A stretch of DNA of 64,000 nt from Solicoccozyma terricola (Eukaryota; Basidiomycota; Tremellomycetes; Filobasidiales; Piskurozymaceae): assembly GCA_001600875.1 (NCBI GenBank), contig BCLD01000015.1, forward strand, positions 658,001 through 722,000, in the 5' to 3' direction. Below, piece by piece: positions 1-64,000 of this stretch. Position 1 is the first letter of the stretch. Each line of letters starts with the position of its first letter. The translations under genes were made by a program, and so were the position numbers. Below the pieces are notes generated by a model that worked only from the letters and a program-made list of their open reading frames with translations, was not told the DNA's origin and did not search any database.

Positions 1-336
1 TGACGTGTAATTTCCAACAATGACGTGTCATCCCTTCCCCGTCCCTCCCCCGGGGTGTGATTACGTCATCCATCCCCCGATTCAAGGCTTCTGCCCCCGT
101 ATCCCACACTCATTCCACTTCCCATCCCAGACCAGACCACTTCCATCCCATCCCATCCACCACCACCTCATACACCACAACCACATCCACCCACAATGTC
201 TAGACGACGGTCACACATATCGCCTGTCTAATCACTCCAGAGCTTCATGCGTCGGAATCCATCACGCCTCAATACCGACCTGAACCCCCCCGCGAGATAG
301 TAACTGCACAAGTCCGAAAGGGATCTTCTGATAATC
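1..336 (+). promoter_or_regulatory. upstream region of the adenylate cyclase gene
   Basis: The first 195 bases carry two TGACGTGT elements (1-8 and 21-28) and a TTACGTCAT, then C-rich CATCCC repeats at about 142-160. An ATG at 196 opens ten codons (ending at 225) before a stop. It could be a short first exon joined in frame to 313 by an intron 226-312 (GT...AAG). Otherwise the first usable ATG in the coding frame is at 337. The start is therefore undecided. Confidence 0.5.
18..28 (+). promoter_or_regulatory. CAATGACGTGT element (CAC1 side)
   Basis: Identical 11-mer also at 35708-35718 and 55863-55873, each time 120-320 bases before a start codon. The core is CRE/bZIP-like. Confidence 0.45.
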
Positions 337-3300
337 ATGGAGAAAGTGTCATCGGAGAGTTCTTTTGGGTCGGGGAAAGATGGTGGAATGTATGGGAATG
401 GAACGAAGAAGAGTCCGTTGTACAAGGTGAGTGTTCGGCGAGCGAAGCGAGCATTTCATTCTTCTGTCTTCGCGGAGCGAAAGACTATTGTCTTGCGAAC
501 GTAGTGAGCATTACCTTATGATTGCAGCGAGGATTACTATTTCTCTCTGCAAGTGTAACGAGCATTACTCTGCACTCGCAATGATCTACACTCGTATGAC
601 TCTACACTCGTATGACTCTACGAGTGCAGCGAGGATTAATCTTTCCGTCTTCGAGCGTACTGAGCATTATTCTGACATTTCTGTGTTCATTTGATTTGCT
701 TCCCCCCCCCCCCTTCTAGCGGTTCGGCGAAGAACCTCCCATCCCTATACAAGCTCATCACTGGCCTGGAGTGGTACTCGGTGGTGGAGTACCTCTCGGT
801 TCGCCCGAGGAATTCCATGTCAATCCATTCGATCTGATTCCTTCTACTGGGAGTGGGGAGGGAGGGATAAGAGCTAGTACGAGCGGATATGGAGGGACGG
901 ATATCGCTCCGTGGTTGACTGATGAGGTTTCAAAGGTCAGTGGGGTGGAGTTTACCCGGACTAGGAGGATATGAAGAGGATGGCTGACGCGGTTTGTATT
1001 GGTATTGGGGGAACCCCTTCACCCCGAACGCTCTCTCCACTCAGGTATCAGACGCCGGTTCATCCACACCTTCTCGTCAGTCCATGGCTCAGGGCGATAC
1101 TCAAACCGCTCCATCCCGTAAACACTCTTTACAACACCTTTCTCCCTTTGGAGCAACCCAAAGTCTCAGCAAATTCGGTCGTCAATCATCATACAACTCA
1201 TCTCAACAAAACCTCCCAGGTTTAACATCGTCAATAAGTGGGAACGCAACACCCGTTCTATCTCAATACACTGGTACACTAACACCCGTTGGATCGCGTC
1301 ACAACTCTGAAGCATCTCAAATCGTAAAATCAGAAAGAGACCTTAGAGGTCGGATTCGGAACGACAGTGAAGAGAGTTTTCATAATCATGGTGCGGATGG
1401 AGATTTCCAAAGTAGGGAATCTACGAATAAACATGGGAGACATGGGAGTGGGGTTTTGGGACATAGGATGGAAAGAGAAGCTTCTACGGCACCTAGTTTT
1501 ACCAGTTTGCCTGGGGATAGGAAGAGAGGGTTTGCTGCGCTTACTGGCTTGTTGAAGAGGAAACCGCATGGGAGTAAGGGAGAAGGTAAGGTTATGCACG
1601 GGGCCAAAAACCCCCGACCATCTCCTTTTGCTGATGCGGATGTCGATGTGATTTCTTCTCCTTTTGCTCCGCCAGATAACGAAGCGATGAGTGACTCCGT
1701 TCCTTATCCACCTTCTGCCGCCACTCGATCTTCGACTTCAAGGGTCGGAGATGCTTCTTCTTCAGTCGGATCCGATGGAATACGATCTAGTACATCGAGC
1801 ATGCTTCGACATGATCCACGACACAGTATTGGGTCGTCCAAGGCATCCTTATCCAAAGGTACTAGAAGACCCGGTCGGAAGGGCTCGTCACGGGATCAAG
1901 CATCACACGCTTCACAAATCCAGATGCTGGATCCGATAGCTCAGGAATACAATCTAGACACCGACCTCGAGCATATGGAAGGTATTGTGAATCTCACAGC
2001 TGCGAATCCACCTTTTGCCCACGGAGCATCCGCTTCTAGCTCTGGAAGTGGTAGTGATGCTAGACTGGTAGCAGGATTGGCCGGGAAAGTGGATCCAGCA
2101 TTGTTAACGCAATCTGAAACTTCATCCTCGACTGGATCTGGAGTGGGTTTTGATATTGGGAGAGCTGTTATTGCTCCTGCAAACAACATTCCGTCTAGTC
2201 CTTTTACTCGACAAAACCCATTCTCAAGATCACTCGATAGTGATGGACCAGTATCCGAAAATTCACCTCCTTCACCGCACACTCGGTTGAATAAACCGTC
2301 CTTTATCAGTCTTTCCAACCAGCCCAGAAGACCATCGCAGCTCAGGAATGCGAGCGGGATGCCGAGCGACGAAAATAGGGACGAAGAGACAGACCGGATC
2401 CCGCTTGAAGTTAATTCCGGGGAGGCAACAGTATTCAGAGATCCATTCAATCTTGGTGCGATATCACAAACGCGACGTGGTTCTGGTCCAACGACATCAT
2501 TGGCGCCACACGAATCCGAAGGCAATACGTCTTTGCCGACTACACCTGGTGGAACGGACGGCGGGATGCTGACCCCCGGCCAAGTAACACCACAGCTAAG
2601 CAATGCTTCTCAACCAATAGACTTGGACACTTCCGGTGCGGTTTGGACAGCTCCGGAGTCCTGGGGAGTTGAAGGAGATGCCGTGCAAACAGGAGCGTCG
2701 AGTTCCGAAGAGGACAATGGGATAGGTTTGGAAGCGAACAAGGACGAGGATGATTTCGGAGACAGGCAAATCACTCCAAGGGGCTCCGGGCCGCCTCCTT
2801 TCGGTGCAAAGGCTATCAAGCGGCAGAGGTCGAGAACTGGAACGGGTACGCGAACTTCATCTGCGAGGCAAGGGAATGTCGTTCGGTCTGTTTTCCAATC
2901 TCGACCGGGCACTGGCGGCAGCGCCTACTTGTCTACAGCGCCTGTGAGTGTGTAAAGACATAAGTGTGCGGTGCTGTGAACTGAATTATGTCGTCCGGCC
3001 CAACAGTATCATCTACGGATCTACGGTGCCGACGGCTCTTGGATGACAATGGCATTTACAGCGACAACTTCAACGCAAGAAATGCTGCATACCCTTGCGG
3101 CCAAAACGCACCTGACGAAAGGTGCGATGAAGCTGTATGTAAGAGAGCGGGGTCAAGGTGAGCAAATCAATTCACCCGACATTGTCATGCTCACCGCAGC
3201 TGATCGGTCACCTTTTACGACGTTAAGATCGACTACTATTGCCTTCGGAGAGGCCAGTCAGCATTCAGCTGCGACGTCTAATGCAGGCAGGATACAATGA

Positions 3301-6300
3301 AACGGACAATCTCGAGGAGCTCGGCAGAGAAAACTTCGCAATGCTGTGCCGGTTCATCTACCAACCGCCTGTGTTGCCTGTCATAGATCCGGTAAGGTCG
3401 TTAGGAAGGACAGTGACCTATGGCAGCTAACCTAGAAGATATTTGCCAGGAGGACGAAAGCTCGTATGACTCGTTTGAGCTGGTCGACCTAGGTAACCGA
3501 GACTTGCAAGCAGTCCCGATCTTCCTTTATCGGCACGCTCAGGCGATCATTAGCTTGAACTTGTCTCGAAATCCGCTCTCGGACCTGCCATTGGACTTTA
3601 TTCAAGCCGCAGTCATGTTGCGAGAACTTCGCATGACTCACATGGCCCTCAAGCGAGTGCCCAATAGCATACGGCGGTCGGAAAGCCTCACACGACTCGA
3701 CATGTCCTGTAACCGCATACCCGACCTGGAGCATGCCGGATTGCATGAGCTGTCAACGTTGGTGTCCTTGAAGGTGCAGAACAATCGATTGACAACACTG
3801 CCGGCAAACTTCTCGGAGCTCAAGTCACTAAAGTACCTAAATATCTCAAACAACAAGTTTGTGACGTTCCCGGCTGTAGTCTCCAAGATCACCACTCTGG
3901 TCGACCTGGACGTTTCTTTCAACGAGGTCGGGGAATTACCGAGCGGGCTGTGCCAATTGACAATGCTGGAACGCCTGGTCGCCGTCGGTAACTCGCTCAC
4001 GACCTTCCCAGATTCCTTCTCCGCGCTTGATAGCTTGCGAGACTTGGACGTCAGGCGGAATGCTCTGACGGACCTTGACGCTGTCTACAAGCTACCAAAC
4101 TTGGCCATTCTGCGAGCTGACAACAACAATCTAGTCATCTTGGATGCCGGGCTCGGCTCCAAGGTTCGAGAGTTCGGCGTACCGCACAACTCTATCACCC
4201 GTTTCAATCTTGCGAACCTTTCAACCACCTACTCGGCGTATAGCTTGACAACGTTGGATCTATCCTACGGTAAGTTGTCGACATTAGCAGACGACGCGCT
4301 CGAGCAGCTGGTCAATCTGGAAACTCTCAACCTCAACTACAATCAATTCGTCCGCTTGCCCTCGACCATCCCTTCCTTGCGAAGGCTTAGATATTTTTCT
4401 TGCACTGACAACGTCTTGACCCTACTGCCGGAGAACATCGGCAGCATGGAGAATCTTCAAGTGCTAAACGTGCACAACAACAATTTGAAGGACTTGCCAG
4501 GCAGTATCTGGTTGTGCAAATCTTTGATTGTTCTCAACGTCAGTTCCAATCTACTGGACTCTCCATTCGAGTTCCCTGAGGCTGGGCCAGCGGACGATAT
4601 GCCCGACGAATCTGATATACAGCGCAAGAATTCTGCAACGTCAGGCTCTCGCAGGGCGTGGCCGTTGTCGAAATCACTCCGCAAGCTCTACCTCGGCGAC
4701 AACCGGTTGACGGATGACGTTTTCGACTGTGTGTCACTTCTCACGGGCCTACGCGTCCTCAACCTCAGCTTCAATGACATCTACGAGATCCCATCTTGGA
4801 CGCTGAGCAAGAATCAGGCGCTGGAAGAGCTATATCTCAGTGGCAACCACCTGACGAATTTACCGTCTGAAGATCTCGAGCGACTGACCAATTTGCGGGT
4901 GCTTCATCTTAACGGGAACAAGTTGCAAACCCTCCCTGCCGAACTCGGAAAGATCAGGAATCTTTTGATGCTTGATGTTGGGAGCAACGTTCTGAAATAC
5001 AACATCGCTAATTGGCCATACGATTGGAATTGGTGAGCGTGGAAGTCAAGCCGGGATGGGCTCCAATGCTGATAATTGATTTTACAACCGCAGGAACTGG
5101 AACCTGGAACTGCGCTACCTCAATCTGTCTGGAAACAAGAGACTCGAAATCAAACCAAGCAGTCAACACGAGATGCTGCTCGCCGGCAACACTCGTCGAG
5201 ATTTATCAGACTTCTCCAAGCTTACACAGCTGCGTGTTCTAGGACTTATGGATGTGACTTTGAGGATACCGTCATTACCGGACGAGAGCGAGGATCGTCG
5301 AGTCAGGACTTCCTTCTCTGACGTCAACAACATGGCTTACGGGATCTCAGACACACTCGGAGCATTGGACAACCTCTCGATGTTTGACCTGGTCGTGCCC
5401 AACTTCCGAAGCAAAGAGAATGAGTGCCTCTTCGGAATGTTCGGTCGCTCACGGCCAAATGTCAGTGGCGGTGGTGTACCAAAGTACGTGCAGGAATGGT
5501 TCATGCAAGCATTCACTCTCGAATTGGACCGCTTGCGTGAGGGCGAACCGGTGCCCGAGGCTCTTCGTCGGACCTTCCTGTCTCTCAACAAAACTTGCTT
5601 CGAGTACCTGTCGGCCAACGATGGCAGACGTAGAGGCTCAGTGGCCAGTTGCAATACAGTCGACTCCCTTTCAGGACAGGCAAACGCCTTCTCATCCACC
5701 TCATTCCTCTTTAAGAGCGGAGCGGCCGGCGCGGTAGCATATCTCGTGGACAAGACGGTGTATGTTGCAAATGCAGGAGACATTCTTGCCGTTGTTTCGA
5801 ATGCCGGGGAGGCAGAGTTGCTATCTGTCAAGCACGACCCGTTTGACAGGGAAGAAACAATGCGAATTCGGGCTGCCGAAGCCTGGGTGTCGCCCCGAGG
5901 CTTGGTGAATGACGAGATCGATATCTCCCGAGGCTTTGGCTTCTACAACGCCGTTCCAGCCGTCAATGCTCTGCCAGACATTATTACGCGCACTTTGACC
6001 GAAGCCGACGAATTTATTATTATCGGTAATCGTGGGTTATGGGACTACTGCTCGTATCAGACGGCAGTGGACATTGCTCGAACCGAAAAGGACGATCCCA
6101 TGATGGCGGCGCAGAAGCTCCGAGACTTTGCTCTCAGCTACGGGGCGGAAGGATCGACCATGATCATGGTTATTTCTGTTAGGGATCTGTTTTACCCTAG
6201 GGCTAGTCGATCGAGGCAACAGATGGCGGCGGATAAGGAAAGCGGAGTAGCCGATCTTGAAGGTCACTTCAACGTAGCCAAGCGAATCAACAGACGTAAA

Positions 6301-7610
6301 GGGGAAGAGGTCGTTGGTGATCGTACACTTCAACGATTACAGCAGGAAGTCGAGCCGCCGACTGGCCAGGTTGCATTAGTGTTCACCGATATCAAGAACT
6401 CAACTTCGCTCTGGGAAACCAACGCGGGTATGCAAACCGCAATGCGATTGCATAACAGCTTGTTGAGGAGACAGCTGCGGATCATCGGTGGATACGAGGT
6501 CAAGACCGAAGGAGATTCTTTCATGGTGTCATTCCCCACCGTCACCTCTGCGATGCTGTGGTGTTTTACGTGTCAGCTGCAACTGATCAATGAGGATTGG
6601 CCACGGGAGATCTTGGAATGCGATGATGGACGGGAAGTCCTGGATGCGTATGGCGACCGGATACACCGAGGTTTGTCCGTTCGAATGGGGATACACTGGG
6701 GAACTCCTGTGTGGGAGAAGGATCCTATCACTCGCCGAATGGACTACTTTGGTCCCATGGTCAACAAGTCGGCTCGTATTAATGCCAGTGCGGATGGAGG
6801 GCAAATCATGGCCAGTTCGGACGTGCTCAAAGAGGTGCAGGGGCTGTATGACTATCTCGAGACCGAGGAGGATGACCAGGTCGAGCAGTTGCCTGGAGAC
6901 GTCGGGAGAGATATCACGCAGCTGCGTCGCCTGGGCCTGGGTGTGCTTGACATGGGCGAGAGAAAGCTGAAGGGATTAGAAGGTGAGTAGAGGTATGACA
7001 CTGGTAGCGGATTGTACAGTGCTGACTTTGAGTGTGGTGCAGTTCCGGAACGACTCTTCTTGGTCTACCCCAAGGCGTTGTCCGGGCGTCTCGAGATGTC
7101 AACGCAGCTTCGCGAGAACGTCGAGGTCAATTCTGCGCGTCTGTACGGCGGAGAAGACCGGGTCATAAGCCTCGATGATGTCAAGCAGTTGGTCGTTCTC
7201 TGCGTCAGGCTCGAATCTCTCTCGGCAGGCAAGGTGTTTGGAGATTCTCAGCCCATCGTGGAAGCATCCCCTGCTCCCAATGGCACGGTGGTCGTCCGCC
7301 AGCAGGCGGCGAGATGGCACGCCGCTTACACTTTTGGACCCACCGTCAGTGCGGAAATGACAGATGATGAGCTGATAGCGATCATCGAGTCACTGACGAC
7401 TAGGATCGAGAATGCCATGTCGACGCTGGTGAGTGGGGTGTGGACGCCCGGCAGCGTGGAGTCTCGACTGATATCTCTTGTCACCAGTACCTTAAACAAG
7501 TTGGCGATTTTGCAGGTGTGCTCTCTGCATTGCAGCAGATGACAATGACCTCACCGGGTGGTTTGCTCAAGGCTATATCAGCGATCGGAGGTGCCATGAG
7601 GATGGGATAA
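337..7610 (+). CDS. CAC1: adenylate cyclase (fungal RA-LRR-PP2C-cyclase type)
   Basis: Makes cAMP from ATP, the central second messenger of nutrient and G-protein/Ras signalling in fungi. Exons read in frame: 337-426, 720-935, 1045-2943, 3007-3157, 3228-3391, 3450-5032, 5094-6982, 7043-7428 and 7488-7610, giving about 2166 residues, close to the size expected for Cryptococcus-type enzymes. Order: a long serine-rich N-terminus; a Ras-association-like segment encoded at 3007-3391; a leucine-rich-repeat array (3450-5200); a PP2C-like domain (about 5330-6190); a class III cyclase domain (about 6350-6800) with the FTDIKNSTSLWE metal-binding motif and EGDSF; and a C-terminal tail ending in a glycine-rich helix. 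The first intron (427-719) is unusually long and repetitive. The next gene converges on it. The only real doubt is the exact N-terminus. Confidence 0.95.
427..719 (+). repeat. degenerate repeats inside the first long CAC1 intron
   Basis: This 293-base intron is four to five times longer than its neighbours. It holds several diverged copies of a unit built on GAGCATTA or GAGGATTA followed by a pyrimidine run and an ACTCG/GTAGTGAG stretch, spaced about 40-65 bases (near 449, 507, 530, 560, 633 and 664), plus an exact repeat of CTACACTCGTATGACT at about 590-620. It ends in a run of C just before the acceptor at 719. Confidence 0.6.
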
Positions 7611-7846
7611 AGATGTTCTAAAGAATAAGGTGTATCTCGCTGACGCTTCGACCTGTCAATGTTGTAATATTGTAAAACAAATGTCAAGGGCAAATATCGC
7701 AGCGTAGTCTCTTTGGAATGCAGACGGAGCATGAGAATAAGGTTTGCAAGCTATAGTTTTCCATACAGCAAGAGCCACTCCCCTCTTCCATCCACAGACC
7801 CGGTCCTGCCTCGTCATCCGAACCCCGGATAGGAGTCGCGAACCGT

Positions 7847-9135
7847 TTAATCGAACAAGCCGAAGCCCATGTCGTCATCGGACTCCTCCTTCTCCTCGAC
7901 CTTCTCCTCCTCCTTCTCGGCGGCAGCAGCGGCGGCTGGGGCATCACCACCAGTGGCGGCGGCTGGGGCAGCGGCGGCGAAAGCGTCAGGGTTGGCGAGG
8001 TACTCCTTGATCTAGTTGTGCGCGGAAAACCCAGTAGAAAAAAGGGGTCAGCATACGATGTGGCGATTTGGCATTTCAACAGTAAGAGGAGAGTTGGGAA
8101 AGAATCAGAGTGTGAATACGATTGTGTTCTCCGTCAGTCAACTTGAGAGGGTTTTACGCCGCCTCAAGGAGAAGTCTCGGAATTTTCAGTGTGATTTTAT
8201 GTAATCGTCTTGAGAATGGAAATATGAGGAGTGGAAAGGGAGAGGGAAGCAAGAATAATCATGACATTGGATGCTCACCTTGGTGGAACCTTCGAACTCG
8301 TACTCGGTGGCGAGGGAAACGGCCAACAAGTTCTTGTAAGAGTTGACAAGCGAGTGGGTAACGGAGGCGATGGTTGGGAAACCAGTCGCGAGCGAGATAC
8401 AGGCGATGGCCTTGACACCGGACAAGAACTGCTCGATGAGGACCTTCTCATCGATGTCGAGGACGTCGGATGGGAAAGCGTTACCGTCAGAGTAGATCTG
8501 GACGATGGTCATACCGTAGGTGAACGGAGAAATGTTCAACATGTTGAGCAAAGTGGCCTCGGAGGTACCGACTCGGGAACCCTTGGTGACGACTTGGACC
8601 TCGTTGGTGATTTCGATGGTACCACGAGCGATCTTGGTAGGGATGGACAAGGCCTGGAAGAAAGAGGTCTTTCCGGGTTCCATACCGGTGTTTCCGGGTG
8701 GGACGAACACATCGACTGGGGCGAGAGCACCGGCACGAGCTGGAGCAGCGACCTTGTTCGCGAGGATGATCTCACGGACCTCCTTGAGATCACCAGTGGT
8801 GAAAACGAAACCAATGTTTCCCCTGACGAATGGCATCAGCTTCTCGAGTTGAGGGAAGTCGGCGAGGATGGATCGGAGAGCACGTCGGACCATGGTGTTC
8901 TTTCCCATGAGGACGACACCCTTGCCTCGGAGGGCAATACGGCTCTGGTGGAGCTGCTGAGAGCCGACATTGTCAATGTTGACAATGAAGACCGAGGCTG
9001 AATACGGAGAGAAGCGGGGGGGGTAAGCAAGAGATTGTATGAGTAGTCTGCGTCTCAAAATCACTCACGGTAAGTCTCGATGAGCTCTCGGAGCTTGATG
9101 AAGTACGCGGCCTTCTCAGATCGGGTGGCACCCAT
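7847..9135 (-). CDS. RPP0: 60S acidic ribosomal protein P0 (uL10)
   Basis: Base of the ribosomal stalk; binds 26S rRNA and the P1/P2 dimers and forms part of the GTPase-associated centre. Exons on the minus strand: 9135-9069, 8997-8279 and 8011-7847, coding about 316 residues, normal for the family. The N-terminus [12 protein letters not shown] and the body with [16 protein letters not shown] and [11 protein letters not shown] are almost invariant in P0. The end is the conserved acidic tail with [13 protein letters not shown], shared with P1/P2 and preceded by an alanine-rich hinge. The 267-base intron (8012-8278) is long for this locus. Upstream lies a 595-base region shared with a divergent small secreted-protein gene. 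Confidence 0.97.
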
Positions 9136-9730
9136 TTTTGCTGATGTTTTTTTGATTAGTTTGAAGAGGTGGTGGTCGTGGTGTAACGAGTCTCCCAATT
9201 GCCTACGATGGAGGTAGGGTCAGAAGGATCTTTAAAGACTCGTAGAGTGTGCTGTAGGTGGTGAACGGCATTGTGAAGGTGCTGGCCTCGACTTTTACTG
9301 CTATGGACAATTTGCCATTCACAATTCACGCGAGAATTTCGGCCCATTGGAAGATAAACCCCGAATAAAATTCCTTCACGTGTCAGGTTGTCGGGAGTGG
9401 CGAGGACCTGTTCCTGATCGCACTGACTACCGAATGGCCAGGGTGGATGGAGACTAGGAGACTAGACTGTCTCGGGTGATAGCTCAGGACTACCAACCCT
9501 TGTGAATGTCCACTTCTGTACATGCTCACTTTCTTTGGCAGCTCGTGTAGCAGATTCCTTTCAGCCGATAGTCAAAACGAGTTTTTTGCCGTTTCAAACA
9601 ATCCCTTGACTCCTTAGCAAACTAACTTGGTCATCGAACTCAACTTGATCCGGGTTTTTACTGACCTGGGTAGAGTCTCTACTCACGCAACTTACTCGCG
9701 TCCACTATCTACACGGTAAACACAAGCCCT
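9136..9730. promoter_or_regulatory. divergent intergenic region, P0 / small secreted protein
   Basis: No gene is supported here. It serves as the P0 promoter on one side and the small cysteine-protein promoter on the other. A CACGTGTCA element lies near 9377, related to the TGACGTG elements seen at other promoters in the window. Confidence 0.5.
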
Positions 9731-10111
9731 ATGCATCTCCTCACCATCCCTCGGCTCGTTGCGATGATCGGCGTCTTCACACTCGTTTTCGCGGCGGTTG
9801 CCATGGGTGATCCTGAAGTTCCTCAAGAATACAGTACCATGTTTGAACCGTGGAGTGTATACTTTGCTCGGTTCGAGGCTCACGATGTAAGTTGTCCTTG
9901 TCCCTACCATGCCTGATGTTTCTTCAAACCAACGATTGATCAAGATATGCAGTGCGCAACCATGTATGCACAGAGCACCTGGACAAGCTATGAATCTCGT
10001 ATTCTCGAGCGATGCTGTAAGCCAATCTGTAAGATGGGTGAAGTAGATACGATTTGCGGGAATGTGATGGAGGTGGTCGTAGATATTATTGGAGGACTGT
10101 TGAAAAGTTGA
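9731..10111 (+). CDS. small predicted secreted cysteine-containing protein
   Basis: Two exons, 9731-9886 and 9953-10111, separated by a 66-base GTAAGT...CAG intron, give 104 residues. Residues 1-26 look like a signal peptide: basic start, then a hydrophobic run (VAMIGVFTLVFAAVAMG) ending at small residues. The mature part of about 78 residues carries five cysteines, all in exon 2, including an adjacent CC pair, and ends in a short hydrophobic GGLLKS tail. I recognise no family. The size, signal and cysteines resemble fungal small secreted proteins, but the odd cysteine count leaves one unpaired or available for dimerisation. The splice keeps frame exactly, which supports a real gene. Its 3' end faces that of the Mios gene 138 bases away. 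Confidence 0.6.
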
Positions 10112-10249
10112 AGTAAGGAGGACAGTTCATCGGGTGGCTGCGATAATATAGTGATTCCCACATGGGGGAATTGATGATCGATATTACCAACATCTTCCTG
10201 TATTCTGTCTATAATCCCACATCCTGAATCTCGCCCTTTATCAACACGC

Positions 10250-13200
10250 TTACAATTCCGCACACCGACAATTACAATCCGCCACAGCACAAGCATTATG
10301 AGCGGCGCTTGCCACTCTTTCATGAGACGATAATTCGTGAGAAGGATGCGTATCGTCTTGAGGAGGTCCATAGAACCAGGCGAGGATGTGGGATTGATGA
10401 CCTGAAGGGAAGGGTGGATTAGTGAGGGGAGAAGAATGGAAGAAGGACCGCCGGCGATAACGTACCGCCGTGATGACATCTGGATGGGTAAGGGATCATG
10501 GGTCAGCAGGCGGAGATTTTTGCAGAGATGTACGCAGCGCCAGAACGCCTACTCACGTCTGGCAGAACACCAGAGCTCCTCCTCCGCAGGCTTGTAGGTC
10601 GAAGTCCAACTTGTCAGCGTGTCACATTCCACTTGGGTTCAGACTATGCTATCTCACCTTCACCAAGCCTTGTCTTGTCCGGTCCATTCATCGGCAACAA
10701 GCACACACAGCACTTTGGCCAAGTATTTTGACAATTCGGACAACGATCTGTGCGTACCGACTGGGATGTCTTGTAACCTGCAGCCCCATCCGCAGAGATA
10801 GACTTTTGACAGAAATTACACCTGATGACTGTCCGTATCGGTCGTTCGATGTCATTCCCTTGTTGCCTCGCAATCGCTCCTCGAGCCATATCGTAATCCA
10901 CCCTTTCCATGAAGAGTCGCCATCGATCAAGAAGTGATCGATATTCTTGGTTCCAATGCGCGATTTTCCCGTCGTGCTTGCCGTAGATAAGCGTGCTGAT
11001 GATTGCCACCGTCTGAATGTCGTACGTCCGATTGAGGTAATGTTGTAGGAGATCGAGAGTTTCCCTAGAGCGAACGAGCCCAGTCAGAGGTAGACCCTGT
11101 AAATCCCCTCTGTCGATGCAGGACCTCATTTGACGTTCCAGGAAGATCGGAAGGGTGTCATCATCCACAAAACGAAGAGCGAGGACGAGACGTTCCAGGA
11201 GAGGTAAGGACTCGTCACGTAAGACGGAATCCCAGGCTCGGTTACCCTGTAGGAAATGAACGAGCGCGCCAAGGTAGGGATCGGATAACTCGATGCTGTC
11301 TGGTTCGATGTGTCCCATGCGAATGAGACTAGCCATCAGACGATGTGTTTCATCCGGGCTTGCCTTGAGGATCTTGATCGCGCGTTTGTCCTGGCCGTTG
11401 AAGAGGGCCAAGCAGGCAGCCTTGGTGATTTGGCTTTCAGCGATACTGTGATGGAGCGGGGCCAGAGTTTCCATGGTAGTCAGTCAAGTGTATTTTGCAA
11501 GCAACGACGACCCGTCACCACCACTCACCGATCGATCTCCGCGTTCAACTTTTCGCCCGCCAACTCCCCACAGATCCCGAGCATCAACTTTCGATGATGC
11601 GGTCGGTCTGTGACGATTTGTACCCCCGTTGAGACGAAATCCGCTTCTCTACCATCCATGATCGTGGCCAATGCAGTCAAGTAATCTTGGTCAACAATGT
11701 CCCTTAAACCTCTAGAGGATGATTGCCCAGATGATCGATACCCCGACCCGGGCCTCGTGCCCGCTCGAGATGCAACACGACTCGACGTGCTTTGTGACGA
11801 CTTGACTGCCGTATCGAACCCCCGCCGCGTCTGTGTCCTCGTATCTCGATTCGGATTCTCCAAACCGTTCCAGATACTGACAAGACCTTGCAGTGTGAAA
11901 TCCAACTCGTTGATCTTACTGATATTACGCCGACCCATGAGAGTGAAGAATCTGTCTAGCCATAGAAAGAGGAAGCCACCGTTCGTAGGATAACTTGCCT
12001 CGATTGCGTCATTGAGCGAGAGATCAAGACCGAAACCGCGCAAAGCCTTTTCCCGCATCACGCGAGTGATTGCCTCGGAGCTGGAGAACGTCTGTGGGTT
12101 ATCTATACTGTGGCGTGGAGATATCTCATCCATTGGTTGTGGAGAATGAGTGATTTCGTCCAATGGTGCGAGTACATGTTGAGGGATCTCATTGTCCGGA
12201 GTGCACACGATTTCATCAAGAGGTTTATCGGTAAACTGCGTCGGGTCAATTCGTCAGCCCTTTCGGAATGCCATCAGATTCACCAAACACAGAGACCACC
12301 CCACCTTCGTATGCGGGGTCAGATGCTCGATCGAATACGATCCATCTCTAAATACCGAAAGCAGACTCGTCCGATTATTCCTCTCTGATGGCAAAAATGC
12401 GAAATCCGATAATGGGAACGAATTCTTCACTGCTGGAGACATCATCCCGTAGCAATGCTATCAGCAAGCTGACATCACCACGCTCTGTCTCTTCTACTTA
12501 CTCCTTTTACACCCAACGAAGCCACTCCAACCCCATTCATCAATCTCCGAATCCACCCCATCCTCATTCCTCGTCGTCATCATTGAGACGACATCCAAAA
12601 CATTCACACCTCCCTCTCTTACACCAACTGCCAAATTTTCAAACCCACCTTCCTTCTTCAACCGCCAACCTAGACCCGTCACACTCCCACCTGCGAGATA
12701 ACTGCCAACTTCCCCATTGGAACTCCCACCACCGCCAGGTTGAGAGGCAAGAGGTGTAGCAGACCCAGAAGACGATATTGGGAATCTAATATCGAATATC
12801 TTGACTATTCCCGATAATCCTTCTTCATATCCTGCGAATAAGTGGTTAGAAGCTGCTAATCCATGAGCTGCTTTAGTCTGCCAAGTTATCGAGGATTGAG
12901 TTTGACCTCCTGGTGCGCTTGTGGTCGTTGTGGTAGGGACACGAAAGTCAATCAAGCGAATCATACGGCCAGCTGTTGAGACGAGGATTGTGGAAGGATG
13001 TCGATTCAGGGTTTCGATTGCAGTGACAGTTTCAGAGGGTAGATATGATTGAATCGGTTGATTCGAAGAATGTCCAGCTCCTCCGGGTGTAGCTGTCATA
13101 CTCGTCGTCGATTGCGTAATCCCTAATTCAATATCCCACAATGCCAACGAATATTCATTCCTCGTCTTGTCATAACCAGCCCACAACCAATTCCCTTGAT

Positions 13201-13820
13201 GTTTCGACCAAACGAGCGATGTGCAAGCTCTATTATGACGACCTGCGAGAATTGCAACACGAGTTTGAGGTGTTGTTATTGATGGACCGGATTGGATTGA
13301 GCGTGGGTGGGTTTGTGGTTCAGAGGTGGTCGAGGAGACTAATAGTGGTTGAAAGTCGTGTAGGATGATTTGACCAGATCCGGTCCCGCATGCTAGGAGA
13401 GTTGGGTGAGAGGGTGAAGGTGACCAGGCTAATGACTGTGAAGAGGCGAGGGAAGAGGGGAGATAACAAGTACGTCAAGAATGACGACCGATTTCGGAAT
13501 AGCGACCCCGACAAACTCACTCGAACATAGGAATTCGCAGCTCCTACACCACCGACTACATCCGTCATCATCGCTTTCAGCCTAGTTTGATTCGACTGAA
13601 TTCGAGCACGATAGATACCCAGAACCGAACATCCCGTTAGCTACTACGCACTCCCTCAACACCAACCCCCACCACTGACCGCCTCATGATACGTATACAA
13701 CTTGATGTCGGTGGATGCATGAGCGAGAGTAGCGATGAGGAAGTCGGATGATGCGTTGGTGGAGCAAGAGGGTGGATGGGGATCCGAGATTGCTAGTCTG
13801 CGAGCTGCTGCGGATGACAT
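10250..13820 (-). CDS. SEA4: Mios/Sea4, WD40 and zinc-finger subunit of the SEA/GATOR2 complex
   Basis: Component of the vacuole-associated SEACAT/GATOR2 complex that regulates TORC1 in response to amino acids. The start at 13820 opens with MSSAAARRLAISD. The N-terminal exons encode WD40 blades (for example IRLIDFR, SLALWDIEL, TSLLSVFRDGSYSIEHL). The middle is alpha-solenoid, with LALRFVDDDTLPIFLERQ and QGLPLTGL close to animal Mios. The last four exons rebuild the C-terminal zinc module: CNFCQKSI, CPNC, CCVC, ALVFCQTCHHGGHQSHI, and a terminal CNCRC just before the stop at 10250. Some middle exon boundaries (12200-12500, 13200-13650) I placed only approximately. Confidence 0.88.
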
Positions 13821-14152
13821 TACATGAGGTTGAGGAGGGACTGAGGGACTGAGGGACTGAAGAGGATGAGAGTGGATGGTGAGTGTGAATGGCACGGGGC
13901 AATGACCCCGGACTGTCACGTGTCAACTCTGTGTAATTACTTAATCATTTGCCACGTCATCACTGCCCTCGGACGCCACGTGCCTCCCTCCCCGCCGGCT
14001 ATCCCCGTGTGTTTCACATAGTTTCGCCGCGTCCCCGAGAGATCTCCGTCAGTCTCCCGCCCTGGACAAGCTCAAAACAGCATGCAGGAGGATGCGCACT
14101 CGCCTATCGCATCACCACCCTCCTCATCCAACTCTATCGCACTCTTACACCG
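13821..14152. promoter_or_regulatory. divergent promoter, Mios / apiosidase-like gene
   Basis: A 332-base region with several CACGTG-type boxes: GTCACGTGTC near 13916, GCCACGTCAT at 13951-13960 and GCCACGTGCC at 13975-13984. A CGG-N6-CCG pair sits near 13998-14009, a possible weak site for a zinc-cluster regulator. An in-frame ATG at 13949 would extend the hydrolase by 68 residues, but the added sequence looks non-coding and overlaps these boxes. Confidence 0.5.
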
Positions 14153-16180
14153 ATGCAGTCAATCATCAACCCTTCCGATTTCTCCCCTCGTCCTGCGGCA
14201 TCCCTCTCCATCAGTCGAGGACTGTCCATCCAGCCCTCGCCCTCGGGTCACCACCTCGCCCACTACTCCACGCAATCCCCGTACTTCTGGCTTGCAGACA
14301 CGGCATGGGAAGCGTTCCATCGCTTGAACAAAGAACAGGTGGGGTTGTATCTGAAGAATAGGAAGGAGAAGGGATTCGGTGTCGTTATGATGGTAATTTT
14401 GGCGGAACATGGGTGAGTTGGGCCTTAGCGATGGCTATCTGCACCTCCTCTCGTTACTGATATATGACCTGTTGGGATCGCAGTGGATTGGACATTCCGA
14501 ATCGATACGGAGCGTTCCCATTCCATCCCCTTCCTGATACAACGGACACAGCAATCTACAAGCCAGACTTCACTCGTCCCAATCGCGCCTACTTTGATTT
14601 CGTAGACTACGTCGTGGATGAAGCAGGGAAATTAGGAATGTTGGTCGCGTTGGTACCTACCTGGGGTCGATATGTGAATGGTGGTGAGTTTAAGAACATC
14701 CGCTCTTTGCCATGTTGGTATGATACCTGACATTGGTTGATTGAGCCCACTCAACAGGTTACTACAAGAACCCACCCCTCTTCACACCTTCAACAGGATA
14801 CACACTCTGTCATTTCCTGGGATCTCGATACCCTTTCCTTCCGTTCATTCTCGGAGGTGACTCGAATCGATATTGGTCTGACAAATTCGATTCACCCGAG
14901 GGCACGGTTGTTGAATTGGTTGATTATGGTGATGTTGTGGAATCGATGGCCAAAGGGTTGATTGAAGGGGAGAGAGAAGCAATTTCAAAGATGAGACCGA
15001 CAACATCGATCAACCAAGACATCACACCTTACAAGACATTCATCATTTATCATTCAGCTCAGCCTTGGTTCCCCAAAGGTCCAGTCTCGACAGGTTCAGC
15101 TCAATTCCCAACATCGGATTGGTTGACTCTCGACGCTTGTCAAACCGGTCATCAAGATATCTCCAATCCTCGACGACCAGCTCCCACCGGCACCACCGAC
15201 GCTCCTCCATCGGGTCAAACGAATGCTTCTCCCAAACCTGCTCTTCAAATGTGGCAAGCTAAATCATCGTACGTTCCCATTCGTCGTATGTATTCCACAC
15301 CCAAACCGGATGGACACCCTAGACCCGTGTTGGATTTGGAACCTCATTACGAGGCGACACACCATTGGTTTACGAGACATATGGAGATTTGGAATCATGA
15401 CGATGTGAGGAAAGGGGCTTGGCAGGCGGTGAGTGGGTTCCTCCTCTTAGAGCCGAAGGATTATGATGTCCTGATGTCGTATTTGGGTGTGATGCTGCGG
15501 ATTAGTTGTTCGCAGGGGCTTGCGGGCTGACTTATGGCTGTAATTCCATCTGTGAGGGGGTATCGATATGGTGGTGACCAAGTTGTCTTGCTGATGGTGT
15601 GCTTGTGACGCGAATTTCAGGGCAATTCCATGATGAGGACTCAAAGACACATCCTCCGATTGTCCAACCCGTAAGTTCTCCTCGGTAGCCTAGCATGTAC
15701 ATGCAGGTCACTGATGATTCTCCTTACAACCACCAGACAACGGCATACACCAACTGGTACCTCGAGCTCGACCTACCCGGGGCGTTTCAAATGACGACCG
15801 CCCGTCAAATAATCCTCTCGCTCCCTGGTTCTTTATACGACCGTATCCCTGACTCGACATTCATTCTCACCGAGCGACATGAGGTAGCACAGGAAGATGA
15901 GCTACTTCGTCCTGCCGGGGACAAGTTGATCGCGGGGATGAGAAGTGAGAAGGGCAAGTGGGCGATGGTCCATTTGCCTTATGGGGGCAAGGTGGAGGTG
16001 GATTTGGAGAAGGCGTTGATAGGAGCCTACAAGTATCGTGCTTGGTGGGTTGACCCGAGGGTTGGAGGAAGGGAAGTTATTGGGACAGGTTCTGCAGTCA
16101 ATGAGACCTCTTCAAGGGCTACATTCGATGCACCTGATGATACTGATTGGCTGTTGTTGTTCGAGGCTGTACCCCAGTAG
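14153..16180 (+). CDS. apiosidase-like glycoside hydrolase (DUF4038 / GH140-like)
   Basis: Predicted intracellular glycosidase of about 556 residues. Exons: 14153-14412, 14484-14683, 14758-15428, 15506 to about 15547, about 15622-15670, and about 15737-16180. It has the DUF4038 catalytic barrel: [12 protein letters not shown] (about 44-55), a GGD at 186-188 in [11 protein letters not shown], and VLDLEPHYE (about 344-352). By analogy with the Bacteroides GH140 apiosidase, D188 and E348 are the likely acid/base and nucleophile. The C-terminal 140 residues match the beta-sandwich annotated as a putative collagen-binding domain ([15 protein letters not shown]). There is no signal peptide, so if it acts on plant apiosides it does so after uptake. 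Alternative: another exo-glycosidase of the DUF4038 superfamily; specificity within it is poorly known. Confidence 0.85.
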
Positions 16181-16275
16181 CTTATTCCCGTCTATGATTC
16201 CAAACATATATCAATTTCATTTTCATTTTCAATTTTCACATCTTTCCAGCAGAGCAATATTCACACCACACCCTC

Positions 16276-17770
<1,495 letters not shown>

Positions 17771-17959
17771 GATGGACTGTGGGAAATGACAAGGAGTTGA
17801 TATGGGATGCAGATGAAGAGGAATTGGATATGTTGAGCATGTCGATCTGGTTATATAAGACAGCGGCGCATCCAACGCGGCGAAACTAAGGAAATCCATG
17901 ATAAAATGATATCATCGGCAAATAGAGCAGTGGGGCCGCCCGCATCCCGCTACTCCCGG

Positions 17960-19441
17960 CTACAAGTCCTCATCTACAATCTGGACCTTGACACTCCGCT
18001 CTGTGGGGTCACCTGCCACCCTGAAAGCTTCAGTGGCATCCTCCAGCTTGAATGTATGCGTGACAGTGTCCTCTATACCTGGCAGACGATGAGCAGCGAG
18101 CATACGAATGATTACTGGCCAGGTGGAAGTGTAGCGAAAGTTGAAACGCAGATCGATCTGAGAATGTTCGCGGACAGGATGAGCGGATGTGCTGACACCA
18201 GATGAAAGAAGACGTACCTGTCTCATAGCCAGCGACTGGAAAGGGACGACCTGCTCGTTTTTCCCATTACCAATCTGCATCAGAACACCACCGTCTTCAA
18301 GAGCTGGACCACGTTGTTCCTAGTTCAACTTGTTGTACATATTTCCGCCGTACACGAGAGCCATGCACTCACCATATACCGCACCAAAAACACTGTCCAC
18401 AGCTCCAGTACATTCCAACGCAACTCTCGGTCTGATATTCCACTTGTCAAACACCTCCCCTATAGCTTTCGCCACCTCCTCCCCCTTCCACCCAATCTCA
18501 ACCTTGACAACCTGATCCGCCCCGCACTTTGTCGCCCATTCCAGTCGATGCTCCGCGATATCGGTCACGATGATGGGGTATGCACCTGCTGCACGAGCAA
18601 GAGAGATCGCGGAGAGTCCGATAGGACCGGCACCCAGGATCAGAGTAGGTGTGGCTAGTTGAAGTGAAGAACGAAGGAGGGATGCATAAGACACCGAGAT
18701 GGGCTCAACGAGAGCCGCATGGGAGAACGACATGGAATCAGGGATCCTGAAAAGGACGGGGGTCAAATCAACGATCATCCACGAGCTATAATGTTCCGGC
18801 CGATCCTACTTGTGTAAAAATGACCCCTTATGAGCGATATACCTCGCCAAGGTGCCATGCGTCGGTGGCGTGCCGCAAAACTTGACTTCCTTGCACAGGT
18901 TGTATTTCCCACTCTCACATTGGGTACAAGCAGAGCAGCTGACTCCAGGCTCGATGGAGACTCGATCTCCAACCGTCAAGCCCTTTACGAGTGGCCCCAC
19001 GGACAATACGATACCGGAGGATTCGTGTCCCATGATAAGCGGGTGGGTGATACGAAAGTCACCAATTCCACCGGTGCGGAGGAAGTGCAGCTCACTTCCG
19101 CATAGTCTGCAAATTGAGATATATCAGGCAATGTTCGGTTATGGATATCAGGGGAGATGGACTTACCCAGTACATTTGACATGGACGATACACTCGTCAG
19201 CCTTGGCTCTCGGGAATGGTATCTCCTTGATGTAGCATTCGTGCTCCTTGTTGACATATACAGCGAGGTTGGATTTAGCAACAAAGCCAGGAGGTAGAGG
19301 TAAATCAAGAGCCTCCTCGACCAGGGTCTTGACGTCTGGAACGCTCCGATTCGCCTTCAGGTGTGAGATATGAGAACAGACACAGGATTCGGTGGACAGG
19401 GTGGCGGAGCGGTCGTCGGCCGTTGTTGCGATTGGAGACAT
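17960..19441 (-). CDS. zinc polyol dehydrogenase (sorbitol/xylitol/L-arabitol dehydrogenase type)
   Basis: Medium-chain dehydrogenase that oxidises a polyol to a ketose. The start at 19441 gives an N-terminal extension of about 55 residues before the usual domain. Zinc ligands visible: catalytic C94 in LCGSEL, H119-E120 in GHESSG, and the later VEP; structural zinc cysteines C149, C152, C155 and C163. The Rossmann motif ILGAGPIGLSAISLARAAG is followed by IIVTDI, whose Asp at the end of strand beta-2 suggests NAD over NADP. The common ICGSDVHY motif reads LCGSELHF here, a change near the substrate pocket. The end is SVKVQIVDEDL. Divergent from the Zn2Cys6 regulator and upstream of the aldo-keto reductase, an arrangement that suggests a reduce-then-oxidise sugar step. 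Confidence 0.9.
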
Positions 19442-19754
19442 GGTAGCGGTTATGGATGGGAGGTGACGACGACGACGACGAGGAAGTGGGTTCTGCGGCT
19501 GTTGACAGTTTGATCGCTCCAGGTGGTGAAATATGGAAGACTACAGGAAGGGAAGACTACTTGACAAATGGGTGGATGTCCTCGGACCCAAGCACCCCGC
19601 CAAACATCAAAAGTTTCGCCGCTGTACCCGCGCGGCGATTCCGAATCTCCAACTCCTCGTTCATCCTCCGTGTCACTGACAGCGATGCATCGCATATCAT
19701 CATCCCCCCGTCCTCCCCTTCCTCCTCATCCTCACAGCCGCACCATCCCCAACC
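19442..19754. promoter_or_regulatory. divergent promoter, polyol dehydrogenase / Zn2Cys6 regulator
   Basis: A 313-base region between two outward start codons. It contains an inverted CGG-N5-CCG at 19633-19643, a form often bound by zinc-cluster dimers, about 112 bases before the regulator ATG. This would allow autoregulation and co-control of the dehydrogenase; that is inference. Confidence 0.5.
19633..19643. promoter_or_regulatory. CGG-N5-CCG inverted site
   Basis: Exact inverted CGG triplets spaced five bases in the divergent promoter of the polyol dehydrogenase and the Zn2Cys6 factor; a candidate operator for that factor. Confidence 0.4.
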
Positions 19755-22700
19755 ATGCAATCCAGCTCCGAAATCAGTCCCCAGCCGGGCAAAAAGCGGA
19801 AACGTACACCGGTAGCTTGCCATCCATGCCGGCATCGCAAGCGAGCATGCGACGGTGTCAAACCGACATGTTTGCAATGCTCTGACGCAGCCTGGGTCTG
19901 TGAATGGCCAGAGAGGGATAGGAGGAAGAGAGATCCTGGGATAGAACGTGAGCTTGACGAACCAGAGGTGAAAGGGACGGGAGTTGATTAGCTTGATTCC
20001 GGTTGCAGCACGACCCTTTCCTTTGCCGGGTAATAAAACGGAGAGGACGTCGAGTTCGTTTGGCGGCGACAAGACACCGTCCATATCGAATGATGTGCGC
20101 CCAACCTTAAGTCCCACGTCTCGCTTGCACCATGAGCACCGGCTTCCAGCATCCAACGACATCGCGGTAGATGGTCCACACCCAGATTGGACAGCAACCT
20201 CGGAAGCCTGTCAAATGGACACTGGACCACGCAACAGTTTCCAGACGGGCAGTTCGTCTTCGAGATGGCAAGCGCCTCAATTCTGGAGCACAATTGATAA
20301 CACGGATGTTCATGGTGACGAGAAAAGGGTACACTCAGACCCGAGCGATTTCGATGGTGCTCACCAGTAAGCCCTGACATCGCGAGCACAAGGGGGTTGA
20401 TTATTTCTGACAGAAGCTCTGCAGTCTGCTTGCTCTCAATGCAAACACTCAATCAGTGTCATTCGCCCCGGATGTACAGCATCAGCAGGAGGAAACAGGT
20501 TTCACGAATTATCACGTCCTTCAGCCAGTGAGACCCCAAGATGCTCACCCACCCACGGAGACTGCCAAGATCTCCTATGAGTACCTGCGGCCGTACGGGA
20601 TCACCGCGATCCAGCCCGGACTTGGAAGGTAAGGCTTGTGGAAGATGGGCCCTAATACAGGCTAACAGTTCCGTATTCCCCAGAGTCCGACTGTCCATTC
20701 GAAGCGATCCACCTCTGACATCGTCCTCCAATGGCCCATCCCCATCCTACTCCATCCCAGACCACACATCTCAACCCTCCCACCCTCTAATAGACCGTTC
20801 AACACGTCTGCCTCGCGCAGATGTCCGCTCAAGCCTCATCGCGGGGTTCTTCGACCATTTCCAAAGTATCTTCCCGTTTGCTAATCGATATAGCCTCGAG
20901 GGACGGCTGTTGGGGAAACCGGTGTTGGGCACGGTGTTTATGGTGAATGCAATCTGCGCGTTGAGTGCTCGGTGAGTCGTTCTATCGTCTACATTTAGTG
21001 GTAATGGATGCTGAACGGCTCGTCGTCATCATTTCAGATTTAGCGATCATGCTGAGATCGTCGCTCTGAGCCCTCTGCCCTTCTGCAGAGGTGTCGCTTT
21101 CGCAGACAATGCCAAGCAGCTGCTTATCCCGTTGATGGGCCTTCCTTCAGCGGATACCGCTGCAGCTCTACTTTTCTTAAGCTATTACGCGTTCGGGATG
21201 AACAGCGAGAGTGAGCTATGGATGTATAGTGGAATGGCTATGAGGATGGCGGTGGATTTGGGACTGGGAAGGCGGATGGGTAGTAGGAGTAGCAACAAGG
21301 CGGACCGCTTGTTGTTCTGGAGGTGAGGTTGGCGGTTCCAGACGGCTATGATGGTACCTAAAACATTTCCTTCGACTGCAGCATCTACATGCTCGATCGT
21401 ATACTGTCTATTGGAACAGGAAGGCCAACCACTCTACCGGATAGTCAAATCGACCTCAACGAGCCTTTGGTGGATTTCCATGCTGAGCTGGGTCTAGCCA
21501 CGACAGGACCTATACCGGCAATGTATGCGCGACTCAAAGACTCGAGTGGCTGCACATTAGCATTCGCTTGGGCTGTCAAGATGGTCCGCTTGTATGGCAA
21601 GGTTGCGGACATTGTGAACGGTCCCAAGTTCTGGTCTAACGGGATGATGACTGGATCGGCGATGCCTACACGAGCGCCTAGTCCGGAGCCTCGACCGACC
21701 CTGAGCGATGCGTCGGCACAGGCAGCACCATGGTCCACGAAACACGTAGCGGCTGCAGATATTCCTCCTCGCACCCAGCAGCCTTCGCCCACGAACCAAT
21801 CAGACCTCAATGCTCTAGCCGAGCTGGAGAACGCCATAGTTCAGGCATATGACTCGCTTCCGGAAGTGCTAACTTGGAGTGAGCAGAAGTAAGTGGTGTT
21901 CGGTGTCACCGAAATTTCGCAGTGACTCACAGCGATTGATCCTTAGTCTCGAAGAACATGTGGGAGCTCATGACGGAGACATGTACATTCACATTCATCT
22001 CTGGGTGAGAGCAATCTGTTCGGAGGTCCGCAAATGCCAATCTGACCATTCGGCCTGTTCTTTGCTCTCCAGTACCATTGTATGATCGCCATTCTATACA
22101 GAGAACCACTCGGACAAGTCAGCGCTGCAAGTGCCCACATCTCCCTTATGGATGCGAAACAAATACAGAGATCTTCAGCGGAGGAGATACAGAAGATTGC
22201 AGAACAGGTAGCGGTACGTCGCAGACATGGACCCATGCCCATCTCATATAGTCTGACGGTTTCACCATTTGTAGAGCAACAACCTTCCCATTCTCCTCAA
22301 CAACTGCTTCTTGAACCAAACGTTCTACACTGCTGCACTTGCGTGGGCCTCAGACTCGACGACACAGCCGCGTACAAGCTCCAAGCTCCTTGCAAAGTCC
22401 CTCAGTGGTAATTCTTCGAAAGCATTGGAGCGGTTCCAATACTGTGCCAAACTGTTACGCAAGCAGAGCGAAGTTTGGAGTGGCGTCGGGTGGATTGCTG
22501 CTGCGCTTGCCAAAAGATCATCTGGCATGTCATTGCAGGATATGGCGGCAAAGGGAGGCTTGACCGACACGATCTTATCAGAGACTGAAATGGCGAGTCG
22601 CAACGCCGAATTTGGTATGGACTGGCTCGCTGACTGCTGTGATTGCTCCTTTACCAGCGAATTATCACGACCGGGGAGAGACCACAAGAGGAAGAGGCAC

Positions 22701-22895
22701 TCTTCGATCTGCGAGAGAACCTTCTGATGGCGCTTCCTGATGATCCGCTTGATCCAAACGGTGAGTAGTCATCTACACCTCGATTCTACGCTGCCACCTG
22801 ATTCACACACCCTACCTCAAGGTCTACCGATGCTCTGGGGAGCAGATGGACTTTTCGATGCAGAGATGGACCAGCTGTTCTTCGGTCTCACATAA
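19755..22895 (+). CDS. Zn(II)2Cys6 transcription factor
   Basis: Fungal zinc-cluster regulator, probably pathway-specific for its neighbours. The binuclear cluster is at residues 22-49, with cysteines 22, 25, 32, 39, 42 and 49, preceded by the basic KKRKR. Exon 1 ends with a phase-1 donor near 19948 and joins about 20012. Further exons restore EYLRPYGITAIQPGLGR, then the fungal-specific transcription factor domain: SLIAGFFDHFQSIFPFANR, LLFLSYYAFG, MAMRMAVDLGLGRR, SIYMLDRILSIGTGRP and the C-terminal helices up to the TAA at 22893-22895. It sits centrally in the block, divergent from the polyol dehydrogenase and converging on the kinase gene with a 75-base gap. Its closest characterised relative is not evident from sequence. 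Confidence 0.9.
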
Positions 22896-22970
22896 TAGCA
22901 TTTGTAATACATCGAAGGAGATCCCGGGTATACAGTATATGGTCACCGCTCTGATGTTCACATTGCTCGT

Positions 22971-25402
22971 TCAAGCACCGCCCCGCAAACCATCCACCAG
23001 CCTCCAGATACCCCATGCACCAGGGTCTGGAATGTCAGCCTTTCTGAGGTCTTCCTGGTTGACATAGCTTCCTCGTCCCGCCTTTGCGACCATCTCCTTG
23101 GTAGCTTCAGCCGCCTTGTGAGCTTCTTCAGCCGCGGCGTGAAGACCTTTCGAGCCGAGGACAGTCACGAATGCCTGGAGAGGGTCAACAAGGGTCCTTG
23201 AAGGAGGCCTGGCGCGAGTGTCTGGTTGGAATGCCATACTCTGTCAGTCTTTTCCCAATGCCTCAAGCACTTCAATAAACTCACATCGATATAGGGTCGT
23301 CAATGCATCCTCTGCCCCTTTTGCCCAGACTGCAGTATTCGCTGTCGTCACGCCTTCCTCTGTTTGCTGCCTTAGACTCTTAGCGAGACCCGAGACGAAG
23401 ATGGAATAGAGCGATCCCGACGTGCCACCCATGCGATCTTCACAGACTTCGGCGATCGCGTTTATATCAGCGACGACATTGGCGCCCTTGATAGTGTTGT
23501 TGCCGATGGCTTCGAGGACGCCTGAGAAATTTCAGAAGATCAGTGGCGTACTTGCTTATTATCACTGCGGCGATACATACCTTCTGCTCCAGCCTTGAGT
23601 GTCAACCCAGCATCTCCATCACCAGCGATTACATCCTGCCTTGTGATCTCCGGCTCAGCCTCAATCAAGCTATGACAAGCCCGCTCGAGTGCTTTGATGA
23701 ACCCTCCTTTAGACTCGGCTGCATTGATCCCCGTCGCAGAGTCAATATGTGGTCCTTCCCGTACTCTTCAGTCAAGGACTCACGAGACATGAGAGCCGAC
23801 TCCTCGACCACCTTCTCGACCTCATCCTCGGCCGTCTTAATTTCCATCGGCGCGCTCTTGGAATACCACCTCCAGCCGGGAACATCAGCCGGTGCATCGA
23901 GGTAATCCAAGATCTCATCTGGAGAGTAAGCTTGACCTTGTCTTGGAAGGAGAAGCAGTGTCAAAGAGAATCCTGGCATGTCAAGAGAGGTCTATTGAGA
24001 ATCCACATTCAGCTCAGGTATACCGAGGTCGCAAGCGTGAGTCCACGGAACTGACCATGTATGTTCCACTCAAGAACCTCTTCACCACTATACCCTTCCT
24101 TCGCAACCATTTCATCGCCTCGTTCCCAACCGCACCAAGCTCAAGCTCAGATACTCCACCCAAGTTATTGACAAGAAGAATAACTTCATCTTTCCCGTCA
24201 CCTGCTCGGGACGCAACCCAATCTGAGCATACTCAAGCGTTTCACGACGTAGAGCAAGATGTACACACCTTTGAAAGGAACAAACGCCCTGTCCTTGTCG
24301 GTCGTGTCGGTGATGACAGAGAGAAGCTTGTCGACGATAGATGATACACCTTGCATTTTTTGCTTTGAAGTTCCTGGCTCGTTGTGAATGCCCATTCCCT
24401 GCGAGATGTGTTGCCATTAACGCCATAGAAAGCAGCCGAGGTCAGAGATGGCACTAACAAGCTCATATTCATCAGAAGAAAGATGAGATTTTCCCTTCTC
24501 CGTTCCAGGTACCTGTCCATCATTTGCCAACAGTAAACAAACCACTCTTCTCCGTGTCCATTGATCTTGCACATACTCACATGACAATGTTCCAGGCCAA
24601 TTCCAAATGTACCAAGCCTATCGCAAGCCCATTTGGCCAATTTCTCGACTTGATCCAATGAAGCCCCTTGATGCGAGAGACCTGCCGCTAGTTTGTAGAC
24701 TAGGATGGTACCGGCTAGGCCTCTACAATTACCATTTCCTACAGTTTAGGGGCAACATCCAACCATGAAATGTTGGGTTCGATCGACTTACCGTCTTCCA
24801 ACGATACCCCCTTGTTCACGACCGACGGAAACATCATCTCCGACGAGAAGAACACGAACGTCTCCTCCTTTTGCTCCTGAAGCTCGATGTTGTTCCGACG
24901 CCAGACCGAAATGAAGGGCATCTCCAGAGTAGTTCCTAACGAAAAACCTCGACGTCAGAATGGGGTAGAACCATCAAAATAAAATTCTCCAAGACCTCAA
25001 CTACTCACATCACAACTATCAAAGTTCCCTTCTCTCCATTCACCAGATCGATTCCCCGTCTGATTTGTTTGACATTGGGACTGGCGAACACATTGCCACA
25101 AATTGAAGCGTCGAGAAGACCTTCACCAACGTATCCAGCATGAGATGGTTCGTGGCCGGATCCTCCACCGGAGATCAGCGATACATGGGAGGGGGCATTG
25201 GATGTTGCGATATTGAAGATGACTGTGTGATGGATCGCGAAGAGGACGAGGTTAAGGCGGCTGTGGGAGACGACTCTTACGACCCAAACTCACCTCGTTT
25301 CGACTCGTCGATCCCGAGTTGAGGATTAACGGCACACAAGCCTCTGAGTGACTCAAGTACGAGGGACTCTGGAGTGTTGAGAAGGTGTTTACCTGACGAC
25401 AT
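22971..25402 (-). CDS. dihydroxyacetone-kinase family ketose kinase (DAK1-like)
   Basis: ATP-dependent kinase of dihydroxyacetone and related short ketoses, with fused DhaK and DhaL domains. The start at 25402 (MSSGKHLLNTPESLVLES) is the usual DAK opening. DhaK shows LISGGGSGHEPSHAG (about 53-67), and the covalent substrate-binding histidine lies in GIHNEPGTS. DhaL shows GDGDAG (Mg-ATP ligands), MGGTSGSLYSIF, and GRGSYV near the end. Many short exons, all in frame where checked. It is divergent from the transketolase-like gene by 333 bases, a pairing that suggests consecutive steps. Family members elsewhere act on dihydroxyacetone, erythruloses or glyceraldehyde, so a branched ketose such as apulose is chemically reasonable but unproven. 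Confidence 0.92.
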
Positions 25403-25735
25403 GATGTTGATTGAAGTGGGGGTATGTTGTCGAGCGGTGCGTGGTGTTTGCTTGCGCTCTTCCCATCCAACGATCTCGAGACCGACCTCCACTTCCCTGT
25501 TCGGCTACGGTGGGGCACCGCACTGCACCAACAACCACTCCATTGCCGTCCATCCCGCTACAATGCCGGTCGGGGCAGCCATCCATGTCGGTTGGACCAA
25601 ACCAGCCAGGTCTTGTGTTTCTCCGTAGATAGAGGTAGACCCAGAGTTGATTCAAGTAGCACCCCTTTCCTCCTGTCATCCCACTTCATCATCTTCCCAT
25701 CTTCCAACTCTCGTTGCACTTTCTCGCGTTCAACG
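25403..25735. promoter_or_regulatory. divergent promoter, ketose kinase / transketolase-like
   Basis: Single shared 333-base promoter region. It holds closely spaced direct CGG triplets (CGG-N3-CGG at 25502-25510; CGG-N1-CGG at 25567-25573), compatible with zinc-cluster factor binding. No coding sequence is supported in it. Confidence 0.45.
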
Positions 25736-28445
25736 ATGTCGCCACCCATTGCCATGCACGCCGACGAGACCTCCAGACCGGAGGTTGGACTCACCAAGGC
25801 TATGAAAGTGAAGCCTGTGAACGCCGAGGTACGTTTTTCAGGCGTATATCGTTGTCAGATCCATTTGGAGACCCCGATTTATCATGCTGACTTTCCTACT
25901 TGCCCACCGACAGGATGAAGACGTTCAACTTGTACTCAACACCGTCCGATGCCTTGCCGCGGACTTGTGCCAACAAGTGGGTCTTACAAAACCCTTGTAT
26001 ATACATCCAGTTCTAATCCTGAAAAACTACCCCCCCAGTTCACAGGTGGCCATCCAGGAACAGTCATGGGAGCGGCCGGTATCGCTCTCGCCTTGTGGAA
26101 ATTCCACATGCGATACAACCCTCTTAACCCGTCTTGGTTCGGTCGAGACCGTAAGTTACCATCTACCCTTGCTGCACCATCCTGTCCGCAACATATTGAA
26201 CCCACTCCCCCTATATCCAGGCTTCATCTTATCAGCAGGTCATGCATGTCTTCTCCAATACATGTTCCTACACCTGTCTGGGTATCCACAATGGACAATG
26301 GAACAATTAAAGATGTATCACTCGAAAGCGCTTGAAGGGAGTATGACAGCTGGACATCCAGAGATAGAGTACCCTGGAATCGAGGTAACGACTGGACCTC
26401 TAGGACAAGGAATTTCCAATGCGGTCGGTATGGCAATCGCAGCTAAACAGCTTGGAGCGACTTATAACATGGAAGGCTTCGAAGTGATAGGGAAGAGAAT
26501 ATGGTGTTTTACGGGGGATGGGTGTTTGCAAGAGGGTGTAGGACAAGAATGTGAGTGCGGGGTTGTCATATCTGCACAACGGGATATCGAACTTATATTC
26601 ATATCACAGCCATCTCTGTTGCCGGACATCTTGGACTTGACAACCTCGTTTTGATATATGACAACAACAGCATCACAGTAGATGGATCAATCGATAATTG
26701 CTTTACAGATGATACCTCTGCTAAATTGAAAGCTACAGGATGGCATGTGATCGATGTATACAATGCAACAAACGATGTGAGTGTTGCGTTGATATCTTGA
26801 CTCGGGTGGCAAACGCTGATGTTTTCAAAATTCGACTTTTACAGGTCACCGCCATCTCCAAAGCAATGGAACAGGCAACTTTTGTTACCGGCAAACCAAT
26901 CTTTATCAACATCCGCACCATCATCGGCTTCTCCTCACGCAAAGCCAACACTGGACCAGCTCATGGTCAGCCGTTGGGCGAAGAGGAAGTAGCGTATGTC
27001 AAGTCTCAACTTGGTTTTGATAACGAGAAACACTTCCATGTCCCTCAGAGGGTATACGACTACTTTGGAAGTTGCGCAGAGAAGGGTAAAGCATTGGAAA
27101 GGGAATGGGACGATATGATGATCAAGTACAAAGAAGCGTATCCTCTAAAAGAAAGAGAACTTCGTTCCCGCATGAACGGCAAATTCGACCATCTCACATC
27201 GAAACTTCCTTCCAAAGATCAACTCCCTACTGCTCCTCAACCAACGAGGAAATCCAGTGGCATAGCTATCCAAGCATTGGTGCCTGATTGCAACTCTTTT
27301 GTTGCTGGAAGTGCGGATTTACTGGAATCGACGTTTGTCAACTTCAAGGGTCAAGTGGAGTTTCAGAAAGTAAGCCTCCGAGATGTGCATGTCGCGTAGA
27401 GAAGAGTTCCTGACCAGGTCTTCCTCATTTCAACAGCCCTCCTCTGGCCTTGGCGATTATAGCGGCAGGCAGATCCGATTCGGCATTCGAGAGTTTGCCA
27501 TGGTAGGTATCGGAAATGGGATGGCTGCATATCAAAAAGGGATGTTCCTGCCGTGCGTAGTCTTGTGACCCGGAATAATAAACTCGTTAGCTGATCGTCT
27601 CATCCCCTCCTCCACAGAATCATGTCAACCTTCTTCATGTTCTGGCTATACGCCGCGCCGGCTGCTCGAATGGCTGCATTAATGGGACTCCGATTCATCG
27701 GCATTGGTGAGTGGTGCCGCTAGGGCGTGTATGATGAAACGGCTCCTCACGTCTCTGCCTTCCCTCTCCAGCCACCCATGACTCTATCGGTATCGGAGAG
27801 GACGGGCCTACACACCAGCCGGTGGCCTTGGCGGCTTTCTATCGGGCCCTTCCTAATTTCAACCTCATCCGACCTGCCGATGCAGAGGAGTGCATGGGAG
27901 CGTGGACACTGGCCCTCAGCGAAGAAGAAGCGAGCACTCCTAGCATTTTCGCATTCAGTCGTCAACCTGTACCACTTCTGGAAGGGTCTTTGCGTGAAAA
28001 GGTCAAGCTCGGAGCCTATGCAGTGCTCGGTGTGGATATCGCCGCCCCAGATCTCGTGCTCATTGCGACTGGCGCAGAGGTTACAAGAGCCATCGAAACA
28101 GCAAAGCTACTCCCTGACCTAAAGGTAAGGGTCGTTTCCATGCCCTCGCAACGGCACTTTGATATCCAATCACACGAGTACCGCAAGTCTGTCATCCCGC
28201 CTTCATCGATTGTGGTGGCGATCGAGGCCTGGTCGTCCTACGGCTGGGCAAAATATGCGCATGCCAGTCTGTCAATGCAGACATTTGGACATTCCGCACC
28301 TCAAGCGGAACTATTCGAGTACTTTGGCTTCTCGCCGGCAAATATGGCTCGGAAGATTACTTCCTATGTGGAAGAGCGCCGGAGCGAAGGTGGGTACGAG
28401 GTGGGAGACTTTCGCGAGTTGCTACTGGGCCATGTTGGACATTGA
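25736..28445 (+). CDS. transketolase of the dihydroxyacetone-synthase type
   Basis: Thiamine-diphosphate enzyme transferring a two-carbon ketol unit. The start is MSPPIAMHADETSR at 25736. Motifs in order: FTGGHPGTVMGAAGIALALW, RFILSAGHACLLQYMFLHLSG, TTGPLGQGISNAVGMAIA, the ThDP/Mg site GDGCLQEG...NNSITVDGS, the pyrimidine-domain RFGIREFAM with the catalytic Glu, ATHDSIGIGEDGPTHQP, and AIEAWSSYGW. The GGHPG and LSGHACLLQY region resembles dihydroxyacetone synthases more than yeast Tkl1. The motif that usually reads REHAM/REHGM has Phe in place of His. The end GHVGH is not a peroxisomal PTS1 signal, unlike methylotroph enzymes, so a cytosolic role is likely. It is probably not the housekeeping transketolase: it is divergently paired with a ketose kinase inside a sugar-catabolic block. 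Confidence 0.9.
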
Positions 28446-28722
28446 GGCAGGATATGTAGCACTGGGATTATACATGGAACCACTCGACGTGCTGAGAATG
28501 CTGAATGCAACACTACGAAAGCAACTCTCGACTCTCTTGTCCATCACGACTGTGAACGTTATTTCAACGAGTTGATCGTGTTTCCATCTCTATATACACA
28601 TTCGGTATCACATAACAAATCTTTCAAAGTGACCTGATCTTACGATCAGTCAATGCAAGAGCCAGAACACACAAACAGGCACAATCAAGCGAGTAGAAAG
28701 AGATTGAGCGAAAGACCGGGGT

Positions 28723-30048
28723 TTAGAAATCACCTCCACCCATATCTCCCCCACCGAAATCACCACCACCACCATCATCGTATCCTTGGTCGTAACCTTG
28801 GTCGTATCCTTGATTATTATTTCCCATATCCTGCAAATCACCAGATCACGTCGTCAGCTTGATAAGAGTGTGAGAGTGGAAGATTCCACAAGAACAAACA
28901 CTCACGCCGATCATATCACCGATGAGTAGACCACTGGATTCGTCATCATGCGTATCCACCAAGGATAAGCATCAACTCTATCACAGCAGCTGTCATGATT
29001 ACCTCCCACTCACCCAAGTAAACCACCACCGACTCCTAGAGCAGCAGCTCCACCTGCTCCCATCCCTCCCTGTCTACGAGGAGGCTGTTGACCGTACATT
29101 TGCTGTTGACCTTGAGGATAGTACCCTGCGGGCGCAGGGTCAGTTTTCAGGGATGTTCGTTTGAGAAATAAATCAAAGCATGAATATAAAACTGGGGAGG
29201 AAGACTTACCGCCTTGTTGAGGATATCCTCCGTAACCTTGTTGTGGGTATCCTTGCTGCTGATATCCTTGTTGTGGGTATCCTTGTTGATATCCCTGTTG
29301 AGGATAACTCTGTTGTTGATATCCACTGCTACCTATTGCACATGAAAATCCCGGAGAATCAATTCGTCTTGCAATCTCTCAGCGCTTCCTTTGAAAGACA
29401 TCAGACTCACCTCCCATTCCTCCCATCGACCCAGAAGATTTACCAGTCAATTTACTTAAAAACCCACCGAGGCCTTTTGATTTCTGCGCTGGAGGTTGTT
29501 GTGATTGATAAGATTGTTGTGATTGGTAGGAAGACGGAGGTGAGGGTTGATATGGTGATGAGTTTGAATCACGATTTGGTTGCTGGATTCCAGGCGTGTA
29601 TGATGCCTGTGCCACCACAGATGTAGTAAAAAAAGGGGGTGTCAGGAAGGTAGAGGGGATGAATTGGGAAACAGCGACAATCCAACGGACCTTCTCGTTT
29701 ATGGGTGTTCCGGAACTCGGTGGTGGTCCCGAAGGTGGTTGATATTCTGCCTTTGGAGCATCGTCAGCTGGACTGAATTGACGGTTGATAATCTTTGATT
29801 AGCTGATCTATATCAACAATACATCGGGAGGCGGAGAGAACTCACTGAGTCCATTGTGATTTGCCAGTGGCGGTGTTGACATAGAACCACGTTTTGTATT
29901 CATTATTATATCTGATGGGTTCAAAGAATGACGACGCAATCAGGAATTCGGACTAAATGATAGGGAAAACATGAAAAAACACTCACTGCTCTACCCAACA
30001 CGGGAAATCTTGCTGGAAATTCTTGGATCTAGGATGTGGGTTCTCCAT
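28723..30048 (-). CDS. WW-domain protein, WWM1-like
   Basis: Start at 30048: MENPHPRSKNFQQDFPCWVEQ. A single WW domain follows (YNNEYKTWFYVNTATGKSQW, ending in Gln-Phe-Ser rather than the usual Pro). The middle is low-complexity, rich in Gln/Pro/Tyr with many QQGYPQQGY-like units, then a glycine/alanine-rich hydrophobic stretch (GGAAALGVGGGLLG) and a C-terminal GGGDFGGGDM repeat ending in GGGDF. This plan (WW, QPY-rich linker, Gly/Ala segment, acidic Gly tail) matches yeast Wwm1, a WW protein that binds the metacaspase. Exon boundaries in the repetitive part are approximate. It converges on the transketolase-like gene. Confidence 0.75.
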
Positions 30049-30688
30049 TGTTATTCGAGTAGATGGATTCCGAACGAATCGGTATCAGCCGCGTAGTGGA
30101 TGTGGAAAGACTGGAAGACGGCTGGAGACGTAGGACGAGACTGAGCTACTCTGGTCTTGCACTGTGAAGACGATGCTGTTGATGAAGACGGTGTAGATGG
30201 TGGCGAGATGAGCTCGATGTAGCCCGGGGCGACGGTTGAAAGGGGCTTGGCGGTGTGGACCATCGTGGGAAACCGGAGAAATGATGACGTGGCCACTGGG
30301 CCGGGTGGCGACATGGCGGCGTTCATGAAAGAGATGGAAATCGCTAGGAGACCCCTTAGATATGTGCTTTTGCTCCTCGACCATTGATGAAGAAAGGTAG
30401 CTCTTGACGGTGGCTATCCAGGAGTACTCCAGACATGAAAGGACAAGGAGTGACGGAGGAACTGTGTTTACGGTTAGGATGAAGAGATTAGATAACACTA
30501 TGCACGGATCCACGTGGCCGGCGGATCTGGCAACCGTGAGAAATTAGATTTTCGGCTGAAACCACCCAACCTCCACATCGTCAACATCGTCAACATCGTC
30601 AACATCGTCGTCGTTGTCGCCATCAGCTTGACTGCCTACCGCGTGGCTCGCAGCTCGCCAGCGACCACCGGGATACGAACAGACAACC
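30049..30688. promoter_or_regulatory. divergent intergenic region, WW protein / hypothetical protein
   Basis: 640 bases without a supported gene. Contains a short tandem CATCGTCAA(C) repeat at about 30577-30612. Open frames here lack coding character. Confidence 0.4.
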
Positions 30689-32862
30689 ATGGCGGAGTCT
30701 CACTCGCCGACAACCACTTCTCCATCCGCTTCCGTGAACCCTCCGTCCCAAGCTCCTGCATCTACCAATCCATCCAAGTCCTCCTCATCGCACATTCGCT
30801 CCTCTGGCTCCCGCACATCCACCACCAGCAGCAGCTCGAGAGTCAGTGCGCCGCGACGATTGGCAGAATTGAGGACGCTCCATCTTGTTGAGGTGGAGAG
30901 TCTGCCGGTGTTGCATCACAGAACCCGCGAGCGGCTGCTGGAAGTGCATAATTTGGTTCTCTTTGACTATCCGGTGCGTGCGGTGCCATCAAGATTGTGC
31001 AAGTCGTCGCTCATTCACATCTTTCCGACTCTTTCCTCTGTTAGTCCAATGTAACGCATCCGAGGCTAAGCATCATCGACTCGTCTGTACAAGTCCGCAA
31101 TTTTCTCGTCCGCTACCATCCCGCCCTTGTCTCCGAATCAACTCACTCTCAAATAGCTCTCCTAGTGTGCTGCTTGTTCTGCCGTCCTCGAATCCTCGAC
31201 GCGATCAGCCAGAATTCACTCGAAATATCATGGTCTTCTAACATATTACTTCCAATAGCGCACGATTTGGCTAGGATTGTCAATGACGCATTCATTGATG
31301 CGGATGGGGTCGCACAAAATCCAGACGCATTCTTCGAGAGACGAGCGGTACCGTTGTGTCGAGAGTGAGTGGTGGCCATCAGTGTTGTGTGTTTCAGAGG
31401 TTTATGGAACTGACGAACTTCCCTCCCTCTTCGCTCCGTATCTGCTCAACCAAGGCAAGAGTACAACGCACAAAAAAAACAGACAAGTCTGTTGCGTCTG
31501 CCAGTCACCTACGGTACCAAAGCCGATTTTGCGTTCGGGATTTCCAAATATGGGTTTCGGATCTTTGATAGATCTTTGATGGTCGACGTCGATGTGGAGA
31601 CCTTATTTGGAAGACAGGATGATGGAATTTTTTTACGCTTAGATGAAAGTGAGTATGCTTCTTGTTCGGTTTCCTTTTCTGAACTTTGGGGACGGTCGGA
31701 GGGAGATTATATTCCAAACCGTTGCAGAAACATCCAAAGTCACTGGCTTACAACTTCTTTTCCCATCCCACCGCAGATCCTTTTGAAATGATATTCCCGT
31801 TCCTCTTCATAGAAGTAAAGAGGTACAACACACCACGAGAAGATGGGTCTCAGCAACCTCACAAAGATGGCAAACCTCAAGCGTACCAAGCAATGATGTC
31901 CGGATTAGTATTATACGACTACACACGCGAACTCGCCAGTACTCGATCGCCAAATCAATATCAGCGTTGGGAGAATGAGACGTCAATCGATGATAGGGAG
32001 ATGCTTAAACGAAGTTACGGAGTCGTGACTCATCAGTCTGGCTGGTACTTTTTTGTGATGGTGTTGTGCACCAATGCGAATGCGGGCGCTGTCGGTGGCA
32101 GGCAATTTGTAAGCTTCGTCTCGAGGGTTTGAGGTTGGGAGATTGATAGATCGCTGATCTACGGTCCGCATCGTGCCTCACATCATCAGCAAGTCACGCA
32201 AATCGCTCAGAAGGACGTTTCCGATGTCGGGGAACTTCACAGATTCCTGGAAATCATGCGGATCGCACTCTCGGAGGTTTTTGCCAGGAAGAGGATGTTG
32301 CAACAGTTACTCTCAATGCTCACAGAACCTACTGTCGAAGGTCGACCGACGGCTACGAGACCTGGGCAGCTTACTGCACCAGCATCTTCATTCTCAGTTC
32401 CTCCTCATCCGCCAAGTGGCAACCAGCTCCCGCCTGCTACTTCCTCCAGAGATTCGGACCAAACGGCGATATCTGGAGGACGTCATGATTCAAGGTCCAT
32501 TGGACACATGCCATGGGCGAATGTTGACGATCCAAAGAGGAGGAAGAAGCTGCTGGTAAATTGGTGGAAAAATGGTGGTCGTGAATGGAGCTTGCAAGGT
32601 AAGTCCTTATGGATTCGTCAAGCATTTCGCAGGTATCCCTTTGCTCCTATTCTGACGAAGGTCATGTCTTGGTTGATCAGGACCGACACTCCAAGAAACT
32701 CCGCCAACGCCGGTTCCAACCGCCTATCCACCGATTTCGCCTGGTTCTTACAACGGACTCCACTCAAACACAAACATTATCTTGAAGCCTCAAACTACCT
32801 TCGACCTCGATCAGCATAATGACAAAACTCATGAACATCCCACGACTGGCATCGCGCATTGA
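30689..32862 (+). CDS. hypothetical protein with a PD-(D/E)xK nuclease-like motif
   Basis: The start at 30689 gives a Ser/Thr/Pro-rich opening, then LRTLHLVEVESLPVLHHRTRERLLEVHNLVLFDYP. Exons resume at 31042, near 31398 and 31503 (probably after a GC-AG intron, 31445-31502), 31773, about 32190 and about 32681, to a TGA at 32860-32862. The core runs KADFAFGISKYGF, then a Leu-Asp-Glu and FPFLFIEVKRY. The beta-hairpin with D and ExK is what a PD-(D/E)xK fold would show and resembles restriction-like domains in several large fungal families of unknown role. The part after 32190 is helical, then Pro/Ser-rich. I do not recognise the family, and the junction near 31340-31400 is uncertain. Confidence 0.6.
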
Positions 32863-33631
32863 TGAGGAACGAATGTACTCGCCAGCCTCTCCTCATCTTT
32901 TCCTGAAGCTCCTACTACATGTACGCTTTCCCACATCTGATCACTGAACCCCCGTCTCTCCTGATATGTCTCCTCATCTCCCATCACGAGCTTGTAATCC
33001 TGAACGCTGTCTTGCTCTCCGTTGTACCTTCAGCATGATCTCAATCAATTTTTTAATTGCCCAACACACCTCAGCTTTTGTCGACTCCAATGGTAAAACA
33101 TTTAAAGCTGATGAAAGCGATCGAATCGTCATATGCAATATGAGAATGTGCAGCCAGATGATACAGCCAGATCCGTCCCGGTCGCCAATGTGCTGATCTC
33201 CAACACATCCACGCTTGTTACTGATACACGGATCCACGCTTGTTACTGATACACGGTGCAGCGCGTATGTATGTCCTATTCGTCAGCTGTTGAACCGTGG
33301 TGGTATCAAGACCAGATCTGCGCTCAAGATCTAGCGTTTGGACCCTCTTTGGCTTCGAGGTAGTTATGGGAGTAGCAAGACGATAGATAGCATAAGGGTG
33401 GAGCATGTCCTTGCAGAGGTAGAGTGGACGACAGGTGCCGTCACCATCAGCGTAACATGGTCTTCACGACCCGCCGTTCCTGATACGGGGGCGACGGGAG
33501 CAACCGGCTGGACGATGAACAGGCATTGGCTAGGTCTACGCACCTAGCTGGCGCGATACAGTCTCTAGCATACATCCTTATCGATCTCTCCACTATTACC
33601 GGAGATGGGCGATGACTCGATCCTATCACCA
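32863..33631. other. convergent intergenic region
   Basis: 769 bases between the 3' ends of the hypothetical protein and the clamp-loader gene. No coding signal. Contains a perfect two-copy 25-base direct repeat at 33207-33256. Confidence 0.5.
33207..33256. repeat. two-copy perfect 25-base tandem repeat
   Basis: Units 33207-33231 and 33232-33256 are identical; each contains the core CGCTTGTTACTGATACACGG. Confidence 0.9.
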
Positions 33632-35587
33632 TCAAGCCTTCTTCATCGCAGCGCTAACCCTGAGACAACATTCCAACAACTGCAGCTCCTCGTCAGCGCC
33701 GGCGCACAAGGCGTAGTCAGTTTCAGACATGGCAAGGGCTGATAACGCCTTGGGAATGGACGGGATGGATTCTTGCGGGATAATCGCGTCGTGAAGCTGG
33801 ATGAAATGTGGAGATTAATCAGGGATATTCGAAAAGTTATGGCATTTGGGCTTCTTCCCTCTCACCTGTTGTAGCACTTGACCCGCACTCCAACCCTCTC
33901 TCATCACCCTTTTCACAGCTGTCTTCACATTACCAAACGAACCCGCACCCTGATTCGTCGCATCCAGTAACCCTGATACGGGATCGAGACCGATCGCGTA
34001 CAAAAGTTGTTCAATCACTCGACCGGGAACAACACCCGCTATCTCGTGGACTGGGCGGGCAAACCACCGCCATGTTAGCGAGGATGAACATGATTGAGGA
34101 CACAAAACCCCGTCATATACTCACTCGAATCCGTCGATATCGCCGTAGGCGGCTTTTGAGATCCGTGCAACCTGGACGCCGTTTGCATGTACGTGATGGC
34201 CTTTCTCAAATCACCGCCGGATAGCTCCAGAATAAGAGGAAGGACCTGAATAATGATGTTTATAAATATCAGCCAAAATATCACCTACAAAAAGCAGCGC
34301 GCGCCGCCCACTCACTCCATCATCCATTTTCACATTCTCCGCATCCCTAATCATCTCCACTCGTTTCTCCGTACTATTACTATCCAAAGGCTTGAATCTG
34401 AATTTCGAACAACGAGAAGCGAGAGGTTCGATGATTCTACAAGGCGCCACCCAAAAAAAAAGTCGGTCGTCAACATCTCTCTCTCTCTCTCTGTCTCTCA
34501 AATCGCGAAAACAGAGCGGCAGAAAATAAAACGACAAACCTCGTCACGTAATTACAAACCAAACAGAACCTTGTAATCTTTGAATACGTTTCCATGATTC
34601 GTCTCAATGCAGATTGAGCATCTTGAGTCATTGAATCCGCTTCATCGAGGATGATCAATTTGAACGGCGGTTGTGGGTAAACTTTACCATCACTGATCGT
34701 TCATTGCACCGTATCAGCATCTACGCAACTTTTCACCAGATCAATGACGGAACGTACGATGATGGACCAGACACATGACGAGGAGTTTCCCTAGCAAACG
34801 TCTTGATTTTCTCTCTAACGACTGAGATACCACGTTCATCCGATGCATTGAGTTCGAGAACACGAGCACGGAAGAGGTCGGGGCTACAAGAATTTTCACA
34901 AAGGATATGGAATCAGTTGAAAGATAACCCAACGATCGAAATGAGAGGGGATGGGGACGTACCCGAACATCTGTCGAGCTAGTGCCAGAATGGTACCTAT
35001 TGGGAGAGAAAAATAAATCCGTCAACTTGATCAGCTTCTTGTAAAATCGTCGGTTAAACCTAGGCGTATTCGATAAAACTCACTCGTCTTTCCTGTTCCT
35101 GGTGGTCCATAGAATAGCATATGAGGCAGCTTATAAGAACAGACCGGGTGTCAGCTCAAACGCCGTTGAGTTCAAAGCAAGAAGGGCCTCCCCCCCCTTC
35201 TCTCGTAGCGCAACTCACATTCGTACTCGTCAATGTCTTTCTCAAAACCGCGACGGTATGTTCTTGAGCAGATACATCTTCAATAGTCTTTGGTCTATAT
35301 TTTTCCACCCAAGCTGGTTAAAAATGCCCAACCGAAAAAAGACAAACATCAGCTCGTAGTCGACCCACCCAACTCGTTCTAATCAATTGCTCACGCTGTA
35401 GATTCGGATCGACCAAATGACCCGTGTCCCTCTTTGGACCGCCGCTACTGAGCATAGAAGTTCGAATCGGCGGGACACCTTCGATTGATGCACCCGCTTT
35501 GCCCTTGGAAGTGCCTGATGCAGATGCCATGGTTGTATCTTCGTTGGAGGGTACTGGCTTGCTGAAGATGGGTGCAAATGTGGACAT
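33632..35587 (-). CDS. RFC2: replication factor C small subunit (yeast Rfc2 / human RFC4 orthologue)
   Basis: AAA+ ATPase of the clamp loader that opens PCNA at primer ends. The start at 35587 ([14 protein letters not shown]) leads into an N-terminal tail and then the body: Walker A in [28 protein letters not shown], Walker B in [10 protein letters not shown], the SRC motif and [12 protein letters not shown], and sensor 2 in [17 protein letters not shown]. The C-terminal collar ends with [28 protein letters not shown] and the LVCNYV context place it with Rfc2/RFC4 rather than Rfc3, Rfc4 or Rfc5. Many small introns; one near 34475-34500 carries a CT microsatellite. The gene's own promoter has the CAATGACGTGT element about 121 bases upstream. 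Confidence 0.95.
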
Positions 35588-36289
35588 GATGAGGATGTGT
35601 CGGAGGATGAGGAATGAGGTAGGGTGCTATGGGTTGACATCGGGAGGGACGCGTCGCTGGGCGATGGGTGGTGGGCTGTTATCAATATCAGGGAATGAAT
35701 ATTCGATCAATGACGTGTGATTCGTCATCATTCGCCACTCCACGCCACCCTGCCGAAGTAATGAATGACCCAATCTATTTCCAGACAGCGTCCCCCTCCT
35801 AGACATGTTGGACCACCCCCTGTGTTCAACACCACAAGGTGGACAAGCTTGACGTCAGCTTCCATGGCGTCCCGGTCCTGCCGCTTGGAATTCCGGAAAA
35901 GGCTGAGAGTTGTTGGGAACCGGACCGTCCCATCGAATAAAAATCCCCCCGATCTCTCTATTTGGGAAAAAAGTTCAATCCTTACGGCTCTGACCGATCG
36001 GTGTTTACCCAGGAACAATATCACTCCATCGGTTAGTTACTCCATTCTATCGTTGCATCGATGAGATTAACAACCTCCACATTGGACTGCAAGCTACCAC
36101 GCGGATCCAGCGGGCCGGGGGTCTCCACCGTCGAGCTAGCAGGACATGTATGTGTTTATGTCGAGGTGGGGGGGAATGCGAATCCTGTGCAAGTATAAGA
36201 AGCGCACACCTCCGATGGAGAGTTGTGCGGTTGGGAAGGGACATTCAACTGGTTAAACCTTGGGTGTTTTCGGTAATAATTTCACAACC
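35588..36289. promoter_or_regulatory. divergent promoter, clamp-loader subunit / pectinase
   Basis: 702 bases. The clamp-loader side has CAATGACGTGT at 35708-35718. The pectinase side has a GTATAAGAAG TATA-like box near 36193, about 97 bases before its ATG. Contains a palindromic TGACGTCA near 35850. No gene supported. Confidence 0.5.
35708..35718 (-). promoter_or_regulatory. CAATGACGTGT element (clamp-loader promoter)
   Basis: On the plus strand as written; reads ACACGTCATTG relative to the clamp-loader gene, 121 bases before its ATG. Confidence 0.45.
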
Positions 36290-38282
36290 ATGCGATATCT
36301 CGCTCTTCTTCCCGCTCTTCTGGCAGCTATCGATGTCGTCTCAGCTGCGACAGGCTACACCCACTCTGAGAGATCGATGGGTCGACTCAGTAAGAAGAAT
36401 AATGGCAAGGGAAAGGATAGTTTCACATCGACGAATCCGTACGTTACCGTCCAAGGTAATGCGTGTACCGTCAAGGTGAGTCCCCCTTGTGGTTCACCTG
36501 TATTATCTTGGCATACACTGATGAGAAAATTCACCTACCTGTTCAGTCATTGAACACCGGAGCGGACGATGGACCAAACATCATATACGCCATGCAACTC
36601 TGCTCTTCGAACGCTATCATCAACCTCCCGGGTTTCTACACTGTCGGAACCGTCCTTAATACGAACTTGACCAACGTCGAAGTCAGGTTGACCGGTGTGA
36701 TTCAATATACGTGAGTAGACGGTTTGGGACTTTCTGTTTATGGAGGACGGTGAAAAGGCTGAAGCATGTGATTGGCTCGATATTAGGCCAGACATCTCAT
36801 ATTGGTCTCCTAATTCGATCTATTTGACATACGTGAGTCCTACTGGGCGAACCTCCCCCCCTTTCTTTCGCTTACAATTATACCTTTTGGCAATATGATG
36901 TTCATGCAGCAAAACGCCACGACGTTCTGGTTCTTCTCTGGGCAAGGGTCTTCGTTGGTTGGCCCAGGGCGAATCGATGCTAACGGGCAAGGTATGTCGC
37001 GAGCCTTGGTCCTCGACTTTTTGCATAACATATCCCTTAATATACATCTCGGACCATTTTTCCTTCACAGTCTGGTGGAATTATTTCGCTGCGAACCCCA
37101 ACGCCGGTGTCGCTGGAGGTTCGTCTCGCACCTTTGCTCGTCCCGTTCCCTTGACTATCGGCAACGCCTCCAACATCGTCGTCAAAGATATCAGCATTAC
37201 CAACTCTCCATTCTGGCATCAATTCGTTTACCAATCTACCGATATCCTGTTTGATAACATCGTGGTTAGGAGTGTTAGCTTCAACTCTTCAGCTCCAAGT
37301 GCCAACTCGGATGGATGGGATATCTACAGGAGTAGTTATGTGACTATTCAGAACTCGAACATCAACAACGATGATGATTGGTGAGTCCTTGGACGAATGG
37401 CTACGTTGACGTCGTGATTTAACCTTGGTCTCGTTGCAGCGTTTCCTTCAAGCCAAATTCCACCTATATCGAGGTCATGAACCTGGTCTGCAAGTGAGTC
37501 ACCCGACCGTTATCTTTGGATGATCAATAGCACATTTCTGACATCTTTCTAATGGTTACCAGTGGTTCTCATGGAATCTCCGTCGGATCTCTCGGACAAT
37601 ACTACGGAGAGAGTGAGTCTAATATTGTAGTGGAGAGTAAACTCACCAATCGCGCTCATCCGATCCCTCTGCTCTACATAGCCGATATCGTCGCCAACGT
37701 CTACGTCAAGAATATCTCGATGAGCAACGCACAGAATGGAGCTCGTATCAAGATCTTTGGCGGGTCAAACGACACTCATTCGGTTTCTGGAGGCGGCAGT
37801 GGGTATGTCAAGAACGTCACGTTCCAGGACTTTGTTAACAACAGTGAGTATCCATTGGTGCAGTTAAGCAGGGACGACGGACTGATGCAGTTTGATGTCG
37901 CACTAGACGTCGACAACCCAATCTATCTCACGTCGTGCTACTCGACGCCAGCCGCTCAGTGTGATGCTCACCCGGCGACTCGTGAGTAACAGTTCTTTCC
38001 CCGAGTTACCTTTGGTACTCCAACCTGACGGTGCATCCTCCTCTCCCAGTCACTATCTCCGACGTCCACTACATCAATGTCTCCGGGTCCGCATCCGGTA
38101 AGGTCGCGAACAATACCGTTGCGACCCTTGAATGCAGTGCCTCGTGCACTAATATCACGGCGATGGGCACTCTTCTTACCCCTAAGAATGCAACGGCGAC
38201 TCCAGTGTACTTGTGTGCCAACCTTGCCAACGAGGCTTTGCTCGATTTCAAGTGCACGGACGTACCGATCACGAAGGGTTGA
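36290..38282 (+). CDS. secreted GH28 pectinase (exo-polygalacturonase-like)
   Basis: Hydrolyses galacturonan linkages in pectin by inversion. The start MRYLALLPALLAAIDVVSA is a clear signal peptide. The right-handed beta-helix family motifs appear in order: SDGWDIY (first Asp of the NTD site), NNDDDCVSFK (the Asp pair), GSHGISVGSLG (the GHG histidine) and GARIK (substrate-binding Arg-Lys). Numerous NxS/T sites suit a glycosylated secreted protein. Exons are separated by 50-100 base introns. The C-terminal part has four or more cysteines for disulfides and ends at 38280-38282. Exo-polygalacturonase, xylogalacturonan or rhamnogalacturonan specificity cannot be settled from sequence. Confidence 0.93.
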
Positions 38283-40329
38283 AAGAGAGTGTGACAACTG
38301 GAAGGAATCAGAACCGAAAGATTCTCATTGCATGGCAGCTTGTGTCTATAATGTTTGCCCCCGATATGAACGAGTATGGAGTCTTTGAATTTCCCCGAAT
38401 CAGCGCAGGGGAGCCTGACAACGTCGAACGCTGATTCCGCTGTGGCAGGTAAATGTCTCGTCATCGATACTGTCGCAGTGTTATTGTTGCGAGAGAGGTG
38501 CGTACGACCATGCCATTCAGCCGTGTCCATAAAGAACTTTTCATGCGCATTTCCTGTGGCCGATCCTCATGCTCATCGCCACCACTACCATGATCAAACC
38601 TTTGCCGTCGAATTGCACCGGGGACATTTCCATCGCCTTCGTTCGTTCGGCTCAGTCATCGAACATGTGCATATGTTCTTACAGGGATATTTGTGCCATC
38701 TCCCGAGTTCCTCAGAGGATCACGAGTAGCGGGACAAACGAAAGGATAGACAAGATCACGTGTCGTAATCTTCCCATTAACTTCCTATACCTTTTCCCTT
38801 CACCTGACAGCCAGGGAATCCATGGAGTCGGTGGATGAAAACAGGAGAGAGCCTCCAGGAGATTTATTCCCTTTCACTTGGCTGCAGAACGGATGAGACT
38901 GCATCTGTGACTGACTGCCCTACATGTAACATCCTCCGAACGGCGGGTGGTGGTCAAGGGTAGGTTAAGCAATGATGGAATCGGGCTGATTGCCAAGAGC
39001 AAGGATGCAAGCGATGTGATGGCGGAGGGGATGGGATAATGGATCAGCGTTATAGGACGACCCGGATGCTGCTGGCTTGGTACTTTTTTTTTGGTTATTT
39101 TGGTCTGGCTGACGTGAGAGGGAGCGACGGACGGGACGACATGGATGAGGATGACTGTGAGGGAATGGAGTGGAGGATCGTGACGACTGGTGGCCAACAC
39201 CCAACGTGAACTGGAGCTACGCGGGAGCTGGAAGACATTGTGCGCCGTTGGCTGAGAGTGTTCCCTGACGGTGTTACACCTCATCCCATGCCATCCCCTG
39301 CCATCCCCTGCCATCCCGTCCCATGCCCTCCCATCCCATCCGCCCTTCCCCCCCGCCATCACGTTGCGACTACTGGTCCGGCCCACCCGAATTTCAGAAC
39401 CGAGAGCGCGAAAAAACGCACCAATTTACCCCGTCACCATCATCCAGACCTTGGGGCAGTGGGCCGTCGTGCGGAAGGTGGCGGGAGGGGTGGTGGCGGG
39501 TCAGTCGTAGCTCGTAGTTGTCAGCATTCAGCATTTACCCTTACACACCTCTGTTGCCCATCCGAGTCGTCGTCGTCGCTGTCGTCCACCTTCTGAATTT
39601 TAAAAAACTCGTCGAGGGTGGTTTTCCCCCATTTCCCGAGTGACGCATTGCGATTGCGTGGATGGAATTTGCGGGGAGACGGGTGATCAAATTTACTCGT
39701 TTGAGGGGTGAGGTGGTGGGAGTCATCATACATCCGACTCCATTCCCTCAACATCATCAACCATTATCCATCCATCGACCACCATTCATCAACAACTCAG
39801 TAGCGAGGTCTGAAGGATAGTGGAAACGGATTGAAGGTGGGTGGGTTTTCGAGGATGGGGTTTCGATGGTGGTCAGCAAGAACAAGGGTCAAAGGGGGAG
39901 TGGTGGTGGTGACGGTGGTGGTGGTGTCGGTCGGTCGGTCGGTCGGCCGTTCGTTCGTCGGTGACGATCGATTGATAGGGTGATTAGAAATCCTTGGGTT
40001 AGCCAGAAAGTGAAGTGAGAGCAGGTCTTGGGTAGACATGACACCTTGCAGGCGCTACGGTATGTCTCAACCAAGCGTATACGACTCGTTTGATGTCAGA
40101 CTAGATCATCTACATCGTCGAGTACTGGGAGATCGCACACAGAGACAGCTGCAAGAGCTGAGCAATCCGAGAGTTGAGGGAGAATGGGGGTGGTTGTAGG
40201 AATTGTTAACGGTCGGTCCAACACCAAGCTGATCCTTTTTTCCTCCTATTCAACGCCGTCCTTGCAAACGTCCTATCCTATCCCGTCCCATCCTATCCTA
40301 TCTTACCCCTCTCACAGCTCTACCCCAAC
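38283..40329. other. 2 kb gene-poor region before CHD1
   Basis: No open frame here shows coding character or plausible splicing. It holds low-complexity sequence: repeated CATCCC units at about 39280-39350, a CGGT tetranucleotide run at about 39927-39947 following a GGT-rich stretch, and CCTATCC repeats at about 40269-40305 just before the CHD1 start. Most of it is probably the pectinase 3' region and the CHD1 promoter/leader. A non-coding RNA or a small intron-rich gene is not excluded. Confidence 0.45.
39927..39947. repeat. CGGT tetranucleotide repeat
   Basis: Five near-perfect CGGT/TCGG units adjoining a GGT-rich stretch; simple sequence in the CHD1 upstream region. Confidence 0.7.
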
Positions 40330-43300
40330 ATGGAGATCCAAGATCCCAACACATCCACAATGATGATAGATCCAATTCAAACCGATAAGACTCCGAATGG
40401 AGATCAAATTGAAGTTCGGGATATGAAAAGTGAGGTCGGTGTTGTGGTGAATGGACAAAAGGTGGATGGAGGAGATGGTGTAAGGAAGGAGAATGGAGGT
40501 GAGTCTTCTTTGGGGATGTCCTGCATGGATGGGGGTGAGAGTCGGTTGGCATGCCTGGGAGTTTTGAAGAGGAACGCAGATGGTAGGATGGGATGTGTGT
40601 GCAACGTTGGAAAGACCAGACGGAGAGGATCTGGTGACTGATGTACCGATCTGAAGAAGCGTCAAGGTTAGAGTGATGGTTGGATGCTTAGCGAGTTCCG
40701 TGGAAGGCGAGGCGAGGCGAGGAGGGCCGGTGTCGATAGGACCTTTGAAACTGACTCTATTCCGTTCAATCTGTCAATCCAGTTTCGTCTTTCCCCTCAT
40801 CATCTACCAGCACTACATCATCCTCAGTTCCTGCTGCTGCTACGTCACATCAACCACGAGAACTAGCTCCTCTTCCGCAATCTACGTTAGGACCAGCACC
40901 AGCACCGGCACCAGCACCAGCACAAGCTCCCGCTCCGACCCAATCCACCGCACCTCCTCCACCCGTCGAAGATGATTCCGACGCATACGGCTCCGACGAC
41001 GACGCAGATGGAGAAGACGATGATGAAGTTGTTGCTCCAGCTCCCGTCTCATCTGTAGGAGAGAGACCGACGACAGGAGGGAAATCGATAATGAGTTTTA
41101 CGAATGGCAATGCTATTACTGGACAGGTGGATACGGGCCTCGCGAAGCAGGCGGCGATGGATGCGGAACTTTATGGGTCACGGAGGAAAGAGATTGGCGT
41201 TAATGAGGAAGAAGAAGTGAGATGTCGTCCATCTGGCAAACACGCATCACATCGGTTTTCTGACCCTTTTTGGATCCTTTCTCACAGCACTCCGAAGGCT
41301 CAGCATCAAGTTCCCCATATCCTGAAGGTGAACCATATCAGGGTCCTCTGTCTTCCGATGACGATGATGATATTTCAGAAATGGACGAGGAGGACGAAGC
41401 TGATGGAGAGTTTGGTTCAAAGAAGAAGACGAAGAAGAAGAAGAAGATCATCAACAAGAAAGAAGAAAAGTCGGCCAAGGTAAAGTCTGGATTGCTGAGT
41501 GGTGCCACGTCAAGTAGAGCTGGATCTTCGAGACGTGAGTGTGATATTCGTGTGATATTCGTGTCACATCATTTTGATGAGTTCCCCTGCCAACTCTCGC
41601 AGCAAGCAAACAACCCGCCACCTTTCAAGCTCGAGCAGCACGCTCAGATTCATCAGACTCAGACTACGCTCGCAAATCTCATCGTAAAAAGAACCCCGTC
41701 GTCGCTGGCATAAAGCGGAAATCACGGGGTGGCTCCGAGGCTATCGACTCTGATCAGAGCTTCCGCATAGGTAGGAATGGACGACCGACTCCGAATTATA
41801 ATGAGAAAACGGCGGATTACGGGTTGGAGCCGGATGAGATGAGTGATCCGGACGAGGTGAAGAAGTCGAGGATAAGTCAGTTGTTGGAGCAGGGAGAAGG
41901 TTGTGAGTGGCGCGATGTTCGATTGATAAAAATTGCTACTTTGCTGACCTGTGACGCTGTCTTCGCTAGCCTCTATCCCGGAGGATGAGATAGAGGGCGT
42001 TTTCGGCTGGCAACGAGACGAGGACAGACTTGCAGATGAGAAGGATCTGCCGCATGAAAATATTGTAGGTTGTTCCTCTCCAAACTCTCTGTAAAGCCTG
42101 CAATAACCGTACCCCTTCATTCAGCGCTATCACATCAAGTGGAAAGGCAACTCCAACCTGCACAACACCGACGAACTATACAGCTATCTGAAGCAAGAAG
42201 GCTACCGCGGCTTCAAACGCGTCGACAACTACATCAAGACTGTATTTTACCCCACCCAACGCATGCGACATCCTGGTCCAAATGATTACAAGCCGACACG
42301 GGAGGACCTCGAGGCATTCGAGATTGAGATTGAGCGACGGAAGGACGAGCTGGAGAATTGGAAGACGGTAGAAAGGGTCATCAGTGAAAGACCGGCAGAT
42401 GCGAATGAGGATATCGATCACCCGCACACCGAGTATCTTTGCAAATGGACTGGCCTGCCTTACAGCGAATGCACCTGGGAAAGCGACGTCCTCATCAAGG
42501 AAAAAGCGTCGCAGCAGATCGAGGATTACCACGTGAGAGAGCAATCAGAGACTGTCCCGTGGAGATCGACCTACTATGCTCCGGGGAAACGCCCACCTTA
42601 CCTCAAGATCAATGAGGATCCGAAATGGCTCACCGTCAATGGTGGCGCGCTGAAGGAGTTCCAGCTGACGGGGCTCAATTGGCTAGCCTACTTGTGGTCC
42701 AAGGAGGAGAACGGCATTCTGGCAGATGAGGTGAGTCCGGCGATGCGTTCTTGACCGATGACTGAGACTGATTTTGCGATGGATGCTCCTAAAGATGGGT
42801 CTGGGAAAGACCGTGCAATCAGTGGCTTATCTCTCCTACCTCTTTCACGAACGTCAGCAATTCGGACCCTTCCTTGTCGTTGTCCCTCTCTCCACCATCT
42901 CCGCATGGCAAATGCAGTTCCGGATTTGGGCACCCGATATGAATGTTGTTTGCTACATGGGGCCAGCAGAATCGCGCGAGGTCATTCGGACGTTTGAATT
43001 CGGGCACCAGAAGAAGCTCAAGTTTAACGTCCTTCTCACGACGTACGAGTTCATCCTCAAGGACCGTCAGGAGCTGCAGAGCATCAAGTGGCAGGCGATG
43101 GAGGTTGATGAGGTGAGGTAATGTCCCTACTATACAAAACATTATTTTGCTAAATCCTACCTATCCTACCAGGCCCATCGCTTGAAAAACAGCGAATCAC
43201 AGCTATACGAAGCGCTGACTTCTTTCAACGCGGCATCTCGACTCCTGATCACGGGGACCCCGCTGCAGAACAATGTCAAGGAGTTGCTTGCTCTCATGCA

Positions 43301-46300
43301 CTTTTTGATGCCCGAACGATTCCAACTTCTGGCAAACGACTTTGACCTTACGGATGCCGACCAGGAAGTCAGAATTAAGGAGTTGCACGAAAAGCTTGGC
43401 ACTCTCATGTTGAGGCGTTTGAAAAAGGATGTGGTCAAGGAGATGCCGACCAAATCGGAACGGATCCTTCGAGTGGAACTGTCTGCTATGCAAACGCAGT
43501 ATTACCGGAATATCTTAACGAGGAACTTCTCCGCCCTCAGCAAGGGAGGCACGCAACAGGTCAGCTTGATGAACGTTGCAATGGAACTGAAGAAGGCCTC
43601 AAATCACCCTTACCTATTCGATGGCGCTGAGACGCACTACGAGAACCAAAGCGATACTATCAAAGGCATTGTTCGCAACTCTGGAAAGATGGTCCTGCTC
43701 GAGAAACTACTGGCAAGGCTCAAGCAGGATGGTCATCGTGTTTTGATCTTCTCACAGATGGTTCGCTTGCTTGACATCATGTCCGACTACATGACATTGC
43801 GTGGCTACATCTTCCAACGGTTGGATGGTACAGTCGGGTCGGACTTGCGTAAGAAATCGATCGAACACTTCAACGCTCCCGATTCCCCCGACTTTGCATT
43901 CCTCCTTTCGACTCGAGCTGGTGGACTCGGAATCAATTTGGAGACTGCCGACACTGTCATCATCTTTGACTCGGACTACAACCCTCAAAACGACTTGCAG
44001 GCAATGGCTCGAGCTCATCGACTCGGTCAGAAGAACCACGTCAACATCTATCGTTTCGTCTCGAAGGGCACTATCGAGGAAGACATTCTAGAGAGAGCCA
44101 GACGGAAAATGATCTTGGAGTATGCGATCATCAACCAGATGGACACGTCTGGCCAGCACATCGACGGCAAGGCAAAGGCTGCCAAAGCCCCAGAAACCTT
44201 GTCGAAGGAAGAATTGTCCGAGATTCTCAAATATGGTGCTCAGAGCATCTACAAGACTGACGAGACGCAACAGAACAAGAAGCTCGACGAGATGGACCTT
44301 GACGATATCCTTACCAAGGCAGAGAGCCACGAAACTGAGGCAATCGCCGGCGCTCAGGGAGCTTCGTCTGGGGGTGAAGGTTTCTTGGCTCAGTTCGCTG
44401 CTATTCAGGACGTCAAGAACGATGATCTGAGTTGGGAAGACATTATTCCAGTCGACGAGAGGGAGAAGGCGGAAGAAGAGGAGCGCGAGCGATTGCTTGA
44501 GGAGCAGAAGAAGGCAAACGAGCCAAGGAAGCGAGCGGCTGCTCCGGCCCCGGGCGCCTTCGAGGGCACGGATGGAAACGATCGTGCATCACCGAGCTCA
44601 TCTGTGGGGGAAAAATCGGGCAAACCGCAGCTCAAGAAGCCGAAAGTTATGCCGCCGAAGCGCACGGTAGTGGAGCGAGCGCACTTCTTGAAGGGTGAGT
44701 GGGGGGAGATTGGCGAGGGTTCTGTACAGCTGACTCACCTGATTGACTGATTACTGTAGAGCGTGATCTTCGAGTGTTGGTTCGAGGTATTCAGAAATGG
44801 GGCGACATTCGTGCTCGATTCAGCCAAATTGTACGTCCATTCGATCATGTTCGGCCGTCTTCGTGCCTTTGACTTCCAGTGTCGTCTTTTACAGGTCGCT
44901 GAAGCCAAGCTCGAAACCAAGAATCCTGAGGTACTCCGCGAGGCGGCTGATGACCTGCTTGTAAAGTGCGAGGAAGCGATCCAAATCCACAAGAGCGAGA
45001 TCAGGGCGAAGCAAGATGCCGGCGAAGTCATCACCTCGGCCATGCGACAGAAGGCCGTTCTCATCAACTTCCGAGGTGTAGCCAACTTGAATGCCGAGAC
45101 GACGGTGCAAAGGGCGACCTCGCTGAGGGCTCTCTACGATCATATGTCGAGGGTAAAGGACCCTTTGACGTGGCAAGTTCCAGCGGAGCATCTGAAGCCG
45201 ACGATGAATTGGACTGTGGAGTGGGGTGCGTTTGAAGATTCGAGATTGTTGGTCGGAGTGCATCGATATGGGTTCGGCAGTTGGGAGACTATGCAGGAGG
45301 TATGTTTTGTTTCTGTGTCTACGTGTGCAACCCAGCAGGCTGACAGACGAGGACATGGCAGGACGAATCCCTCGGTATGGCTGGCAAATTTTATCTCGAA
45401 GACCCCAAGAAGAAGCCCGACGACCCGGAAGCACCCAAGTTTACTCCGAGCGCGATCCACCTCGTCCGTCGAGCCGATTACCTATGCGGCTTAATCAAAG
45501 AATACGAGGAGAACCTTCGAATATATCAAGAGCAGCAAGCTGCTGCTGTCGCTCCACCCCCTCCTATCAGGTCGTACTACCAGCCTCCGATCCCGGGCTC
45601 ATCTAGGGCGGGACAAAGTCCTGCTGGTAGTGTGGCAAGCGATGACCAAAGCTCGAAGAAGCGAAGGAAGACTCCAGTGTTTACGGATTCAGAAGAAGAG
45701 TCGGATTATGCTTCAATGGACGAGGATGCCGTCAAAGAGGAACTCCGACCTGTCAAGGCGCAACTTCGACGACTTAAAGGAGGTACTGGTGAACTTCCGA
45801 GGGAAGAAAAGCTTGCGGTACTCAAAGAATGCCTTTCCGTCGTTGGTCAGCGTATCGAACAAGTCGTCGCTTCTCGTAAAGCGCGCGGCGAGAACGAAGA
45901 TAAATGGAGAAAGCACTGTTGGGTGTTTGCTTCATTCTTTTGGCCGAGAGCAGGGGTGAATTATTCCAAGCTGCAGTCGATTCATGCAAAGATGGTGAAT
46001 GTGAGTGTTGTGTTGTGTTGTGTGTGTGTGTGTGTGTGTGTTTGTTCGGAATACGAAACTGATTTCAGACTTTGGGTTTGTGCATCGCAGCAGTCCGACG
46101 GTAAAGCAACGATAGCATCACCAGCAATCGCAACTTCCTCTCCCGCACCTACCGCCAGTACCAAGAAGAAACGAGCTCAACCCGCCGACGCTACCAGTTC
46201 TCCCGCTCCAGCTATGGCAGTGAAGAAGATCAAGTTGGTCCATAAGGCGGACGGCGGGGCATCCCCTGCTGAACCGAAGAAGGGAAAGGGAAAGAAAAAG

Positions 46301-46351
46301 GAAGAGAAGAGTGTTGCGATTATCAAAGACGAGGATGAGCTGATGGAATGA
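40330..46351 (+). CDS. CHD1: CHD1 chromatin remodeler
   Basis: ATP-dependent nucleosome spacing factor acting during transcription elongation. Exon 1 (40330-40499) starts [12 protein letters not shown]; an acidic, proline-rich N-terminus follows ([12 protein letters not shown]). Tandem chromodomains lie around 42100-42540 ([27 protein letters not shown]). The Snf2 ATPase spans about 42600-44130 with [18 protein letters not shown] (the DEAH box split by an intron), [22 protein letters not shown] and [17 protein letters not shown]. Then a SANT/SLIDE DNA-binding region (about 44760-45290, [19 protein letters not shown]) and a C-terminal CHCT/DUF4208 domain (about 45770-46000, [11 protein letters not shown]). 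The tail is lysine-rich. An intron near 46000-46090 contains a long GT microsatellite. No key residue appears missing. Confidence 0.96.
46016..46042 (+). repeat. GT dinucleotide microsatellite in a CHD1 intron
   Basis: Run of about 11-13 GT units starting just after the donor of the last CHD1 intron. Confidence 0.85.
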
Positions 46352-47764
46352 ACATGATAATGGTCCTATGATCAAGGAAATAACGTAGATTTGAATTGTT
46401 CTTCCGTGCTATAGCTTGTGTGGATTTAATGATTGCATCGATAGCGCATATTGAATGTTTGGAAACCCTATGTCGGGCAATTGTGTGAGACGGGACTCCT
46501 GCTTGCCTCTACGAAAAAAAAGAAAAATGGGCCCTGTAGCTGTACCCGGAACCTCGATGGATAAGTCTCCAATGTCCAATGTGGGAGCGACAGTGCTCAG
46601 ATCGGTCCGCTACGGGACGGGAGCACTGAGAAGCACTGGAAAGTGAGGATCCAATAGTGGTATGAGGCTTAGGATACATGCCATTGGGAAATAAATTGCC
46701 CTCGGAGCGTGGTCGGCAGCGAGAGATGGGATCGTTCGATGGAGTCGTTCGATGGAAAACATTCGATGTGTGTACCCGATGCAACTGTGTGTATAGCTGA
46801 AGCTGTGCGCTTGCCCACCGACCATCGTCCCCACCACCTACACCTACACCTACCCCTACGAGTGGCACCACTTGCCCCCTCTGTGTCCTCGGGTGGCGAA
46901 TCCAGAGCGTGGGGGGCGGGTCGGGGGCGTCAAAACTGATTCGCAGCCACGGAGGGAGCAACCCACCCACCCCACACACAAGACAGCAACACCCCGAACA
47001 ACGCAACATCACACACACAGCACCGGTCTCAACACCTTGGTCTCCTTCTCCACCCTCTCTCCGTCTTCCCAACCCCCCACCCACCGATCGTTTCCTCCCA
47101 TTGCACATTCGGGCGCTCTCTCCACGTCTGCAAACCTTGGTCTCCCTTCAAGCTCTACGCGTTATTGTTTCCTCGGGCGTACGATCATACGCCAAATCGG
47201 TCGGTCGAGTCTACTCTGCTGGAGGGATAGTAAGGTTCTGGGCTTGGGTCTAGGCGGATAACCTCTTTTTTGTTCGGTCTACTACTGGACGTCGAGGAAC
47301 AACAAAGGAAATATCTACCTTGTTGGGGTCGGCATTTTTTTCCAACCCCTTTTTTTTCTTTTTCTTTGCGTTCGATTACTAGATCGATATAGGAAACGAG
47401 TTCTAAGAGAGAAAGTTACAGATCTCTCAAGATCTATACTCACGGAGACTTGTGGAATACATCGTTTCAGTCCGGGATAATTCAACACTACAACCCCTTT
47501 CCTCCTCGATCTAGGGGGGGTTTTTTCCTTTAATCAACCCACTCTCCAAGTCGCGTCTCCTACGGATCGTCCCACTTCGACTTTTTTAACTTGAACCGTC
47601 AACCTTCAACCGTCAACCTCTCCTTCTCACAGGAGTCATCTCATTCATTTTATCACATCCCCGAACCACCAACCGTCGCATCTCTTCGCATCCAGCAACA
47701 ACAAACTAGAACCCCAAACCATCCTTTCCTAATCTTGCCCACGCCCCCCCCCCCCCTTCTCAAC
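46352..47764 (+). promoter_or_regulatory. promoter and long leader of HMG-CoA reductase
   Basis: 1.4 kb between CHD1 and HMG-CoA reductase, both on the plus strand. No gene supported. From about 46970 the sequence becomes strongly pyrimidine-rich with runs of T and C (47330-47360, 47515-47530, 47741-47755), as in long fungal 5' leaders, up to the ATG at 47765. An AGATCT-containing inverted repeat lies near 47420-47435. Confidence 0.5.
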
Positions 47765-50700
47765 ATGCTTCGATCACTCCTTCGTGCGATATCATCAACG
47801 GCTGCTTCAAGTCCGATTGAAAGTATTACTTTGACGTTTACGATTGTGACTTTGGTTTACTTTCAATTGTTACATGCTGTGAAAGATAGTGATTTGTGAG
47901 TTTGGTTGAATGGAAGAAAAAAAAAGTGGTTGGGGCTGAGGGTTTGGGAGGGGGGCTAACTTTGGTTAACTTTTCCAACAATCAGCTTCACATTACCTAC
48001 TTTGAAAACGAATCCTATTCCATCCTCATTCTTTTTCCATTCGATTATACCAACCGCACAACGACCTCAAACCTCTCAATTCGCTCGTGATTCAACGATA
48101 TGGCTTGATTCAGTAGATACCCCTCGACTCTGGGAAACAATCACTAATATTGATTCAATTGATCAACTTCGATTTACCTCTACCACGCAAGGAATGAAGA
48201 ATGTTATCGTTAAACAAGTCATCATCGAGTCTGTTGATGGCGATTGGGACGATCAAGGTGTTCAGGAATGGCAACGGTTGGTGGTTGGTGGTAGTGGTGG
48301 TGGTGGTGGCGGTGGATATGAGGATGTTTGCGTTAGGAATGGGAAGGAATGTCTGTTGTTGGAGATTGAAGGCGATAACGAGAGGAAGGTCTTGACGTTG
48401 TTTGTGGATGAAGATAAAGGGTTGGATGCGAGATCATTCATTGATGATCTCGTTGATATCCCTTCAATCTCACTCAACACTTCATCTGGAACATACACCT
48501 ACTCGATGTCTTCTTCAGATTCTTACTCGGTTTGGCAATCTACATTATTCAACGTACCGACCGACATATTCCATTCTTCTCGATCTAATCATACGACCGA
48601 ACGACGGAATATTAAATGGGCGGGTTATGCTGTTAGAGCATTAGGTGTTAGGTTTTGGGCGTTGGCGAAGAATGCGGATTCAGCGGATATTTTCGTCGTT
48701 TTGTTGGGATACATCTTGATGCATGCGACGTTTGTTAGGTTGTTTTTAAACATGAGGAAGATGGGCAGTTCGTTTTGGTTACGTGAGTTTGTTTCTTTTT
48801 GGGGGGGGGGGGGGGGGGAAGACCTCGGTAGAACTGACTTTTGGATTTGTTTTGGTTTTCGGTTCGCATTCAGCTTCTGCGACGCTCATCTCATCCATCT
48901 TTGGTTTCCTCTTCGCTCTCCTCGCGGCTTACCTCCTCGCTGTCCCTGTCGATCCAATTTGCTTATCCGAAGCACTTCCTTTCCTCGTCATTACCATCGG
49001 ATTCGATAAACCGTTCCTCCTCGCACGAGCAGTGTTTTCCAACCCCCAGATTGAACCAGTCGCTGCACCGTATCCACCAAAGATCCGAGAGCTAAAGGAA
49101 GAAAGACACGCGGTCGACGAAGTTATCAAGAACGTTGAAAATGGGCATTCTCCTTCGATGAAAAACGGTAACGCACTCGAACTCGATCTTCAAGCTTTAC
49201 ATCGCGGACTCGAAGCTCATGAGAGGATTCAACGTGAGATAGCTGATAACAAGAACAGAGGTATCAGATGGGCTGCCCCAGTTGCAGCAAGCACGGTCGT
49301 CATGGATGCAGTTCACACCGTTGGCCCAGGGATTATCAGGGATTTCGCAATCGAGGTGGCGGTGTTGTGTGCGGGCGCTGCTAGTGGGATCGGTGGTTTG
49401 AGGGAATTCTGTTACCTTGGTGAGTTAAAGAAATACCGATTCGGCTTGGAGGGAGGACTGGTTACCTGACTGTCCTTCCCATCTCGCATGTAGCTGCCCT
49501 CATCCTCATCATGGATTGCTTCTGCTTGTTCACGTTCTACGTTGCGATACTGAGTGTCATGGTCGAGGTCTACCGAATCAAAGCCGTCCGCCGGCTTCAA
49601 CCTCGCAAATCATCCGCCAACTCTGTCACATCCCCAACGGGCGGGCTGTCCACTTCCACTTCCGAAGGCCATATCCTCTACTCGGACGCGTCTACCCCTG
49701 CTTCATTGGCATGGTTCATTCGATCAGCTCTCAAGTCGCTCAACAAGCGAGCCAAGGGATTCATTGGCATGAAGGCTCAGGCAAAATCAGATGAACCCAA
49801 GGACTTGGCCAAGGCTGTTAGCCCGGCGGGACGGCTAAAGTTGTGTTTGGTGAGTCTGAGAGTATCGCCGAAAGTCACTTTCTGCATTGCTTACGAAATC
49901 CATTGCAGATCGTTGCTTTCCTCACGTTGCACATCCTCAACCTCTGCACCACTCTTACAGTGCAAACCGCGCTTCGTCGTCACACGACTCACTCGGTCTC
50001 AAAGTACTTCTCATCGCCATCACCCACCAACACCGAGTCCTCTTTGTCGTCCGCAATGTCGCCTGTTCTGTCGGCGTTGCTCAGCGCGTACCCAACATCG
50101 AACATCCTCGTCGAGGTCTCACCGCCCACCAAAATCGAGGTCACTCTCGTTTCTTCAACCGCTCAACTAATCTCGTCCGTCCGCCGCAGATCCAGCATGG
50201 CGTCGCTAGACCGATTCATGTCCGAGTGGACCCTACTTGTCGGAGACCCCGTACTCAGCAAGTGGATCGTCGTCGCACTGGTCGTCAGCATCCTTCTCAA
50301 CGGTTATCTGATGAAGGGTATTGCATCGAGCAATGCACCCGACGGAGCGAGTGGGCCAACCGCCGTCGCAGCTGCCGCAGCCCGTCTTGTTACGGCCGCA
50401 GGTGTTTGGGAGGCAGATGAGCGCAAAGACATACTCAAGCACTCCCGCCAATGGAGTGGAGGCATCCAGTTGGAGAAGATCTCGGAGGACAAAGAGACAC
50501 ATGAGGTGGAGACATCCAATAAAATCAACAGTCGTCGTGCCTCCATCGTCAAGAACATCGTCATGCCTATCCCTGTCCACTTGCCGCACCCTGCCCCGAA
50601 TAGTATGCTCAATCAACGGTCCGGCGATGTCACTCCCACCTCATCGGACGGCGCCAGACCTGCGAAAGGTTCCGCGATTCGGCCCAACTTTTCGTCCGAG

Positions 50701-52363
50701 GTCGGTCACATGCACATCAACAAAACGCCCACCATCCCCATCTACGCTCCTCAGATCAACGGTATCCCTGAATCGCCATCTGCTTTGATTCGCGAGTACC
50801 CCACGTTCGTCGGCAGGCGATCACTCGAGGAGAGCTGGGAGATCTATGCTGGCGGTCTTGGCGCTTTCGATGTATCTGACGAGGAAGTTATCATGCTCGT
50901 GGAAAAGGGAAAGATTCCAGGTTATGGTCTCGAGAAGGGCCTGAAGGATTTGGAGCGAGCCGTGCGAGTCAGGAGGGCCGTCCTATCCCGAGCGTCCGTG
51001 ACTCGCACTCTGGAGAACTCGGATCTGCCAATGGCAGGATACGATTACGGGCGGGTAATTGGCGCATGCTGCGAAAATGTCGTTGGTTACATGCCAATCC
51101 CGGTAGGTATCGCTGGACCGCTTAACATTGACGGCGTGTCACTGCACATCCCAATGGCCACTACCGAAGGCACCCTCGTCGCCTCAACTTCGCGTGGTTG
51201 CAAGGCTTTGAATGCTGGTGGTGGTGTTACCACTGTCCTAACTCAGGACGCGATGACCCGTGGACCAGCGATCGACTTCCCTAGCATCACGATGGCCGCT
51301 GAAGCAAGACGATGGATCGATTCACCCGAAGGGTTTACCATCATCAAGGCGGCTTTCGACTCGACCTCTCGATTTGCACGACTGCAGACGCTCAGGTGTG
51401 CATTGGCTGGACGAACCCTCTATGTCCGATTCGCCACTCAAACCGGTGATGCTATGGGCATGAATATGATCTCGAAAGGTACGGAGAAGGCTCTGAACAT
51501 TCTTGCCGCTCGCTTCCCAGAGATGAACGTCCTCGCTCTGTCTGGCAATTACTGCACGGACAAGAAGCCGGCCGCCATCAACTGGATCGAGGGTCGTGGC
51601 AAGAGTGTGGTTGCTGAAGCTATTGTACCCGGGTCGGTCGTCAAGTCTGTGCTCAAGACCACCGTCAAGGACCTGTGCAACTTGAATATCAAGAAAAACC
51701 TGATCGGCAGTGCCATGGCGGGATCGATCGGTGGCTTCAACGCTCATGCGGCCAACATCTTGACTGTGAGTTTGAGCGGGATCTGATGTGCTTACGATAG
51801 CTCGTTGCTGACAAGCTGTTCCTCCGACAGGCGATATTCCTTGCTACTGGACAGGACCCAGCGCAGAATGTCGAGAGCTCCATGTGCATGACCTTGATGG
51901 AGCCGTAAGTCATGACTTGTGTTGGTTATTACCTGCAACGCACTCATGACGTTTTTCATCGCGCAGAATCAATGACGGCGAAGACTTGCTTATCACATGC
52001 TCAATGCCCTCTGTGGAGGTCGGTACCGTGGGCGGTGGAACTATTCTGGCACCACAATACTCGATGCTCGAATTGCTCGGTGTTGCTGGGGCACATCCAA
52101 CGAACCCGGGAGAGAATGCTCAACGTCTGGCGCGCATTATCTGTGCCTCCGTCATGGCTGGAGAACTTAGCTTGATGAGCGCGTTAGCGGCTGGCCATCT
52201 CATTCAAGCACACATGAAGCACAACCGTAGTGTACCGGCGACTCCAGGGGATAGTCGGCCAAGCACGCCATTCGGTGCGAGGACACCGGCACTGGCCCCG
52301 ATTAACACATCGAAGCCTCTGGTCAGCCCGAGGATGGACACTTTGAAAGTAGAGGCATGGTGA
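47765..52363 (+). CDS. HMG1: HMG-CoA reductase
   Basis: Rate-limiting mevalonate/ergosterol pathway enzyme of the endoplasmic reticulum membrane. The start [16 protein letters not shown] precedes a first membrane helix, a lumenal loop (about 48000-48640), and a sterol-sensing-type membrane region ([37 protein letters not shown], and helices to about 49990). The catalytic domain has [51 protein letters not shown] (NADPH site), [17 protein letters not shown] (catalytic Lys), [12 protein letters not shown] and [10 protein letters not shown]. The C-terminal HMKHNRS holds the catalytic His and a serine equivalent to the AMPK-regulated site. Seven or so exons; one intron begins with an 18-base G run. 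Confidence 0.97.
48801..48818 (+). repeat. 18-base G homopolymer in an HMG1 intron
   Basis: Uninterrupted G run just after the GTGAGT donor near 48783; likely length-variable, and could form a G-quadruplex in the pre-mRNA. Confidence 0.85.
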
Positions 52364-52735
52364 CAAGGGGCAGAGGAAGACTCATCCAACTCGTCCAGAG
52401 CATAATATCACTTAGCATAGCATTCTCATCTGACTTGGGCATTATTCACGTATCATTAGCATGCCAGGGGGAAGTCATTTGTGTTCATGGCAGCCAGAGC
52501 ATTCCTTCCCATGGTCAAGTGGCGAGATATTCGAATCGCAAACACCAGCGACTTGTTACATGACTCTATGAACCGAACAAGGTAATGTCCTCAATTTGGC
52601 GAGCGGCAAACAAAGAGAGAACGCAGTGTTTCAATTGGTTTTGAGATAGCGAATAAGCGGGGTTCCCCTTTCAAATCGACTCGAGTCAGTCAGATGATCT
52701 GCATCGTTTCAACCCCAACCCGGCGTCAACTCACC
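52364..52735. other. convergent intergenic region after HMG1
   Basis: 372 bases; HMG1 3' region. No gene or structured element recognised. Confidence 0.4.
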
Positions 52736-52929
52736 TCATTCGTGATTGCAGCCGCAAGTTGCAGGGGTTGGACAATTCGTGTGTGGACAAGCGTTGTCCT
52801 GTAGCCTAGTGTGAGCATTGAGAAATATCCAACACCCGCGCTGATTGCACTCACGCTGCGCACAGCACAAAAACACTGGACCTCGCCATCATGGGAGGAG
52901 ACGAGTTGGATGTTGGAAGTGGCTGTCAT
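52736..52929 (-). CDS. candidate 45-residue cysteine-rich (metallothionein-like) peptide
   Basis: Exon 1 (52929-52855, 25 codons) and exon 2 (52798-52736) join in frame across a 56-base intron with donor GTGAGT, acceptor CAG and a CTCAC branch-like site. The 45-residue product has six cysteines: C19-x-C21, C29, C34 and C40-x-C42, with His at 13, 31 and 44. It has no aromatic residue except F20. CxC pairs and small size are metallothionein traits. A TATAAG box lies about 75 bases upstream (53001-53006, minus strand), as in strongly inducible genes. It is short, so chance is possible. Without splicing the frame gives a 67-residue peptide with only two cysteines. Confidence 0.4.
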
Positions 52930-53535
52930 GATTGTGGGATGTGTGTTGAGTATGAGCCATCCATTTTTTTTCTTTGGGTTTCAGCCGTAGCTTCAAGCAT
53001 CTTATACACATGCAGACGGCCTTGTCGACTTTCCCCAAGGGAAGAGTGTGAGATGTCAGGCGTCTGCCAAGCTGATCGTCGGTGGGCAAGACCCTGAATA
53101 TGAGCTAAGTTCGCTCGCTTCATTCATCGAGTACCCTAATAAATTTGCCTCGCGGATCAGGCTCATGGATCTCAAGGCATCCCCAACAGCTGCAACACGA
53201 ATCCGAGGGCTACTGTTGACGGCGGGCACAAGGGGGTATGAAAGGTGTATGATGGGAATTAGTGTCTGCATGAGACAAGGACTTTTTTCCTTTGGCGAAT
53301 CGGGCGTAGGAGATGAAACTGCGGGTGGCGTTCACCTGTCTGTCACACACCACCACTAGGACAGAAGGACTTGTGCCTCGTTTGCCTCGCTGCTTTGACT
53401 CTTCTGCAGACTGCCTTCCGTGGAGGTCGACTGCAGCTTTAGCTTGCTTTCTCATCCCATACCCGACTCATGCTCTCGACAATTGCATACAACCATTCCA
53501 CGCCTTTCACATTGCTTCTAGGCTTCTCCTGCGCC
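52930..53535. other. intergenic region upstream of the cysteine-rich peptide
   Basis: 606 bases. Apart from the TATA-like box near 53001-53006 I see no supported gene; several overlapping short frames lack coding character. Confidence 0.4.
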
Positions 53536-54165
53536 CTACATCTTGATGATCGTCGCCTCCTCAACCGGCGATCCAGCTAAAGATGGCATTACTGATGTCG
53601 CAACATCATCATCATCATCGTCATCCTCCACACCCTCCCCAAACCAGACGAACGGTGTAGCAGGCCTCTTTGTGCGTTTCTGATCCGTAAAGAGCAGGCT
53701 TTCAGGATTGGTCGGAATCGGACGCGAGGTCTGAGAGTCTGGTGGGAATGAAACATACTTGCGGTCTGGGATCGGGGATGGGGTGACATCCTGTGACTCC
53801 CGTTGTTGGTCTACATCGAGTAGAGGCGTGGAAGTACCACTGATCATGATCCTCGGCAACATCGGCGTACATCCTGGTGACTCGTCGCCACCACGAGATG
53901 GGGTGTTGATGAATCGTAGTGGAGAGGGTGGAGATGCTGATCTGGTCGACGTTGAAGCAGGGAGTACGGTTCGTAACGGTACAAAGAACCAAAGCACGGC
54001 GATGAAAAAGAGTTCGAGGATGATGGTGATAGGGTCTGGCATCATGAGCGATGGGGACCTTGTTCGCAGCGGTGCGCGCGGTTGGGAAACAGGACAACGC
54101 TCAGCGTTAATATCAATGAAATCGATGGAGGTATTCGAGTACCATCTCTGGCGATCTATTTCCAT
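53536..54165 (-). CDS. hypothetical membrane-anchored acidic protein
   Basis: Uninterrupted 209-residue frame. One hydrophobic segment (about 45-67, ITIILELFFIAVLWFFVPL) would anchor it, followed by a Ser/Pro-rich soluble part with RPATPFVWFGEG and a run of seven Asp near the C-terminus. A TATATA box sits only about 14-21 bases before the ATG at 54165, so translation may really begin at the Met pair 41-42, placing the hydrophobic segment at the N-terminus as a signal anchor. No family recognised. Confidence 0.55.
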   Translation of the reverse strand: MEIDRQRWYSNTSIDFIDINAERCPVSQPRAPLRTRSPSLMMPDPITIILELFFIAVLWFFVPLRTVLPASTSTRSASPPSPLRFINTPSRGGDESPGCTPMLPRIMISGTSTPLLDVDQQRESQDVTPSPIPDRKYVSFPPDSQTSRPIPTNPESLLFTDQKRTKRPATPFVWFGEGVEDDDDDDDVATSVMPSLAGSPVEEATIIKM

Positions 54166-54642
54166 TTGTTCTCTCTGCTATATAAGCGATCTTAGTGCAT
54201 TCACCCAGGAGCTGCCCCCCACCTCCTTAACATCCTTGATGGTCAAAGGAGGAGTCCGCATACCAAGACTCTTACGTGTTTCATCATGGAGATGGGAATG
54301 CCGTCAAGTAATGTAGGGTGAATCGGATGTCCCTTGCCCGATGATGGGAGGAAACGCTGCAGACCGATGACATCTCCCTGAATGCGACCAGAGGTTGAAA
54401 ACACAGACCTTACGCGCGTTCCTCAACTTGCTGTCGATGAAACACTGCACTTCTACTCCAACCAAGTAAAATCAAATCTTATCAAATCAAAGACAAGACA
54501 AAAGATCCTACACTACCAGAACTCCGAGGTGGTCCAAGACATCAACATATCTACCCAACCACTCCCACAATGAAACAAAGAACTCGAAGTCGATGAATCG
54601 AGGTTTGTTGTGTGAAAGAGGATGCGAAAGATAAGAGGACGC
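54166..54642. other. intergenic region, hypothetical protein promoter / eS8 3' end
   Basis: 477 bases. Holds the TATATA box near 54179-54186 for the minus-strand gene downstream. Nothing else recognised. Confidence 0.4.
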
Positions 54643-55681
54643 TTAAGCCTGGGCGGCGTGCTTGGCTCGCTTTTGGTTGAGTTTTCGGAGATAGAACTGA
54701 GGGATCAGAAACAAACCGAGAGGCATGTCAATAAACCAATCCTAAACCAAAAACAAATGTTTACCCTGTCCCATCACACTCACATCAAGCTCCTTGCCCT
54801 CCAAAATGTACCCATCACATCTACCACTCTGACCTGGCCTCGATGAGATGCTAGCGTAGAGTCGACCCTGCCTGAACTGAGATTCCAAGTTCGCATCGAG
54901 CTTAGCATCGATTTTACGCTCAGTGAAGATTCGTTGAACGTGGGCGGATTGCTTCTTCTCTCCGGCGGCGGCGGCGGATGGCTCTTCACCCTCCTTGGCC
55001 TCGACGACGGCTGGCTTGGCACCCTTGTAGATTGGTTGAGCGTACTATTAGAGGGAAAAGAAAAGAAGAGAAACGGATGATGGGTATCAGTAAGTGGTTT
55101 GAAGTGGTGGGTGTTGTTGATAGATATGGTCGAAAAGCCAGAGTCCAACACTCACGTGAGCCTCGTACCACTGCCTGAATGGAGTAGCATCGACTTGGAT
55201 GATGGCACCCTTGACGAGAGTCTTGGTTCGGAGAAGCTCGTTGTTAGATGCGTTGTAGACCTAGAGGAGAGAGGATTCACGATGAGGAACGACAAGAGAA
55301 AGAGACGGCGGATGATCAGTACACCCGACCAATCAAGACCAAAAGTTCACACCTCTCAGACTCACAACATCGATAACCCTAGTCTTCCTGGTAGCATGTT
55401 CTGAACCCCAAGCAAAGTTTCCAGAGTCCAACCTCATCGCCCTGTACTTTGTGTTTCCACCCCTAACCCTGACCTCATGGATCCTCTTGGCTCCCAACTT
55501 GGTCATGGCGGGTTGACGACCAAGTTCGAACTTTCTCTTCTTCCTGTAGTGTGCTCTACGCGCACCTGATGCGGAGCGCTTGTGGCGCGAGTCTCTTGAG
55601 ATACCCTGATGGTGGTGAACGGAGGGATCAGCATGGGAGAATGAGATGAACGACAAACGGAATGGAGACTGTGCTCACCAT
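54643..55681 (-). CDS. RPS8: 40S ribosomal protein eS8
   Basis: Structural protein of the small subunit. The first exon is only the ATG (55681-55679), immediately followed by a GTGAGC donor; the next exon starts [33 protein letters not shown], strongly conserved in eS8. Then [35 protein letters not shown], with later exons through [12 protein letters not shown] and [25 protein letters not shown], ending KRAKHAAQA with TAA at 54643-54645. Exons joined in frame. Introns are rich and short, typical for ribosomal protein genes in this group. The promoter has both CAATGACGTGT and GCCACGTCAT. Confidence 0.96.
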
Positions 55682-55969
55682 GTTGATGTGTTGAGTTGGA
55701 GCTGCTGGATGGTGACGGCCACCCTCGGACAGTGAAGGGGGGAGGGAAGGAATGGGTCGCACGGACATCGTGGAGGAAGGTCGCGTATGTCCGTCATTCG
55801 CCACCCAAACTGGCTTAACTCCGACAGCCAGCGTTATCGCCGACAACCCCTGTCAGTCCTAACAATGACGTGTGTTCAGGATTCAACCCTCCCCCACACG
55901 CCACGTCATACTTTGCCTAACAATCATTTTTGCATTTTCCCCTCTGATTACATATACAACTTCCACCTC
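55682..55969. promoter_or_regulatory. eS8 promoter
   Basis: 288 bases between the NIPA-type gene 3' end and the eS8 ATG. Carries CAATGACGTGT at 55863-55873 and GCCACGTCAT at 55900-55909, the two element types that recur elsewhere in the window. Confidence 0.55.
55863..55873 (-). promoter_or_regulatory. CAATGACGTGT element (eS8 promoter)
   Basis: Reads ACACGTCATTG relative to eS8, about 182 bases before its ATG. Confidence 0.45.
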
Positions 55970-58900
55970 TCAACGCCTCCCAGGAACCTCTGGCAACCTC
56001 CTCAGCACCGTCGGCGGCTCCATCGTCGGCGTCTTCTCCCCATCGTCCCTCTCCGTATACGACCCGATAATATCCATGCTCGTCCCACTCATAGGACTCG
56101 CAACAACCCCCACATCATCATCATCACTCTCTGAATCACGTGATCCACCTCCATTCCCACCTACCAACCCCGTCCGTTCTTCGCGTTCCGTGACGTCGTC
56201 TTTTCGAAGATGAGGGTAATCTCGAGTTCCTCTATGTGCACCTCCTCTTCGTCCGTCGTCTGCGTGGTCGGTTGAGTGAGGCATTTTATCTTTTGATATC
56301 GATCGTTTCCCGAAATGGAGTCGGAGGTCAGGTCCAGATGATGTTCCAAACGATGAGATTAATCCAGATAATCCATGTTTAGATGATGCCGATGTAGTAG
56401 CTGTTGTCGTAGACCGTAATGGATCATCCACTTTCCCACCCTGTGATCCAATTCCTCGTCCATCATTACCATGCTCAAATCCATATGAACCATCTTCCCC
56501 ACGTCCACCACCTGTCGTTTCTCCCGTTCGTCCACGAAACGACTTGAATCGTCTCGCATCAACACGTTCATCAATCCCCACCCCTAACCCTACACCTTGC
56601 TCTTCTCCTTCCTCCTCCATTGGCGATTCAGTGACCACATGTATCGAAACATTCGAATCTTTAGAGTCTTTACGAGATTCTCCTCTCGGTCGCAGCCCAG
56701 ACTCAGACTCCGACTCGGGACCCGCTCCAAAAGGCACATTGAAGTGTACCCCATGCCCAACAGGTCGAATAGGTGATGTAGCGAGTCTCGAAGAATGAAT
56801 CGCTGTATGTCCTTTAAGTGCATATTGATGCACTTTATCCTGTTCGTCGAACTGTGGAAAGAAATTACATCAGGCGTCGGATTCTCTCGTGTGTGTTGAC
56901 GATTTGCGGTGAACAGAAGGATGTAACTTACATGAACGGAGGATAGGTGGTCGCTTGCCAATCGACCTCGAGTAGGGGAGAGCGGATCGACACCTTCATC
57001 TGGCATTGGGTTATCAGACACTGCACATCGATTGGTAGGACAATCAGCTCCGAGCGATACACAACCACCGACACCCTGGCACCACCACGTAGAGCTTTTC
57101 TGGACTCGATGTGCGACTAGGGTTGGGAACACCAAAAACGACCACTCACGTGCATATCTTGGAACTACATCGCTCATTTGATGCGTAGACGATTGTGATC
57201 CTCCCCATCCCCACGGATGCGCGACACTAGATCCAAAGCCTGGGAAAGAAGGTCGAGAAGGCCCACCGGCCTGAGCCTGGCCTTGGCTTGCAAACGAATT
57301 CGCACTGGACATTCGACGAACGGATCGAGCTCGGATGATGGATCCAACGGTACCGAAACCGCCTCGGAGAGCGTCCATGCCGGCTGCAAGAGTTGAGATG
57401 AGGTCGGGAGCGTTAGCGATGTGATGCCAATGGATCCACATGCCAACTCACGCTGTTCCATCGCGGTTAGTTCATTTTTCTCTTGCTCTTCCGTAGGCGC
57501 ACGAGCGGCGGTAAGGAGGATAGTGGATCGGCGATCGAGATGTTCGAATTTCTTCGGATCAACTTTGGACATCTGTAAATGACCCAGTGCTAATTTAGTC
57601 ATCGGCATCTCGGAGAGAGGTTGTCAGTAGCGCAAGTCGTTACCTGTAGCAAAGTAATACCCAAACAGGTGACCCTGTGGAAATGCAAGAGACCGCGCAA
57701 TCAGCAACCTTCCATCAACATCGTCTGCCACATATGCTCCCGTCGCCCCACTTCCCACTCACAAGAATCCCATAACCATAGTTACTAGCGAGATTGCGCT
57801 CGCCTTCAACCCTTGGTAAAGGATGAAAGATGAAATCACTGCGAGGGCACAAGATCTCGTCAGCGTGGTTGGTCTCCAGCCGGATTCGCGTGAAACTTAC
57901 AAGTCGAGGTGGTAAAAAGGATGTAGTATGTGGGAGTGACTGCGTTGGACACATAGTCAGTAAAGAGAATCGGAATGAGAAATTCCACGAATGGCATTGT
58001 TCCCACCCATGCTCGTGTTGAATAGCTCCAACGCTTTGTTAAGATAGTTGATCTCCGTGACCAAAGTGAGGACGACAAAAACCATGATAAAATAGATGAA
58101 CCAATTTCTATTCCAAACAGAAGGCGTGAATCAGCGATTACTAACCGCGTTTCGAGCCACAAAGCGACGCTCACTTGAACTGGTTCTCCCCTCTGATTGA
58201 AGTCAAGATACTAGCACCAAGGCCTTGCAAGCATGATACTGTCGACGAATCTTGTCAGCACACCACACGCTAGATCCTCATTCAAAAACAAAACAAAAAC
58301 TCCTCGCGCGCTCACCAGACAACCCTCCAATCATTGAACAAATCCCAATATAAACAAACATTGAAGTCTTTCCATACTTTGGAGCAACGAAGAATGCCAA
58401 GACAACAGATGCAATAATACATAACCCAGCCCAAACGAGAAACCCCGGTGCAATGAACAATTTTTCAAAAGCTGCGATATGCGTCACACTTTGTGTTTCT
58501 GGAGCATTTAATGCTAAAATGGTTGCTCCTAGGATGCATAGAGCACATCCTATCCAACCGAAGAAAGAAAGAGTTTCTTTGAGGAAGATGGTTGATAGGA
58601 TGGCGCAGATGACGACGGAGAGTGCTCCGAGAGGAGTTACGAGAATGGCTAAGGAGGGGGAGAGGTGTGTGAGCGCCGAGTGCGAGGTAATGTGAGCTGA
58701 CAACATGGGAGCCTACCCTCGGTAAATGCTTTGATCGACGAGCGACGAGCGACGCGCATATTGGGATCATCAGCTACCAATCAACGCCCTACCATCAACA
58801 TCTAATCACTCACCGAATGCCGCGAAATTACACAATTCCCCAATGATCATCGTCGTCATCCCAATCCACCACACTATGCTCTTGAGATACGCATGACCCT

Positions 58901-59195
58901 CTCCAGCTAGATTCCCAGATTTGGCCGTTGACTGCAAGAGACCCTTTTTCTTTATCACAAAGCTGCAGGGAGAGAGAAAAATGCAATGTTGTCAGACGCC
59001 TTTGCGTTCAGTGAGAAAATGGAAAGAAGATCGGACTGAAAGTAGCACATACGAAGAACCAATCAAGAATCCACTACCGACTGCAAGACATATTCCGATT
59101 ACCTTATAGCTCGCCGGCTGAGTGGAGGTGGATGATGACGAGGCAGTAGCGGCGGATGAAGTAGCTGAAGCCAGGATTGAAGAGGTTGAAGACAT
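55970..59195 (-). CDS. NIPA-type magnesium transporter (DUF803 family)
   Basis: Predicted multi-pass Mg2+ transporter related to human NIPA proteins. The start at 59195 is a Ser/Thr/Ala-rich opening, then KVIGICLAVGSGFLIGSSYVFKKKG, WWIGMTTMIIGELCNFAAF, TPLGALSVVICAILSTIFLKE, WIGCALCILGATILALNAPE, and further helices including FVYIGICSMIGGLS, LVTEINYLNKALELFNTSMVTP and TFLVTCLGITLLQMS, giving about nine membrane segments. A long cytosolic C-terminal tail follows (from about 57600), rich in Ser/Gly/Asp and acidic clusters, with no recognised domain. The tail is longer than usual for the family. Many introns. Final residues PEVPGRR, stop at 55970-55972. Confidence 0.88.
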
Positions 59196-59874
59196 TGTGT
59201 CACAGGTAGACGTGCGGATGATTCACTCGGATTAGATGATGAAAAGTGTGTTTCGTCCAAGATGAAAGCAAAGCCCTTGTTCCTTCCTCGTTGCGCAGGC
59301 TCCGTCGAACGACTCTTGAAGTCCAAGTCTACCTTGAGTGTGATCGATGGATGCCGTGTACGATATCGATCTCCAGCGGTGGCAGGGAATCGAGGAGCCG
59401 TATCAAACGACGAATTGATCCGACTACGTGAGGTGTCCGCCAAACAGATGGGTGGGACGAGATCCGCTGGCACAGGTCGACGGATAACGCGACGTCACGT
59501 CTGTGGGTCTAGCAGTTGCTGGTATTGTGAGATGGGCTTGATATACTGTGCTTGGCGATCAACTGTGCCTACTGGACATGCATGACCACGACGAAGGGGG
59601 TGTTCTGTGTCGAATGGAACAGACTGACGGCGGTCACCCACAAGAGTAGTTGAATGCGCTGAAGCGGTGTTGAACTGGACAACTGTGCAATTGCGGATTA
59701 TGTCAGCAAACGAGACAAAACGATCGTCGTCGGTCTCGGAATTTCAAATTGGGACTGTCATGCTGTGCTTCAAGTATCGTACAACCAATCTAATACCAAG
59801 ACTGTATTTCTACACTGCTACACATTCCAAGGCCTGCACTGTGTCCAGCCAGGTCGTTACATGATGTCAAGCGA
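59196..59874. promoter_or_regulatory. intergenic region upstream of the NIPA-type gene
   Basis: 679 bases between two minus-strand genes. A GACGTCACGTC element lies near 59492. Open frames on the plus strand here do not look coding. Confidence 0.4.
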
Positions 59875-62800
59875 TCAACCTCGAGGACCTGTCGGCCATC
59901 TCGCGGGACCGAATTCTAGCTGCCCTGGTCGTGCGTTCGGCTGCCTAACATGATATTGTTCGGCACTCCCATGACTCGGTCTTTGAACCGGTACTGGCTC
60001 CCCATGTCTTGGTCCACGTAGATCGTTGCTTTGATTCATCCTGGGGGGATGACGAGCAGCTTCGATCGAACTCAACCGCTGGGGGGGTAGTTGCTTCGGC
60101 GGTTTGTCAGGGCGTCGATCGGGTGGAACAGAAGGGTTGGCGGGAGAAGGTCGTGGTCGTTTGCGTCGGTTGGGAAGAGGGTGTGGTGGATGGGATAATG
60201 GAGGATGGATTGAGAGCGGTACTTTTCGAATACGAATGGGAGCTGAGAGGACATATTGCAAATGAACGTCAGTCGTCAACGTTATTTGAAGGCGAGATAG
60301 AGGCGTAAAGCACACTCACGCCTTGCAGGTAGACCCGGTCGGTTCTCCGTGGATACGGTCGATAACTAAGTAGGATTTCCATATCAATTAGCAATATTCA
60401 GAATTCGAAAAAAACGATCACAACATACTATCGGAGGCCAGACCGTTCCATCCAAAAACTTCCATTCCTTTCTAAATTCCCTGCCGGATCTCACGTGAGG
60501 TGGCATATCTTGTCTTGCATTGATCACTGCTGCTAGTTCGGATGTCAAGTTTGTACTGGGTCCCGATGTAGGTTCCAGCTGTGATGCGAAGTTTGTTGGT
60601 GGTAGTTTCCCTGTTGGAACAGGTTCCCTTGTTGTATTCGTGAGATGTTGGGTCTTGGGTTTCGGAATCGAGCGAAAAGGTGGTTGAGATGGTCCTGCCG
60701 TGGCGGAGCTGCCAGGAGCGGACGGTGGGGCCTTTAGTGCCAACGTGAACCCTGTCGAGTACTCGGCCCTTGGAATATCGACTCTCGTACCGTTGCTTGT
60801 TCCTCTTCCTTCATAAAGATCCCTGAGAGGAAAGTTCGCACCTTCGACGTTGATTCTCCCAAGACCAAACACTCTGTACGAGGAATCTTCTTTGGCGAGA
60901 CCGACGGCCGAGTTTGGGAATAGTTGACGCATGGTTGAGAACAGTGCCATCGCTGGCAGAGTTGCAACAGGTGAATTCTGAAACAGGCTAAGATATTCTT
61001 TCCAAATTGAACCTTGAAGGATAGAGTAGGCTCTGTCACAGGGAACGAACGTCATCTTGAACCTGTTTTGAAGAGACTTGGGTCAGTCAGCAGGCATGTC
61101 GCGAGATCAGTAAATGGAGGGGACGAACCATGCACTGGTTCGCGCCGGTTCGAATCGGTAGTACAACGAGGGTAGAATCATCTCTCGAGGTTCGCAGCAG
61201 TACATGGGTGCTCTTGATAGCAGAGGTAGCGGTGGACGTTGCACGATCGGATATGATGGAGTCGGTAAGGTCGAAACGATAGGTTGTGCATGGGATTCTG
61301 GAAGGGCCGAAGTTGGAGCGGAAGGAAGTCCTCCTCGTTGCGATGCCACAGCGGCTAGTGTAGCATTCGCTTGAGAGTCGACACTCGCAGCAGGAGCCCT
61401 CGCAGCAGGAGCCAGCAAACCAGTTGACTCAACATTGACAGTCCCTGCCGCAGACGGTTTAGTAGCAGCTGACTGAATGTTGGCAAGTCTCGCCGCAGCA
61501 CCCAAATGTGCAGCTGATTGCACGTTGGCAGGTTTCGCTGAAACGGCCAACGATGCCACAGCGGACGATGCAGCATTTCTTTGAGAGTCGACAGTCTTTG
61601 TAGGAGCCAGTGGACCAGTCGACTGGACATTGACAGTTCTCGCCGCAGAAGGCATAGTAGCAGCTGACTGCACGTTGGCAGGTTTCGCTGCAACGGCCAA
61701 CGATGCAGCAGCGGCCGATGCAGCATTTCCTTGAGAGTCGACCCTTTTTGCAGGAGCCAGCGGACGAACTGACTGAACGTCAGTAGGTCTCGCTGCAGCG
61801 GCCAACGATGCCACAGCGGCCAATCCAGCTTTTACTTGAGAGTCGACACTCTCTGCAGGAGCTCGCGGACGAACTGACTGAACGTCAGCAGGTCTCGCTG
61901 CAGCGGCCAACGATGCCACAGCGGCCAATCCAGCTTTTACTTGAGAGTCGACACTCTCTGCAGGAGCTCGCGGACGAGCTGACTGAATGTCGGCAGGTCT
62001 TGCTGCAACAGCCACAGGAGCACCTGACTGAACGTCGACAGATTTCGCTGCAGCAGCGGACAGGCTACTTGACTGTACGTTGGGAGTCCTTGCAACAGAC
62101 GCGAACGTAGTAGTTGGCTGAACGTCGCCAGTCCTCGCCGCAGGAGCCAGCATAGCGGCTGGCTGAACATTGGCAGTCTCCGCCACAGGAGCCGACATTA
62201 CAGCTGGCTCGACGGTGACGGTCATCTCCGCGGAAGGTTGCCTCATTTCGATAGAGATATTTGAGGGTAGTACCGGGATATCGACATCCATGAAATCCGA
62301 CGTGGTTCTTGAAATGCCTGCGGGGCCAATCACTTGACTAATCGGCGCCGAGGTAACCATGGAAGGTGCTGCCGAGGGAGGAGGAATCTCGCCTTGTTGA
62401 GCATCGACGTTTTCCTGGACCGGTTCTTTCGAAGTCTTCATGTCATCCAGTCGGCGGCGTTTTGCAGTGGGTTCATCGGTTGATGGGTCTGCAGGAAGGC
62501 TTTTGGAAGCTGTGGGGCGATTCGAGTTATAGTCGAGGGTGAGATTGATCGGGGGTGGGTTGTGGGTCGATGAGGATACGGGCACCGGAGTAGCCGGCGA
62601 CGATCCGATTGGAGAGATATGATTCGAATCTCGGGGTTCGACTGAAGCTAGGTCCATCCCAGGTTGCAGTGCTGCAATGCGATAAAGCGGAACAAGACAT
62701 TCAGCACTTCTTCTTCATACACTTCATACACACACTGTTTGGTCGACCCAAACTCACAATCTGCAGCGATGCCTGACGCCACCGTGTTCGTAGCCGCACC

Positions 62801-63981
62801 AGAATTCACAACCTGATATGCTTTATCCACAGCTTTCATGAAAGCGACAGACTGGTGGGGAGCATATCGTGTCCAAAGTAAATATCTTCTACATCCATAC
62901 CGTTTTGACATGTTCACTCACCACCTCCGTAGTAACTTCCTGGGCCAACTGTCTAATCTTCTTTTGCGAAAGCTTCAACCTACAATAGTCGCACTTTCGG
63001 CTCTTGCCGCTGAACGGTCTTCTAGGGAAACCTTGCTGACAGACTTCGCACTTCAACGGAGGACCCGCGAAGCCCGTTCGCAACGCTCCGTATTTATCCC
63101 TGGGAAGATTGACGGTCTCCCAGGCTTCCTTGGATGCAGTGCGATCCGATGAACCGACGGGGTGAAGGGGCCGTTGAGAGGCGTACGTTGTCGATGGGTT
63201 ATGGGGAGTTGAGCCTCGTTGACTTCCAGACCGTTGGTTTTCAAGGATTGATTCGCTGCGAACGATAGGTTGACCAGCCAAGGAGGACGGTCCTGGTCCA
63301 GATTGAGCAGTTTCTTGGTTCGCGTATCGTTTAAGGTTTGGGTACTGCTGGATTGAAGAATATGAACCTCGCGGGGTTGCTACAGTGGAAGGGATAGACG
63401 CAGACATATTGGAGCCAGAGCCGGGGAGAGAGGATGGACCTTGTTCTCCTTGTGGTGCTGGGGCAATGATGAGGGGACGAAATTTCGGTTGTTGTGCGTA
63501 CGGAACACCAGATTTGTGGTACCCGCTCCCGTTTACCGTCGTCCTTCCAGATCCATTGACCAAGCCGGACGACCGAGGAACGTACAACAACCGGGGTCGG
63601 TTGCTCAAGTTTGATGAAGCATCTGGAATGCGTATTGATGGAATTTCCGAGTCATGGTTGTTCGTGGGTACCCAAGCTTGGATCGACGGCATTGCAGACA
63701 TTGGTGTGGAAGGGGTCAAGGGGGTTTGGACCGATGGGTCAGCTGGTCGTTTTGATGGTATGCCGTTCGACGACGCAGTCGCCTGCTCCTCATGATGTTG
63801 TTGCGAGGACGCGTTGAACATCGTGCTTGATGGTGGCATCGTCTGTAAGCCATGCATGCCGATACAAGGCGGTCGGCGGGGACGAAGGTGGTACCTGTGG
63901 CCGTGTGTATTGCCTCGATGGTCCTGCCTCGCCTGTATGCTGCTGACTACCAACCACCTCACCAGCACTCAACTCGCTCAT
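59875..63981 (-). CDS. hypothetical nuclear-type protein with a 35-residue tandem repeat
   Basis: The start at 63981 (MSELSAGEVVGSQQHTGEAG) is joined in frame over a 53-base intron to a long Ser/Pro-rich exon ending in a two-CxxC zinc-knuckle-like element (CEVC, then CDYC) with basic flanks. An exon with SVAFMKAVDKAYQVVNSG follows, then the large exon 61107-62670 holding the repeat array and an AKRRRLDD sequence resembling a nuclear signal. Further exons give FKMTFVPCDRAYSILQGSIWKEYLSLFQ and a Pro/Arg-rich C-terminus ending GPRG at 59875. All junctions I checked keep frame. I do not recognise the family. The segment around 60700-61060 looks folded and may be the conserved part; the rest is low complexity. 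Confidence 0.7.
61430..62100 (-). repeat. 105-base coding minisatellite (35-residue repeats)
   Basis: About six to seven head-to-tail units of 105 bases, so length changes preserve frame. The consensus unit starts RPADVQSVRPRAPAE and continues SVDSQ then an Ala/Val-rich stretch ending SLAAAA. Units 61766-61870 and 61871-61975 are nearly identical, pointing to a recent duplication; outer units are more diverged and some are partial. Confidence 0.85.
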
Positions 63982-64000
63982 GGTGGATGTTGTCAGTCCC

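Follow-up and report, generated by a model that had tools for sequence, protein, structure and literature searches.

Apiose is a branched sugar of rhamnogalacturonan II, of apiogalacturonan and of many plant glycosides. To our knowledge, a route of apiose breakdown built on two oxidoreductases, a kinase and a transketolase has so far been known only in outline, from bacteria, and the detailed chemistry of a bacterial transketolase pathway for D-apiose was reportedly given by Carter et al. (2018). As described in a further account (PMC13001218), the bacterial order uses the kinase aplK with the transketolases aptA/aptB, and Escherichia strains in which the apiose isomerase apsI is missing have two oxidoreductases in its place and grow on D-apiose; that these oxidoreductases replace the isomerase is the hypothesis of the authors of that account.

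The locus described here, from the basidiomycete yeast Solicoccozyma terricola, has a kinase, a transketolase and a regulator in common with the bacterial pathway, and an aldo-keto reductase (AKR) and a zinc polyol dehydrogenase (MDR) where Escherichia has its two oxidoreductases. The protein families differ, however. The apiose cluster of E. coli SE15 encodes two SDRs, an FGGY kinase, the split transketolase aptA/aptB, a regulator and an ABC transporter; apsI is absent, and the features of the cluster region include no GH140. The fungus pairs an AKR and an MDR with a DAK-family kinase and a full-length transketolase (TK) resembling dihydroxyacetone synthase (DHAS). Comparison of the E. coli kinase and SDRs with the fungal kinase and oxidoreductases gave no match of interest. 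A set of 80 bacterial GH140 loci gave no operon support, with TK in one, DAK in none, MDR in three and AKR in two. From the gene families, their contiguity, an 11-mer common to three of the four promoter regions, partial co-location in other basidiomycetes and the Escherichia precedent, we consider it probable that the six genes form an isomerase-free D-apiose catabolic cluster, whichever of the kinase and the transketolase acts first.

Gene content of the locus

Positions are counted in the window, the 64,000-nucleotide stretch of the 23.9-Mb genome that was analysed. A sequence-only reading had placed six adjacent genes of six named families at 14153-28445 (14.3 kb); Pfam matches bear out all six families, and no gene lies between them. 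Exon models are predictions from a home-made splice predictor with manual correction; all 45 introns in the six genes have GT..AG ends, lengths run from 40 to 85 nt, and frames are intact. Intergenic spacing, in gene order, is 95, 189, 313, 75 and 333 bp. The six genes are confirmed as real. Also as that reading had it, no isomerase gene was found by Pfam among the six genes while a reductase/dehydrogenase pair is present, and its substitution of oxidoreductases for the isomerase has a bacterial precedent, with growth on D-apiose, in the Escherichia strains of the account cited (PMC13001218). No sugar transporter was recognised adjoining the cluster in a scan of 20 open frames.

The genome contains five transketolase loci, four of them DHAS-like, and five Dak1 loci. 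Because the only GH140 detected in the 23.9 Mb lies within 14.3 kb of one of the five transketolase loci and one of the five Dak1 loci, and because parts of this association recur in other genera, the clustering exceeds chance.

The putative apiosidase and the oxidoreductase pair

The GH140/apiosidase-like hydrolase (14153..16180, plus strand; 556 aa, 6 exons) matches Pfam model Apiosidase, PF13204, at 6.2e-79 over profile positions 4-317 of 320, scoring 266 bits against a cut-off of 26.5. Matches among PDB chains are 8t9w, annotated "Apiosidase" (3.6e-44), and 3kzs/5msy (4.2e-26), and with these GH140 apiosidases (8t9w; 3kzs/5msy being of the Bacteroides BT1012 type) the protein has the catalytic domain and conserved acidic motifs in common. 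Candidates for acid/base and nucleophile are D188, in GGD, and E348, in DLEPHYE; the GGD and DxExxYE motifs are unchanged in all 12 aligned homologues. E348 pairs in an alignment with E264 of the 3kzs chain; the catalytic Asp and Glu of BT1012 we take to be D187 and E284. We propose apioside hydrolysis as the predicted role of this protein. Unlike the bacterial apiosidases, of which five of the six tested look secreted by a crude N-terminal hydrophobicity test, the query shows no obvious signal peptide by the same test, nor do 14 basidiomycete relatives, and the basidiomycete proteins form a separate clade that includes the query (17 rows, 100/99). An intracellular site of action is suggested.

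The AKR (17770-16276, minus strand; 320 aa, 9 exons) matches Aldo_ket_red, PF00248, at 1.7e-49, with aldehyde reductase 2alr its top PDB match at 250 bits. The MDR (19441-17960, minus strand; 409 aa, 5 exons) matches ADH_N, PF08240 (8.3e-25), and ADH_zinc_N, PF00107 (1.3e-19), and L-arabinitol 4-dehydrogenase 3m6i at 297 bits. Both the order of reductase then dehydrogenase and the two superfamilies are those of the fungal oxidoreductive pentose pathway (aldose reductase, L-arabitol/xylitol dehydrogenase, xylulokinase), but the MDR lies outside the ladA clade, and DAK and TK are found where that pathway uses xylulokinase. An assignment of the MDR as L-arabitol 4-dehydrogenase was rejected, as the protein sits, on a long branch, in a 22-row clade (99/98) apart from A. 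nidulans ladA. It has Phe at the position of LadA M70 and, in our alignment, also at that of LadA Y318.

Kinase, transketolase and the order of steps

The DAK-family kinase (25402-22971, minus strand; 597 aa, 11 exons) and the TK (25736..28445, plus strand; 722 aa, 9 exons) are a divergent pair 333 bp apart. The kinase matches both Dak1 (3.7e-105) and Dak2 (3.2e-38), scores 405 bits to a PDB dihydroxyacetone kinase, 26vk, and reaches 638 bits against the glycerone kinase equivalog model TIGR02361, for which the curated cut-off is 574.95. The TK matches Transketolase_N, PF00456 (6.9e-124), as well as PF02779, scores 691.7 against TIGR00232 (cut-off 682.25) and 583 bits against the S. cerevisiae transketolase, and keeps the catalytic residues. 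It also retains R359, S386, H469 and R528 of the yeast enzyme, which we take to be phosphate-binding residues there. Membership in the split aptA/aptB family was considered and rejected: identity is 33% over 231 aa to aptA and 23% over 206 aa to aptB, and in a tree the TK groups with fungal DHAS-like enzymes.

The closest named enzyme type is the dihydroxyacetone synthase of methylotrophic yeasts, of which the C. boidinii and Komagataella enzymes are 47% identical to the TK. Formaldehyde assimilation through the xylulose-monophosphate cycle, in which DHAS and DAK act together, or glycerol/dihydroxyacetone use by Gcy1-Dak1 logic, might be read from the divergent pair of DHAS-like TK and DAK and from an AKR of aldehyde-reductase type. 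Such a role is improbable. The methylotroph enzymes sit in an ascomycete clade to which the TK does not belong. The TK ends in GHVGH with no PTS1, and none of five cluster enzymes has a PTS1-like C-terminal signal, whereas C. boidinii DHAS ends in NHL and Komagataella DAS in DKL. The genome, moreover, has four more Dak1 loci and three more DHAS-like TKs, and the GH140 and the MDR would go unexplained.

A polyol dehydrogenase, a ketose kinase and a regulator, clustered as in the query, also recall erythritol use in Yarrowia lipolytica, where EYK1 presumably belongs to the DAK family and EYD1 is presumably a zinc dehydrogenase. Passages of the Yarrowia account (PMC5992420) place the erythritol dehydrogenase EYD1, the erythrulose kinase EYK1 and the regulator EUF1 in a cluster with RpiB- and TpiA-like isomerases, and mention no GH140, AKR or TK there. 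A tetritol (erythritol-like) cluster, with the MDR as erythritol dehydrogenase, the DAK-type protein as erythrulose kinase and a Zn2Cys6-type regulator, is very improbable for this locus: such isomerases are not found among the six genes, and GH140, AKR and TK are left with no role.

For D-apiose, a role is available for all six genes, with every substrate predicted from sequence. An imported apioside would be cut intracellularly by the GH140 to give free D-apiose; the AKR, probably with NADPH, would reduce apiose to apiitol, and an NAD-type MDR would oxidise apiitol at C2 to apulose. The DHAS-like TK would then cut apulose between C2 and C3, the C2 unit joining glyceraldehyde-3-phosphate to form xylulose-5-phosphate, and the remainder, dihydroxyacetone, would be converted by DAK to DHAP. 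The Zn2Cys6 protein would control the gene set.

The sequence-only reading was right that a DAK and a transketolase are both present, but its sequence of kinase followed by transketolase is doubtful, since the DAK exceeds the TIGR02361 cut-off (638 against 575 bits) and cleavage of unphosphorylated apulose would yield dihydroxyacetone, its ordinary substrate. We slightly favour cleavage before phosphorylation for the same reason. The reverse order within the same apiose pathway, in which DAK phosphorylates apulose at C4 and the TK splits apulose-4-phosphate into DHAP and a C2 unit, is that described in bacteria (aplK, then aptA/aptB) in PMC13001218, and the retained phosphate-binding residues agree with it. 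These residues would be needed for glyceraldehyde-3-phosphate in either order, however, and are therefore not decisive, and no feature of the DAK marks it as an apulose kinase; we regard this order as possible but rather doubtful.

In its most specific form, put forward tentatively, the cluster would represent a eukaryotic D-apiose route of long standing in Basidiomycota, having a cytosolic GH140 but neither an isomerase nor a dedicated apulose kinase, in which the TK accepts a ketone leaving group and splits unphosphorylated, achiral apulose, and an ordinary dihydroxyacetone kinase acts last. An apiose role would provide a fungal apiose route with a testable gene set, explain why a yeast with no methanol pathway keeps a DHAS-like transketolase, hint at a family of apiosidases that act in the cytosol, and offer candidate enzymes for the apiitol step that is missing in Escherichia. 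Bacteria and fungi would have reached one logic, of two oxidoreductases, a kinase and a transketolase, with unrelated enzymes. Cleavage of unphosphorylated apulose, if correct, would give DHAS-like transketolases a natural role outside methylotrophs.

Association in other basidiomycetes and a shared promoter 11-mer

Conservation was examined for the GH140-TK and TK-MDR pairs, with 120 matches listed each for GH140 and TK. The expectation that these genes would be found together in relatives held in part. Of the six species with both GH140 and TK among the matches listed, three carry the two on one contig: Cryptotrichosporon argae (GH140 locus tags Q5752_007094 and 007106, TK 007102), Phenoliferia psychrophenolica (GH140 RQP46_002332, TK 002336) and Meredithblackwellia eburnea, where both lie on one 2.52-Mb scaffold. 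Among the same matches, co-location was not found in Naematelia encephala, Kwoniella newhampshirensis and Kwoniella sp. B9012. TK and MDR share a contig in four of ten species, plus two further contigs, and do not in the other six, again among the matches listed; all six MDRs from these contigs group with the query in its 22-row clade and apart from L-arabitol dehydrogenase. The 120 matches listed for GH140 include proteins of Saitozyma, Papiliotrema and Leucosporidium, whereas the 120 listed for TK include none from these genera, and the GH140-linked TKs form no single clade in the tree.

This distribution could instead reflect a general basidiomycete module, TK-MDR(-AKR-DAK), serving a different aldose, polyol or ketose, with the GH140 a lineage-specific neighbour or side input. 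Single-contig TK-MDR pairs in Marasmius tenuissimus, Dendrothele bispora and Rhodotorula paludigena, with no GH140 among the 120 matches listed, fit that explanation, as do Cryptococcus and Kwoniella, each with a TK and an MDR-clade member among the matches listed. Absence of GH140 from the matches listed is weak evidence, however, and GH140 has a TK close by in two genera, each from a different subphylum, while in a third genus the two genes share a scaffold. We judge a general module unlikely, the more so as the GH140 shares a promoter 11-mer with the AKR and with the MDR and regulator.

That 11-mer, AGTTTCGCCGC, occurs in three of the four cluster promoter regions and has 19 copies in the 23.9-Mb genome. 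It lies at 14020..14030 (plus strand), 133 bp upstream of the GH140 ATG; at 17877..17887 (minus strand), 107 bp upstream of the AKR ATG; and at 19612..19622 (plus strand) in the promoter shared by MDR and regulator, 171 bp from the MDR ATG and 133 bp from that of the regulator. The divergent DAK/TK promoter (25403..25735) is without it, the nearest match, at 25616, having 3 mismatches. The Zn2Cys6 regulator itself (19755..22895, plus strand; 844 aa, 11 exons, the final splices least certain) matches Zn_clus, PF00172 (4.5e-5), and Fungal_trans, PF04082 (7.4e-25), and may act through the 11-mer. Any 11-mer present in at least three of four regions was seen in none of 2000 dinucleotide shuffles and in one of 3000 real quadruples drawn at random. 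When one mismatch is permitted, enrichment of the 11-mer across the window is no more than mild, which weighs against the proposed cluster, as does its absence from the DAK/TK promoter: there are 4 occurrences against a mean of 0.89 and at least 4 in 3 of 100 shuffles.

The cluster and its neighborhood

The sequence-only reading had described six contiguous genes as a candidate apiose cluster, and both the contiguity and the family assignments are borne out by rebuilt gene models and Pfam matches. A spliced-gene predictor followed by hand correction gave six genes, and none besides, at window positions 14153-28445, with products matching GH140/Apiosidase, aldo-keto reductase (AKR), zinc dehydrogenase (MDR), Zn2Cys6 plus fungal transcription factor domain, Dak1 plus Dak2 (DAK), and full-length transketolase (TK). 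The rebuilt models have closed reading frames throughout and contain 45 introns, all GT..AG and 40-85 nt in length. Intergenic gaps are 75-333 bp, and two gene pairs, MDR/regulator and DAK/TK, are divergent.

We consider it moderately probable that this cluster encodes a D-apiose pathway, a reading under which each of the six genes has a role and which agrees with a promoter element, partial co-location in other species, and a precedent in Escherichia. Glycerol use, formaldehyde assimilation and erythritol use were each rejected as the main reading. In the open-licence literature searched, the titles listed for the terms used included no fungal apiose pathway and nothing on apiitol catabolism, and no paper matched apulose. 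We know of no eukaryotic D-apiose pathway described before; this one, if confirmed, would be the first known to us, and a variant of a known pathway type.

The left neighbor of the cluster is a MIOS-like gene, with an alpha-solenoid match above the Pfam cut-off and a WD40 match just under it. The surroundings are housekeeping genes, among them ribosomal protein L10/P0 (window 8186-9064, minus strand), a CHD1-like SNF2 helicase (43122-46351, plus strand) and HMG-CoA reductase (49822-51786, plus strand); pieces of an adenylate cyclase, comprising G-alpha-binding domain, leucine-rich repeats, PP2C and cyclase domains, lie at 988-6990 on the plus strand. The genome as a whole (23.9 Mb, 33 contigs) holds at least one GH140, at least five transketolase loci and at least five Dak1 loci, counts that are lower bounds, the best candidates alone having been scored.

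Hydrolase and oxidoreductases

The cluster GH140 matches PDB entry 8t9w (3.6e-44), which was deposited under the name "Apiosidase", and also a protein from Bacteroides, 3kzs/5msy (4.2e-26). Its motifs GGD (D188) and DLEPHYE (E348) are invariant across the 12 sequences of our GH140 alignment. Secretion was assessed crudely, by the peak of the ten-residue mean Kyte-Doolittle value within the first 35 residues. The cluster protein peaks at 0.85 and 14 basidiomycete relatives range from 0.04 to 1.85, against 2.43-3.48 in five of six bacterial GH140s (0.87 in the sixth); the Wallemia protein reaches 2.59. Because their N-terminal hydrophobicity is low compared with that of most bacterial relatives, the basidiomycete enzymes are probably not secreted, and would cleave apiosides inside the cell, once these are taken up. 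In a tree of 45 rows (the query and 44 of the 120 matches listed), there is a nearly all-basidiomycete clade of 17 rows (100/99), inside which microbotryomycetes (4 rows) and tremellomycetes (12 rows) form separate groups, each at 100/99. This pattern marks the clade as an old basidiomycete family and not a recent import.

The AKR is closest to aldehyde and aldose reductases. The motif of xylose reductases is IPKSN; the AKR carries IPKSV, and xylose use was rejected on this ground as the main reading. For the MDR, the closest solved structure is L-arabinitol 4-dehydrogenase. A second tree of 45 rows (again the query and 44 of the 120 matches listed) places it, on a long branch of its own, in a 22-row clade (99/98) separate from Aspergillus nidulans ladA. 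It has Phe at the position of LadA M70 and, by our alignment, at that of Y318, as xylitol and sorbitol dehydrogenases do according to PMC2731777. Other members of the 22-row clade have Cys at the M70-equivalent position, so that the Phe there leaves the substrate of the MDR unfixed. The aspartate in its VTD motif suggests NAD as the cofactor. The MDR homologues P0241-P0262 constitute a basidiomycete clade in which most members carry CGSE[IL]HF instead of CGSDVHF, and their source annotations read "putative xylitol dehydrogenase" or "chlorophyll synthesis pathway protein BchC".

PMC13001218 describes an Escherichia D-apiose cluster that lacks the isomerase gene apsI and has two putative oxidoreductases, proposed by its authors to stand in for apsI; D-apiose as sole carbon source is reported there to support growth. 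The apiose cluster of E. coli SE15 (NC_013654.1 572041-582988, locus L116) encodes a regulator, an ABC transporter and two SDR oxidoreductases; its kinase is of the FGGY type and its transketolase is split. This cluster and the fungal one share the same logic, whereas the protein families differ. The fungal reading in turn points to apiose reductase and apiitol dehydrogenase as candidate activities of the two Escherichia SDRs. Bacterial GH140 operons were also considered as backing for the fungal gene set. GH140 loci were located by a contig scan with the 12-sequence alignment, and the best 80 of 571 relatives, mostly Bacteroidota, were searched by tblastn with the fungal proteins. Among these 80, matches near the GH140 numbered one for TK (locus L081, 22%), none for DAK, three for MDR and two for AKR, and this line of support was rejected on the TK and DAK counts.

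Co-location in other species and a shared promoter word

Co-location in relatives was inferred from the GH140, TK and MDR homologue lists (120 matches listed each), by locus tags or identically sized contigs, and it holds in part. Six species list both GH140 and TK, and in three the two share a contig. In Cryptotrichosporon argae, two GH140s of different subclades (Q5752_007094 and Q5752_007106) flank the TK (007102) within 12 locus tags; Phenoliferia psychrophenolica has its GH140 at RQP46_002332 and its TK at 002336; in Meredithblackwellia eburnea, one 2.52-Mb scaffold carries two GH140s, TK and MDR. The genes are on different contigs in Naematelia encephala, Kwoniella newhampshirensis and Kwoniella sp. 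B9012, and Saitozyma, Papiliotrema and Leucosporidium have GH140 but no TK among the matches listed. The TKs linked to GH140 fall in more than one subclade of the TK tree, so either an old link has often disappeared or the link arose more than once.

TK and MDR share a contig in four of ten named species among the matches listed, counting MDRs of the query's clade alone and leaving out Schizophyllum commune, for which strains differ between lists. The four are Meredithblackwellia, Marasmius tenuissimus (tags 10 apart, around PM082_015789-015799), Dendrothele bispora (a 453-kb contig) and Rhodotorula paludigena (tags 11 apart, around Rhopal_006465-006476); two other contigs, of 16,610 and 9,562 bases, also hold both, and are counted apart since they are noticeable only by matching. 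The pair is divided between contigs in Naganishia vaughanmartiniae, N. liquefaciens, C. argae, Naematelia, Kwoniella dejecticola and Tremellales sp. Uapishka_1. The TK-MDR core is present where GH140 is absent among the matches listed; in such species it may serve another sugar, and this is the main doubt about the apiose reading.

The promoter element fitting the D-apiose reading is AGTTTCGCCGC, common to the promoter regions of GH140, AKR and MDR/regulator and, by the full list of shared words, the sole 11-mer in three of the four cluster promoter regions. The DAK/TK promoter has no copy closer than three mismatches. An 11-mer in three of four regions occurred in 0 of 2000 dinucleotide shuffles of the four cluster regions, and in 1 of 3000 sets of four random stretches drawn from 24 loci of the same genome, 16 of these loci having been chosen for holding AGTTTCGCCGC (sets sharing a 30-mer did not count as hits). 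With one mismatch, the window has four sites against a shuffled mean of 0.89, a number reached by 3 of 100 shuffles. Exact copies number three in the window and 19 in the genome (11+8), against 15 for the same letters read backwards, so the word is not enriched genome-wide; 13 of the 16 sites beyond the cluster fall inside open frames that are 120 aa or longer.

Transketolase, kinase and the order of steps

TK scores 691.7 against transketolase model TIGR00232 (cut-off 682.25), and DAK scores 638 against glycerone kinase model TIGR02361 (cut-off 574.95). TK retains residues H30, H69, H103, H263, R359, S386, H469, D477, H481 and R528 of yeast transketolase (numbering counted by us on the alignment), residues with functional roles in that enzyme. 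In a tree of 65 of the 120 matches listed, the query and four loci of its own genome, TK falls among basidiomycete DHAS-like enzymes, together with three further copies from its own genome, and outside the ascomycete group that contains methylotroph enzymes. It has no PTS1-like C-terminus.

When apiitol is oxidized at C2, the product is the achiral ketose apulose, and a transketolase cut of its C2-C3 bond leaves dihydroxyacetone, or DHAP if C4 is phosphorylated. Cleavage first would release dihydroxyacetone, so that an ordinary dihydroxyacetone kinase could complete the pathway; we lean very slightly toward this order over phosphorylation first, the order of the sequence-only reading.

The three further DHAS-like transketolases are on contigs C12 (~24-27 kb), C24 (~52-55 kb) and C5 (~45-47 kb), at loci L029, L030 and L031. 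They are closely related to one another, each lies ~20-55 kb from a contig start, and some may be incomplete. Head-to-head upstream of the C24 copy, L030:3495-3608 (minus strand) encodes 38 residues 66% identical to the N-terminus of the cluster DAK; this stretch has no other DAK match next to it and may be what is left of a duplicated DAK/TK pair.
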